Position numbers and translations under genes: made by a program. Positions 1 through 64,000 of a stretch of 64,000 bases of DNA are shown piece after piece (position 1 is the first letter of the stretch; every line of letters starts with the position of its first letter). The notes beneath the pieces were generated by a model, which saw only the letters and a list, made by a program, of their open reading frames with translations, searched no databases and had not been told where the DNA came from. The stretch is from Bimastos eiseni (lineage: Eukaryota > Annelida > Clitellata > Crassiclitellata > Lumbricidae), in contig OY365815.1 in assembly GCA_959347315.1 (NCBI GenBank), forward strand, positions 20,012,803 through 20,076,802, written 5' to 3'.

Positions 1-3000
1 CATAAACGATAAGGAACATTGATTGCCTCCATTTCAGGTTCCGATAAGTTCTCTTACAGAGTCTTCGAGGTTATTGCAAGACAAATGGAATCAATTCCTT
101 TATACCGACATCGGCTGCATTGCGATCGAATGGTGCTTTTTGTATTGCATTATTTCGGCCCATTGTGGTTCATACGATTAGGCGATTATGTGTGACTCTC
201 CATGAGAGCGCTAATCGTAATCTGTAGCTTGTGTGATTTATTTGCAATTAAGGCAAAGACGCCTTAAGCACAGCTCCTGCAGTTTGTGCGTCAGTTCCAC
301 TCAATCGCGATGTAATCTACGTTGGTCGCCTGTTATTATAAATCTCTTCCAAGTAACACACTTATCGAAAGATAAGCGCAAATGCAAATGACACAAATGA
401 GGAAAAATTGCAGACAAGTGAGCGGGAAACGCCAAGGTAAGTACTACAAAGAACATAATGTAATGAAATCGAACATTTATATAGCGTGTTGTAAGCTGAG
501 CGCTCGTCAGAGGTCAGTCGTTCTGGGTTCACTATAAGCATATATATTTATATATATATATATATATAATATATGTATGCATATATAAGCATATATAACA
601 TGGGCTTGTATGCTGCAGTTTTACTAGAGGTTCGCAAATGAGCTGTAGCCTATCGTCTAAGCCTATGACCTCAATGAGCAAAATACGAAAGTCTTCCTAA
701 AGGTCATTGTCTATGAATTCTGTAGAATTACTCTATGGGCCCTATGATGTAGATCACTGCCTGTAGGCCTATGCACATAGACGATAAAGCAGAACATTTA
801 TCATTCTGCACCCATGCAGTTATTTAAGGAAATTCTGTAGCCTGCGATAAGAGCGACAAGTTTACTCATTAGTGTTTATAAAATCAAGAGGTCTAGGCCT
901 ATACACATAGCTCTATTATTTGGCCATGCAGTAGGCCCATATGAGTGGTAGAGAAGGGCTTTTAATTGTGTAGCGGTTGTTATAATTATACTCAAATCTG
1001 GAAAGCTACGTACGGCAGCGTATATTGGGACTCTATCTAGTCTTAACTGGAACCTTTTAAGTCTCCTGTACAAACTCAACGAATTTCCTACACAATCCGA
1101 TGGCATTGTCACCTGTATTACTCTGACAACCGAATTTTAAGGAAAATAGCGAAACGGAAAATGCCGAAATGAATTCAGTCTGCGATAAGTTTGTTGCAAT
1201 CAATCAACGCGTCCTAACATAGTTGTCTATTGTCCTTTCTAAAATGTGTATAAGCTCTTAATCGTTTAAGTTTTATCCATTTTAACTTTTATACATTTCA
1301 TTTATTCATTAACTCTTAGGGTTACCAGGTGTCCGGTATTGAACCGGACAGTCCGGTATTTCGACAAACTGTCCGGTCAGAAATTTCAGACATTACCGGA
1401 CATGGCGGTGTCCGGTAATTTTGTGGAAGATAATTTTAATAATTGTTAAACTAATTGTTAATGACAATAATTAGTTTGGAAATACATGATTTATACCTAT
1501 GAAAAAGTGAAGACTGAAAACATAGATTACGTGGCTGAGACTACACATTCTCTGTGGCTCTTCCTTTTGGAGGCACCTATATATATTAGGCCTATATCGC
1601 AACCATCATTCATGAAAGGACCATGATCTACATGTACGACCCAATTTTCAGCTACAACAGTTAACGAATTTAAGCTGTGAAATATGACGCTGAAGAAAAA
1701 ATACCCTACAGTAAAATTATTGTCTTGTAGATATCTTTAGCTATTTATGCCATAGGCCTACGCATGCGGCGCATGGGGCCCCAAACTGGATTTACCATCA
1801 AAAGGGCGCATTGATGGAGCGACTATCAAAACGGCAATTGAGAGTTCGACAATCAGAAGAGCACGCTAACAATAGGGCGACAATCGAAAAGGCGTGTAAG
1901 TTGGTAATACAAAGATCTCTTGGATTATTTCGAAGCCACTTGGATAATGGTTGGATTGGAAGAACAGCACTACGTGTTACGTGGGCGTGGCAGCACGTTG
2001 TTCAACCGCGAGCCATGGAATGCCCACTATTCTGCGCTACATGATCTTTCCAAACCCAACAACTCAGTCGAAGGTTTGGCAGAGAGAATTTAGTCAACTC
2101 CTTGGACCCTGCTATCCCATAAGTTAGAAATTCATAGACAGTTTGCAGGAAGAACGTGTTAACGAAATTAAGCTTGAGCAGTCCGTTTTCCTGGAAATAT
2201 CACTCTCAGTTAAGAAAACCCTACAAGGAGGTGGCTAAACGTTTCGTCACAATAGTTGACGTTTATCGCAATAGAGCTAATCTAGACTAGCAAAGAGGCA
2301 TCGCTCATAATCTCAACCTAAAATATTTTCAAAATAAGTTTCGGGTGTTACTCTACACTACAGCAATTCAGTAAGAATATTCCCTAAAATGTAAAAATTG
2401 TCATATTATCAGTTTAAGACTTTTCGTATAGGCATAAATGCAAGACTTTTCGTACGTGCTAATTAAAATAGCTTTGTCAGTTGCTTTCGAAGTTTACGTA
2501 TGACAGCCATTGCACGTCGCCATTTCCATTGTCGCCTTTTTGCATGCTTGCTCTTGTTTTAAACATGCGCCCTTTTGATGGTCGTAATTTATACAGGACA
2601 CTAAAAATTATGTAGGCCTGTGCTATGCAGCAGAGGGGAGGGGTCCGAAAATACGCTTTTTGCATACGTAATATATGGATGGACCCCATCCCGCAAGTCC
2701 ATTCTTCTCCACCCCGCAATTCGAACGCCATAGTACGGTAATTTTCTCCAGTCTTTCTTTTCTTCATGCACAAGATCTCCTTCAACCTTTCAATCTGGGC
2801 GTTATTCGTTTCACTCTTCTTCCATTTAATTCACGCTTTTCACTCCATGCAAACTATAAAGGGCGAATTCACTTGGCGGCTTTTTCGATGTGTCTTCTTT
2901 AGTTCTTTTCTGCTGGATTTCCTTGTCAACACAGTTGAACAAACACATACACACAAACACACATACCTCCATCTCTTCCCATAGTAACAAGCAGAACTGT

Positions 3001-3553
3001 TTATACTATATAAAGAACAGATTCCTGTTTCCTCTGAGTTCCCTGTTTGACCCGCAAAATGCAAATAGCAAATCGATTGCGGCACTTGAGGCTTTAGCGT
3101 TGGACGAACTACATAACAAAAACGCGGTCTCTGCGAGTTATTCAATAGAGACAAATAACATCGGATGCAGTAATTCTTGCTGATGTCCGTTATACATCGA
3201 CCGTACGACGGGCGTCATGCAGCTGAAACAATGTACGAAGTCAAGCCCACGAAATGCGTGCCACCTAATCTAGAGTCCTTTCATGCCACCTAACCCAATG
3301 CATGAAATAGGCCTAATAACTAGAAAAAGCATTTCTTCTAAATACGACAAGCGCGCGAATAATTATCCAGAGCACAATAAACGCAGTGCAACGTTTATAA
3401 TTAGTCTAACTGTCCTAGGTACCAAATAAAAGTATTTTAGTTTTACGCATTGACCTAGGCTTATATTTGTAATTTAGGCGTTTATCGTAAGACCCATGGC
3501 TTATTCTAATAAGCACTGATTTTGAACTAGTCTAAGCGACCTCTGAATCAGGG
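1..3553. other. Intergenic DNA, no gene recognised
   Basis: AT-rich, repeat-containing DNA with a TA tract near 547-572 and several AGGCCTA words. Short open frames here have no recognisable domain. Apart from the TGTCCGGTA-rich segment listed separately I see nothing functional. Confidence 0.6.
1318..1425. repeat. TGTCCGGTA-rich segment, possible hAT-type transposon end
   Basis: Starts GGGTTACCAGGTGTCCGGTA and repeats the word GTCCGGT four times plus two complementary ACCGGAC copies within about 100 bases. This resembles subterminal repeat clusters of hAT transposons, whose ends often read CAGGGTTRCCA. I could not locate the other terminus or a target duplication. Confidence 0.35.
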
Positions 3554-3559
3554 ATGTGG

Positions 3560-3793
3560 TCTCGAGACCGCGGTCTTGGTCTTGAGACGGTCTCGAGACC
3601 GGAAAACTGCGGTCTTGGTCTTGGTCCCGAATGCATCGGTCTTGGTCTTGGTCTCGGACCACCCGGTCTTGGTCTTGGTCTTGGTCTCGAATGCATCGGT
3701 CTTGGTCTTGGTCTTGGTCTCGAATGCATCGGTCTTGGTCATGGTCTTGGGCCATCGGTCTTGGTCTTGGTCTTAAAGGAACGGTCTTGGGAT
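3560..3793. repeat. GGTCTTG minisatellite, locus 1
   Basis: Tandem GGTCTT/GGTCTC hexamers grouped in a higher-order unit punctuated by GAATGCATC or GACCACCC and ending GGTCTTAAAGGAACGGTCTTG. Open in several frames on both strands (GLGL, DQDQDR and SWSW repeats), which follows from the hexamer composition rather than from coding. Confidence 0.85.
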
Positions 3794-4176
3794 TGCATTT
3801 GCAACGGAACCTGTCATTTCAAAATTTGCTTTAACAAATTTCAAGGTTTTTTAACAATCTGATAATTATGTGGTCGGTCACGTGTATAGTCACTATTAAC
3901 CTACAATTCCGAGTAGAAGTAGGCCAACATCATTCAAACGGAACGTTTATCTACTTGTCTTAGAGTATTTACCTACGTATCGTATACTGCAGGTAATTTA
4001 TAGTGTGATATTCTCAGGCCGAAGCCAAGGGCTGAACCCGAAAAAGTTCAGACTGGCAGGTAAAACTGTTTCTGGACCATTATTAAGATTGGTATTCTTC
4101 AGCAATAAAATTAATGCTTTAAGCGTGTCATTCCGTTTTAGCGTCTTAATAAATTGAATTGTTTATAAAAAATAGC

Positions 4177-4260
4177 ATCGGTCTTGATCTTGGTCTCGGA
4201 CCATCCGGTCTTGGTCATGGTCTCGGGCCATCGGTCTTGGTCTTAAAGGAACGGTCTTGA
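4177..4260. repeat. GGTCTTG minisatellite, locus 2
   Basis: Shorter array 390 bases beyond locus 1, with the same units, including GGACCATCC, GGGCCATC and the same ending GGTCTTAAAGGAACGGTCTTG. The shared ending shows that the two are copies of one dispersed element and not independent microsatellites. Confidence 0.8.
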
Positions 4261-6560
4261 AATTCCTTCGAATTAGAATGACAATGATATTTTTACTATT
4301 CGAACCTTTGAATGTCCTGTTCTGTTCGAAAGCCCTTTGGGCACAGTGTCTATAGTGCATATATATATATATATATACATATCAGGTACACACGCATATA
4401 ATTACTTGTACATGCATACAAACACGCGCATGCATACATATAAGCCCGTACAGTAAACATGTGCATATATCACACTTGCAAAACATATATAGGCTGCGCT
4501 GCTGATGTCGGAAATGTAGGCATGAGAAAAACTAACGATTCCGACGAAAATTCGCCAGAGGGATATATTAGGGGTTGTAACCTTTGATATTTGACCTAGA
4601 GGCTCACGACAATGACCTTCTGACTAATCCAACCATGTGGTTTACAGTGAGTTCCGATGAAGAGTGAATACTATATATCGGTCGATAAAAAACTGTTATT
4701 TTCACAGACCGAATTTGCACTGAGCACTTGGTATTGAACTCTAAAGCCAGTTCGAAGATTGGTATATGTATATACTGGTTTATATTGTATATATTGGCAT
4801 ATATATACTGTATTTATTAACTTATATAGCGCCGCTAGCATCAGTGCCCCAGTACGACAACCCAAGAGCGGAAAAGGTTTTTAAAGTGTTAAAACGTATT
4901 GATTCAGATCCAGATAATTCATTCTCTGGCGAATAAGACGTTATTTTGCCAGTTTGTAAAAACCGGTTTAAAGTAGGCCATACAAGAAATGCTTTGCTTT
5001 TGTCGACACAGACACAATGTAGCGATCTCACTGAAGCTGCATCAACTTAGCCCAGCAATCAAGCCACAGAATTGAGACAGCGAAAAGTGAGATTAACACA
5101 GTATGTCCCACTCATGTCACCCAAAGAGATCGTATTACTAAAGCATTAAATTGCATTGCACTTCTGGTCACCACAGCTCCACGGAACACAGACTGCAGTG
5201 AAGTCTTATTTACCACGGAGCTTAAGGGCGATTGGTTTTGAGCCAGCAGTTGGTCTTGAGCGATTCGCCTTTGGTGATCAATCTAGCTTAAGCCAACCCT
5301 GATGACCAGTAACCTGATGTAGTGCGAGGCTAGTATAACTCATTCATTGGAGGCTCAGTTACACTGCTCCACCAAATGCTCCATCTATATCCTACTCAGG
5401 CGTCAAATTGGTTTTATACTGTATCAGGAATGTGGATCAGGAAATTAGACACCCACGTCTTTATGGAGTTACAACTGATGAACAACCAAACCAGGGCAAG
5501 TCTCGTGTCTATCTTATTGGAGACAAGGACGCTCAAGTCTTATGGAGGCGCAAGCCTATAGGCATTAGGCATATATATATATATATATATAACTGGCCTT
5601 CAACTGTCATCACTTGTTCAGTAAAACTATACTATCTCTAACGCATTGGCCACTTCACAAGATAAAAGGCCGCCTATCAATCTTTAATATCTTAGCTTCA
5701 GTCAATGACTCCCCAAAACGCGTCATTAAGCACAGTCTCGACTGAGATTAGATTGCGCTGGTGCAAAGCACGGATCGTGAAAACGACCATAAAGAGGACT
5801 ATTGAGGCGGCAGCAACAGCAGCAGTCATATTGAGGTCCTGAGCCTTTAGCAATGACGTTCAATCTGTTGTTCTGCTTTGTGCATCCCATTTACTGGTGA
5901 GCTCACGCAACTGCACAGACAAAATATACTTTGGAATAGATGCAGGTCGACAGGAACGCATCGGGGTTAGGCGCATAGGACTATAGTACGTCGTCCTGTG
6001 TGATATTTGTCTAGTCATGCAGGCATCCGTTGCTTCATGGAGTCCTACGTTCAAGTCAGATAAACCTAAAATAGACTAGATATGAGACTAATCGGAGGCT
6101 GTGCACGCGACCAACTGGCTTCTGATGGAGTGATAGGACGTGGGCAGCGGACGTGTGACTTCTAATCACCCGTCTCTGCTTGGGTTATGTGTGAATCTGT
6201 TTCATGTAGGCCGACACTTACGTGTGTGCACGCGGCTATATTCAATTACACATATGATATTATTGTGTGCAGTCGTGTCTCTTATATTATGTGTAATGTA
6301 AGGGCAATTTAGGGCTACATCGCAACGTCAGTAGAATACTACGTCTACGATGTCTCAAAAACGCTGTCAAATTCAGGATAGGGGCATATATGTCTTAATC
6401 AGTCTTGGTTTCAAGTCCACGCGTTCATTCTAGTAATGCAGCCCACTTCTGACGGACACTCCTCAATCAATCAATCAATGTGAATGAATTTGATTGCACT
6501 TGTCCTAAGACAAATTTGCCAAAATTTGAGAAAGGCGAGAATTCCATGATCGAGGCCACA

Positions 6561-6568
6561 AGGGAACT

Positions 6569-6650
<82 letters not shown>

Positions 6651-6658
6651 AGTTCCCT
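6561..6658. repeat. Perfect fold-back around a long (TA)n tract
   Basis: Arms AGGGAACTGACT (6561-6572) and its exact reverse complement (6647-6658) enclose a pure TA tract of about 74 bases, so the whole 98 bases form one perfect palindrome. Confidence 0.9.
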
Positions 6659-8056
6659 GACTATGTCGACAATTTCTGTTACACTTTATTTTCTGGCTTC
6701 TTATGTAGTAGGCCTAATGCGCTCTCGTGTGGTTCTTGTAGGCCCTATGTAAATATTCATATACATACAGGCATTCCTTTTTGAAGCTGCCCTCACTGTG
6801 TGAGAATTTACTTAAAAATCATTGATATAAAAATAAGTCGCTAAAGTGGTGTACGCCTCCACCTCGCACCCGACCAGTTTCGAGATCTCGGACTCCGTCG
6901 CAGAGTTGGCATAAAAAGATGATCCGAGGATTCACTGCCCTGGTCTTGTAGCCACTCCACCGTCGCACGGTCTATGTGCACGTCGTTCAGGTCGACGCCC
7001 AGAAGCCATCTGCGTCGACCTGCCAATCAGCCGCAGAGGCTGGTTCCCTGCTCCCCATGGCTTATTAGATTTCGTCTGGACTGACTGATCAAACGAACGG
7101 AGAGTGATTGTTGATTCTCGTTTCACTTCAGACCGACAGTCGACCGATGATGACTTGCGCTGCATAATGATAGAGGCGCCGCAGTGAAGTAGACAGATTA
7201 GACAGATTAGAATTGCACCAGAGGATATATATATATTATATATATTATATATATATATATATTATATATATAAATAAAAGCATTTAGGGCAATTCCAATC
7301 TATATAGTATATGCAATGTATGCATAATTATGTGATATTTAGATATTCCTATTTATGTACCGTATTCCACATGATGCCCGTTCTTCTGTATGTGTTGGAC
7401 CAGTCTTCTAGATTTCATTGAGATGCTTTTCATCCACACAGCAAAATTTATGTGTTGTACGTTGTTACAGTCGCCCTATGAAAGTTTTTATTTGACACTA
7501 TAAGCTATCAATCCCTTATTCGTACACCGTCAGTAATCTAAATACCTATTCATCATCATCAAATCTCCACTGATGTTTCCGTCCCAGTAACTAAAACGAT
7601 CAATTGGATCTCTTTTTATCGACGGTCAACGTGATTAAAGTAGTCCTTCTGCTCGTATTAAGGAAGCAAAAATCCCCTCTGTTTAAAAAACAGTTTTAAA
7701 ATTATCTGCGCTGACAGGGTGGCAGCGTGTGTGTGTGCGCGCGCGCGCGTAATTCATCATAGAAGTATATTGCAACTAACAGTTCTATAGAAACGGCCGT
7801 ACTCACAATTACAATTACAATCAACTGAAGACCTATTCAAAATGGCTTGAAGTAAACTCATCCTTTACAAGACTATGACTATAGGCCTATATATGTATAC
7901 GGCGCGGATCTACTGTCAAGAACTATTTTCCCTATACGTTCATAGAGACTTAATAGATGCTCAGACTGTCAAACAGAATGGCTTTCCTAACTGTAGTTAT
8001 AATCATTAAGATCCATACTCTATAGCGACAGTGTTCAATATACAAAGCAGCCTCGG

Positions 8057-8602
8057 ATAGGCTGCTCAGCGCTTACACTCGCAGGAGCATTTGCTCGTAA
8101 CGCATATACCTGGACCCATCTGTTATTGCAACGCATAACACGTGTTGTCTGTCCGCGCGTTTCAACAAATATACTGATCTTCTATAATCTTCTGTCATTC
8201 CAAAGTCATATCGTATATAATTAGGTCAAAGGACAGACGATCAAACCGCAAAGACTTTTTGTTGTTGATTATTTTGACAAGACCGTCCCATATCAAGGAT
8301 AATTTGATGTCGCCCTCCTCATTTCTCCAGCCGTGGGACTGTCAATTTGTGTCAAACTCTAAACAGTGGCGGAGCCGCAAAGACAAAAGATGCAGCTTAT
8401 ATATAGGCGCTATGGTGAGTAATAAACAGTTTGAAAAGGGTACGTTTTAACTGAGTAAAAAATGAGCCGATGACAGAAGATCAATATATTTGTTGAAACG
8501 CGCGGACAGACAACACGTGTTGTGCGTTGCAATAACAGATGGGTCCAGGTATATGCGTTACGAGCAAATGCTCCTGCGTGTGTAAGCGCTGAGCAACCTA
8601 TA
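8057..8602. repeat. Long inverted repeat, about 140-bp arms
   Basis: Arm 8057-8197 is matched in reverse complement by 8471-8602 with only a few substitutions and one roughly 10-base insertion in the left arm (TATAATCTTC); the spacer is about 273 bases. Arms contain the palindrome AACACGTGTT and TTTCAACAAATATA. The spacer has no recognisable gene. It resembles a fold-back or non-autonomous DNA element, or a recent inverted duplication. Confidence 0.85.
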
Positions 8603-10595
8603 CAAGAGCCATGTTCCAACCGACGTTCATGATGATATATGTATACTCTCGCCAGTGATATACATTATACAATGTATACTATACATGTATGTGGGCTGTA
8701 CCTTTCCTGCGGGAATGGTCGGCATCAGGAACCAATTGTGGCGGAGACATTCATCTTTTGCATGCAGCAGTCAATACTTAGACAGGATAAACGGTTCCCA
8801 CTCCAGGCCTTGCTGCATAAACAGCTCAGGTAGCTGTTGGCGAATTAGCCCGTTTTCTTGGACGTGAAGGCGATGTTTAACAGTCTAAAATCCAACACAT
8901 AGCGGCCACATATGTCCTTAGATAAAGCTATAGCGACTGCAGTGAACTGAAATGTTAACCCTTTGTCTTCTACCTTCATCGTCGTTTTAAATGCCACGCA
9001 TACACACAGGTATGCTCTACTTTCGTCGATTTTCCTCTTAGGCTGTTTAACATGGGTCTACGGCTATCAGTCAATTCAAAACATTGATTTGTGCCAAGTC
9101 TGCCAACGCAGAGAATTTCTCAGAACGGAAACGCCTATAGGCTTATAAAACACTCATATGCAGATTTGTCCACGGGTCGGGTCGATTGACTTCTGGGACT
9201 TTCTGTCAAATAATCGGACGCCTTTTAAGTGCCCGATTCTTTTACTCCTGTGCAAGGACTGAACAAGCTTGAGATTAAAATCCATTACATATGCAAAGAT
9301 CGCTTTATGCGAACCGCGATCAACATCGGACCTTAGTTATAATAAAATAAATTGAATATGGCTAAGGAATTAGCGCGAAAACTAGGAGCAACACCGAATG
9401 TGTTCCTTTTAACACCGAACTCGGCTCAAGCTGTCGTATGGAATAATCTCACATGAATTTAAGAAACAACAAAAGGTCAAAGGATTACAAGCGTACGAGT
9501 TATCTAAAGATGCAACGCTGGAACATGCGGACTAGACTCTTTCGTACCTACTAATATCCGGAATTCTTTTGCATATATTTATGAAGAAAGTAAATTTATG
9601 CTAAAATAAATGGAATAAACGAAGGGTATCGATACTGATACGTTCTCACAAATCAATATTATTATCATATATTGCGGTCTGACTGTGTTGCGTTTTTACG
9701 ATATTAGAATTTGACACTGAAAAATATTAGTAAAATTAGTAATTAGTAATAGGCCTAAAGGCGGATCGGATTGGGTCGGGTCATGCACGTCATGAGTCGG
9801 ATATTTGGCTTCAAAAGTCTGGTCGTGTCGGGTCCATTTTCGATGGGTCGGGTTGGGTCGGGTCATGGAAATTGAAATATGAATGCACACCAGAGAATTA
9901 AGCATGTGATGACAGATATAGGAAAACATGTCTATTGAACAATATATGGAGAGAGAAGTAACACACGCGTATGCATCCACTCCAGTCTATTATTAGCTAG
10001 CACGTGTGGATATAAACTACTGCAATTTCGGGTCTAGGTGACAATTCACATTCGGGTTCCAGCATTCATCTTGCGGATGACTTTGTCATCCGCTGGTGTG
10101 GAATTGACAAAATATGACGGTCGTTTCTTGCAGATCGATATAGCGTATAACTCATTCATCATACAGACCATTCGATGATATGACTAACCAGGGCACAATA
10201 ACAATAATTCATTGCCATCGATCAATTCACAAGATCTCGGCGCCATCGGAATAACATGAGCGAAATGTCAGTCAATCAACCAATATATTATTTTATAAAG
10301 AGACAATTCGTCACTCATTCAGTCGCCACAGCACAGATCAACAGTGCATGATCTCTTTGCACTCTCTTTTACCGTCATCATTATCATCGCTATCGCCGTC
10401 ATCCTTATCATAATTGTCAATGTTATCGTCTTCATCATTAGGCCTAAGCATCGTCATTACCATGAGCAGGGCTGTAAGTTTTTCGCGGTCGAAAATTCAA
10501 CAACTCGCGACCAATTCGCGGTTAATAACACAGAATTCGCAGTTAAACGTGTAACTCAAGAAATAAGTCAATTACTGAGTATAATCAACGACCAT

Positions 10596-10820
10596 TCATG
10601 CAGATAATGGTTGGCGCCGTTGCTGCGATGTCTGCTTTGCAAGAGCAGATTGCAATTCTTCCTTTTTCGCCTTTCTACTCTCAACATTCTGTGTCTTGTC
10701 CCTAAGATTAAAATCGACGGGCACATTGCATGTTCTGCAAAAGAGTGGATCGCCGCTCGCCTGAAACGTACCGGGCTCAAACTGAACGTCTTCCTCTAGC
10801 CACCTATTGTTTTCGCACAA
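10596..10820 (-). pseudogene. Transposase-like zinc-finger remnant (BED/CGGBP1-like)
   Basis: A 74-codon frame encodes FEPGTFQASGDPLFCRTCNV followed by RDKTQNVESRKAKKEEL. The LFCxxCN segment followed by a basic S-K-A-K-K helix resembles the single zinc finger (LxCxxCxxxxDHxxxxxxxxHLxSxxH) of hAT-linked and CGGBP1-like proteins. The expected His residues are missing, so it should not bind zinc normally. It is flanked by TTCGCGG-containing repeats (10490-10520 and 10897-10935) and a CAGGGCTG word at 10468, suggesting a decayed hAT-type element. Confidence is limited because the match is short. Confidence 0.35.
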
Positions 10821-12024
10821 AGATGTCGTAACTAATATTTTAGTACCTTCGCCTTTCCCACGTCAAAAAGAGAAGCAGCACGAAAAAACTGTCAAATTCG
10901 CGGCCATTAGCGGCAAAACGCTAAAATTCGCGGTATCATCTAAACTTGTAGGGCGCTCTTTTGTCAGGCGCTCTTTTAACGAGTCATGGGTTAAAGGGGT
11001 GCGCGACCGAGGTACAAGAAAATCAACTCGTCAGCAGAGCGTAGAGGCGAGAGGAATTAGTAGAGAATGGTTTACTCATCAAGTCGCAGGGATATTAGGT
11101 ACTTAACCATTAGCACTGAGGAACAACACAATGGCGTGCAGCTGAGGAAGTGAATTCGGGTTCCGTATCCTCCGTAATTGGTCCTTCGGTTGTACACATA
11201 GTAACAGGAACGGGTCACAACGGATAAGTATTCAGTAAACGTCAAGGCATTATCAAGTGTTAGGTCACTTACACAGGAGGACATGGTCAACTGGGAATAA
11301 TGAGGTCATCAATAATTGGTGACCAATTAATTATCAGTTTCTGATGGTCCCCGAGCGTTTAGGAGGAGGTAAACCATTTTGATGTGCTTCATCTGAAATT
11401 ATATGACCTCAAATTCCTAAACAGTGTTGCTGACGAATATATATGTACATCTATATACCATATATCATTGAATATATATTAATGATTTAATTTAGATAGG
11501 TTTGCGCAGATCAAAATTGATACGTTTGATCACAGATACGCTTAATCAGCAGCTCATTTAATTTTTAAATTTTCAAAAATATTGTTGTGCCACATATAGT
11601 TCAGATGGATGAGGCGCCTAAACAAGATCGTATTGCTATCTCTACCGAGCCTTTGCTGCTTATGGCGACCGAATGCATGCAGTCATGAACGCATACACAG
11701 GGATATCGCTGGTAGTTTGAAAATTCGTTTTGAATGAGAATTAGGTTCTGATCTATAAGCCACACTGCGTAGTGCATGCGTAAGCTCAATTGCAGCAGAG
11801 GCCGATGATGGATGAATCTGCTGCTGCTGCTGCTTCAGAGATTATAATGATGGCCTCATATCCATCACCCCACGCACTCATACGTTTAGACCACATGCGC
11901 TCAAAACACACACAGAGATGTTATAGGACATAAATGCTCTCTCTGAGTCTCTACTTCTCTCTCCCTCTCTTCCCCTCTCTCTTCTTAATGAATATATGTA
12001 AGGTTAATGCATGCACACACACAC

Positions 12025-12076
12025 AGACATTTGCTCACCAGAGATATATATATATATATCTGGTGAGCAAATGTCT
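12025..12076. repeat. Perfect 18-bp-arm fold-back with TA loop
   Basis: AGACATTTGCTCACCAGA (12025-12042) and its exact reverse complement (12059-12076) flank a 16-base TA loop. Confidence 0.9.
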
Positions 12077-13383
12077 ATTCGCTAGCGCGCTTGAATAATC
12101 TGACGATTGTGGTTCAAGCTAGGGCCTACGTGTGACGCCCCTATAGAGTTGTCTCGCGTCTCAGATTCATTAACCCTATAACCCCCAAATTCGTTGACCT
12201 TGCGATCGCAATTACCGCAATAAATAATAAAGTTAACAGTTGAGGAAAAAATTATAAATAATTATTCACATCTATTGTTTTCGTAGTCCAACGCTGCCCG
12301 TGCAAGACTAACTATAGACGTGAATTACACGCGAGGGTCTGATTGGCTGGAGAACAGCTGGCGATCGTGTCATCGATGACCCCAACATTGATGTGTCGGC
12401 GTGTTTCAATATCGGCGATTGAAGTGGATAAATGGTGGCGCATGACCTCTCGTGGTCATTGCATTTTTGATGTTTTTTTGTGTTCGACAACATTGGCCCG
12501 CATGCATGTGTATACAGCCACGGCCTGGTGGGGGTGTGTGGGGCAGCAGAAGCGCGTCTGGGTGCGGTGATGAACCAACGGATTCGTCAACGATATAAAA
12601 AAACAGTGATCATCACGATTCACATATGTAGGTCTACATTCAAACGTGCTGCCTCGAATATTGCCGCTTTGTCCATCTGAGCGCAATTTGGTCGAGAGAC
12701 GCCCTAGGAGAGAAACAGCATTGACAGGCCATGGAAGATTGGAATGACCTTGAATTGACCCTCGCTATGAAGTTAGCAGAGTGTCTCACTCTCCGTATAT
12801 AGGCTGAAAGTTGCAAAGTGCAACCGTCATCTGCAAAATGATGTATACACAGTCAGCGAGTAATGCTGGATGCATTGTACTTATAACTTATCCGAACTGT
12901 GAACGTAACACGACCTGACGCCCTAGGCTCAAACATATCGATCATAAAATTAGCACACACTCGGCTTCGCATCAGCCAAGGTTTTGTAGTAGATAGATAT
13001 CAAATTTCCATTGCCGTTGGCATCCAAACTCAGTCACATAGAGATTCGGAAATAGATGTATTTAAAATACTACATTTTCCTAATAGACCAGACACTTCGG
13101 ATTGGCGATTGGTATATTGGATTAAACGGCTCTAAAAAAGACTGCTTGGTGTTTATAAAATAGATCCACGTTCTTGAGATAAACAACACTAGCCTTAAGT
13201 TGTGATACATTGAATTTAGCCTAATTAAAAATTGTGAAGTGGTAGCTACAAATATATTCCATCCCCAAACACTTCACCACTTTAAACTGTTTTATGCAGG
13301 ATAGTAGGCAATATAGGCTAAATATAGGCTACTTTTGGTTACTACACATGCAATCATTTCAAATACACATGTGATACATTGAT

Positions 13384-13513
13384 CATTCATTCAAAACACA
13401 CATGTACTATCATTCATTCAAACACACATGTACTATCATTCATTCAAACACACATGTACTATCATTCATTCAAACACACATGTACTATCATTCATTCAAA
13501 CACACATGTACTG
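13384..13513. repeat. 26-bp tandem repeat, about five units
   Basis: Unit CACATGTACTATCATTCATT plus CAAACA, nearly identical in successive copies; first and last units are divergent. No open frame of note. Confidence 0.85.
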
Positions 13514-14576
13514 CCATTTAAAGTCAATTACCAATTTACCCTAAAGGTAGGGTAGAATGTGGCGTCCCTCACATTCTCACATTTCTTGCAAGTTTAGACA
13601 AATCTATCGAAATCCGATCAATATTAATTGACAATACGCACACATCTTGGCTTGCAATTTGCACATGGCTTGTAAATCTGTTATCATCAACTTCTATTGC
13701 GTCCGTGTTTTCAGCGCACAAAGCATCAACCGATGGTACGCCGAAATCAATCTATTATTAGATCAATATCATGGAGATCAGTCCTAAGATACGTGTACCT
13801 GTAGATACTATTATAAAACTTAATAAGCTATAGTCAATTCCCTGCTCCCCAAATGTTTTGTCCCGTGAGAAAAAAGCTGAGATGGCGTTTCTGTGTAGCA
13901 TCCTCCAGTGTGGAAACTGACGTGCGGTGTCCAGCTATTCCTTGATCCACCGGGTGCACACAGGACAATTATTCGTCGCCCGTCGGCTGGTAGATCGAAG
14001 CGCCATCGTCAGTGACTTTATCGGTCAAATTCAATCGGAGGAAGATCTGATCGCTCCATTTCCGCTGAGACGAAACTTGTTTGTATAGAGACGGAGCCAG
14101 CGATCTGCACTCCTCAGAGTCGACCCTATATCAGGACACCCATTAATCCCAGAAACAGCCACATAGGCCCTATTCACTATTACTCACAGAGGCAGTCACA
14201 TAGGCCAAGATGACATACACGAAGAAGCGATCGTCAAGCCATAAGTCACAATATCCACATCAAAAGCGAAGCCTGAGTCCGGCACGTCGGTCAACAGTAG
14301 TCTCTTACATTTTTGGACATTTCTACAAAAAGTTTTCTGCATCTAGCCAAAATGACCGGCAGAAACGACACATCGGCCTATAGAAGGCAAAATAAACAGT
14401 GTCCGGTGTTAGGCCCTACGTGCAGAATGCCAATGCGTTGCCAACCTTTACTGTTAGAAAGACCTACGTGAAACAAAAAATCAGTCGGTCCGTTATTAAA
14501 CTGACCTACAATCGCCGACCTCGTTCGTAGTCGTAAGGGCCAGGATTTGAAAGCACGACGCAGGTGAAATTCCGCC

Positions 14577-15971
14577 TTACTTCTCAATCATTTGAATAAC
14601 TTCGCAAGGGGGTTTCATCTCTCCACCGCCACCTCCACCGCCGCCGTTCTCCTGCGCTCGCTGCTGCTGCTGCTCATGCTGCAGATGTTCGTTCTGCGTG
14701 CGGCAGGAGTCTCCTCTCACCAGCCGAGCGAACATCTGTCGAAACGTCCTATTGATGGCACAGTAGAGAAGAAAGTTGGACGAGAACTTGATCGCCTGCA
14801 TTAGATTCGTTATGTTGACGGCCCAGAGGAATGCCTCATTTCCTCTCGTCCACACAACTCCTCCAGTCGTACCACGTGACCGCTGTCCGTCGAGGAACTT
14901 GATGAACTCCAGCAGCATCGAAGGACAGACGAGGACGATGAAGCAGAAAACGACGGCTAGCAATGTCAAGGTCAATCGCTTGGTTGACGTCTTTTCTGAC
15001 TCAGTTGTAACGTTGACTGAGCGTGATCGACTGCTTCCGCTGCTTACACTGGCTCCCATTCCGCTGCCTCCTCGCTGAACGACGGTGTTTGACGACTTGT
15101 GGTAGAGCTCGCGGATGAGCAGTGCGTTGCTCGTCAGTATGAGCACAAGCGGAGTGAAAGTGCCGACGGTGAACCATACGATATGGTGCAAGCTCTCGAA
15201 GCCAGGAGTGATGTAATGATACTTCTCTACGAAGCAGCAAGTCGTTGCGTTCCAACACGGCTTGCATGTGATCGAGTACCGCAGGAAGAGCGGGATGTTC
15301 AACAGAGCGGAACCGACAAAAACGAGCAGGTGAGCAACGAGCGTCCTGCGAACCCGGATCAACGAAGCGGCGCGGAACGGGTGACAGACAGCGATGTACC
15401 TCTCTACGGAAACGAGCATTATAAGCCAGGTGCTCGTGAAGAGAAATACGTTGAGAAAGGCCACATTGTGCGTGATGAAGTAGAATCTGAAGAGCGTCAT
15501 CGGGCCCGCTGGTGCCCTGCCTCTCTTGACGAACGAGTAAGGGAACCCGACGATACAGAATAGGAGATCGGATGCGGCCAGAGTCTTGAGACCCATGACG
15601 GCCGATCGCTCCATTTGGGTCGTCTGCCGTCGGTGGGGGTAGAGACGGCGACTCGTCAACAGGAATAGGTTGGCGACGTTGCCCAGAATTCCCAATCCGA
15701 AGATAACTGGAATGACGAACTGCTCCAGGTGGTACTTGACCTCGTTGCGATAGGCAGCGCTAAGCGAAGGATGCGAGTAGTTGAGGGCAGGCAGCTCCAG
15801 GGCGTCTGCATCGAATGGAAATGGACGACCATACGAGCCGTAGGCGTACGTCGTCCACGTGAGATCGGACAGGTCAAGCACACCCTCCACCGCCTTCTCC
15901 CCGTGGTGGACCCCATCGCCCGTAGCCTGGTCCGATCCTTCGACCGACGACGACGACGATTGCTCATCCAT
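14577..15971 (-). CDS. Rhodopsin-family (class A) neuropeptide-type GPCR, single exon
   Basis: Intact 464-aa reading frame encoding a seven-transmembrane receptor of the plasma membrane, most like FMRFamide/peptide receptors. Visible marks: extracellular N-terminus of about 80 aa with a glycosylation site at N64; TM1 about 83-107 with GNVAN; TM2 with LAASDLL (D135); TM3 ending in ERY (190-192), the G-protein switch; TM4 about 209-230; TM5 about 263-289 with P274; Ser-rich third loop about 290-330; TM6 with P350; TM7 about 381-404 with N399-F-L-L-Y instead of NPxxY, a variant familiar from FMRFamide-type receptors. The tail is Gln- and Gly-rich with a run of eight Gly. An in-frame TGA lies immediately 5' of the chosen ATG, which fixes the start on unspliced DNA. 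Odd points: no Cys at the top of TM3, no Trp in TM4, no Trp in the TM6 motif, and four Cys in extracellular loop 2. The ligand cannot be told from sequence. Confidence 0.9.
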   Translation of the reverse strand: MDEQSSSSSVEGSDQATGDGVHHGEKAVEGVLDLSDLTWTTYAYGSYGRPFPFDADALELPALNYSHPSLSAAYRNEVKYHLEQFVIPVIFGLGILGNVANLFLLTSRRLYPHRRQTTQMERSAVMGLKTLAASDLLFCIVGFPYSFVKRGRAPAGPMTLFRFYFITHNVAFLNVFLFTSTWLIMLVSVERYIAVCHPFRAASLIRVRRTLVAHLLVFVGSALLNIPLFLRYSITCKPCWNATTCCFVEKYHYITPGFESLHHIVWFTVGTFTPLVLILTSNALLIRELYHKSSNTVVQRGGSGMGASVSSGSSRSRSVNVTTESEKTSTKRLTLTLLAVVFCFIVLVCPSMLLEFIKFLDGQRSRGTTGGVVWTRGNEAFLWAVNITNLMQAIKFSSNFLLYCAINRTFRQMFARLVRGDSCRTQNEHLQHEQQQQRAQENGGGGGGGGEMKPPCEVIQMIEK

Positions 15972-18900
15972 TCACTCAATGGAAGTCGTCGCCGCTCTAC
16001 ACTACTACTCGATGCATCGAGTCTCTACAACCCTTGTCTTGTTATTGGCGTACACCATTTTATGTGGCTAGATAGTATACAGAAGCCCTCATACTAAACA
16101 ATTCGTGCTTTTGGCGATTCTGGTCGCCACACTATAGTTTCGATTTAATAAGAGTGTACCTTAAGACTTCTATAGCGCTCTTAGAAATTGCATGCACCAT
16201 AAGCACTGCAATGTATGTGGTATAATTATACCATCCCTCTATCGCCATCTATCTTGTATATACTCACGGTATCGATCGAAGGCGCTCCAAATCAGGATTA
16301 CAACACCAGTGAAATTCGGGCTCTGCAGAGAAACTCCTAGCTACACATTTTCACACAGATAGATCATGTTTGTCACATTAACTATTATTGGCCGTAGAAA
16401 CAGATGTAACTTTTATGGTCGGAAAGTCCTGTTGATAAAGCCAGGTATTTAATGAGGCCTGTACCACATGACCTATATATAGACCTGCACATGGCTGTAT
16501 CGATTGACATATAAAGCGGAAGAGAATAGAACCAGACACTGGATGATCTGTCTGAGAATAGGTCGTTGGACCATCTCTGCCTATAGAAGAGGCATTAGCC
16601 ACTTCATGTCTGTAGAAGAGGCGTTGGGAGAGCGAGGCCACATCATAAAACGGGAAAGCGATCACTCGGCATCCATGGAGTCGTCTGTCAACTCGAGGGA
16701 GCGCTAAGTCAACGGATGCATCCGTCGGAGGGATTCAACGCCACCGCAAACCGTATAAAGGCTCAGTCTAAGCAAAGAAAGGAGACGACGACGCTGATGA
16801 CCAAAGCGAGAAAGATCCGTTCCATCTCTGTCGAGTCCTGCAGATATGGGGATCACCAATAAAATCCTCCCTGTACTCCTCGAGACGAGCGTCTTCCGGT
16901 TAAAGTCCCACTGACGCAAACAGAATTCCGTCTATATAATATATACACAGCACTTCCTCTTCTTCCGGCAACACCCTTATATCGTCATCATCATCGTCCA
17001 CCGCTAGACCCAAGCACACGAGGAGCACTTGTCCATCGGAAGAAGAGGAAGTCTATTGGCGGTTGTGTTATCGTTATCCTAGTCACGCGCGCGATCCATG
17101 CAGCCGACACTATCCTAGCCAACCAGTCAGTCAGTCAGTCGGTTGGTCTGCCTTCTCGGCTGCTGCTGCTGCAGCTGCTGCTGCTGAGTCCAGTGCACAA
17201 ATGCACCGTTAAGATAACTCTGTTCGTCGTTGTCGTGAAAAGTAGTCGTTCCCAGCGTCGGGTCAGTGGATCCACGTCCGGTAACGAAGCTTATGTCTCC
17301 CCAAAGACAGACGTTTTCACAAGCGTATAGCATCCTCACCCTCTTCTTCCTCCTCCTTCTAATCCTTCTTCTTCCTCCACCTCCTCCATCTGCTCTGGTC
17401 TCATCTCGTCGTCGTCAGTCATGCGTTGCATAAGCACCGCTGTCCGCATGAGCAGACACGACCTCTGCCTCATCAGTCGCTCCCTTTCCGTTCGTCGATG
17501 GAGTCCGTAAACTTGTGATCGGCGACTGTCAACTGCCCTGAGGACCAAGCACCCGACCTAAGGGGCGCCTGTCGAGAATAAGGTGCTCACTGGGGCTGGG
17601 AGGCCCACCAATCAGATTGCTAAGTCCTCATTGCACATCGTCACACGTCCTGTGCGCGCGCATCCTATAGCCACGCCCGACAGTCGGTTCGTCTGTTTGT
17701 CTGTATGTCTGTCCTTCCGGCTGCTCGTACGACTGCTCGTCTCTCCTTCCATCTATTTGCCTGTCCTTCAGTCTCTTCTTCCATCTATCCATCCGTTTTA
17801 TCTTTCCATTTATCCGTCTGATTGTCCATCTATCCGCTATTCGCCTTTCGCTCCATCTTTCTGTCTCTCGGTGCAAATATACAAATACTCTTATATCATA
17901 ATATATATAATATATATATATATTGTTATATGTATATGTAATTATTTGTAATATATACATATAAGTATATATATGATCCTCGAAGTTGAAAACTCAATCC
18001 ATCCAATTTGTTCTATTAATCTTAAAAACCCTGTGAACACATTTGTTCATTTGTACATATTTAGGAGATTGTCCTCTGAGTTCTATTTCTTCGGTTTCAA
18101 ATTATAATTGGACCAAATGATTTCATTAATTAAAGTGGTGCAACTAACCGAAATTAATTTTGCTCATAAAATACAGTTTCCATGCGTTCATTATTGAAAG
18201 ATAACTCTTCTTAGAAGACAGAGTTTGCCTCATTGGTACGATGAAGCTCAGGATCGATTAGCTTTTCACAGGGTCCATAAACTCTGTTAACAGCGCTCTA
18301 AGGAGAGCTTTGAAATGACATGAGGACGATGAGGTGGCAGAGCTGATAAGCACAAGATATGGAAATTGTGCTGGAATGGGTTCAATCTGATTGATCGCCT
18401 ATGAGCAATGACAAGGGTCGGATGAAGACAAAGGCGCCTATGACAAATAGGAATGAATTTCAGAGAAAATGACCGTCTGAATACTAAGAGGACGACTCCA
18501 ACCAACTGAATCTGCACTCTGCAGTTGCTGTTGTTAACAACAGTGCTGAGATAAGCGCTACCCTCATTCGACAGTTTATAATTGTTAACAAATACGCATT
18601 GATACAGGTCTTCATTTTGTTTTATAATTTGTCAGTGAACATTGTTTACACAGCTACAGCGCAAAGGTCGTTGTCTGCAAATCGGTGCCAGTATTAATTA
18701 TGCAGTAAACGGTCTTGGTGCATTTTGAAATACTATACCGTAACAATCTACAGAACTGCATCAGAAGAAAATAATCCTACACAGTGACAACAGTTAAGTT
18801 GAGAAATATGAAAAACTTGTAAAATTCTGACCCGACAACCTTATTGGCCACGTCTATTTACTTAGGCCTATTCCAGACTGTATTTGACATAGCATGAGTA

Positions 18901-21900
18901 TATAACGGAGTTAGTTAGTCTGCTATGTGCTAAGGTTCAATGTGATAGACATATGATGTCGACTTCGCATTTTATGTGATCTTTATAATCAAACACGCAT
19001 GCCTGATGCATACTCGGTCGGCCACGAAAAGATAGAGGCAGATGGAAAGAGGGAGGAAGAGGAAGAGAAGGACAGCATAAGTGGAAGAGAAGACGAGGAG
19101 ACGGTTGGCCATTAGATTAACCTCATCCACCGAATCTTTATCTAGAAATATTTTCTGATTTACTGTTTTCGCTGGAACAGTTAACACTGCGTCGAAATCA
19201 GCCTCTGAGCAATCACTCACACAGTGGCTCGATGAATGCCACACTCCTCTGGCACTCCTCCTCCTACTCTGCTTCCTCCTCCTGCTCTACCTCCTCGTCC
19301 TTCTCCTCTACCTCCTCCTCCTTCTCTTCCATCAATACCTCCTTGTCCTCCTCCGCGTCATCCTTCTCCGCTTTCTCTGTAACCGATTGATTTTCCCTCA
19401 CCTCTTCACCTCCCTTCTTATGGTGCTATTCCAAAGCCATATTCCACCAAAGTAGTTTTTCCTGTCGATAGAGCAGTTTTCGTGTGGTGCAACTAAGGTT
19501 AAGGTACCCAGTACCCACCGAACAACAGTTTCGGTTTCTCTCTCTCTTGCTCTTTTCGTCTCTCAGGCGCTCTCTTCGTCTTTCTATCTATCTCTATCAA
19601 ACTGATAGAGATAGAAAGAAAGTCTGTGTGTGTTTCTCTGTGAGTGTCTCGTCGTGTGGTCCAATCAGGATCAGACATCGCCCAAACGGAGTTCCTTGGT
19701 CTAAGCTTATCTAACATATCTGCTCGATGCAGGCGAATGAATAATCAAGTTTTTATTATGATAATAACAGCGACGTAGCCAAACCTGCGGACTTCCAGGT
19801 TCTAGCCTTTTTAATAGGACCTGCCATGCAGTTATGAATAGGCTGATAATTCTCTGTCTGTCTCTGTCTGTCTCAATCTGTCTCTGCCTGTCTCTGTCTG
19901 TCTGCCTCTGTCTGCCTGGCTGTCTGTCTCTATATGTCTCTCTTTGAAGTACCAGCTTTTCACTTGCTAAATCGTGATCCAACTGTTAGTGATGTTCGTC
20001 GTTCGATTTGCAATGCTCTCCTCCGCCACTTAGAGACCGGAAGCCCACGAATGGTTCTGGATGCAACGTACGAAATGCAGCGTTTGCGTTAGAGTCAACA
20101 GAGAGGACGCACTCATAAATCGTTCAGAGTCTCCTGACCTAGAATTATGCACGTAAATCACCTCTAACGATGTTCAAATCGGTCCCAACCCGTAAAGTTT
20201 AGACGTTTTGGAAACGTTCACTTGGGTATAAACGGGAACTGTGACCACGTGAGCTCAGAAATAGCTTACACATTTACAGGATATGTATACATGTATAAAG
20301 GCCTACCGGATATATAAAGGCGTATTATAGGGGTAACTGATAAATCAATCCAAACTAGGTGACTGAACGAGTCAGTATTTTCATAGGTAATGGCACTGCA
20401 TCAAGTGTCTTGGTAATGCAAACTTAAAAGAATTTGCTGCGGCTAATTATAGGTCGCTTAAAGGTTATGTTCATCTTCCGATGATAATTATAAAGTAGGT
20501 TACAACGATGAAAGTTTACTTTAAACTTTAAGTATTTGCCCCAACAACTGACATGGCTCCATGAGCTATCAAATGATCGAAACCCATGCGACGTCTGCGT
20601 CGCGACGGGAAATGATCCGCAGCTGCAGACGCAAAGGGTAAAGTCAGAAGCGGACTCAGCAGTCGGTCGTCATCTCTTGCTTGGCCCCTGCGCTATCATA
20701 ATTATAGTAACCCACAGTGTCCAATCGCTATGTGCAGAGCCAAAGGGGAGTCAGGCAAGCCGCCTTTCTAGGGCACATTTTCCAATGATTTGGTGACCTC
20801 TACATATATGCATACATACAAGTATAGCCTACACTGATGCATATACTGATGATATGATAGCACAGATGCCTAATGGAGACAGTGCCGTTGATAGATTCAG
20901 TCTCTGCATGACTCTGCTACATGTAGTTAAGAGAGCTCGTGGCCATCTATGCTTAGCTATAGTAAATATTACAAGAAACATGTAACCGGATGTTGACTGC
21001 TATTTAGTTTCTGGAACGGCAAAATAAATGAAGATGCACAGAGATATTCTGGAGGCCATTTCTATGAACGTTACTGTCATAGTTTAGTTGGCAATGCTTT
21101 AAAAAATATCAGTTTTCGCAGACCTTTTATGTGAAGAAGACTTGACATTTATGATCCAGTCCCAGCAGCCTGTTTTCAACTATAGTGATCCAGCGCATGA
21201 TCAGTATACTGACGATACAACTCTCAGTCACGCAAATTTGCTGACTGTCCACCGTTTGCTCCAAATGAAGGCATCTATCTCAAGGGGGCCATGCCAGGCT
21301 TCGGAACGTCCTGGATTTGTACACTGAGGAAGTAGCTAAGTCGTTGAAGCTGAATATACATGCACTATCCTAAGAACATTGAGATTAACGATATACATAT
21401 ATCTATTATTCGAATCAACACGTGATGCTTTGAAGTATTACTCATCGGATGACGACTATATATTTCTAAGCAGACAACTGGCATCGATCATTTGTGTAAC
21501 TCATAGGCCGTATTGTCACACAGCAATTGTTAGCGCCTCCTACCCAATAAAGATAATTATGGCAATTGGTCCTGTTAGATTATAAGCAGCTTAAATTACG
21601 GTGCAATTTTGCTGCGTTTCTCTGGGAGAGCTCAGAGTAAAGGGGTAAACATTGCAGGTAAATACGGAATGTATTTATGTAGTCTACCTGGGTAGACTAA
21701 GAGACTTAGGTGTCAAACTGTCAATGTGGAAAAATTGCTGATCACATACTGAACGTGTCTTTTTAAGACACTAAGTCTAGTTCTTCTTAATATATTTGCC
21801 ATCGCCATGCATAGGCCAACAGTCCATGTTCTAACTATAGCTGCAAGACGCGTAATTGCACGGCGGCGAACTTTATATTCGTAGCTTACTACGAATGTAG

Positions 21901-22627
21901 GTTAACTGATCTACATGCCTGCAAATGACATACCTACCTAATTGCCATTCATCGGGATATACACCAAGGCTCACTAATATGAGTGATGCTTTGAGATCCA
22001 TTGATAGGACTGCGTTATACGCCTAGCGATGAGCTACTAGGCTACATGTAGGCCTATATTTTTCTTATGCCAAAATTAATGTCTTGATCCAGATATCATA
22101 TACCGATGTATCAGACTTCCTATTATATCTAAGATATAATTTGAGCCTTCTTTATAATGTATAAAATGACTAATGTATTAGTAATGCACCCCAGTTGTAT
22201 GCTCTTTATGGTAGCCCGGTATAGGCACAATAATTATTATAGACTCTATTTCAGTATGTGGCGAAAATGCTCAGAAGCACGATCTGTATTTAAACAATGC
22301 AATCCTGTATGAGTGTATACGGTGTTCATAAAACAGCCGAACACTTTTAACTAAGTTTACCTAACGAAATCATAGTTTTCTACAGGAAGAGAATTCGATC
22401 GCAGATTACGATGACGGTTTGACATCACTTAGCTATTTGCCTCGGTGACTTCATTCGTAACATTAGTGTCTGATGAAAGCAGAAGGTGGCCTACTCTCTA
22501 AGATCTCAAGCAAAAGAAACAGAAATGGTTTGGTTTTCAGCACGCCATTGTAGGTCATATATATATGATTTTATGTTAAACGACGCGTTTATTAAAGTGA
22601 TAGATATATTGTCTCAAGAGATATATG

Positions 22628-23737
22628 GGAGAGGTGGGGGCAAGTTTGTTGCGGGGCAAGTTTAATTTGTGCTATATAATTATAATGCGTGGCAAGAATT
22701 TCATAAGCAGTCTAACAAGAAGTTTATCGATGAGCTGACATGCTCAGCGATAAATTTCTTGTTCCTTTTATTCTTTCGTTCAATTGAGGCCATGTGCTAC
22801 TACGTTGCTTTATTTTCGTTTGTTGCTTAAAAGTAGGTTGTCCTATTTACTGCTTAAAATATTTCATTGTTATAAAATATCGTATATCTTAATCCACATA
22901 AATGCAAAAATAAAGGAGCATGGGTTATTTTGTTAAGCATTCATTGCGCTTTATTAGGTCTACTGGTATACCTTGTTTATCCAAATCGCGTTTTGCAAAC
23001 AGTGACCACGAGATTTTGTACTGTGGACCTGTTGGGGCAAGTTGGCTGGAGGCAAGTTGGTGGATGCAGCCAACTTGCCCCCAAAGGTCAGCCAACTTGC
23101 ACCACAATATTCCTAAAGGCAATTATCGATGTGTCTAGTAATTGTTGCATTAAACTGATGTCATCGTAATTGTAAACTCGAAACTTCTAAAGCTACAAAC
23201 GCGGCGTCGCCGTAACCAGCCTCTTCACAAGCGCTTGATCAAAACAAAATCGACAGGCAGAGGTCAAGATTCAGATAGTCAGGCAGGCAGACAGGCAGTC
23301 AGACGGTGTTTTGAGCCACTATATATATAATTGGCATGCATTGCGATTTTTTAGAAATTGCCATTAGTTTTTAATCTTTTTATTGGACATCTTTATTGAA
23401 ATTAAATGCCTTTAATCTAAATCAATTTGAGTCAAGTGTAACGCATTCGCTTTCCACTGTTACAAATCGGATTTCTGCGTATGATTTGTATTGCCACTAT
23501 CTTGTCCCAAGCAGGCAAGCAACCAATTTGCCTCAGAGCAGAGGCAAATTGGTTGACTTTCAGAATATTTTTGAGATCGTTTTTTGTAAACGTATACAAC
23601 ACAGTGTGATGCGTGAATTTATATAGCTATAGTGTACCCGTTAGCTGTGCTCTGAGATAAAAATTATTTTGTTAGCTTTATCGTTGACGATCACGTGCGA
23701 TGAAACTTATTTATCCGTCAACTTGCCCCACCTCCTC
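22628..23737. mobile_element. Candidate non-autonomous DNA element with GAGGTGGGGCAAGTT ends
   Basis: Left end GAGGTGGGGGCAAGTT (22631-22646) is matched in inverted orientation by the right end (23720-23737; reverse complement GAGGAGGTGGGGCAAGTT). Inside, the word GCAAGTTGG and its complement recur in a cluster at 23034-23100. Two internal hairpins are present: 22714-22735/22742-22763 (22-base arms, few mismatches) and 23520-23534/23541-23555 (15-base perfect arms). There is no transposase frame. I could not find a convincing target duplication. Confidence 0.55.
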
Positions 23738-23754
23738 TGTTTATGCGATTAAGG

Positions 23755-23937
23755 GCTAGACGACACTTGATTTGTATAGACGACACTTGATTTGTATACA
23801 TGCACAGGCCCGCTTTCAATTTCTATCAACGGAACATGAAGTCGACTAATTAAATTGCAATGTCGTCTGTCGTCCGAGATATGGAATATGTAAACCCAGG
23901 GCAGAAATAAAAGATAAAAGTCTGCTGCTAATGGCAG
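23755..23937 (+). repeat. Dispersed element, copy lacking tetranucleotide tract
   Basis: Contains a tandem 22-base duplication (GACGACACTTGATTTGTATA), then CCCGCTTTCAATTTCTATCA, ACGGAACATGAAGT, then CCGAGATATGGAATAT, CCCAGGGCAGAAA and AAAAGTCTGCT. The same blocks occur in reverse order and complement at 26640-26770. Confidence 0.75.
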
Positions 23938-24074
23938 TTGCAATAATATATAAGCTTGGTGTCACAAGAATGATAATGCACATGAACATTGACTGTTGTG
24001 TGAATAGACACTATTGTTACAATTAAAAAATATTTATCTAAACAGAGACGACTCCGTCTAGATGATTGGAACTT

Positions 24075-24210
24075 AAAAAATGCCTCCAATTTCAGTAATT
24101 TCAGATAGGGGATATTTTCTGAGTCTTGGGGGGAAATATCTTGCCTTCCTGACACCTTGGACCGCGGGTTTGCATCCATCACTCAGAGGGGGAGGGATAA
24201 ACGCCCCTGC
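24075..24210 (+). repeat. Interspersed repeat, copy A
   Basis: Shares ATGCCTCCAATTTCAG, ATATCTTGCCTTCCTGACAC and CCATCACTCAGAGGGG, in this order, with the reverse complement of 45408-45552. Probably a SINE or MITE family member; termini not resolved. Confidence 0.7.
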
Positions 24211-24245
24211 AGAGAAGACATAATAAAACGCGAAACTAAAATTAG

Positions 24246-24246
<1 letters not shown>

Positions 24247-24327
<81 letters not shown>

Positions 24328-24328
24328 T
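24247..24328. repeat. (CT)n-(CA)n compound microsatellite
   Basis: About 42 bases of CT followed directly by about 38 bases of CA with one interruption. Confidence 0.95.
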
Positions 24329-25160
24329 CTGTCTGCCTGTATCTCTCTAGCTCTTTCTTGCCAGTCCCGACGGCGAAAGAATTCAGACTGACTCAACTCC
24401 TCCCAAGGTCTCGTATTAAAAGTTCTTCCTACGATCCCGTAGACCATGTGACTCTCTGTTTGGCAAACTCGGGTTGGATGCAGTGACAGCTATCTGTTAA
24501 CCTAAATCAGCCAATGAAGATACAAAAAACAATCATAATTATGAATCAATTTGTAACTGTAGGCCTAGTCCAGACGACGCCACCTAATTTGGAATCATTA
24601 CCAATTGCGATAATGTCAAGTGTGGACAAACATATTATTTATTACCATTATGATAATAATGCATGAATCATTACTGTATATGGTTGTGATTTTTTTATTC
24701 GTCCTGGGTATACGAAGAATCCATCAGACTCTAAGAAACTATGCTGTTGTGTGCCATCAAACTGCATGAAAGCTATGGATAGACTAAATTCTTGTGCGCG
24801 GTGGGTTATTATTATCATTGCTGTTGTTCCTGTTGTGTTTGTTACACAAAGCGCAAATTACCTGGCCCTACTTAAATACAAAGCGTTAGCGATAGTAACT
24901 ATCGCCAGTGATAAGCTGTTGTGTTTTTATACTGTATAGCATTGCGCGCCAGTCTCCAGAAACGTCTTCAGAGGACCGACTTGTCAGAATGACTGGATTC
25001 CCGATACTGCAGACAATTTATGACCGTCAAGCCAGACTTCCCTCTCATAGGTCGGCTTTTTTAAAGATTGGACGCAACGGGTTAGAGAGAGACAATGTTA
25101 TGGCTCTTTTCCCATCTGTTTGATGACTAGGCGGAAAGAAGGTGAATAAATAATTGCCTA

Positions 25161-26187
25161 GATGGATGGATGGATGGATGGATGGATGGATGGATGGATG
25201 GATGGATGGATGGATGGATGGATGGATGGATGGATGGATGGATGGATGGATGGATGGATGGATGGATGGATGGATGGATGGATGGATGGATGGATGGATG
25301 GATGGATGGATGGATGGATGGATGGATGGATGGATGGATGGATGGATGGATGGATGGATGGATGGATGGATGGATGGATGGATGGATGGATGGATGGATG
25401 GATGGATGGATGGATGGATGGATGGATGGATGGATGGATGGATGGATGGATGGATGGATGGATGGATGGATGGATGGATGGATGGATGGATGGATGGATG
25501 GATGGATGGATGGATGGATGGATGGATGGATGGATGGATGGATGGATGGATGGATGGATGGATGGATGGATGGATGGATGGATGGATGGATGGATGGATG
25601 GATGGATGGATGGATGGATGGATGGATGGATGGATGGATGGATGGATGGATGGATGGATGGATGGATGGATGGATGGATGGATGGATGGATGGATGGATG
25701 GATGGATGGATGGATGGATGGATGGATGGATGGATGGATGGATGGATGGATGGATGGATGGATGGATGGATGGATGGATGGATGGATGGATGGATGGATG
25801 GATGGATGGATGGATGGATGGATGGATGGATGGATGGATGGATGGATGGATGGATGGATGGATGGATGGATGGATGGATGGATGGATGGATGGATGGATG
25901 GATGGATGGATGGATGGATGGATGGATGGATGGATGGATGGATGGATGGATGGATGGATGGATGGATGGATGGATGGATGGATGGATGGATGGATGGATG
26001 GATGGATGGATGGATGGATGGATGGATGGATGGATGGATGGATGGATGGATGGATGGATGGATGGATGGATGGATGGATGGATGGATGGATGGATGGATG
26101 GATGGATGGATGGATGGATGGATGGATGGATGGATGGATGGATGGATGGATGGATGGATGGATGGATGGATGGATGGATGGATGGAT
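25161..26187. repeat. Uninterrupted (GATG)n tetranucleotide tract, about 257 units
   Basis: 1,027 bases of perfect GATG with no interruption that I can find. Because three units make twelve bases without a stop, every plus-strand frame reads (WMDG)n and the minus strand reads (HPSI)n; the resulting open frames of 340-430 codons are artefacts of the repeat. The left flank, AAGAAGGTGAATAAATAATTG, recurs in inverted form at 26820-26842 beside a short CATC/GTCC tract. Confidence 0.97.
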
Positions 26188-26639
26188 TAACAGACGGACT
26201 GACCGACGGGTGGATGGATTGGAACGACGGCTGATGCAAAGGGATCTGTGACTGAAAGTCGTTTCGACGCCTTTTACGACCGAAATAAACCACGAATTGA
26301 ATCGGTCTTTGCGTAATAATTGAATGACCCCGAAAGACAATAACAGAGCATCGAAATGTCTTTAAATTCACGTTCTTATGGCCCAATAAAACAACGCATG
26401 CTCCTCTGATTCTTAGACGCATTTACTGTTGTATATACAGTGTTATTTTTCTCTATAATAGCATTCCAATGTAGCGCTCCTCCGTACAAATGCGTTCTAT
26501 AACAGGCTAATGAGATTTATAATTTCAAATACGAACACGCTTAGTTAAATGCCAACCGATTGGAATTATAATTAACAAAATCCTGTAACTTGTGTATTAG
26601 AATTAGAATTCGTTGTTTTCTAATCGACTGGAACCATTA

Positions 26640-26850
26640 GCAGACTTTTATCCTTTGTTTCTGCCCTGGGTTTAAATATTCCATATCTCGGACTACAGAC
26701 GACAATAAATATTCAACTTCATGTTCCGTTGATAGAAATTGAAAGCGGGCGCGTATACAAACAAGTGTCGCCGTCCGTCCGTCCGTCCATCCATCATCCA
26801 TCCATCCATCCATCTAATCAATTATTTATTCACCTTCTCTCCATCTAGTA
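26640..26850 (-). repeat. Dispersed element, inverted copy with short CATC/GTCC tract
   Basis: Read on the minus strand: GGTGAATAAATAATTG, TAGATGGATGG, a short (GATG)n, (GGAC)n, GACACTTG, TTTGTATAC, CCCGCTTTCAATTTCTATCA, CGGAACATGAAGT, CCGAGATATGGAATAT, GGGCAGAAA. It joins the block found left of the giant tract (25132-25165) to the blocks of 23755-23937, and so shows that both belong to a single family. Confidence 0.75.
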
Positions 26851-28570
26851 ATCAAAGAGTTAGCTGAAAATTGGAATTCAATTAGAATTCGCAAAATCCT
26901 AATCAATTCAACTAAGACCTACTGTAGCGACTGCTATTCGACTATAGCTAATCGATATTCTAAGTTTAATTGCAAATCGACTAGAATTAGAATTAACAAC
27001 TGAAGTGTACTCCTCAATTAGAATTAGACTTGGCAAAATCTAGAAAGTAATCGATTACAATCAGAATGAGCTGTTTTACCAATCGATTAATTGCAAATCG
27101 GTTGTAATCTAATCGATTAATTACCCATCTCTGCCTATATATCTCTTCACCCTCCTCTGCCTTCACACCCCTTCCCATTCAATCGATTGCACCGTACTTA
27201 CTTCTTCCAGTTTTCATCCTCCACTATTCTAATCCGCTCTCCATTCCTCTATACGTTCCACTCCTCTGCTCCGCTGTCTAAAATACTCAGAAATGTCAAC
27301 TGTGCACTCTTCCACAAACTATCAGACTGTATACTTAAACGGGAACGTAACACTTAAGGCACTGCATTGAAATCTAGCGTAGTTGACTTGATCTAATCTC
27401 TCAAAAATGCATACTACTCTACCGTAAAACTGCACAGTTACTTTAAGAAAACAGACGATTTAAAAATATTATAGATATGCTTCTATCTCTGCCTGCCTTC
27501 CTTAACTCTTTCTCTGTCTCTACCTCTGTATTTGTTCCTGTCTCTTCCCCTTTCCCTGTCGCATCATTCGTCTCTTTCTCTTCCTCTTCCTCTGTCTCTA
27601 TCCCTGTCAGTTCCTCTTTCTGTCTCCTCCCTCAGTCTATTCTCATTGCACTGTTGACCGTTTGATCTGGACATCCGTCTGTCTGCTGACAACCCAAAGA
27701 CATCTGAAAGCGTCGTCGTCCATCCATCATTGCCATTCGCATCAACCGATCGAGACAGACATCTCGCGCTGCTTTTCTCACGCCACATAATCCACCAAAG
27801 CATCGAAGACAAAACACAGCCAGAGTCGACAGATATAACGAAGGAAATTAGCGTCGTTCACCCTGTTTTACCACCACCACCCCTACCACCATCTAGCCAT
27901 ATAGGGCTTTTATGCCTAGAAATGGCCCTGTATTCCTATTGAATGGACTAGATGCAGATCTTGCTGGTCGAAAGACCTTCAAATGATGACGGGTGCAAAA
28001 CAATAGTGCACCAACATTCGATTTCTATTACCCCACAACTACCTCAAGTCCCAACTGAAATGACGTTTCAGTGCATTGTAGGCCTATACGAATTAGGCGA
28101 AATTGCATTGCGCACTCGCAAAAGAAAAGAAGTTTCGTTCGTCAGCAGCAAATTTGCTTTCGTTTGTAACCGGTCCTCTGCATGCCTATAATTGGTGTAG
28201 ATAAATGACACATTGACCGTCTCTACCAGTACCAGAACGAATGTGACCACAGTAAATAGAGTGGTTTACAGTGACATATGGTATATGTATTTGACAGCTT
28301 CTCTGCTACTGTCTGCTTATGTACATGTATACATTGGAGTCTTATGCGACGTTCTTGCTCGTTTAAGCATCGTAGGAGGGGCTACGGCCACTTAAGACAT
28401 CAGCAACTTCAAGTGGCTGGTGAATATTTATGGATCAAATGCCGTGAGTTCAGCTGATTAACAATACATTTATGAGGGTGCTTTACATTTCCAACAGCTC
28501 TCTGTTCGATTGGAAGAAAGTGACTGCTGTGATTGCAATTTATGGTATCGATACTCCGAAGGGACTATCT

Positions 28571-28612
28571 AATATAAGCACATATGATCATATATATATA
28601 TATGCTTATATT
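28571..28612. repeat. Fold-back with AT core
   Basis: AATATAAGCA (28571-28580) and its exact complement (28603-28612) flank an AT-rich core with a TA run. Confidence 0.7.
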
Positions 28613-28719
28613 TAGGCTAGAGGTCTTATATATTATCTGTAGGTAGGTCGACTCCATTTATTTAATACGTTAGTCCGTAGTCACTGATAGCAACTTAAAT
28701 GGTACAAACGCTGAGTAAG

Positions 28720-29480
28720 AGGCCGTCCAAAAATGACGTCGTGCGCCCAGTGGGGTCACCCATATGTGACGAGAGGAGGTGACGTCACATCGTCGCTTCA
28801 AACATCATAATGTGTAATTTTATTATAAAACTTATATTCAATTAAACAAGTTCCTCTTAATTAGCAGTTATTGTTACCACAATTTAGCAACACAAATTAT
28901 GTGTATTCTTAATTTTTGGATTGTCTGTATTTTACACTCGCTGTTAATTTTGAGGTTTTGGAAGTGAATCAGCCATTTTGTAACACACAAGCAAGGATCA
29001 ATTATCCCGCCCAAACGCACAGGCCACAGAGAGTCGCTGACACGAAGAAAATGGAGAGTGCGTGGATTGGATATTAGGCCTATTAATTAAACGAAGAAGC
29101 ATTTTGCTTCACCGTGGGAGAATGGAGAGGCATAGCCTACAGCTTGGGTTGTTTCTAGCAATTGTTTTTAAACATTTATTTTGAAATTGTAATGATTCTG
29201 CCAGAGCCTTTATCTTGAAGAATGCATAAGATTATAATAAGAATACTTTCTCAATTTACTTCGTTCTACTGTTATAGTTTCAAGTATTTTATAGTTATAA
29301 TAAGTTTTTTGATAAGTAGAAGAAAATGTGCATTACATTTTGGACATCTGGTTTTCTCAAAGGGGGTGGGCCAGAGCTTAGTGACGTCATATTTGAGATG
29401 GACATGGCATTTGTGACGACGTGTGACGAATAGGGATAGAAAATCGTCCTAATTTGCGTGGCGTCATTTAAGCTGTAAGC
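28720..29480. mobile_element. Candidate TIR element with AAATGACGTC-type ends
   Basis: Left end AGGCCGTCCAAAAATGACGT; right end, inverted, reads AGCTTAAATGACGCCACGC. Both sub-ends carry a perfect TGACGTCA palindrome (near 28772 and 29380). No coding content. The terminal match is partial and I see no clear target duplication. Confidence 0.35.
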
Positions 29481-30400
29481 AAACAATAAAGTTGAACTTA
29501 CAAAACGTCTGTTTGTAGAGGCATGTGGATCCAAGACCAAATACATAATTTCCTACTCTTCCCGACCATATTCTTCTCTCCCAACCCTATCCTGCTCTTT
29601 CTACCCTACCCTTACTCCATGACTGCAGCCAGCCAAGGGAAGAAATGACGCATGATTAAGCAATTCTCAGTTTGTGCTGTGAGCAACATGTATGCATATA
29701 GTTGACTTTGAAAGCGCATTAGCGGAGATGTTGCATCCAAATCCGGAAATGGAAATGCTTCATCAAGCGAATCTAGTGTTTACTTACAGAAATGACTGCA
29801 TTAAATAATGTATATATGATGAATGATCCACAATTTAATGACTCTTAACGCCATCTGCTTTTATTGCTAAATGAAGAGCAGGGTATACACTTACTGAAAA
29901 CTTCCTCTACTGTATATCTTGACATCTCCCAGCCATCTTTCATCTGTATTTGTAATTACGTTATCCTCATAATTAACCTTACAACCGAAGCGATTGAAGA
30001 GCCATGAACTGCATAACAAAATTGTTGTTCATAGTTAAGTCCATTAAATTCAAATGGAGACACCATAGAACAAAACTTATCGCTAACCTTAACGCTCATG
30101 AAAACGACTAAACATTCCCTACCCTTGCTTACACGAGCATTTTTATTCAAGCTTATGATTTGTATCGGTCCTTCGATCCCTCCGACAAATTGGTGTTTGC
30201 CAGCGGGTCGCTCTTAAGGAATTACACATTCCTCGAATGTCTTGTTTTATTTCTTGTCAAGTGTAGGCCTATTCGCAAGGCGGTCATAAAGATAATGACT
30301 ACAGCGTCGAATTTCTTTCTATTTATAGGGAGCGAAGACAGTTTCTTGCAGACATTTCGCCTTTGCTTAGTTCAATGAAATAATAATATTATATAGTATA

Positions 30401-30482
30401 TATAGATTATAGCTAGTATCTACAGAGTACAGATTGTAGATATCATCTACAATCTGTAAATTTATGCTAGCTATAATCTATA
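30401..30482. repeat. 82-bp nested perfect hairpin
   Basis: Outer arms TATAGATTATAGCTAG (30401-30416) and exact complement (30467-30482); inner arms ACAGATTGTAGAT (30429-30441) and exact complement (30445-30457) with a 3-base loop. Two perfect stems are separated by a small asymmetric internal loop. Confidence 0.88.
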
Positions 30483-31230
30483 AATAGGGGCCGCCTACTA
30501 TCTAAATTGACCTCTAATAAAACTCATAGGCCTATGCTATGCAGTTTGCATGAATATTAATGTAAACGTTTATATATATATGCATATATATATATAATTT
30601 TATATGGCTATGTGTGGGAGAATGGATGGACGACAGGGTACAACGAGGAAGTAAATGTCGATCCTTAGCGCAGGCCGAGCGGAATGGAAGAAAATTGTCA
30701 AAACACAAGCATTGAACATCTACGGGCGATGAGCACATGGAGCGACGGATGGATGGATGGATATATATGGCTATATATTGGCCCGGAGCAGGACGTTTTG
30801 GCGCCACCGTTTTGGCGCATAGCTGTTTTGGCGCAGATATCCGATACAATACATAATGTAACACGAAGCATGATCGATGATAATATTATGGTAACCTGGG
30901 AACTGTACATGTTTATAGGCCTACCTTACGTATGCATTTATGTACATATGGGAGCCCTTTTAATTATATAAATGTAGGTCACCTGTGTGTATTATGTATG
31001 CGTGTATGTATGTATTTAATGTATGTATGTGTGCCTTTAAGCTATATGTGTACACACATTCGCATAAGCATGTATGTAGGCCAAGTTATGTAGGTCTATG
31101 TACACCTGTATATGACCACGCATGTTATTGTACAAGCTTATGTAGGGGCACTTTATACTATGCATTTTGGCTGGTACGATTGTATGCATACATATGTGTA
31201 TTTGTCATTTGTGTGCTTGTGTATCTTAAT

Positions 31231-31719
31231 ACCTCTTCTTAGAACGAGGAAGACCTTGGTCTTGACCTTTTCTAATAGGCCGCCATGGCATAGGCCTTTA
31301 TGTGAATTCATGAAAGGCAGTTGAGGATCAAGTATGTAGGGATAGGATAGATACTGGAAGAATTCCTGATTTCGATAAATGCTTCATTAATATTATGAGT
31401 TTGAATATTGAAATTGAAATTTGATATTACACTTCTTCTAACATGTTTTGCTCAGAAGTGCACACGCCTCGACGGCCCAATTGCAGCAGAGCAATTGCGC
31501 GCAAAGGACTTGCTCAATGTCCGTACACAGTGACGCCTCGGACGAGGGTCGAACCCGCGCGCTCAGCACACACTGAGTGTTACGAACCGACCGCTCTAAC
31601 CAATCAGCCACCGTACCAAACAAATATTATTAGAACTCGATCGTGATTGTGTTCGTGGGCGCAGTCTCATCAGATCTCTTCTTAGAACAAGGAAGACCTT
31701 GGCCTTGACCTTTTATAGC
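31231..31719. repeat. 45-bp direct repeats flanking a SINE-bearing segment
   Basis: CTCTTCTTAGAACGAGGAAG...CTTGACCTTTT at about 31231-31275 recurs at about 31676-31719 with three or so differences. The roughly 400 bases between hold the tRNA-like sequence. Confidence 0.7.
31440..31617 (-). repeat. tRNA-derived SINE (or tRNA pseudogene)
   Basis: On the minus strand GGTACGGTGGCTGATTGGTT then AGAGCGG forms a pol III A box, and GCGGGTTCGACCCTCGT a B box about 40 bases later. The acceptor and anticodon stems do not pair well and the spacing is too long for an ordinary tRNA, so a SINE head is more likely than a functional tRNA. Confidence 0.6.
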
Positions 31720-31839
31720 CTAAACGATTATCGATCTGCCCTCCCAAGTGTCGTGTTTACGGCCACGATGGGAAGTCACCGGATCAACGACCCTACGTTA
31801 GAATCAATCAGGTTCGTTGATTTTTTTCTTTATGACCAA

Positions 31840-31885
31840 GATATTAAGCGATATATATATATATATATATATATCGCTTAATATC
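31840..31885. repeat. Perfect fold-back with AT core
   Basis: GATATTAAGCG (31840-31850) and exact complement (31875-31885) surround an (AT)n core; the whole 46 bases are one palindrome. Confidence 0.85.
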
Positions 31886-32569
31886 GGTTTTGCATATTCC
31901 TATGCAATGCTTAGGCCTGCGCCTTGACATGTGAGTGAATGATTAGGTCAGCTAGAAGGCGCAAGATATCACGTTCTCGTCTCAGAATAATGCTAGACGT
32001 ACTGTCCTATGGGCTGCCATGGAGTCCCACTGGAAAGCTTAACTACTGGGTTCAAACTTCAAAGTCAACCTATTTGTAGAAGCTCAGGTCAGTGAATTGG
32101 TTAAATTCAGCTGGATCCCGTCTGAGATTGACAATCCAGATTTGCGACCCACTACGTCAACTATGAGATCCGCCCCTAAATGAGGTGACCTTCACCCGCG
32201 TGTGTTTTGATTCAAATAATCGATCATATTTATATCGTTTCATATGTGTTTTCCGAATAGCGAATAGCAAGTATCCGTTATACCTATTTAGACATATACT
32301 AAACTTACTCATTATAAGCTTATTATGGGCTGAGCCGCATACGTTTCTAATTTGCATAACTTTGCAGATCGGCCAACTATGGATGAACGATTTAGCAACT
32401 GGGTCAACGGGGTCAAGGCCAAGGCGCTACCCTACGGATGCCAGTGTATGGTAGCATGCACAACCCCTCTATCAACAACACATTTTATAGGCGCTTTGCG
32501 TCCTTCACCCGCTGTCATTTTGCGCATATGAACAGTGAACACAAGCTACATTGCGCATACTGATCGTAT

Positions 32570-32650
32570 GCCGTGGATAGATCAGAGGCCTAACCAACAG
32601 CCTTCATATGCCAAGGCTAAGAAAAGTAGAAAACTTAAGTCGTTAATAAA
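32570..32650 (+). repeat. SINE-like body, copy 1 (CATATGCYRAGGCTAAGAAAA family)
   Basis: AGAGGCCTAACCAACAGCCT then TCATATGCCAAGGCTAAGAA matches 37262-37345 and the reverse complement of 61160-61250. Confidence 0.65.
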
Positions 32651-32660
32651 ATATACCCGC

Positions 32661-32880
32661 GGTATGGAACCAAGTCTAAAACAGAAGATCTGGCTTTTCG
32701 GATCGCTGGTCCTCGTGTCTGGAACAGTCTTCCTACAACCAATCAGAAAACCAAAAAGCCTTCCGCTAATCCCGAGAGCACTACTAGCTGTAGTCTTTTA
32801 ACTTTAGCCGAACGATCTTGTAAAGCATCCTAGAAGTTGCTTGAAAGCTACGGCGCTCTATAAATGGTCGTGATTACTTT
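32661..32880 (+). mobile_element. 3' end of a non-LTR retrotransposon (5'-truncated LINE)
   Basis: One frame reads DLAFRIAGPRVWNSLPTTNQ, the conserved C-terminal AGPxxWNSLP block of CR1/L2/RTE-like reverse transcriptase ORFs. The segment ends GGCGCTCTATAAATGG, a tail motif shared with other LINE tails in this window. It is directly preceded by the GGCTAAGAAAA SINE-like body at 32570-32650. Confidence 0.7.
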
Positions 32881-33470
32881 TACAATGACTGCCTATCCTT
32901 TCGAGGTTAGCTAATGAAACTCCATGGATCAAGTGAACTATTGACATCTATCGAATGCATTGAAACTAAAGCGATACATTTGCACCCACCCTAGCTGTGC
33001 AATGCAAATGCATACAAGACCGAAAAGGCGCAATGATAAAGTATAAATTGGTGGTGACACTGTGTCCGATTGGCTAGACCAATTTCTCATGGGTGTGGAG
33101 ACTGCAAATTCTTTATGTAGTGCCTTTATTCGGGTATCATGCTGACAAAAACGCAGCTTGTTACATTGGTCATAATAAGCACAGATTAATGTTTAGTCAG
33201 TTTATGGTTACGCCGAATCAGAAAATCAGTTAGCTTGAAATTAATTTTGTAGTGTCTTTAATAAAATTGGTACAGTAGCTGCCAGCATATAGGCATTTGC
33301 GTTACGCGGCTGACGTTGTTGGCTAATTATTGCAAATAATGTTGGCACCTCTCTGCCTACTTTGAGCACCTAAGATTGGTTGAAGTTAACCTATTTAACT
33401 GCCTTCCTATTGGCTAGATTGATGTCCGAAGCGGCATACGCTGCTCGACCTATGAGAGTATAGCGCCAAA

Positions 33471-34829
33471 GGTGAGTGTCGTGTTTCAAACGTTCGGTGG
33501 AGACCCGTTTAGATGGATGAATGGAGACGTGAATGGATGGAGGAGTAGGGGCGATCGATATTTAATAGACTGAATGGGTGCAAAGGGTGGTAGCGATTCG
33601 GATCAGTGAAACGGTAATTAGCACGTGAGTATGCAGACCAAATGGAGCGAGCGACAAACCTTGTTTACGTGGCATTACGCAGGCCCTACTGTGCTTTAAA
33701 GTAATTTAGTGTTAATCATATTTTATGCTTTTCAGCTCTATGCCAGGTAACACGTATACTCCGTCCTCAACAGTGACAGTTTGTATTGCACTCATTCTAG
33801 TTATCGTTTTCCAGATAACAGGATATTTTGTATAGTGTGGCGACCATCTTTTCTAACTCCCTCCTACAGATTTTGTCCACAATACGCCATCAGATATTGT
33901 GTTTGACGGAATGCGTTGTACGCCCGAAGAGGGCGCACTATGAATACTTCACTTATTTAAAGCTCTGAAAATTGAATGAATATTAAGTCTGTACGTATAC
34001 GCCGACTCACCTGATTTTCTTTATCTAGATGACACCCGCCGTGACAGTTACTCTGCCTCCTCTGACTCACAGGAAACCGGACACTGATCACCTTCGGACT
34101 ACCTTTTTTACCAACCCTTGTGACTTGACGCAGCATTCTAACATAGATGGTGCCCTGCACTTTGATTTTGAGTGGCGTATTAGAAGTTTGAGATTACAAT
34201 TACGATTATAAATTTTTCTTCCAACTATGGCATATGCAAGAACTTTATGCAAGAAAAGCTGTTATTGTCATGGGAATTCACAACTTGTCACTGTCTACAG
34301 TCTCTATGATGATCGCTCGATTTATGTGGTATCTTAATCTTCTCTAATCAGAACGTCTCCTTCCACCTTAATGCACCTGGCACCAGTTGGTGATCACTGC
34401 CTCTCTTTTCAATTGGAAGATGTTCAATCCTGCAGAACAGGCATTGCATGGGAACAGGTAGGTTACCAGCTGGAGAAATGTGATCTGTATATATATACGG
34501 TTCGGGACTCTATGGACTGGAGATGAACTGGAAGTGTTTTTCCAGGTCTTGGATCAGAAACAGAGTAAAGGAGAACTTATACCTTTCCAGATTTAGTCTG
34601 CAGCTCAACAGCTGAGCGAATGCTTTCTTTGCAACTGTTGAACAGTTGTTTTCTGGCAACTGTTGTTTTATATATGTTGCTTGTCTGGCTTCAATTGTGG
34701 CCAAATTCAGCCTTTGCTCTGAGTTTCACCTTCAATGCCTATTTTAATGGTTACAGCATACTATGGCCTGTGTTCAAAGTATACGATTTAGTAGTATATA
34801 TGCAACCCATCTACTCGTCTGCTTTAACC
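33471..34829. other. Non-coding DNA at the change of sequence character
   Basis: No exon recognised. AAAG|GTGAGT at 33471/33472 is a near-perfect plus-strand donor about 60 bases after CTATTGGCTAG (an inverted CCAAT box), so a 5' untranslated Shroom exon ending here is possible but unproven. Confidence 0.35.
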
Positions 34830-35029
34830 NNNNNNNNNNNNNNNNNNNNNNNNNNNNNNNNNNNNNNNNNNNNNNNNNNNNNNNNNNNNNNNNNNNNNNN
34901 NNNNNNNNNNNNNNNNNNNNNNNNNNNNNNNNNNNNNNNNNNNNNNNNNNNNNNNNNNNNNNNNNNNNNNNNNNNNNNNNNNNNNNNNNNNNNNNNNNNN
35001 NNNNNNNNNNNNNNNNNNNNNNNNNNNNN
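34830..35029. other. Assembly gap of 200 N
   Basis: Exactly 200 N, a size normally used as a placeholder for an unknown distance. It lies close to where sequence character changes, so linkage of the left and right halves depends on this join. Confidence 0.99.
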
Positions 35030-37261
35030 TAATAGGCTGGTCTCCCAGACACTGATTTTCTGTGATGCTGATGAATTGACATTAAATTACGATATTCTTG
35101 GAGTCTAGCTCTGTGTATGCCAGACTGCCTAGGTATATTGCTGGTTTTCAGAAGAGGTTCTAATTTGATAGGAGACCTGTGTCATTATGTTCTGGTATAG
35201 GAGTCAGAGACTTAGAAGGGTAATGCACGACTGGCATTACCTCTGCTCTATTATTGTCTCTGTGGGTGCCTTCAATCCTTTAATGGTCACCACCCAAGGT
35301 ACTTGTTGTCTCCGACCTACCTCCCTCCTCTTCTCCTTTTAGCCAATAATTACAGCTTAGGACTTGATGATCTTGTTCATAGCAATCTCTTGCACATAGC
35401 AATCGTCCTACCTCTGTCCATACCACTGGTCTTGCTTCTGATTGGCCTTGACCATTTTGGATTGGTATTGGGACAACAGCTGCAACTGTTTTCCGGATGG
35501 AACTTGTTCAGGGACATTATATTCTAAAGATAAGAGCTGCCGAAAAATCCCTAGGCTATGTTAGGTTCAATTAAAAGGCCAGTTATGACTCTCTCCATGC
35601 AAGAACTTTCCTTGGAACATGACTGGACTCTGGGAGAAAGAAAACAGACTGATATGACTCAGACAGGAAACAATTTTTTTATCCACCCCTTCCTTCTTCC
35701 TCCTCCTCCTTCCTCTTCCGGTGCCTTTTCCTTCGTGGTCACTTTTGTCCTCCTCCTCTTCCATTTCATCTTTCTTCGAATCCTCTGCATTTCTTCCTCC
35801 TTGCCACTTCACCCTACTTCACATTCTACTCTCTCTCTGTTTCACCATGCTCTACTTCTCTGGTCCTTCTCCACTCTCCACCCCTCCTCCTGCTCTTTCT
35901 TCATATGTTACTTTTCCCATTTGTCATTCCTTCTCCTTCACTAATTTCTCCTCCTTCTTTGCCTTTTTCCTGTCAGCACATCTGTTTTTTTAAAATCTGA
36001 AATGACTCTACATAATTACAGTTTATTATAAACAGATGCTTCATTATAGTCTGGATTCATTGTTGGCTTGTAGGTTAGTCATCGAGTTCGGAATTTGGGA
36101 TTCTTGGCCTTTTGAAGCCATCTGGTCTTCCAGAGCAATGTGTTGTTGGAGGAAAGCATCTTTTGTTTGAGACAGTGCTGTATAAGTCTTGTCTGCTGAT
36201 GTAACTGAACCAGTTTTATCTTTGTAACGTTGATGATGTAAATAGGAAGAGTTGCAGTCAGTGCTATAAACTCACTTCTTGCTGTCTTCATACCACAGAC
36301 TGGTGAGGCTGAGAGGGACAAGGGATTATTGCACCCTGCAAAGAGAGGCACAATGGATTCTGATCTTGTGTAAGTACCGTTTGCTGTTTTCAAGTATTTT
36401 AGATTAGTAAACCCAGTTATAATTATAATGATCTTTGAGCATAATGATTTGACCCTGGAATGAAGGCTGTGACCTGTGGTAGATCGTATTGACTGTTGAG
36501 ACAACAATGATGTATTGAATTGAAATATACAAATTGTTTATAAGAGATGTTATGTAAAGATGTGAAGTCTAGGAGTTAGTTGGATCAATGACTGTCCTGA
36601 ATGGCAGGGATACTAAAATAGTTTGCTTTGTAATTCCTCATCCATTCAAAGGTAAATTAGTGAGGGTTAGTACACCGTGTCCCCATTTTGCCACCTACGG
36701 GTATATACTTCTGAATCTTCCAGAGAGATAAGTCTTTTAGATAATTGCCAGAGAGTGTATTCTTTGGCTTGGCTTGAGGGAGCATTAATAACCTTTCCAT
36801 TAATAGTCTGTAATAGTACCCCATGAGGTAGAGTTCTAGAGAGGGTACCTGAAGTAAATGTTTGGTATTTGCTTTGCACTTTGACTGTATTGACCTGGGG
36901 AAAAAACAAGCAAACTATTCTGCTAACATTGCTAATGTATGGATTTTGACTTGTCAGAATTTAGTGATGGCAACTATTTGTCAACAGCTTTCAATGTATT
37001 TATTGAGTAATTCTAGATGATTTCAATAGATGAGACCCTGCTTGTTCTTGCAATCGAATCTCTGTGTGTAATGGATGAATAGATTCCTTGTCATGTCTGT
37101 GTTCAGTTGGAGCTCAGTTCAAATGCATGAATTTATTCTCAGTGGAATTATTATTTTGATGCAACCAGAACATAAATTTGTGTGGAGATTTCTGCTCCAC
37201 CTGTGCCTCCTATGACCAACTCAACTGTAATGAGCACACTTTGTTGACCTTATGGTGTCAT

Positions 37262-37345
37262 TGGGTAGATGAGATGGCTACGGAGATGGCTGGCCACCAG
37301 TCCTCATATGCTGAGGCTAAAAAAATGAAATTGCTAACACTGCTT
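37262..37345 (+). repeat. SINE-like body, copy 2
   Basis: GATGAGATGGCTACGGAGAT, then GGCCACCAGTCCTCATATGC and TGAGGCTAAAAAAATGAA; collinear with copies at 32570 and 61160-61250 (inverted). Confidence 0.7.
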
Positions 37346-37751
37346 ACCCATTGCTGCCTTAGGGTTAGCTATTAGTTGAAACTGTCACCACAGTCAACAA
37401 CAATGATGTTGCTGTAATTGTTTTGTTACCGTTGTCATTGATGTTGCTCTTGTCGTTGTAATTCAGAAGTGGTTGTTGCTCTGTATACCTGTAAACATAT
37501 GACAACGTTACTTCATGTAATACAATTTAAATTCTAAGTGCTGGCTTATCGGTGAAGGTATACCAAAAGTTGTTAATAGTAATGTAATGTGATGAAGATT
37601 TGTATTGCAATTTGCACCTGAAGTAGATGGCTAGTAAAGTAGATGTCTAGTTTTATGGTTTTCTAGAGTGTTATGCTGACTGCACCCACACGCAGCACAA
37701 CTGTCACTATCTGCACGGTAAATGACTTGGTTGACATGTCATGTGAAGAAG

Positions 37752-37905
37752 GACTTGACAAATGACCCAGAGATGATAATGTAGATCATTTATGTGTTCC
37801 TAATGGTACCAAATGGCTGACATCAGGACCTGATGATGATGATGATGATGGTGGTGGCGATGATGATGATGATGATAAGGATGCATATAGGTATGTGCAT
37901 TTGAG
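37752..37905 (+). repeat. Interspersed repeat with internal GAT tract, copy 1
   Basis: CTTGACAAATGACC, TGGTACCAAATGGCTGACAT, CAGGACCTGATGATGATG and TATGTGCATTT occur in the same order as at 48712-48840. Confidence 0.55.
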
Positions 37906-40900
37906 TCCAAAGTGCCTGAGGATTTGATCGTGTTGATCATTGATTGCTTTTGTCCAGTCTTTCGGCTCTGACTTGATTCATCTCTGCCTGGGGACAAAGT
38001 CTGAATTGGTCCAGACTAAAATTGGTCCCTTCTGGATTGAATTTCACTCTCGGCTGTTACCATACCTAACTGATCTTTTTACATCTCTTTTACTGGAGTT
38101 TGACCTTTTTGGTGTCCTGGATCTTGGTTGTCTTGTATTTTTAATTAATAATCAGTGCTGGTTGTATATTATTATAATGATGGACACAATAATCAGATGA
38201 GAGTTGATTTGTGTTGAATCAGTTTAGTAGAAGGTTCTAGTTGTTTGTTGAGCTCTCTGCTTATTCTGTTCGCATACTATTCTTATTCTATGCCTTTGTT
38301 CCAATTTCAAAATTCCATCAATAAAATTCCTAATGTTGTTTGCTTTTGTGGTCAGTAAACCTATTTACTGTCTGAGCAATTTTCTGACAGGAATGTCAGT
38401 GCTAGCAGCGGTGTCCTGTATGTCCGGTCAATTTAGTAAACTGTCTTTAGGGCATAACAAATAGTCGAGGAACCCGTGGACATGCACTTCCCAGCCACAC
38501 ATTTGCACAGAACGCACGCACAACGCACTCAGACAAACACACACACAAATAAAGACACGCACATTGGATATGCGCTGAACCTTGCAGTGTGATTACTATG
38601 GAAGAAGTTTTAAAAATGAATTTATTATATTGATAATTATCTGGTATGAGAGGTTTCATGCTGTGCTGTCAGTGGTAGGAATTCAGAAGCTTTGTATCCT
38701 CTAATTTTTATTTATCTCTATGGTAGGAATGTGTAAAAAAAGTCCAGAATAATTGTAGTTGGAAGGGTATTGAAAACGGATGAGCAAGCGAGTGGGATCA
38801 TTATAGTCGACTGGTGGACATATGATAGCCATGGCTGTAGCCACAGTGCCATTGTTAGCCAGGTAATGAGTGATGTGCCAATGCGGTGCTGTAATTTATG
38901 TAGATGTTTTCTGATCTTTGGCTTTTATTGTAAAGTGTTCATTATTACCAAGGCTCAGGCTGTCTACCTTCATGTCCTGACTTTGGTCTACTTAAAATAG
39001 GTCACCCACCGGTGTGTAAAAATTAGTTTGGGCTGTAAATGTTTTTTTTAATTAAAACTGCATTTCTTCTAAAGCCAGGGTTAATGCAAGATCAAGTGGA
39101 AGGTCTGATGTCACCATAGGTTGATGCTTGGGTCAAGTGGTTGGGACCGAGGTCACCAAAATGTCGATGCCTGGGTCAACTTGGTATGGCCTAAGACCAC
39201 ACAGAGGTTGATGCTTGAACTCATTGTTACAGCTGTAGTTAATAGCTGGTAAAGTACTTTCTTAACTGTTCAAAACTCATATGAAGTCTTTTGCTGATGA
39301 GTTCTGAACCGTAAAATATGGAAAGAAAAGCTGATTTATGGAAAGGGATTGTATTGTATACAAGATGGCAGATAATAAGTGGAGTATTCGCCCTCTAATG
39401 AAGTTCTGTGCACTGTTCAGTTTCCTGGATCTCTGGTACCTGTCAAGCTGAAATTGTGAGCATAATTTTTACTGGTGCTGTACAAGTGGGTTCACTATAT
39501 GGCAAGGCATTACATTACATTGCATCACATGCTGAGGACAATCTTTAGCATTTCTCCTTTTCTCTACTGAAACTCATGCAGATCATAATTTAGAACTTTG
39601 TCTACCACTGTTCTATTTGTTCTAGTTCTTGCCCAGTCTAGCTTCTGCAGAGGACTCTAATTGTGTCTGTCCACAGCTGCTACTAATTATCTCCTGCTTG
39701 GAAATAAATTGGAGGTAGGGATTGTGTAGTTGGTTAGCTATATGGCTCTGCTGTACAGCATCAGTCATACAAACTGGTGCCTCAATCCGTAATGTAGACT
39801 TGTAGAGGGAGAGATAAACAGGATTCTAGTCTACACTAATTAATGTGTGGACTGGACGAACCTCTTAATAGGTTGACTTTGCTTATTTTCTTTGTGTTCT
39901 CAATGGCAATAAAGTTGGATTAAGCCCAGATCCTGTCTGGTGACTTAACCCTTAAGTCACCCCAAATTCCAGTTATATTAGATTTCTTGGAAGTAAAACA
40001 GAGTAGGAATTTAACTGATTTGGGCGTGCCTTGACTTGGAAGTTTTCAATGTCAGACAATAGTATTTTTAAGTCACACTTTCATTTGTGGAGGATTGATG
40101 TTACTGAAGACGTCTCAGTTGAGACCTGGACCTAAACTTGTTTAGAAATAGGACAACATGGATTATTTGTTTTTCTTTCTTTGCCTGGTAAGCATAAAAA
40201 GATTTCTACATGTGGTTTTATGTCACTTACTAACCTATTTTTATGCAGTGTAGGACTTGAAGAATTGGTTTAGTTTCAGCTCAATGTTTTGTAAAATCTT
40301 GATGAAGGATATCAGATTTACTACTTTCAATGCAGGCTGCAGCAGTTTTGTTATTCCTTTTTGACAGCCTGCTTCTTCGTTTATTTTTCCTCTACTTCTA
40401 AGTAAGGCTCTCGGTTGTTGTAACCTAGAACTTTAAATAGATCAGAAATGTCAGTGTCTAAATATGTTCTGGGAGCCTTTTGTAATGTAATGTACCTATA
40501 TTTTGTATATTCCTATAAAACAACAGCTTGTCCTAAGTAATGGAAGCTGTAATTGCCATAATCTCTGTGTAATAGCTTCTTGGTGTTCCTTTTTCACTAT
40601 CTTTCCTGTTTTCTAATACCTCTAAGGTTGTGTGGATGGACATCTGTTATTCATTTGATGTAAACATTTACATTGCCAGTTGGAGAGTTTTCTTTTTTTC
40701 ACCATTATTTCCTTTTACTAGTATTTCCTGAAGTTTGACTTCATTAATGTTTATGTCATATGTTAAGGTTTCATCATATGTTATTTTCATCATATGTTAT
40801 ACTATCAAATCTCATGTGCTATCACATCATTATAGTGAGACCACTAACGATTTTGTGACAGATTTGAATAGCATGACTCAAAAGCTTAATGCAGATTTAA

Positions 40901-41359
40901 TTTGGAACATTTACAGTGTATATATGGCATTTGTCCTAGTTCACCATAAACATAATTTCTTTTTATCTAGTTAAAATTCTGGATGAATGGTCAGTCTGCA
41001 GCTCTGCATGATTCCATAGCAATGCCTTCCTTATCTATGACGCATCAATGGTTGCTGAAGGTGAATGATATCTTTGTTTAATTTCACACCAACAAACCAA
41101 AGTATGATTACAAGCACAGTGTGACATTAGTCATAGTCCATCATTAAATGAAAATTTTATCTGGTCCTTATTCTGGATGGATGGACAATTTGGACATTGG
41201 TCAGTGGTTGCTGAAGATGAATTGGCTCTGTTCAAGGTAGTTGTCAGATAGTTCAAGCTGTTTTAATTTGACATATTACCTTGATCTAGGAACATAGATG
41301 ACTTGATTTGTGAGTGTAAAGTGTTTGTGTTTATGTAACTGAAGATAATGGGTCATATA

Positions 41360-41645
41360 TAGACCCCGTGGATTATGCAAATTTTTTTCCGTAAATTATG
41401 CTAAAATATTCGAAATCGCATAATCGCTTAACCCACGGATCAACAATTACGTCGTTTGGTGGATAAACTATAGCCCATATAGGCTAATAATAGCCTGGAC
41501 AAACCAATTATAGTTGACACTGACCGAAATTTCCTAACTTTATGCAATGATTTGCGAAAACTTTACATTAAAAAATTTATGCGAAAACAGCCAATTTATG
41601 CGAAATTATGTGAAATGGCGTGATCGCATAAACCACGGGGCCCTA
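41360..41645. mobile_element. hAT-like MITE with 8-bp target duplication
   Basis: Ends TAGACCCCGTGGATTATGC and (inverted) TAGGGCCCCGTGGTTTATGC; flanking octamers GTCATATA (41352-41359) and GTCATATG (41646-41653) agree in 7 of 8 bases. The 286-bp interior repeats TTATGCGAAA-type words and has no open frame. An 8-bp duplication and this end structure fit the hAT superfamily. Confidence 0.8.
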
Positions 41646-42205
41646 GTCATATGAAACATGCAGGAAATTCATTTTATTTCTTTTTTATGCATTTGTGTTG
41701 GTCCATGTCACTGCAGCTATATTATGTCAACTGGGCATTTAGTGATTATCATTAAGTTATTGAGCATCAAGCATTTTCTTTATTCAGTGAAAGTGTATGG
41801 AAAGGTTTCTAATGCCTGCATCCTGAGCGTTACAGGACTAAAATGTCCTGCAATTGCTCATTGCAGTTCATTACGTCCTCAGTGCTATAGTGTCTGCTTT
41901 ACTAGACATTACTTATACAGATGTCAATAGGTCTTTCTCTGCCTCAGGTCAGTTTTGGCAATTCTTAGTCTGTGGAGTTGGCTGCCTACTTACTTCTGTT
42001 AACTTAAGCTCTTCTTTTTCTACTATTCATCTGACCCTCAACGCATCCTCCTGTAACAGGAGTGGCAGATAAAGACGTCATTTCTGACTAGATGAACATT
42101 GCTGGATGGCAGTTCATAATGGAATGGAGATAAGTATGATCTCCTGTATCTGTGAAAGCCTGGGGCATTCTCCAAGAGATGTGCAAGAAGCTCAATGATT
42201 GATGG

Positions 42206-42299
42206 CATGGTGGCAGTTTTTATTATTTACAACATGGTGGCAGTTTTTATTATTTACAACATGGTGGCAGCTTTTATTATTTACAACATGGTGGCAGTT
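42206..42299. repeat. 27-bp tandem repeat, about 3.5 units
   Basis: Unit ACATGGTGGCAGTTTTTATT plus ATTTACA, copies nearly identical. Confidence 0.9.
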
Positions 42300-45200
42300 T
42301 GAATAATTGGCCAATGTTTCAAGAGTGTATATTGGACTGTTTAAATTATACCAATATTTTTAGTGCAGGCATCAGATTTCCAGCAGTTATGTTGATTGCC
42401 TTGTTAGTTTTATTTCATGAAAAGCACGTTCAAGCAGCTGTTTGTGGATTTTATGTTAGGATTAATGAAAGAACTTTTGACATGGAATTTATTACAATAT
42501 ATTCTTAGCTCATTACAAATTTTAAGAAAAGGCTGTTCAGCTGTTGCATTACAGTTGTCAGTTTTTCCAGCAAATAAGACATATCATGAAATGCAGGATC
42601 TTTGAAAGTGACCTCTGATAAAGGACTAATTGCCTGACATTTGCCTAAAAGATGACTGTTGTTGTAAGAACACTTTGATAAAAGACCAACTATCTAACAT
42701 TGCCCAGAAGATGACTTGCTAAAGCAGATCTTTGATCATGAACCAATTATCTAATCTGCCTAAATGGTGCGTGTATAAATCCGTGTGTTGATACCAGTCT
42801 TTACCATTCTGTTCCATTAACACCTTCTTTTTACTGAGTCACCTACAATGTACTTCACTAAAAGTATTAGTCTTCCAACTGCAGGCAGTCTTTCCAGCTG
42901 AAATATCTTGTTGATTGGTTATTTGTATTGTCTGCCGTTTGTTGTATTCTGACAATTCATTATATGACTGATATACCTATAGTCATTGAACAGACAACTT
43001 CTTATATATAGCAATGAGTTGGCTAAATGTGTCCATTGTACCACTGTAGGGCGTTGGAATGACTGATCAGAAGCATTTTTTTATTTACATGACTGCACAG
43101 AGTGAGTAAAAATTTCAAGTGCATTGATCATACCCTAAATGCTGACCAATGTTCAAGGAATTTTATACCGGTTAGTTTCTACAAAGGGAGAGCCTAGTTG
43201 AGAGGTTGAACCGTGCTATTGTTAAAGTTGAAAAAATAACGACCACCCTATATGGTCTATTGGTCTTGCATGCACGCTTGCATGTACATAGTATTAATCT
43301 GGCGAGATGTAAAGCTTCTTTAAACATCTCACAGGAGATCGCCTAATGTGGCAATCACACGGATCTGAAGAGTTGCATTCTAAGACTGCTTGGAAATGTT
43401 TCTTGTGCTGTCTGTAATTGTAGTTTGTATGTATTATTACTATCAACTTTAACCCTTTGTAAGCAGTGCTCTGGATATGTAATGTCTATCTAAATATGTT
43501 TTTTGACATGACAAACATAACGCTGTTTCCATTTATATTTTATCTAGTGAAAAATTTAGTCCCATGTTAGTGAATAACTCAGCAACATATTAATCACTTG
43601 ACTATGGTATCCATCCATCAGCTAGTATTACTAATTTGCTATAGCATAAGATTAGGTAAACTACCAGAGAAACTTTGTGACTAAAATCAATGGGCATTAA
43701 ATAGTTAGAAAAGGAACTAATCACTCAGTGTGTGATTATTCAGATTATATTGTGATTATTGTTAAGTCGAGCAATTGCATTTCTTGCCAGTCAACAAATA
43801 TCAGCAGTAGGCAATGCCTTCTTACTGCTGTTTTTCAACTTTGGACTCAGTCCTAACTTCTATCCTGATGCTAAGAACTGTAGGCAGATCCGCAGGCAAA
43901 CAGGTGTCAGAGAAATGATTGACTGAGTTGATTTGTAGTCTCACCTGGTCGCCAGCCAGCCAGCAGCTTCATGATGCACTTTCTTCTTATTGGTGGCTGT
44001 GTGCTCTACAACTCAACAATGCTTTGATCTTAACTGTTAATAATGGGTTTATAGCACTTACAATAATAGCCTTTTGAGACACCTAGAGCTATGCAAGCAT
44101 AATCATATAGGTATGTGCCAGCACTTATAAAAGTGCCTGAATATTGCAACGGTGCTGTGAATGTGCTTCAATGTTAGGGCTACTACTGTGAATGAACTGG
44201 TACTCTTGCCTTTGAATTGCTGAATTTGTGATCAGCAGTAATGGATTTGTTCTGCATTTGCACCAATACTATTTTGGTGGTCTCTGGTGTCCTGCTAAGT
44301 AGAATATACCGGTCTATCCAAGACTTGTCCTTAAAACAATTGGATGTGTACTAGTCATGAGTCTAGTCTACTAAGAACAGGCTCACAACTCATCTGCTGG
44401 AGACAACTTAGGCAGGTCTAGCTGGGCAAATTGTATGAGAATGGAGTAGGGGACAAAGAGTTAGACCCTGTGGTCAAGTCAGAATGCACAGTCTCTCAGG
44501 TCATGAATTTTATCTATGCCTTCAGATACCAGTTCAGTTTAAGTCTCGAAGAGCTCTAGAATTCAGCCTTATGCTTTTAACTTTTAAAGTACACAGTCTT
44601 GCTTCCAGTGATTGATTTCTGCTTCTATGCGATCAAAGCCATATGCAAGCAGCTGTTGACGCAGCTCATGTAACAGTTGATAAAAAGAACTTTTGAGATG
44701 CAGTTCAATAATGTGAGAGGCAGTTATTACATGTGCAATATAAATGAACATTTTATTGTATTGTTTTGACCAAGACTTTCAAGAACGTGTTTTACAATCT
44801 TACAATAAACATTGTTTTTCTGATTGAAACTAATTTTGCCAACAGAAATACTTTTTTCAAGCACCCAAGTGCATTTATATGCGCATGTTGATAATTGTGT
44901 TGATATGCATGTGTACGTTTGTCTGATGTATTGATGTTTTTGTGTGTGTACGTATTTTCTAGCTGTTAAGGCCATTATTTTTACACAGACATTTAAGCAG
45001 AGGCATGCATAATATCGGTATTTGTGATACTGTTCGATGCTCTTCTGAAAACTATTTTAAGAAGATTGTTTGGCATTTTATTTTTAAAGGTGGAGTTTAT
45101 AACATTTACCGAGGTTCTAATAGCTGGCAATAGAACTGTATACCTGATCTCAAGTGTAAAGAGTAGAGTTGTTAAGACAAAATAAAGCAGCTACTTGCCC

Positions 45201-45407
45201 TATGCTACGTCTCAGGGCTTGTTTAAGGGACTGTTCTCTTGTTAGATAGTGTTACTTCTTTTGGTAAACTGGTACTTTAGGCATTGTTTGATTGCCACAC
45301 AGTGCAGTACCTGCAAGATTCAATGGAGATAGAAACATAGGCAGACGAAGACTACCCTGAATAGATGATATAAATAAGGACATAACATCACTTGGACAAA
45401 CACTAAG

Positions 45408-45552
45408 GGTCCGGGCGTCAATCCCCTCTGAGTGATGGAGGCAAACCCCCTACGGATCCAAGTGTCAGGAAGGCAAGATATTCCCCCTAAGACTAAAAAA
45501 GTTATCCCCCCTACCTGAAATTGGAGGCATTTGCCTCCGAACATCCCTCCCT
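45408..45552 (-). repeat. Interspersed repeat, copy B
   Basis: Reverse complement matches 24075-24210 over about 130 bases (GATATTCCCCCT, CTTCCTGACACTTGG, CCATCACTCAGAGGGG on the minus strand). Confidence 0.7.
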
Positions 45553-47819
45553 ATCAGGACGCCCTGCTAAGGGTAGCAGTGGACTTGACGGTGGAGATCA
45601 TTTGTCGCCCAGTGCTACCGAATGACTGGAGTAGAGAACTGATGGTGAGGATGTTAGGGTGCATTGGTTTACAATATCTGGTCCAATGGTCCATTTCTGC
45701 ACAGTAACAAATTGTTCCTAGACTGTTACTAGTGTTACATATGTGGATTTTGTTAGAGGTGTAGCATTTCAAAACATTTTCCTGAGATAAGCAGTTTGTT
45801 TGGGATAGGAATCTGTGGTATGGATTACCTTTGATGTCATTTGTAGCTCAAAATAATAAAGTATTTTACACCTACCTAACATGCATGTATCTAGTTATTG
45901 TTTTATGGGAATCAGGTTAACGTGTGCGGCTGCTATTGATTGTTTATGGTTAATAGTGTTTCTGCATGGAATCCCATAATAAACACTGGTGGCCGACAGA
46001 CAGTGTTTCCTGTCAGTATATGGCTTCCATTAGGCAGCTAATCAAAATAGATGAAACACTACCTTTGCAGTTCACATTCTAATGCCAAGCATTTCTGAAA
46101 GTCTTTAGGTGATACCTTGCCTTATTCAACCCTATATTATCCTATTCCAACTCCATTCAACGGTACAGTTAAGGTCCAAGTTCTTTTCTATTCAGACATG
46201 TAAAGCTGAGTTTTCACGGAACCTTTGAATATCTGCGAATAGTTCACATGAACTTGTTATAACATCAATTCATTATGACCTGAATGCATTACAACATGAA
46301 TCTGAGATATTGTCAGCAACATGATTATCAAAATTAATTAATAGAAGATGAACATATTATCAAGTGACTGTAATGTAAGGTAGAAAGAGATGTAATAAGT
46401 GAAGTACTATTGTTTGAACTGTACATCATTTCTAAAGACATTATCACTTGAACACAGATACTACTGGGTATCTCTGAAAAATCTCCTTTATTAGCAAGTA
46501 TCACTACTCAACATGTGTTTCTGCCTTTAAGGAAACCCCATTTGAGAAGATACGACCCTACATACCTTTCCTTACCCTCCCCTGTAGGATTCGCCTTGCT
46601 TGGGCCAGACCATGATGAACTGGATGACCAACTGGGTTGTGGAGTCTTGTCTGGTTGGTCCTGATGTCCACCGACCGAGGCTGCTGTCTATAAACCATCT
46701 AACCATGATGATAGCCCAGCTGTTTTCTTTCAGCTGCAGTCTGTAGTGTCTGATCCTGACAGCTGCCAGAAACCTGATACTGATGCAGTTAGCCTCAGAG
46801 TCGTCTGAGTTTCTTTGTGGAAGACTGAATTGTCCTTTGCAGCCATTTCTGAACTTTGGTAATTGCTTATTATTCTGTTTGCTGAACAAAGAGATGACTG
46901 GTGTTTATGATCTTTCTCTGACAATCCAGTTGGTCACATTAATTGTCCTTGATTGCTGCACCCTGTGAATTGTGAGGGAGGGTGTAAGATGGGAATCACG
47001 TGGTTTCATTACCTAATAATTATTATAGAGCTCATTGTTATGATTTAGTAAATGACCTTCTTGACACTTGGCCTATAGTGACCCAGAGTGGTGGTAGTGG
47101 TGGTGGTAGCATGGTGGTGGAGGTGGAGATGGTGGTCCTTCTTGTGATGTTGTTTTGTGTCAGTTGGTTAGAGCTATGTCTCAGAGTGGGGCTTTTTATT
47201 TACATGGATACACTACATATCACAAAGTAAACAGTCTGTGAGTTTATTGTGGGTACTCAAAATATTCCTTCATATGCTAAACGGTGGGGGGAGGGGTGGG
47301 GGGATCATAGGTCTGACCCTTGAGGTCATTGACCTGACTGGGTGGTCATTGGTTCATAATGCTGAATCATCTGATTATGTGATTCAGCAACTGCAGTCTA
47401 ACTCACCCAACCCATCCCTCATGACATGGGTTGGAGTCCATTGATATTTACATATACCAGATGCTTATGCCATATGCACACGCTGACTCCTTGAAATTAG
47501 TGAGTTGGGCAACAGGGTCGGCCAGATTGCCACCAGTAACTGTTTTACACATCACTTATTTTGACAAACTGCAGACATTGTGGGTAAGTTATTTGATGAT
47601 CTGTTCAAAACATTTGGGTTTAGTTGAACGATTTCAAGGACTTTGGATTTTTGTGTATTGTAATGTAATGTAAATATTTTCATGCATATATGTATATATG
47701 ACATGAGACTCTTACTTTAATATAGCAGTTGATTAAGTTGTCTGTGGGTGAGCAAAACAGTTTTTTGTTGAGTATAATAGAAAAGTTTTTATTGAATGTT
47801 AACATCTGGTCAGATGAGA

Positions 47820-47985
47820 TTATGTATTTGGATGTATGATGATGTGGGATGAGATCCACAGAGGAGAGGTATGCAGTCTCCCGGGGGTCTTTTCCTCACA
47901 TTCTATTGGCTGCATAAAACCAATTTCATCCCCTTTTGCTTCTGAGTAGAGAAACTGAAGAGGCGCTATATAAATTTTCACTGAT
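47820..47985 (+). mobile_element. Possible LINE tail
   Basis: Ends GAGGCGCTATATAAATTTTC followed by a short GATTGATTGG repeat, the same terminal motif as the better-supported LINE tails at 53702 and 62510. No protein block is recognisable. Confidence 0.4.
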
Positions 47986-48337
47986 TGATTGGTTAATTCT
48001 TTTTGATTTATTTATGATGAATAATGGTGTGTCGTCCTTAATGTCCTTAATTTCCATCTCGCTGTGATATGGTGCTAAATGTGTTCAGTTAAAAATATTT
48101 AAAATTCCATGGAGCCTGTGAGCCATGCCATGATCTTGCAGACTGTCTGTCAGACTGAGTGTCAGTGAAAGAGTAAGACTGTCGGCGGTGCTAAATTGCC
48201 ATAACCTGAGGCATGGGAAGCGTTGGGATCTTTCATACATGTGGCAGCATTCCAGTCAACTAATCAGTGAATTGATAGATCAATCAACATCTGTCAGTGA
48301 GTCAGGCAGTGTCAGTCGTTCAGTGTAGGTAGGGATG

Positions 48338-48444
48338 TCGGTCAGTCATTAAGTCGGTCGGTCATTAAGTCGGTCGGTCATTAAGTCGGTCGGTCATTAA
48401 GTCGGTCGGTCATTAAGTCGATCGGTCATTAAGTCGGTCGGTCA
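48338..48444. repeat. 16-bp tandem repeat, about 6.5 units
   Basis: Unit CATTAAGTCGGTCGGT; unusually CpG-containing for this CpG-poor half. Confidence 0.9.
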
Positions 48445-48711
48445 CAGTCAATCAGTCTATGTTTCATGCATTATGCTGATCTGTGTATAAGAGCAAAGCT
48501 GTGACCTCTGTATGACCTCAGTGGTTTTTGTTTGCTTTGTTTGGGTCTGAGGTATGTAATTAAGTCTGTTTGTTTCAACAGCTATCATTTTGCTTATACC
48601 TGCATCCATTATTATATTTATTTCTCTGTGTTTCTGTAATGCTGGTTAGATAATATTATTGAGGACATAACATCATTAGGACTGACACTACTGAAAGGGG
48701 GGCCGTGCTCT

Positions 48712-48840
48712 TGACAAATGACCAAGGACAATGGAGGTAATTTCTTTGTACCCAACAAATAACAGGCGTCAGGAACTGATGATGATGGTGATGATGTGTT
48801 TGATTTTGTATATGCACATTTTGGCAATGGCCTGGTGATA
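48712..48840 (+). repeat. Interspersed repeat with internal GAT tract, copy 2
   Basis: Collinear with 37752-37905. The upstream words GGACATAACATCATTAGGAC (48662) resemble GGACATAACATCACTTGGAC at 45378, suggesting a longer family unit. Confidence 0.5.
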
Positions 48841-50063
48841 AATAGGACAGGTAATTTGACACAGAGATGTCTGGGTCATCAAAACCTTATCTGTTACCCT
48901 AAGTGATACCAGCTGGTCTACATAATAAGCTACACCTCTCTTTGGCAGTGCTTCACTTTCTTCGGCTTCTCCATTTTACTTTCACAACTGGATTGGGTTC
49001 TTCTTGTATCAGATAATCTTCTTAATGGTTGGTCTCGTGCACAGTGGATGTTATGGAATTAGTCATTAAAATCCTATTCCTGTGCACAAGGGATGATATT
49101 AAATGGGTCATTTAGGTCATTTATATTATCTAGGCCATGAGCATGAGGCTGGGTTAAGCCCCGGAATGGATGTGTTTTTGTCCCATATACGGTTAACTGA
49201 ACATTTCCAAGAGTCCGTAAAGGAGAGAAGAGAGAATTAACCAAAGGAAATTATGTTTGGCTGGTCGAGCCATGTGGGTCACGTGATTGGCGGGCAGTGC
49301 CTGCTGTAGGTTCCACTGATAATGTTGCAAGTGAATTATTGCTTATGCTGCAGTCATTCCCAGTTGCCATTCCAGTCCTTGGCTGAAAGTTGCAGTGAGA
49401 ACAGGGACCATGAACAGCTACTAGTCTGACGATGAGGACAACGTTCCTTCTAGACTAAACACCGTGCAGTGTTCATTGCATGAAATACAAAGAGCAGCTA
49501 GAAGGACTCACTGTAAATACTGTGTAAGATTACAAGAAAGCAGATGGTTGTAAGGAAAGTTTTAGTTAACAGATGGTTGTTCGCATAGGATGAGGATGAT
49601 GATGGCTTTGGTCACACATATATGTGCAGCATCTTCTTATGTGGAAAGGAGATGAATAGTGGCTTTGATTTCTGAAATATTTTGAAAGTAAGAACAATTA
49701 TACATTTTTATAAATCATTTCTCCGTCCATCTGTTTTTATTGCTTTCATCATTTGGTCTGTTTGCATTTCTGCTCATCTGTGATTTGACTCTCTTACAGT
49801 CTGTCTCTGTCTGTCTGTCTGTCTTTCAATCATCTGTCAGTCAGAATGCCATGTTTCTCTGTGTAGCCAATAGCCATCACTAATAGTAAGTGTTTCTCTT
49901 TTGATCTTTGAGTCAGCTTATATGTCTGTTTTAAACTATTTGTGTCTTCTGGCTTGCATTATCATATATGTGATTGTTTATAATTTTAAACACTCTATCG
50001 TGTTTGTTTGTATATCTTCGGTTCTGCAGAGTTGAACTGGCTATTGTTTTTGTGTGTTTTTAG

Positions 50064-51717
50064 GTACAGTAGTGACTGCTATCTGCAGAAAAGAGGCAGC
50101 ATGCGCAAAGGCTTTGGGGGCAACTACCGACGGGCAAGTGATAGTTTTGCAGTTCCACGCACGAAGCCATCATCCACATCAGGCAGCAGCAGCAGCAGCA
50201 ACGATGCCAGGCTTCTCGACAGCAGCCTCAAGTCATCTTCGTTCTGCCACAAAAACCGCACTGATGAACCGGATCTGCTTCCCAGCAGCACCAGCAGCAG
50301 CTGTATCTCCACGATGGCTCACACGGAAAACCCGAAACAGTCGAGAAGCACCCGGTTATCTGACATCCCTCGAGACACCATAGCAAAGGCAGAAAAGAAG
50401 CTGGAGATAAATGGTGAGGACTTGATTACGAGTCATGGGACAAGTGCTCTGCCATTAACTGGTGGTCAACTTCAAGGTCAGGGTGATGAAGGTGAAGACC
50501 TAGAGATGCCTTTGATTGGAAGGGAAGGGCCGCTGCTGCAGCTGACAGAGGAAGAGAGTTCTAGTGTTTCCGTGAAGGAATGTGTCAAAAGCCTAGAATG
50601 GACTGGCGTTTTGTGGCCAACCGTGGAAGAAAAATCCAAGCCTGCTTCAAAGACTCGAGTTGCGGAGCTGAGAGAAACAATTCTTCACAGGTCTTCGGAT
50701 GGTCTTGCAATGGATGCCAGCTGCAGCGATCCGCCCAAAGTAAATAAACGTCCAGTCAGCGCTGTGCTTGAGTCCTCGATCGGCACTTTTCCCAAAATTC
50801 CAATCAATTTGATTCAACGACGCTCCATTGGCTCTCTGCTCAAATCATCGCTAACTTCTGTACAGCAAAATCCACTCAGTACAATATTAAACCCAGTTTT
50901 CGAACCAAAATCCGCTGCAGACAAAAAAGAGTCGAATCAGAATGAAAAACAAATTGATGACTCATCTCAGAACAGTACTGCTAGGAGAAGGTCATTCAAA
51001 AACTTCTGCAGTTTAGGTCGAAAAGAAGTGAAGGGCAATAGCGTTTGTTATTTGCAAGGAAAGTCACACTCAGAGTCAAGTAAGACAACCACAAGTGAGG
51101 CAGAAGCTTGTTGTGACTTCAGAATCTCTGGTGCTGGTCAGATGGCATCTGGCAGTTTAATTAAAACCGATTCCTCAGATAGCGGCATTGACACTAAGGC
51201 AGATTGTTTTGGGAATAAAAGTGGTCCAGGTAGGGTGGAAGGTTTACCTGTAGGACAGTTTCAGACAACTTCAAATTTGGAAAAATTTATTCATTCTTCA
51301 GGTCAGCAGGGGACTTTTTCCTCTATCCAAGGCAATGATTCTGTATTTCCAGAACAATGTACAGGATTAAACAACATGGGAAATTTACCACTAAGGGCAG
51401 AATCTGCCCCAAATGGAGATTTGCTTAATTGTTCTGTTTCTACAATCTTTGTGGATTTAGAATCAGAAGAACTTGCACAACTTAGTTCAGAAGAAATGCT
51501 CTCTGAAGAACTAGCCGTGCGAATTCTTGGTCGACTGAAAGACAGTGAAAGCGATTTGCATGCTGTACTGGTACCATCCGAGTTTTACAAAACGCCCTTC
51601 TATTATATGGCAGACATTATTCGAGACATTAAAATACCAGAATTCTGGGTGAAGTTGCCGACTGTAAATATTCCTGCAGAGTGCGAAACCAGCAACAGAT
51701 CAATTGAAGAGGATAAG
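50064..51717 (+). CDS. shroom: Shroom exon: Ser-rich central region
   Basis: Large exon of 1,654 bases. The proposed acceptor follows a T-rich tract ending in TTTTTAG at 50063; the donor is AAG|GTAACT at 51717/51718, and the frame would otherwise run only 20 codons into the intron before a stop. One base of a split codon precedes the first whole codon, so an upstream exon is expected; alternatively translation could start at an in-frame ATG at 50101. The product (about 551 aa) is low in hydrophobic residues and rich in Ser, Glu and Lys, with a poly-Ser/Gly stretch near its start (SSTSGSSSSSN), consistent with the disordered middle of Shroom proteins. Near its end PSEFYKTPFYYMADIIRDIK resembles the Tyr-rich segment that immediately precedes ASD2 in vertebrate Shrooms. 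A second possible acceptor at 50029 (TCTGCAG) would lengthen it slightly. Confidence 0.8.
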
Positions 51718-54700
51718 GTAACTTGCAAAAATTTATCAACGTGTACCTTTAGAATATTTCAAAATGTAGTAACTTGAGGTAAGAAGTGACCCGGGGGCCG
51801 AGAAAGACTGGAGCAGAATTAGGATCAGATAGAGAAGGTTGGCTGGATGGATGGTGAAGAGTTTGTGAAAATATTTGGCTGGGAGTAATGTAAGGAGTTG
51901 TAGGTTAGCGATAGGATTTCAAGATGGAATCGATACAGGATTTTTAGCCCATGGAGTAATTTGCGTATATATGCTCATTCAATCCTGAACTTCCTTGCAT
52001 CTAGTTTGTATAGGCCTAGAACACGATGTAGGGGTGATGCTTATATGACACCACTATAATAAGTCTACCACCAGCAACTGAATCGTGAATTATGGGTAAT
52101 CTTGAAGTTGAATAACATCCCATTTATATGGCACGTGTTACTGAAAAAAGTAGTTCAGAGTCACTCTGATAGGACAGCTCCATAGAGATTGGTGAGCCCA
52201 AGCAGTGGTGTGACATGAAATGTTGCTGTAAGCTGTGAATTAAATCCACCACAAAACACACTATCAAGCAACTCAACCACATCACATAACCTCCATTCAT
52301 CATGTGAGTCCTACTCTGGGGTGCCAAGATCAGATAGGCAGCAGGAAAGTCACTAGGCCTACAGAGGACTGAAATAAATGGGTGCAGGAGATGTTAAAAG
52401 GTGGCCGGGGGAGGGGTTTCTGTGGAATTGTGTGCATTCTTATGTTGACATTCGCTTCGAGGAAAATTATGAGTAAATGTGCTCTGTATAGGAACAGTGC
52501 AGTATTTTGTGTTAACAGCTATTTATCTAGTACTGAAACTAATGTTCACCAGGATACAGCTGTGTAATTTAGCAGTGGATAATAAGTGTTTTTGGGTGGA
52601 TAAAAGGTGAAGGTTCACCTTAGCCGACCGGTTTCAATTTATCAGATCGTATCTGTGACCTTTGTCACCGGGATTAAGTCAGGGTTGCTGTTTTTGCCCT
52701 GTTACAAAAAAGTTTGACGTAAAACGTTTCCTCGGTGTGGCTTCCAAATTGTTTTGGATTGGATCATGGGCAAATCTCAATCAATGTCCTTTATCTTCTC
52801 TTATGATGAAAACTACAATCGCACAAATATCAACAGTGTTATGTAACTAAGTACTACAAGTCAGTCAATCAGTCAGTGTGGTGGTGAACTAAGTGATGAA
52901 TTTTTGGAGACAGTGGTCAGATATGATGAAAATGCAATTTAGATAATGATGCATGGGTTTTCCACCAGTTGGAACGGCCTCCCCTTCCTCTTCGGAAGGA
53001 GCTGCTCTCTCTTCCCTGCTGCCTTCCCGAAGCGTCTGAAGACTTTCCTTTTTTCTATTTAGCTTTGTTGTGACCGTGATTTGAGTGGTGCTATGCAAGT
53101 GCTCCATTACAGTACATTACATTACATTATTATGGGGAAGGTGATGATGATAGTGTGGAATTTTATGTACATATATATATATTACTTATTTCTGCCCAGT
53201 TCTTTCAACAAATTGTTTATCAGTTGTTTTTTGGTTTGTTTAAATTGTTTCTTTAACGGATGTCAACAGATGGCTTTGTTGGACTCCATTAAGAGTAAAC
53301 TGGATGTGATTAAAAAGAATCGGGAGCTCATCGAGGAGAGAATCATCAAGAGGAAAGACTTTGAATTGCAGGTTCGTTTAGTGAACTCCTATTTTTCTCA
53401 AGCTTCCTCTTGCTGTTTCAGCAAGAATGTGGCCGCTGTTATTGCGCCGTGTGCGTAAATCCAGCACATCAAGATCGACTTTACCAATAACATAACATCA
53501 TGTTAAAACGAGTCAATGATCTTTTTTGAATAAGCCTGATTAGGTATCTGTCTTTTAACATTATTATTCAATATGGAACGATCTCCCACTTAAACTCCGC
53601 TGTTTCCTTGTGGCCCACCCGTCAGGTTTTTACAAGTCGCTCAAGTCTTTTTTTCTTTTGTCGTGGCTGGCCTGGGAGCGCTCCTGAGTAGTTTCTTGAA
53701 GGGGTGCTATGTAAATGCTCAGAATGAATGGTTGAATTATTAATTGCACTTTTATTTGTTTATATTTAATTTTGTGACATTCATTTAGTTTATGATGGAT
53801 ATTTTGTATTTCAAGATATATTAATAGTTTAATAGTTAAATCATTTTGTTAAATTTGTGCTCCCGCTTGAGTTACACGCTGTTCCATGGCACCACTGAAA
53901 CACCCCTCACCACAGTACCATGTGTTTCAGTTGTCTTAAGAACTTGAATAAGTTCATGGTCGCTGTATTTTAATCTCTTATTCACAGGTGAAGATAACAC
54001 AAGTTTGTAATATTTGCATGTGTTAATTGAAACCTCTGAACAGTGGTCTCAATGTTTGAAGGATCTCGGAGTTCAGACATTGATCAAAATTCAACAACAT
54101 GACACCTTTTCAACCTCCCAATACTCTTAAATATTAATATACAGGAGCAACATAAATGTTGGGCTTAATCGTTAGCCAAATGACCTGGCTTTCCAAAAGC
54201 TTATGGAGTTTGGTGTTGCATAACTTGCTTGCCAGCCTCATATATATATATTTTTTAAACTGCATCCCGATTTTAAATGATTATAATCGAATACAACTAG
54301 TATAGTTACAAGTTTTTATTTTTTATCAGACAGTCATATCTGTTTGTTTTAATGTTTTGCTATTATAGTTTTGCAAGAATGGATCTGTTAGAAAATATCC
54401 ATATTGCACTTCAGGTATCGAATGTGGTCAAATGCAGATTGGAGAAAAAAAAATACGATAAATACTGTTTGTATCTCGGTGAATTGGACAAAGTCCTTCA
54501 CCTGATCTTTATGCTGGCCAGTCGTCTGGCAAGCACCGAGAATGCCTTGAATTGTCCAAAACCAGGAGACAATGAAACAATCAGTGTGAGTCTATGCACA
54601 GCTCAGTCAAATCAATCAATCAATCAGTCAAAGTTTATTTGGCAATCCAATAGGCACAACTGAGCTAAAAAATGACAATTATTACACATTTTAATTATTC

Positions 54701-55850
54701 ATAGTTATTGAGTTGGCGAATTTATATAGCACCTCTTTCAGAGCACACCATTAGCAAGGTGCATGACTTGAGAGTCCTGTACAATCTTATAGGACTAAGC
54801 TCTTTGTATCAAAGTTGTATATTTAAGCTATTGGTATCATTGTTTACACTAAGAGCTAAACTGGAAGAAACTAAGCCATCAACATTGACATGTGAATACA
54901 AATGTGTTATCAGTGTCATGATCAATTATATGTTCCTAAATATATATTGACATTGACGGTGTCATGATGAAGTCCAACATCATCGAAATGGTGACCATGA
55001 TCATAAAAGGCAACCCTGCCGTATTAGTATTATCCTTCTGTCCTTCTTTCGCATTTGCTGATGTTTCAAGTTCCCTTCCCACTTAGTAAAATGATTACAT
55101 TACATTTTGTCATTTAAATCATTGTAACTATCACCATGCTCACCATCATTCTTGGGTAATCAGCATCACCATCATCTGAATTGCCATCATCTATTTAATT
55201 AGCATCATCAATCATCTAGTCAAGATCATCTGTATTTATCGGCCATCTTTAGATTTTATCACAAATTATCAATTCTCTTTTTCAACATCATCACTGTAAA
55301 GATTGCATTGAAACCTCGACTTTTGAATAGTTGCCACCCCACAGATCCACAGATGTTGTCAAGTTGAAGCAAACAGTTTATTAACTAGAACTGCACACTG
55401 TACAAAAACTCTACCTAAAAAAACACTAACAAAAAACTTGACTTTAAATATCAACTATATTTCTCTTTCTGTTATCAACATAAATCACACTGTCATGACT
55501 TCTCCATCATAGAATAACGATGTATGCAATTTTCCAATTTCCAAAGATAATAAATGGGCCTGCATTTGATTAAACAGAAATTGCTGACGGCAAAACGAGC
55601 GAGTCTAATTGAAAAGCTTGATGATGCAAAATTACTGAAGGACGGAATTGATCACCGAAGTGAAGTCGTCGAGGGTTTCCTCAAAGCCAGTCTATCCGAG
55701 TCGGAATATGCGGCTTATCGAGACTTGGTGTCGGCCATAATACGACTGCATTTTCTGCACCAATGGACCGAAGACCGCCAATTGCGATGCGAGAGACAGC
55801 TGAAAGCACTGAATGCAACCCTTATTACGTCTGGTTCAGTGCAGTGTTAG
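50064..55850 (+). CDS. shroom: Shroom family protein, 3' part of gene (four coding exons, ASD2 domain)
   Basis: Coding exons 50064-51717, 53270-53371, 54415-54585 and 55578-55850 join with GT-AG introns, the three introns all in phase 0, and give about 732 codons ending at a TAG. The last three exons (181 aa) form the Apx/Shroom domain 2: a coiled-coil segment starting MALLDSIKSKL and running through ELIEERI; then YLGELDKVLHLI and the family signature SRLASTENALN; then a third helical segment with LIEKLDDAKLLKDGIDHR and a closing Leu-rich helix. In known Shrooms ASD2 is a three-segment antiparallel coiled coil that binds Rho kinase and activates myosin II at apical junctions, causing apical constriction. 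The large first exon is Ser-rich and disordered, as in the family's central region. I find no PDZ or ASD1 exon upstream; invertebrate Shrooms may lack PDZ, or it may lie in unrecognised exons or outside the window. Confidence 0.88.
51718..53269 (+). other. shroom: Shroom intron (phase 0)
   Basis: GTAACT...CAACAG. Contains a LINE tail (52967-53132) in the same orientation as the gene. Confidence 0.8.
52967..53132 (+). mobile_element. LINE 3' fragment in Shroom intron
   Basis: Reads SWNGLPFLFGRS then AFPKRLKTFLFSI and stop, the WNxLP...FKxxLKxxLF C-terminal block of non-LTR reverse transcriptases, then GGTGCTATGCAAGTGCTC and an ACATT-repeat tail. Confidence 0.72.
53270..53371 (+). CDS. shroom: Shroom exon: start of ASD2
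   Basis: 34-codon exon bounded by CAACAG| and CAG|GTTCGT, phase 0 on both sides. It encodes the first ASD2 helix, with a heptad-like pattern of Leu/Ile (LLDSIKSKLDVIKK) followed by ELIEERI, which aligns with the LLEEI segment of vertebrate ASD2. An in-frame stop lies downstream in the intron, so splicing is required. Confidence 0.85.
53372..54414 (+). other. shroom: Shroom intron (phase 0)
   Basis: GTTCGT...CTTCAG. Contains a second LINE tail (53574-53735). Confidence 0.78.
53574..53735 (+). mobile_element. Second LINE 3' fragment in Shroom intron
   Basis: Reads WNDLPLKLRCF then SGFYKSLKSFFLLSWLAWERS and stop, followed by GGGTGCTATGTAAATGCTC, the same block order and tail as 52967-53132 but clearly diverged. 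Confidence 0.7.
54415..54585 (+). CDS. shroom: Shroom exon: core of ASD2
   Basis: 57-codon exon. The acceptor is taken as CTTCAG|GTA (54414/54415) because this keeps phase 0 and gives an ASD2 spacing within about one residue of what I recall for the vertebrate domain; an upstream AG at 54368 would be out of phase. The donor is AGT|GTGAGT at 54585, close to consensus. It encodes the most diagnostic part of the domain: YDKYCLYLGELDKVLHLI then SRLASTENALN, equivalent to the FEKYRxFIGDLDKV and SGRLARVENALN segments of vertebrate Shrooms. Confidence 0.87.
54586..55577 (+). other. shroom: Shroom intron (phase 0)
   Basis: GTGAGT...AAACAG. Contains a (AATC)n run near 54608-54628 and, in inverted orientation at about 54717-54752, the LINE tail motif (minus-strand GAGGTGCTATATAAATTCGC). 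Confidence 0.78.
55578..55850 (+). CDS. shroom: Shroom exon: C-terminal ASD2 segment and stop
   Basis: Terminal coding exon of 90 codons plus TAG; acceptor AAACAG|AAA at 55577. It encodes KLLTAKRASLIEKLDDAK, then DGIDHRSEVVEGFL and LSESEYAAYRDLV, then a final helix with ERQLKAL. This matches the third segment of ASD2 (LLARQLEDAKELKENLDRRERVV in vertebrates). As in vertebrate Shrooms, little follows ASD2: only about 9 residues remain. The 3'UTR must begin at 55851; AATAAA-type hexamers occur near 57330 and 57611, but which is used is not evident. Confidence 0.87.
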   Translation, partial: KLLTAKRASLIEKLDDAKLLKDGIDHRSEVVEGFLKASLSESEYAAYRDLVSAIIRLHFLHQWTEDRQLRCERQLKALNATLITSGSVQC

Positions 55851-58800
55851 TGCAGTTTCCGCTGGAATTAGTTTTTCTATCAGTCTGTGAACTTCGAAAA
55901 CAGGTTGCTGTGCTGCCATCTTCACATGGGTCATGCACGAAGCCAAGCATGTAGAGATGATTAGCACTCAACCTGAATGATTAAAGAGAAATGGCATGTG
56001 TGCAGTAGAGAGGAGATTTGCATTTGGATGTCTTTAGAGATGGTCAGTGGTCAATCTGTACATAAGCTGGGCGTCCCTTGTCTTTGCTAGAAATTTTTAA
56101 TGCGGATGGAGATTTTATTTACTATATGCGTGATGGTTATTGTACTGAAGAGAAATGCTTACCTAAAATTGGTGCATAATTTATATGACCTAATTATTTG
56201 GAGCCGAACTGTATAACCTCAGATGTACGAGTATTGCATATTTTGATGTACAGTAACGCCTATTATAGTTTTATATTAGTTGTACATTAATAATTTGATT
56301 ACTGTGTTGGTATTTAATGTTAAATGTACATGTGGCTGAATTTATTATTTACTCTGATAACTAAGCAGTTGTCTTGAATGTAACTTTATACTATTGAGTG
56401 AAACTAGTGAAAACACTGCTTTAATCCTAATCCCAGTGGCACTTCTTGAAGGCAACAGACCTGGTGATCCATACACAATTGTAAAATTCTGTGGCATCAT
56501 TTTACTACTACTGTTCCATGGCCGAGCCTTTCCAGCTGCAGGACCATCCATGGTCGGCATGCCAAACACCTGGTTTAAATACTTGCACCTGTCTTGCTAT
56601 CCCAAGTTTGCTCTGAGGATGCATTAAGGCTTCCTTAGGGTCAGCTGCCATATGACTGCAGGGGTCCATCTGCAACATCCTCTTAATTAATAGCCTTTTA
56701 ACTGCAAACTGAAAAATTTGCTAGTTTTAGAACGGACAACTTCTAAAAATGCCTAAATAGTTAAGAAAACTGTCCATTTGTTGGCCTTTCTATCCACTTT
56801 TCCAAACAAATCTTACACAGACTACTGAATTTATTGCCTATCTGTTTTTCCTGTTAAGACTTCACTATCTAGCGAGTAATATATAATGAGTAAGCCAGTA
56901 AAATCCCTTTAAGTACAGTACACACAGCCAAAGAACTAGTACAGCAACAAAACCAGAAATGATTTCAATCATGTAAAATTTTACTTTACAGAACTATTTA
57001 CTAACTCTGTTTTGTGATAATGCCGTTACAAAGGCGAAATGTCAGGAGAATTAAACACGTGTAACTAATCCTTGTGCAGTTATGTCTAGTACTTTATGAT
57101 TTTGTGGTTTATTGATACTTTGTATAGATAACTATCGCAATGCTAATTTCTCGTGTTTTTAGTTAATTAGATATTATTGAAAACTGTTGTATTAACTCGC
57201 AGATCACAAAAACAAACAACGGTTGTTGGCAAGTTTAAAGTCAGGAAAATTATAACCATGTTAAAGTTTAGGTGAAAAAAATCAAAGCACACAATTTAAA
57301 CAATACATTTTACCACAGTAAACAATTGTAATAAAATAGACATGCTCAATATATTTGCAAATAATTCTGACAGAAATATAATATTTACAATCTTGAATAG
57401 TAATAGTCTCACGTGAAATGCAGTTGCTTTAGTTTTCACTGTTTTTTGTCTGAATATGATTTTAGTTCTTTATTTTAACCAATATATCACTTATGTCATG
57501 TATTATCCTTCTAGTTTAGGCTATGCATTGCAGGCATCTGATATTACACAATAATACACATTATGCAACCCAAGGAATCAAAATGAGTCTGATGTTGCCA
57601 ATGTCATTGCTAATAAAAAATTCAATGTTTCAATGTGTTTTTCAGAATGTTTTAAAATGGTAATTTTTTAAATAATTTATTAACATGATCTAAAATGATG
57701 ATAATACCAAAACTAGCAAAGATTCATATTGTCAGAGGATTTTGGTGAAATTATATTCTCGTACAGCGAAGTTTCAGTAAATCCCGTGCATGACCGCTGT
57801 GTTTGTTGTGGACTTTTTCTTGAATTTACAATTTCCAAAGAGATTCCTAACTTTGGCAAAATGTAAGATAGAACCATAAATTTGGCAAAAAGTATTCAGA
57901 GCAAACAATGTGTTCTTTAAAATTATGTATAGCAGTATAAATGTGACTCATTTTATTCCTAGGGTAATCTATTATCCGTATCATCACTCTTGTTTCCACT
58001 CTTTATTAGTCTCAGGATATTTATTTCAATCAATATATAACTCATTTAAGGTATCCTTTAAGTTTAGGATATGATAGCATGAGAGTAAGTACTTCACAAT
58101 TCTATGTGACCCTTGCATGCATTAAAAATGTCTATTGATGCGTGCATTTATGCATGCAGACACGCATGCATACACATAGGCTCTAAAAATTGGTTTTGAA
58201 GTTTTAGCAAAATCTGAACAAACAACGGAACCGGCCATAGCGGTTCAAATTATGCTATAAATTGTTTTGGTCTTAAAAAACAATTGCCAAAATTATATCA
58301 AAGACAGCAGCGGAATGCAATGAGAAACCTAACAATATAACAATAACGACGGTACAGAACAATGAGAAACCTAATAATATAAAAATAAAAATGGCACACA
58401 ACACGGGTATTGATTTTAAATGCATATTGCAAGAGAAAGTGAAGTTGGTCTGAGCGTAAATCAAACGATTTGTGGGGCAATTGACCGAATTCAGATTTAT
58501 TTGTACAACTCGAATTGTGACCGCTAATATCAATGCTAGTGCCTGCATACAGGACACGTATACATATGTATATATTATGCTACATGCATTATAATATTCA
58601 AATAGATTGCCTATGTATTGCAGCATAATCACAACCCAAATTCATTAACTCAAACCAACAAAACTAAACAAAATAGAATGTAATAAAAAATTCCTACAAT
58701 AAATAAGAAAAAAGTGTCTCAGAGTATAAATAATCCCACAGGATGTGAAAATATGAGCAGAAATAAATGTAGTAACTGGAACTACCATTCTTTTTATTAT

Positions 58801-59356
58801 TATCACTGTTTATTGAAATCAATTCTAATTACTATACTGACTTGATAAGTTATTACTTTTACATAATTTTTATTTAAAGCATTTATTATGCAAACATTCT
58901 ACAAGGATCAGCATACAACTCAAACTTGACAATACCATTTTCAATTTAGTTTAGATGTGCAATATACAATATAAATACGACCACTTAATACAGGACGTAC
59001 GTTATTTTTGCATCCTGCATATGATGTTGACGTCATATGTAAGACATGTGGAAGGCATCCACCACATGTGTTCTTAGTTGTCACGGTAATCACTCATGCA
59101 TTACACTTCTGCCAATACAAGAGATGGTTACCATAATCTCCAGAGCAGTCACAGACGGATGAAAAGATATGTTCATTGGCCGATTGATGTAAACTTGCTA
59201 CAGACAATGGTAATCAAGAACAGGACAAGCTTCCATTGCACATTGAACAGATGAAACACCCAAATAGTGCACAGTGAATTGAACATCAGAGGGATGAAAG
59301 AAGGAGGATGCCTGCACTAACTAACCTGACCATCATCACCAAAGTTCAATCTAGAA

Positions 59357-59723
59357 CAATGTTCCCTCAAATTTTTTGGAAATAGTTTGTGCAAGAATTT
59401 TTGTGTGTGCAACATTTCATTAATGGTTCACGCTTTTGCGCTCAGTTCCGAGCCGAATGCGATGAACTTATAAAAGATCATATCTAAAAGTCTATGGTGA
59501 TAAGTTCTGGTAACCTAAGAGAAGCCCCTTGTCTAAAAGATTACTAATGTGACATATCAGCCAAGGAACCAAAGTTTCTGGAGTAAGGTAGACCGCAGCC
59601 AGCTAGGGGACTCAATTTATGTAGTTTCAAAAACAATTTTTTTTTTCAACACTAAATTTTTGTGTGCGCTGGCTCCACGGCCCGTGTGCATGCACACATG
59701 CACACAGCTTAGAGGGAACATTG
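59357..59723. mobile_element. hAT-like MITE (CAATGTTCCCTC ends)
   Basis: Left end CAATGTTCCCTCAAATTTTT and right end, inverted, CAATGTTCCCTCTAAGCTGT; these ends are those of a hAT-type family widespread in animals. Flanking octamers ATCTAGAA and GTTTAGAA agree at 6 of 8 positions, consistent with an aged 8-bp target duplication. 367 bp, no transposase. Confidence 0.78.
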
Positions 59724-60035
59724 GTTTAGAATACTTAAGAAACACACAAACTCAGAAGGTGGTTTGTATGATTCAGATCATATAGTATATATGCATAATC
59801 ATTTTCATATATAAGTGAACAAAGCAAGCAGAACTAGTCAGTGGACTGACGGTTTGAATGCTCTTAAACCAAACTAAATCAGTTACAGTTTAGAGTATAA
59901 AAAGCAGCTTAATCGTGGCACCCACGCAGCAGAACACATCAAGTATAATTGTGATAATTATGCAAAATGACCATCAGATCCAATATACCTCTGTCTACAT
60001 AACAATGTCAAGTCGTGCATATTAATGATCTCAAT

Positions 60036-60474
60036 TAGGGCTGTACCAAATATTCACTTTGGAGCCGAATAGTGGGCCAAATAGCTATCGGTATTCGACC
60101 GAATAGTAACGGTTGGACCAAATATGAATAGTGGTCAGCTGACATGTGTTTCTGCAGATGCGGCTGCTATATCAAGTGGGCTGAAGAAATTCTCTACTGC
60201 TGGACCACGGTCTCACAATGTCAGCCAGCTGTTTCATTTCTAAGTTTAGTCAAATTAGTTCCACTCCTAGTTTACACAGACTGGATGCAAGAATTGCATG
60301 TAGTTAACGGTTTACTTTTAGTTTATGTATTAAATTTACTTACCTGACATTTTTGCTCACATTTCAAATTTATCAGTAGACCTATGTTGTACACCATTCA
60401 TATTCAGCCGAATAGTTGGTCCAAATATTTGTATTCAGCCGAATAGTGAAAATCACTTATTCGGTACAGCCCTG
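60036..60474. mobile_element. hAT-like MITE (CAGGGCTGTACC ends)
   Basis: Ends TAGGGCTGTACCAAATA and (inverted) CAGGGCTGTACCGAATA; flanking octamers ATCTCAAT (60028-60035) and TTCTCAAT (60475-60482) agree in 7 of 8. Subterminal GCCGAATAG/CTATTCGGC words repeat on both sides, as binding sites of a hAT transposase would. 439 bp, no open transposase frame. Confidence 0.82.
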
Positions 60475-61064
60475 TTCTCAATACTTTAACAACAAAAAGC
60501 AATTGGGAAACCAATACAGCTCTTTGTTAATGTGTTAACAATAGTTTGACTGCTATACATATCCACTACAGAAGCAATAACCACCTCATATAATATATAA
60601 CAAATTAAAGAATTTTAATAAAACATAACTGCAATGAATAGCATGTAAATAAATTATTAAATAATTACTGACTATAGATTAACTTCAATGGATGATACCT
60701 GGTAAGCATTTCATGCGAGTACATCAAACACTGGTCCACCAGTTAGCAAAAACAAAAATTAACACTCTAAAATCTCAAGGCTACCAATAAATAGCTTCCA
60801 AATATGCCAAAATCTACAAAACAACTTTATCTAACTCTACTGGCTCTTATGGCAAGTGGAATGATAGAAGAAATCAGAAAATATCATTTCTTAAATTGAA
60901 GAAGAAAAGACGATACATGTATCATGTATGAAAAGCACATTTTCACAACAAAATTAACCCAAAAATATTATGAAATAAAGATAATTACTTGACATTTTAC
61001 AAAAGAATATGCAAGCCAAATGCCTGTTTATTGCCTACCGGCAGCTTACAATAAGAACAGTCCC

Positions 61065-61135
61065 TTAACCCTTTAACGACCAGCTACATAGGTTTTCCCA
61101 TACATTTTAGTACCTGCTGGTCATTTAAGGGTCAA
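61065..61135. repeat. 71-bp fold-back element, copy 1
   Basis: TTAACCCTTTAACGACCAGC (61065-61084) is nearly the reverse complement of 61116-61135 (17 of 20). Same length and arms as 63523-63593. Confidence 0.75.
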
Positions 61136-61159
61136 GCTGAGGCAGCCATGGTACAATAT

Positions 61160-61395
61160 GTTAGTGACTTCATTTTCTTAGCCTCAGCATATGAAGGCGG
61201 TTGGTCAGTCCTCTCTCGCTGTCTCATCTTCTGACCAACAGTAAATGGTCAGTGGTCATTTATATGGTCATCATAGTGGAGTTGGCTAAGGAACACAAGT
61301 GGGGCAGTCATCTCAAACCAAATTTCTGCCCTTGCGGGAATTTGAACCCCTAACCTCTCGATAGACAGTCCAGCACGCTCGCTAAGAAATACACT
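61160..61395 (-). repeat. tRNA-derived SINE with GGCTAAGAAAA body
   Basis: On the minus strand a pol III A-box-like TTAGCGAGCGTGCTGGAC is followed by a B box GGGGTTCAAATTCCCGC, then the body with TTCATATGCTGAGGCTAAGA that also occurs at 32570 and 37262. This copy is the only one with the tRNA-like head intact, and it defines the family as a SINE. Confidence 0.68.
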
Positions 61396-62154
61396 GTAGA
61401 GCAACCCACATGCAGCTTAACGGCTTTTGTAAAGCATTCATGTTTACACAGAACAAATCAACTTAACGGGTAAACAACGTTACCCAGCAATTGCATGAAA
61501 TCACAGTAGAACCTAGGTTCTATCCAAGAACTAGCACCTGACAAAAAAAACAATCTTTTGCTGAATTACTTACTGCACCAGAAAACGTTCACGTGGTAGA
61601 TCCGATGAAATTCCAGTTAGAAAATACATTTACAGCAGTTAATTTTCAATTGTTTCACATACTTGAAGCAGTTTAATTGTCAACACGTCACGTCTACACG
61701 TCCAGTGGTTAAGGAATCGATTAATGAAGCAAACAACTGAACGACTCAACATGATTACATTTGATTTCATTACATTAACTTGGATTTTTAACTCCTCATA
61801 TAATAATAATAATATAATTTGATGGCACTTTGATTTCCCTAACTTGCTCAATGCAGTCAAAAGAAACACGAATTAGCAACCAAAATTCTACATTAAATTT
61901 GTGACAATAAATCAAAATATCAATTGTCAGATAAATACGAAAACAACAAATGTAATAATTGAGTAGCACAGAAAGTAACAAATGTAATGTTGTCACCATA
62001 AGATTTATATACCGGCAGTGCTTTATACAAAGCTATCAAACTAAGAGTTATCCAATACTGCGATAAATCAAATAATCACAGTTAGACAAAGACGGAGGGA
62101 GATTCGTTTAATCAGTGGAAATCAATCAAAATACTTGGATATATCCAAATATAA

Positions 62155-62525
62155 ACACAAAATGCTGCACTGGCTTCCTGTGGAGGAACAGATTCAATTG
62201 AAGATCCTACTATTCTTACAACATGCAGTGGTTGGTTGGCACTGCACCAGCAAATACCAAAGAGCTTCATGTTCCTGTTACAGGAAAACCTGATTGCTGA
62301 CCACTAGGCTCTGCTACCGATAGAGATTTACAGGCTTCTTGCTTCTGCACATGGATGGGCTTTCTCAAGTATTGGACCTTCCTCTAGGAAAAATAGTCCT
62401 TCAAATGTGCATAATTTTCAATTGATTCAACTCAATGCAATATTCTGAATACCTAAGTTGCAATTGTTTAGATTGAGTAGTTAGGCATGCAAACATGCTT
62501 TTGAAAGATGCTATATAAATTCTTT
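62155..62525 (+). mobile_element. Degenerate LINE 3' fragment
   Basis: Starts MLHWLPVEEQIQLKILLF, the LHWLPxxxRIxFKI block just downstream of the reverse transcriptase domain in CR1/L2/RTE-like elements, and ends GATGCTATATAAATTC. Frameshifts and stops lie between, so it is dead. Confidence 0.75.
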
Positions 62526-63192
62526 GTTACATTGCATTCATCAAATTATATTAAAGATAACAGAAGCTGACGAGATACTCATATAAATAACAAACTGCAA
62601 TAAACTTTTAGAACAAAAAAGCACCAGAGGGAGGTTAGCTGAAACAAGGCATAATTCCTTGACACACCAGAATAAAAGGAGGGAAGATTCAATATCAAAG
62701 AGAAATTCAGTTCATGTAACGCAACCTTAAAAATATCTGCTTACAACAGGAAAAAACAGAATTGGAAGTAGATCTGTAAACAAACAAAATTTGACAAATG
62801 TCTACACAGATACAAGAAACAAGGAATTTGTATAAAAACGAGAACAAGAGAGAAACTCACTACAGAAAAAAAAACTGGAAGGAAATAACTCTAAAATGTA
62901 GACATTACCTCTATTACAGTTTCAGGGACACTTTTTTCAAAGAAATATCATTTGAAAGAAGCTTCATTTAAAACTAACATGCCAAGCTTCTTTTCACCCA
63001 TTCTACTGACCACTACTACGCAACATTTCATCATTGCACAAAAATAATGGCACAGATGAACAAGTGCAGATGGACAGCAAAAGCAGCACCAGAAAAATGC
63101 AACAATGTGTTTCAACAGCCAACAAGAAAGTGCAGATTAAGAAAATATATAACAGCACCATGACTAAACCCACCAGTGGCCAGCAATAACAT

Positions 63193-63379
63193 TCAACATG
63201 AACACTTTGACTTTTCCGATCTGAACAATGGATCGCCATTCGATTTTCCAGCACGCAATCCAAGGACACCAGACTTGTCGACAGTGGACTCAATCCGGAG
63301 CATCACCTTGTTCAGAAGGCATTCCATTGCTTTGCTCACATTCAAACCAGTGGCAGCACTTGTCTCAAAGTATGGCAAC
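63193..63379 (-). CDS. rab27: Rab27 terminal exon with G5 motif and CXC prenylation end
   Basis: Starts after an AAG acceptor preceded by a T-rich tract (on the minus strand), completes the split Gly codon and encodes [11 protein letters not shown], a helix with [15 protein letters not shown], the hypervariable tail and the terminal KCSC, then TGA. The tail length and VDKSG segment match vertebrate Rab27 (VDKSW). Confidence 0.9.
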
Positions 63380-64000
63380 CTTATAAAAAAGAAATCATAT
63401 TACTTTGAGCACATTTTCAGCTTCTTTTCTATTTAAATAGTAGTCATTCTGAACCATAAACATAGTCTAAACAAGAGCTAGAATCTACTTCAAAGTGACA
63501 GTAAAACTGTAGCTGAATGTTTTTAACTCTTTAACAACCAGCGTTATTGATTATGCTTTACGTTTCATTACACGCTGGCCATTAAAGGGTTTAGTGACCT
63601 ACTGTCCTAATCGTGAAGTGTAAAGGAGAAGAGATCCTAAATTGAAATACTAGAAGAAATAAAACGCTTAGCTAAAGAAATCAAGCAACCATAACACTAA
63701 AACCCAAATACTTTTATTTTCACGGGAAAATAATTTTAAACATTTATAATAGATGTTTAATAATTACATGGCATTTGGTTTAGTACAACTTCACTAAACA
63801 GCAAGATACCAAAGAAGAAATCAGTTCTCTATCAGACTCAGTAATAGTTACCCATATTTTTCGCTTAGTTCTATGATGCTGGATTCCTTGACAACATGAG
63901 GCTCTAAGTCTGCCTTGTTGGCACAGAGTACAACATCTGGAGTGTCACAGTACGCATGGGTCTGAAGCTGTGTCATCCAGTCACGTAGATTAATGAACGA
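63193..64000 (-). CDS. rab27: Rab27 small GTPase, C-terminal two exons (5' part outside window)
   Basis: Exons 63852-64000 (cut by the window end) and 63193-63379, separated by a GT-AG intron that splits a Gly codon after its second base. The joined product, about 111 aa, begins in the [13 protein letters not shown] helix typical of Rab27, carries the guanine-specificity motif NKAD, continues [12 protein letters not shown] (the G5 Ser-Ala motif within the Rab27 signature YGIPYFETSA) and ends in CSC, a double-cysteine CXC geranylgeranylation motif. Rab27 cycles between cytosol and granule membranes and recruits Slp, Slac2/MyRIP and Munc13-4 type effectors for docking and exocytosis. The residue before NKAD is Ala rather than the usual Gly. 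Closest alternatives are other Rabs, but the helix plus FETSA context is Rab27-specific. Confidence 0.9.
63380..63851 (-). other. rab27: Rab27 intron (splits Gly codon after base 2)
   Basis: On the minus strand GTAACT...ATAAG. Contains the second 71-bp fold-back element. Confidence 0.85.
63523..63593. repeat. 71-bp fold-back element, copy 2
   Basis: TTAACTCTTTAACAACCAGC (63523-63542) and inverted partner ending at 63593 (about 17 of 21 matches); inside the Rab27 intron. Confidence 0.75.
63852..64000 (-). CDS. rab27: Rab27 exon with G4 motif (partial, runs off window)
   Basis: Begins, at the window edge, with the codons for SFINLRDWM and ends ELSEKYG, donor GG|GTAACT at 63852/63851. The G4 motif NKAD sits in [12 protein letters not shown]. 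The reading frame is open to the window end, so the true 5' boundary is unknown. Confidence 0.9.

Follow-up and report, generated by a model that had tools for sequence, protein, structure and literature searches.

The window, by which is meant the whole 64,000-nucleotide stretch of DNA analysed, is eukaryotic and probably lophotrochozoan. A GPCR frame at 14577-15971 on the minus strand contains the Pfam 7tm_1 domain; among its 41 protein matches, the best with a name belongs to the annelid Capitella teleta (44% identity, 76% query coverage), one without a name reaches 68%, and the weaker named matches are arthropod FMRFamide receptors. Further along, the Shroom ASD2 domain is recognised in the plus-strand frames 54301-54663 and 55554-55850, and the large plus-strand frame 49990-51777 has one unnamed relative at 68%; the large frame and the two ASD2 frames downstream of it may belong to one gene, a probable Shroom-like gene at 49990-55850. 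The GATG tract that is the main subject here sits between the GPCR frame and the Shroom-like frames. Rfam at gathering thresholds and ARAGORN returned nothing in the window.

Several other repeats are present. At 6561-6658 two 49-nt arms adjoin without a spacer to form a perfect palindrome, in which AGGGAACTGAC and its complement enclose (TA)n. An inverted repeat with 138-nt arms (8052-8189 and 8469-8606; 94% complementary, 279 nt apart) has the look of a MITE or foldback element, although this is a guess. Near-perfect minisatellites are found at 13382-13512 (26 bp x 5.0, 99% matches) and at 48337-48444 (16 bp x 6.8, 96% matches, unit GTCGGTCGGTCATTAA).

The GATG tract as assembled

The tract occupies positions 25161-26187 on the plus strand and consists of 1,027 bp of perfect period-4 GATG sequence, equivalent to 256.75 units, as determined by both TRF and an exact scan; TRF reports 100% matches, 0 indels and a score of 2054. 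The longest perfect tracts after it with a unit of 1-6 bp in the whole window are a TA tract of 76 bp and a CT tract of 43 bp. With its head-to-tail units in this size range and a length far beyond chance expectation it is an expanded microsatellite, and chance is not an issue for its length. The earlier note had described about 257 perfect units over 1,027 bases, far longer than the other microsatellites of the window; TRF and the exact scan bear out the first statement, the length being that of the assembly, and the 76-bp runner-up bears out the second. As far as this assembly goes, the perfect microsatellite is real and very long.

The tract is open in all six frames and is covered by six ORFs of 342-438 aa; a GATG repeat has no stop codon whichever frame is read, so this is not evidence for a gene, and the ORFs were rejected as coding sequence. 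Folding with ViennaRNA with G-quadruplexes allowed gives weak two-layer quadruplexes for (GGAU)n, at about -1.4 kcal/mol per four units. No indication of a function for the tract or for the modules described below was found in this analysis.

Exact (GATG)x20 is absent from the viral contigs searched and present in seven stretches of prokaryote genome contigs, where the longest perfect run is 167 bp; one of the seven (L001) is cut by the stretch edge. When the HPSI frame was used as a protein query, 7975 candidates were scored and 1541 matches returned; among the best 120 of these 1541, the longest perfect HPSI run is 11 residues, a length reached in 19. So uniform an upper limit seems to reflect the database or its ranking, and the search was therefore left aside as evidence of rarity. 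Together with the prokaryote and viral scans, it says little on how rare such a tract is in animals.

Flanking modules and tract edges

Three related copies of sequence bordering the tract lie within 23400-27300. Module A flanks the giant tract on the left, at 25107-25156 (plus strand), and ends in GGTGAATAAATAATTG; it aligns with 26870-26819 of a second copy on the minus strand with 43 identical positions, 7 mismatches and 2 gap columns. The second copy carries two modules, and its minus-strand order at 26639-26870 is module A (26870-26819), a short tract (26814-26771) and module B (26770-26639). The short tract, read on the minus strand, begins with five perfect GATG units (26795-26814), followed by a unit minus one base, one GATG and four GACG units adjoining module B. 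Module B is also found alone at 23781-23926 (plus strand), with neither tract nor module A; it aligns with its counterpart in the two-module copy with 124 identical positions, 8 mismatches and 14 gap columns, and at its tract-side end it runs into a tandem duplication of 20 bp (23757-23798). Neither alignment score was reached in any of 1000 shuffles of one partner that preserved dinucleotides, the compared stretches being tract-free except for two bases at one end. BLAST of 23400-27300 with the tract masked, at E up to 1e-3, found no further copies of A or B in the window and no match between the two modules; exact module A and B patterns had no match in viral contigs. No gene was seen in the dispersed repeat that carries A and B.

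The two flanking similarities claimed in the earlier note, namely that an inverted copy also has the sequence to the left of the giant tract and that the other side of this copy recurs in a tractless piece, are upheld by these alignments. The same note read the copies as one element in three states, with no tract, a short tract and a huge tract, and this was confirmed in part: the giant tract does occupy the same position of the repeat as the few-unit tract, but the "no tract" state is a fragment that also lacks module A, and the giant-tract copy has no module B behind it. Since A and B do not match each other, the giant-tract and B-only copies are fragments, and a pre-tract state is not shown; truncation at the tract edge, with loss of the tract and module A, suffices to produce the B-only piece, which is thus uninformative on the time before the tract. 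As judged from the alignments, the three states are one two-module copy and two fragments, each broken off at the tract edge or close to it. A simple inverted duplication of the region was also considered and is ruled out by the module order, as the plus strand carries B and then A with the tract while the minus strand carries A, tract and B, and a single inversion cannot yield both.

Other repeated sequence is interspersed here. One copy of a second dispersed repeat (24078-24191 and 45423-45532; 79% identical over 119 columns, on opposite strands) lies between modules B and A. Sequence rich in AATTAGAATT/AATCGATT is found on both sides of the two-module copy at 26545-27086, with 71-73% identity, as if the two-module copy were inside another repeat.

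The homology of the two tracts is better evidenced by their common edges than by the three states. At the left junction both A-bearing copies show AATAAATAATTG, then two bases that differ between them, and TA ahead of the GATG units. At the far end both carry GACNGACNGACNGAC, a pattern found at four places in the 64-kb window, two of which are these copies; the variant zone there reads GACGGACGGACGGACGG in the two-module copy and GACGGACTGACCGACGG in the copy with the giant tract. To its right the giant tract passes into a degenerate GACN zone (GACGGACTGACCGAC at 26193-26207) that resembles the GACG block of the short copy and is not mentioned in the earlier note; the edge at 26188-26233, whose outer limit was set by eye, is taken as the counterpart of that block. 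The tract thus holds a fixed position within a dispersed repeat in more than one copy, these being two A-bearing copies only.

Runs of five GAYN units also occur away from the modules, at 30744-30763 and 54610-54629. The former, a short GACG(GATG)n run and the only one of the two that was compared with the region, gives weak matches, the best to the short tract (E 0.003) and a second at E 0.009 that runs into module B (49 columns, 67%); it is not counted as a fourth copy, but may be a very old one.

An alternative to a single element is that A and B are independent repeats lying beside, or inserting at, GATG/GACG microsatellites, the two-module copy being a juxtaposition. Each module is indeed found without the other, both are broken at the tract edge, and elements that target microsatellites are described in guayule and rice (PMC5907723). 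The common junction and the same-end variant zone in both A-bearing copies nevertheless fit descent from one arrangement. In a comparison that covers three copies from one 3-kb region, independent repeats are considered a possible but less likely explanation.

The edges also bear on the assembly itself. It is conceivable that the true allele is shorter, longer or interrupted, through inflation or collapse, and that the perfect consensus was produced by the assembler or polisher. A tract of 1,027 bp is short relative to present long reads, its flanks beyond module A and the variant zone are single-copy in the window at E 1e-3, and a sharp edge with degenerate variant units looks biological; an artefact is consequently regarded as unlikely, despite the difficulty of counting perfect repeats and the presence in the window of one gap, at 34830-35029, whose size of exactly 200 N suggests a scaffolded assembly. 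Strong length mosaicism within one individual is moreover reported from reads of the repeat of myotonic dystrophy type 2 (DM2; PMC9462847), which would favour a true allele that differs from the assembled one.

Origin and age of the tract

The best explanation, with a probability of roughly two in three, is that a dispersed element brought in a microsatellite, which expanded at this one locus. The starting point would be a short compound GATG/GACG microsatellite between modules A and B of a dispersed repeat; copies of this repeat would have dispersed, some of them cut short at the microsatellite or close to it. For the copy at 25107-26233 it is proposed that the pure GATG portion grew to about 257 units, through replication slippage and/or through large steps of break repair or unequal exchange, between which the sequence does not distinguish, and that the GACN variant units at the other edge stayed in place as a fixed end. 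We infer the unity of modules A and B in one mobile element, the timing of the expansion after dispersal and its mechanism from this arrangement. Against the expansion reading, there is one two-module copy only, short GATG-type runs occur away from the modules as well, and the giant tract is not followed by module B, which leaves module A and the variant zone as the basis for its descent from a two-module copy.

The modules differ at 8 of 132 ungapped sites for B and at 7 of 50 for A, yet the tract is uninterrupted, which suggests that it grew or was homogenised after the copies had split. The earlier note took the perfect purity as a sign of very recent expansion. The tract is uninterrupted, as stated, but the argument for recency is weak: the 95% upper bound on the age of an uninterrupted 1,027-bp tract is about 0.3 to 3 million time units for substitution rates assumed to lie between 1e-8 and 1e-9 per site, the unit being generations or years according to the rate. 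Purity gives a loose age bound only, given that expansion or conversion can itself erase interruptions.

As a special case of an expanded element-carried microsatellite, the element could be a non-autonomous Helentron (DINE-1/HINE) whose block-A microsatellite has expanded. DINE-1 is described as having a variable-length GTCY-rich microsatellite in one block (PMC2374699), and the microsatellites of oyster HINEs are described as mostly 4-nt, several being GTCY, GTCC or GTCK (PMC7492417). The plus strand of the two-module copy reads (CCGT)n and then (CCAT)n between the modules, and an 18-bp CCGT repeat (26771-26788) adjoins module B, so that a GTCY-type microsatellite is present in one terminal block. 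A subterminal inverted repeat of 11-13 bp, however, was not found in the two-module copy, the ends of which are set by similarity only. The longest exact inverted repeat is 8 bp, which was reached by 67 of 300 letter shuffles, and the best 11-, 12- and 13-mers have 2, 3 and 3 mismatches, as good a result being given by 33, 57 and 41 of 60 letter shuffles, respectively. Neither was a conserved 3' hairpin found; the best of six folds has a z of -2.14 (6 of 200 shuffles as good), but its counterpart in the giant-tract copy has a z of -0.16 (78 of 200 as good). Membership in HINE/DINE-1 was rejected on the inverted-repeat search with letter shuffles and on the folding: lacking subterminal inverted repeats and a conserved hairpin, the element is not filed as a HINE, and a Helentron origin of the tract is held to be improbable.

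A broader extension of the element-carried expansion is a lophotrochozoan repeat family in which the internal GATG/GACG microsatellite repeatedly runs to kilobase length, with purity and same-end variants recording the direction of growth. This is a speculation of low probability; if true, a single genome would contain numerous natural equivalents of the Alu-seeded CCTG expansion discussed below, none of them pathogenic.

Comparison with known systems

The tract is probably element-seeded, which would place it in a known class of phenomenon and make it ordinary in kind. No similar giant tract recognisable as this element appears among the literature matches listed from open PMC papers. On its own the tract changes no concept, as element-seeded giant microsatellites are already known; nonetheless, with a few-unit relative nearby at the corresponding site of the element, a perfect kilobase tract offers a practical natural setting in which to ask what drives element-seeded expansion.

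Simple-repeat arrays far longer than this one have been assembled, with maize TAG arrays reported at up to 235 kb (PMC10335936). In common with DINE-1/HINE, the element is a geneless dispersed repeat with a tetranucleotide microsatellite between two modules, and the unit is partly common to both (GTCC); it differs in having no subTIR or conserved hairpin. Oyster HINE microsatellites are described as short and eroded (PMC7492417), whereas the tract here is of kilobase length and perfect. The (GTCY)n-carrying MITEs of Lepidoptera, as named in a cited title, would likewise be geneless dispersed repeats with a tetranucleotide microsatellite. Microsatellites seeded by LINEs in squamates are similarly attached to a dispersed repeat; as reported (PMC6050309), the squamate tract stands at the LINE 3' end, while here copy-shared sequence lies on both sides of the short tract.

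The closest precedent is the AluSx-derived CCTG expansion in CNBP/ZNF9 that underlies DM2. This repeat is reported to have arisen from an AluSx insertion and to range from 75 to 11,000 units (PMC3378579), and its expanded alleles are described as either pure or with variant blocks at one end (PMC9462847). Both systems would therefore be element-seeded tetranucleotide tracts of hundreds to thousands of units, pure or with one-end variants (PMC3378579, PMC9462847). They differ in unit, host and element, the DM2 seed being described as the poly(A) tail of its element; and while instability and disease are documented for DM2, the GATG tract is known here from one assembled sequence.
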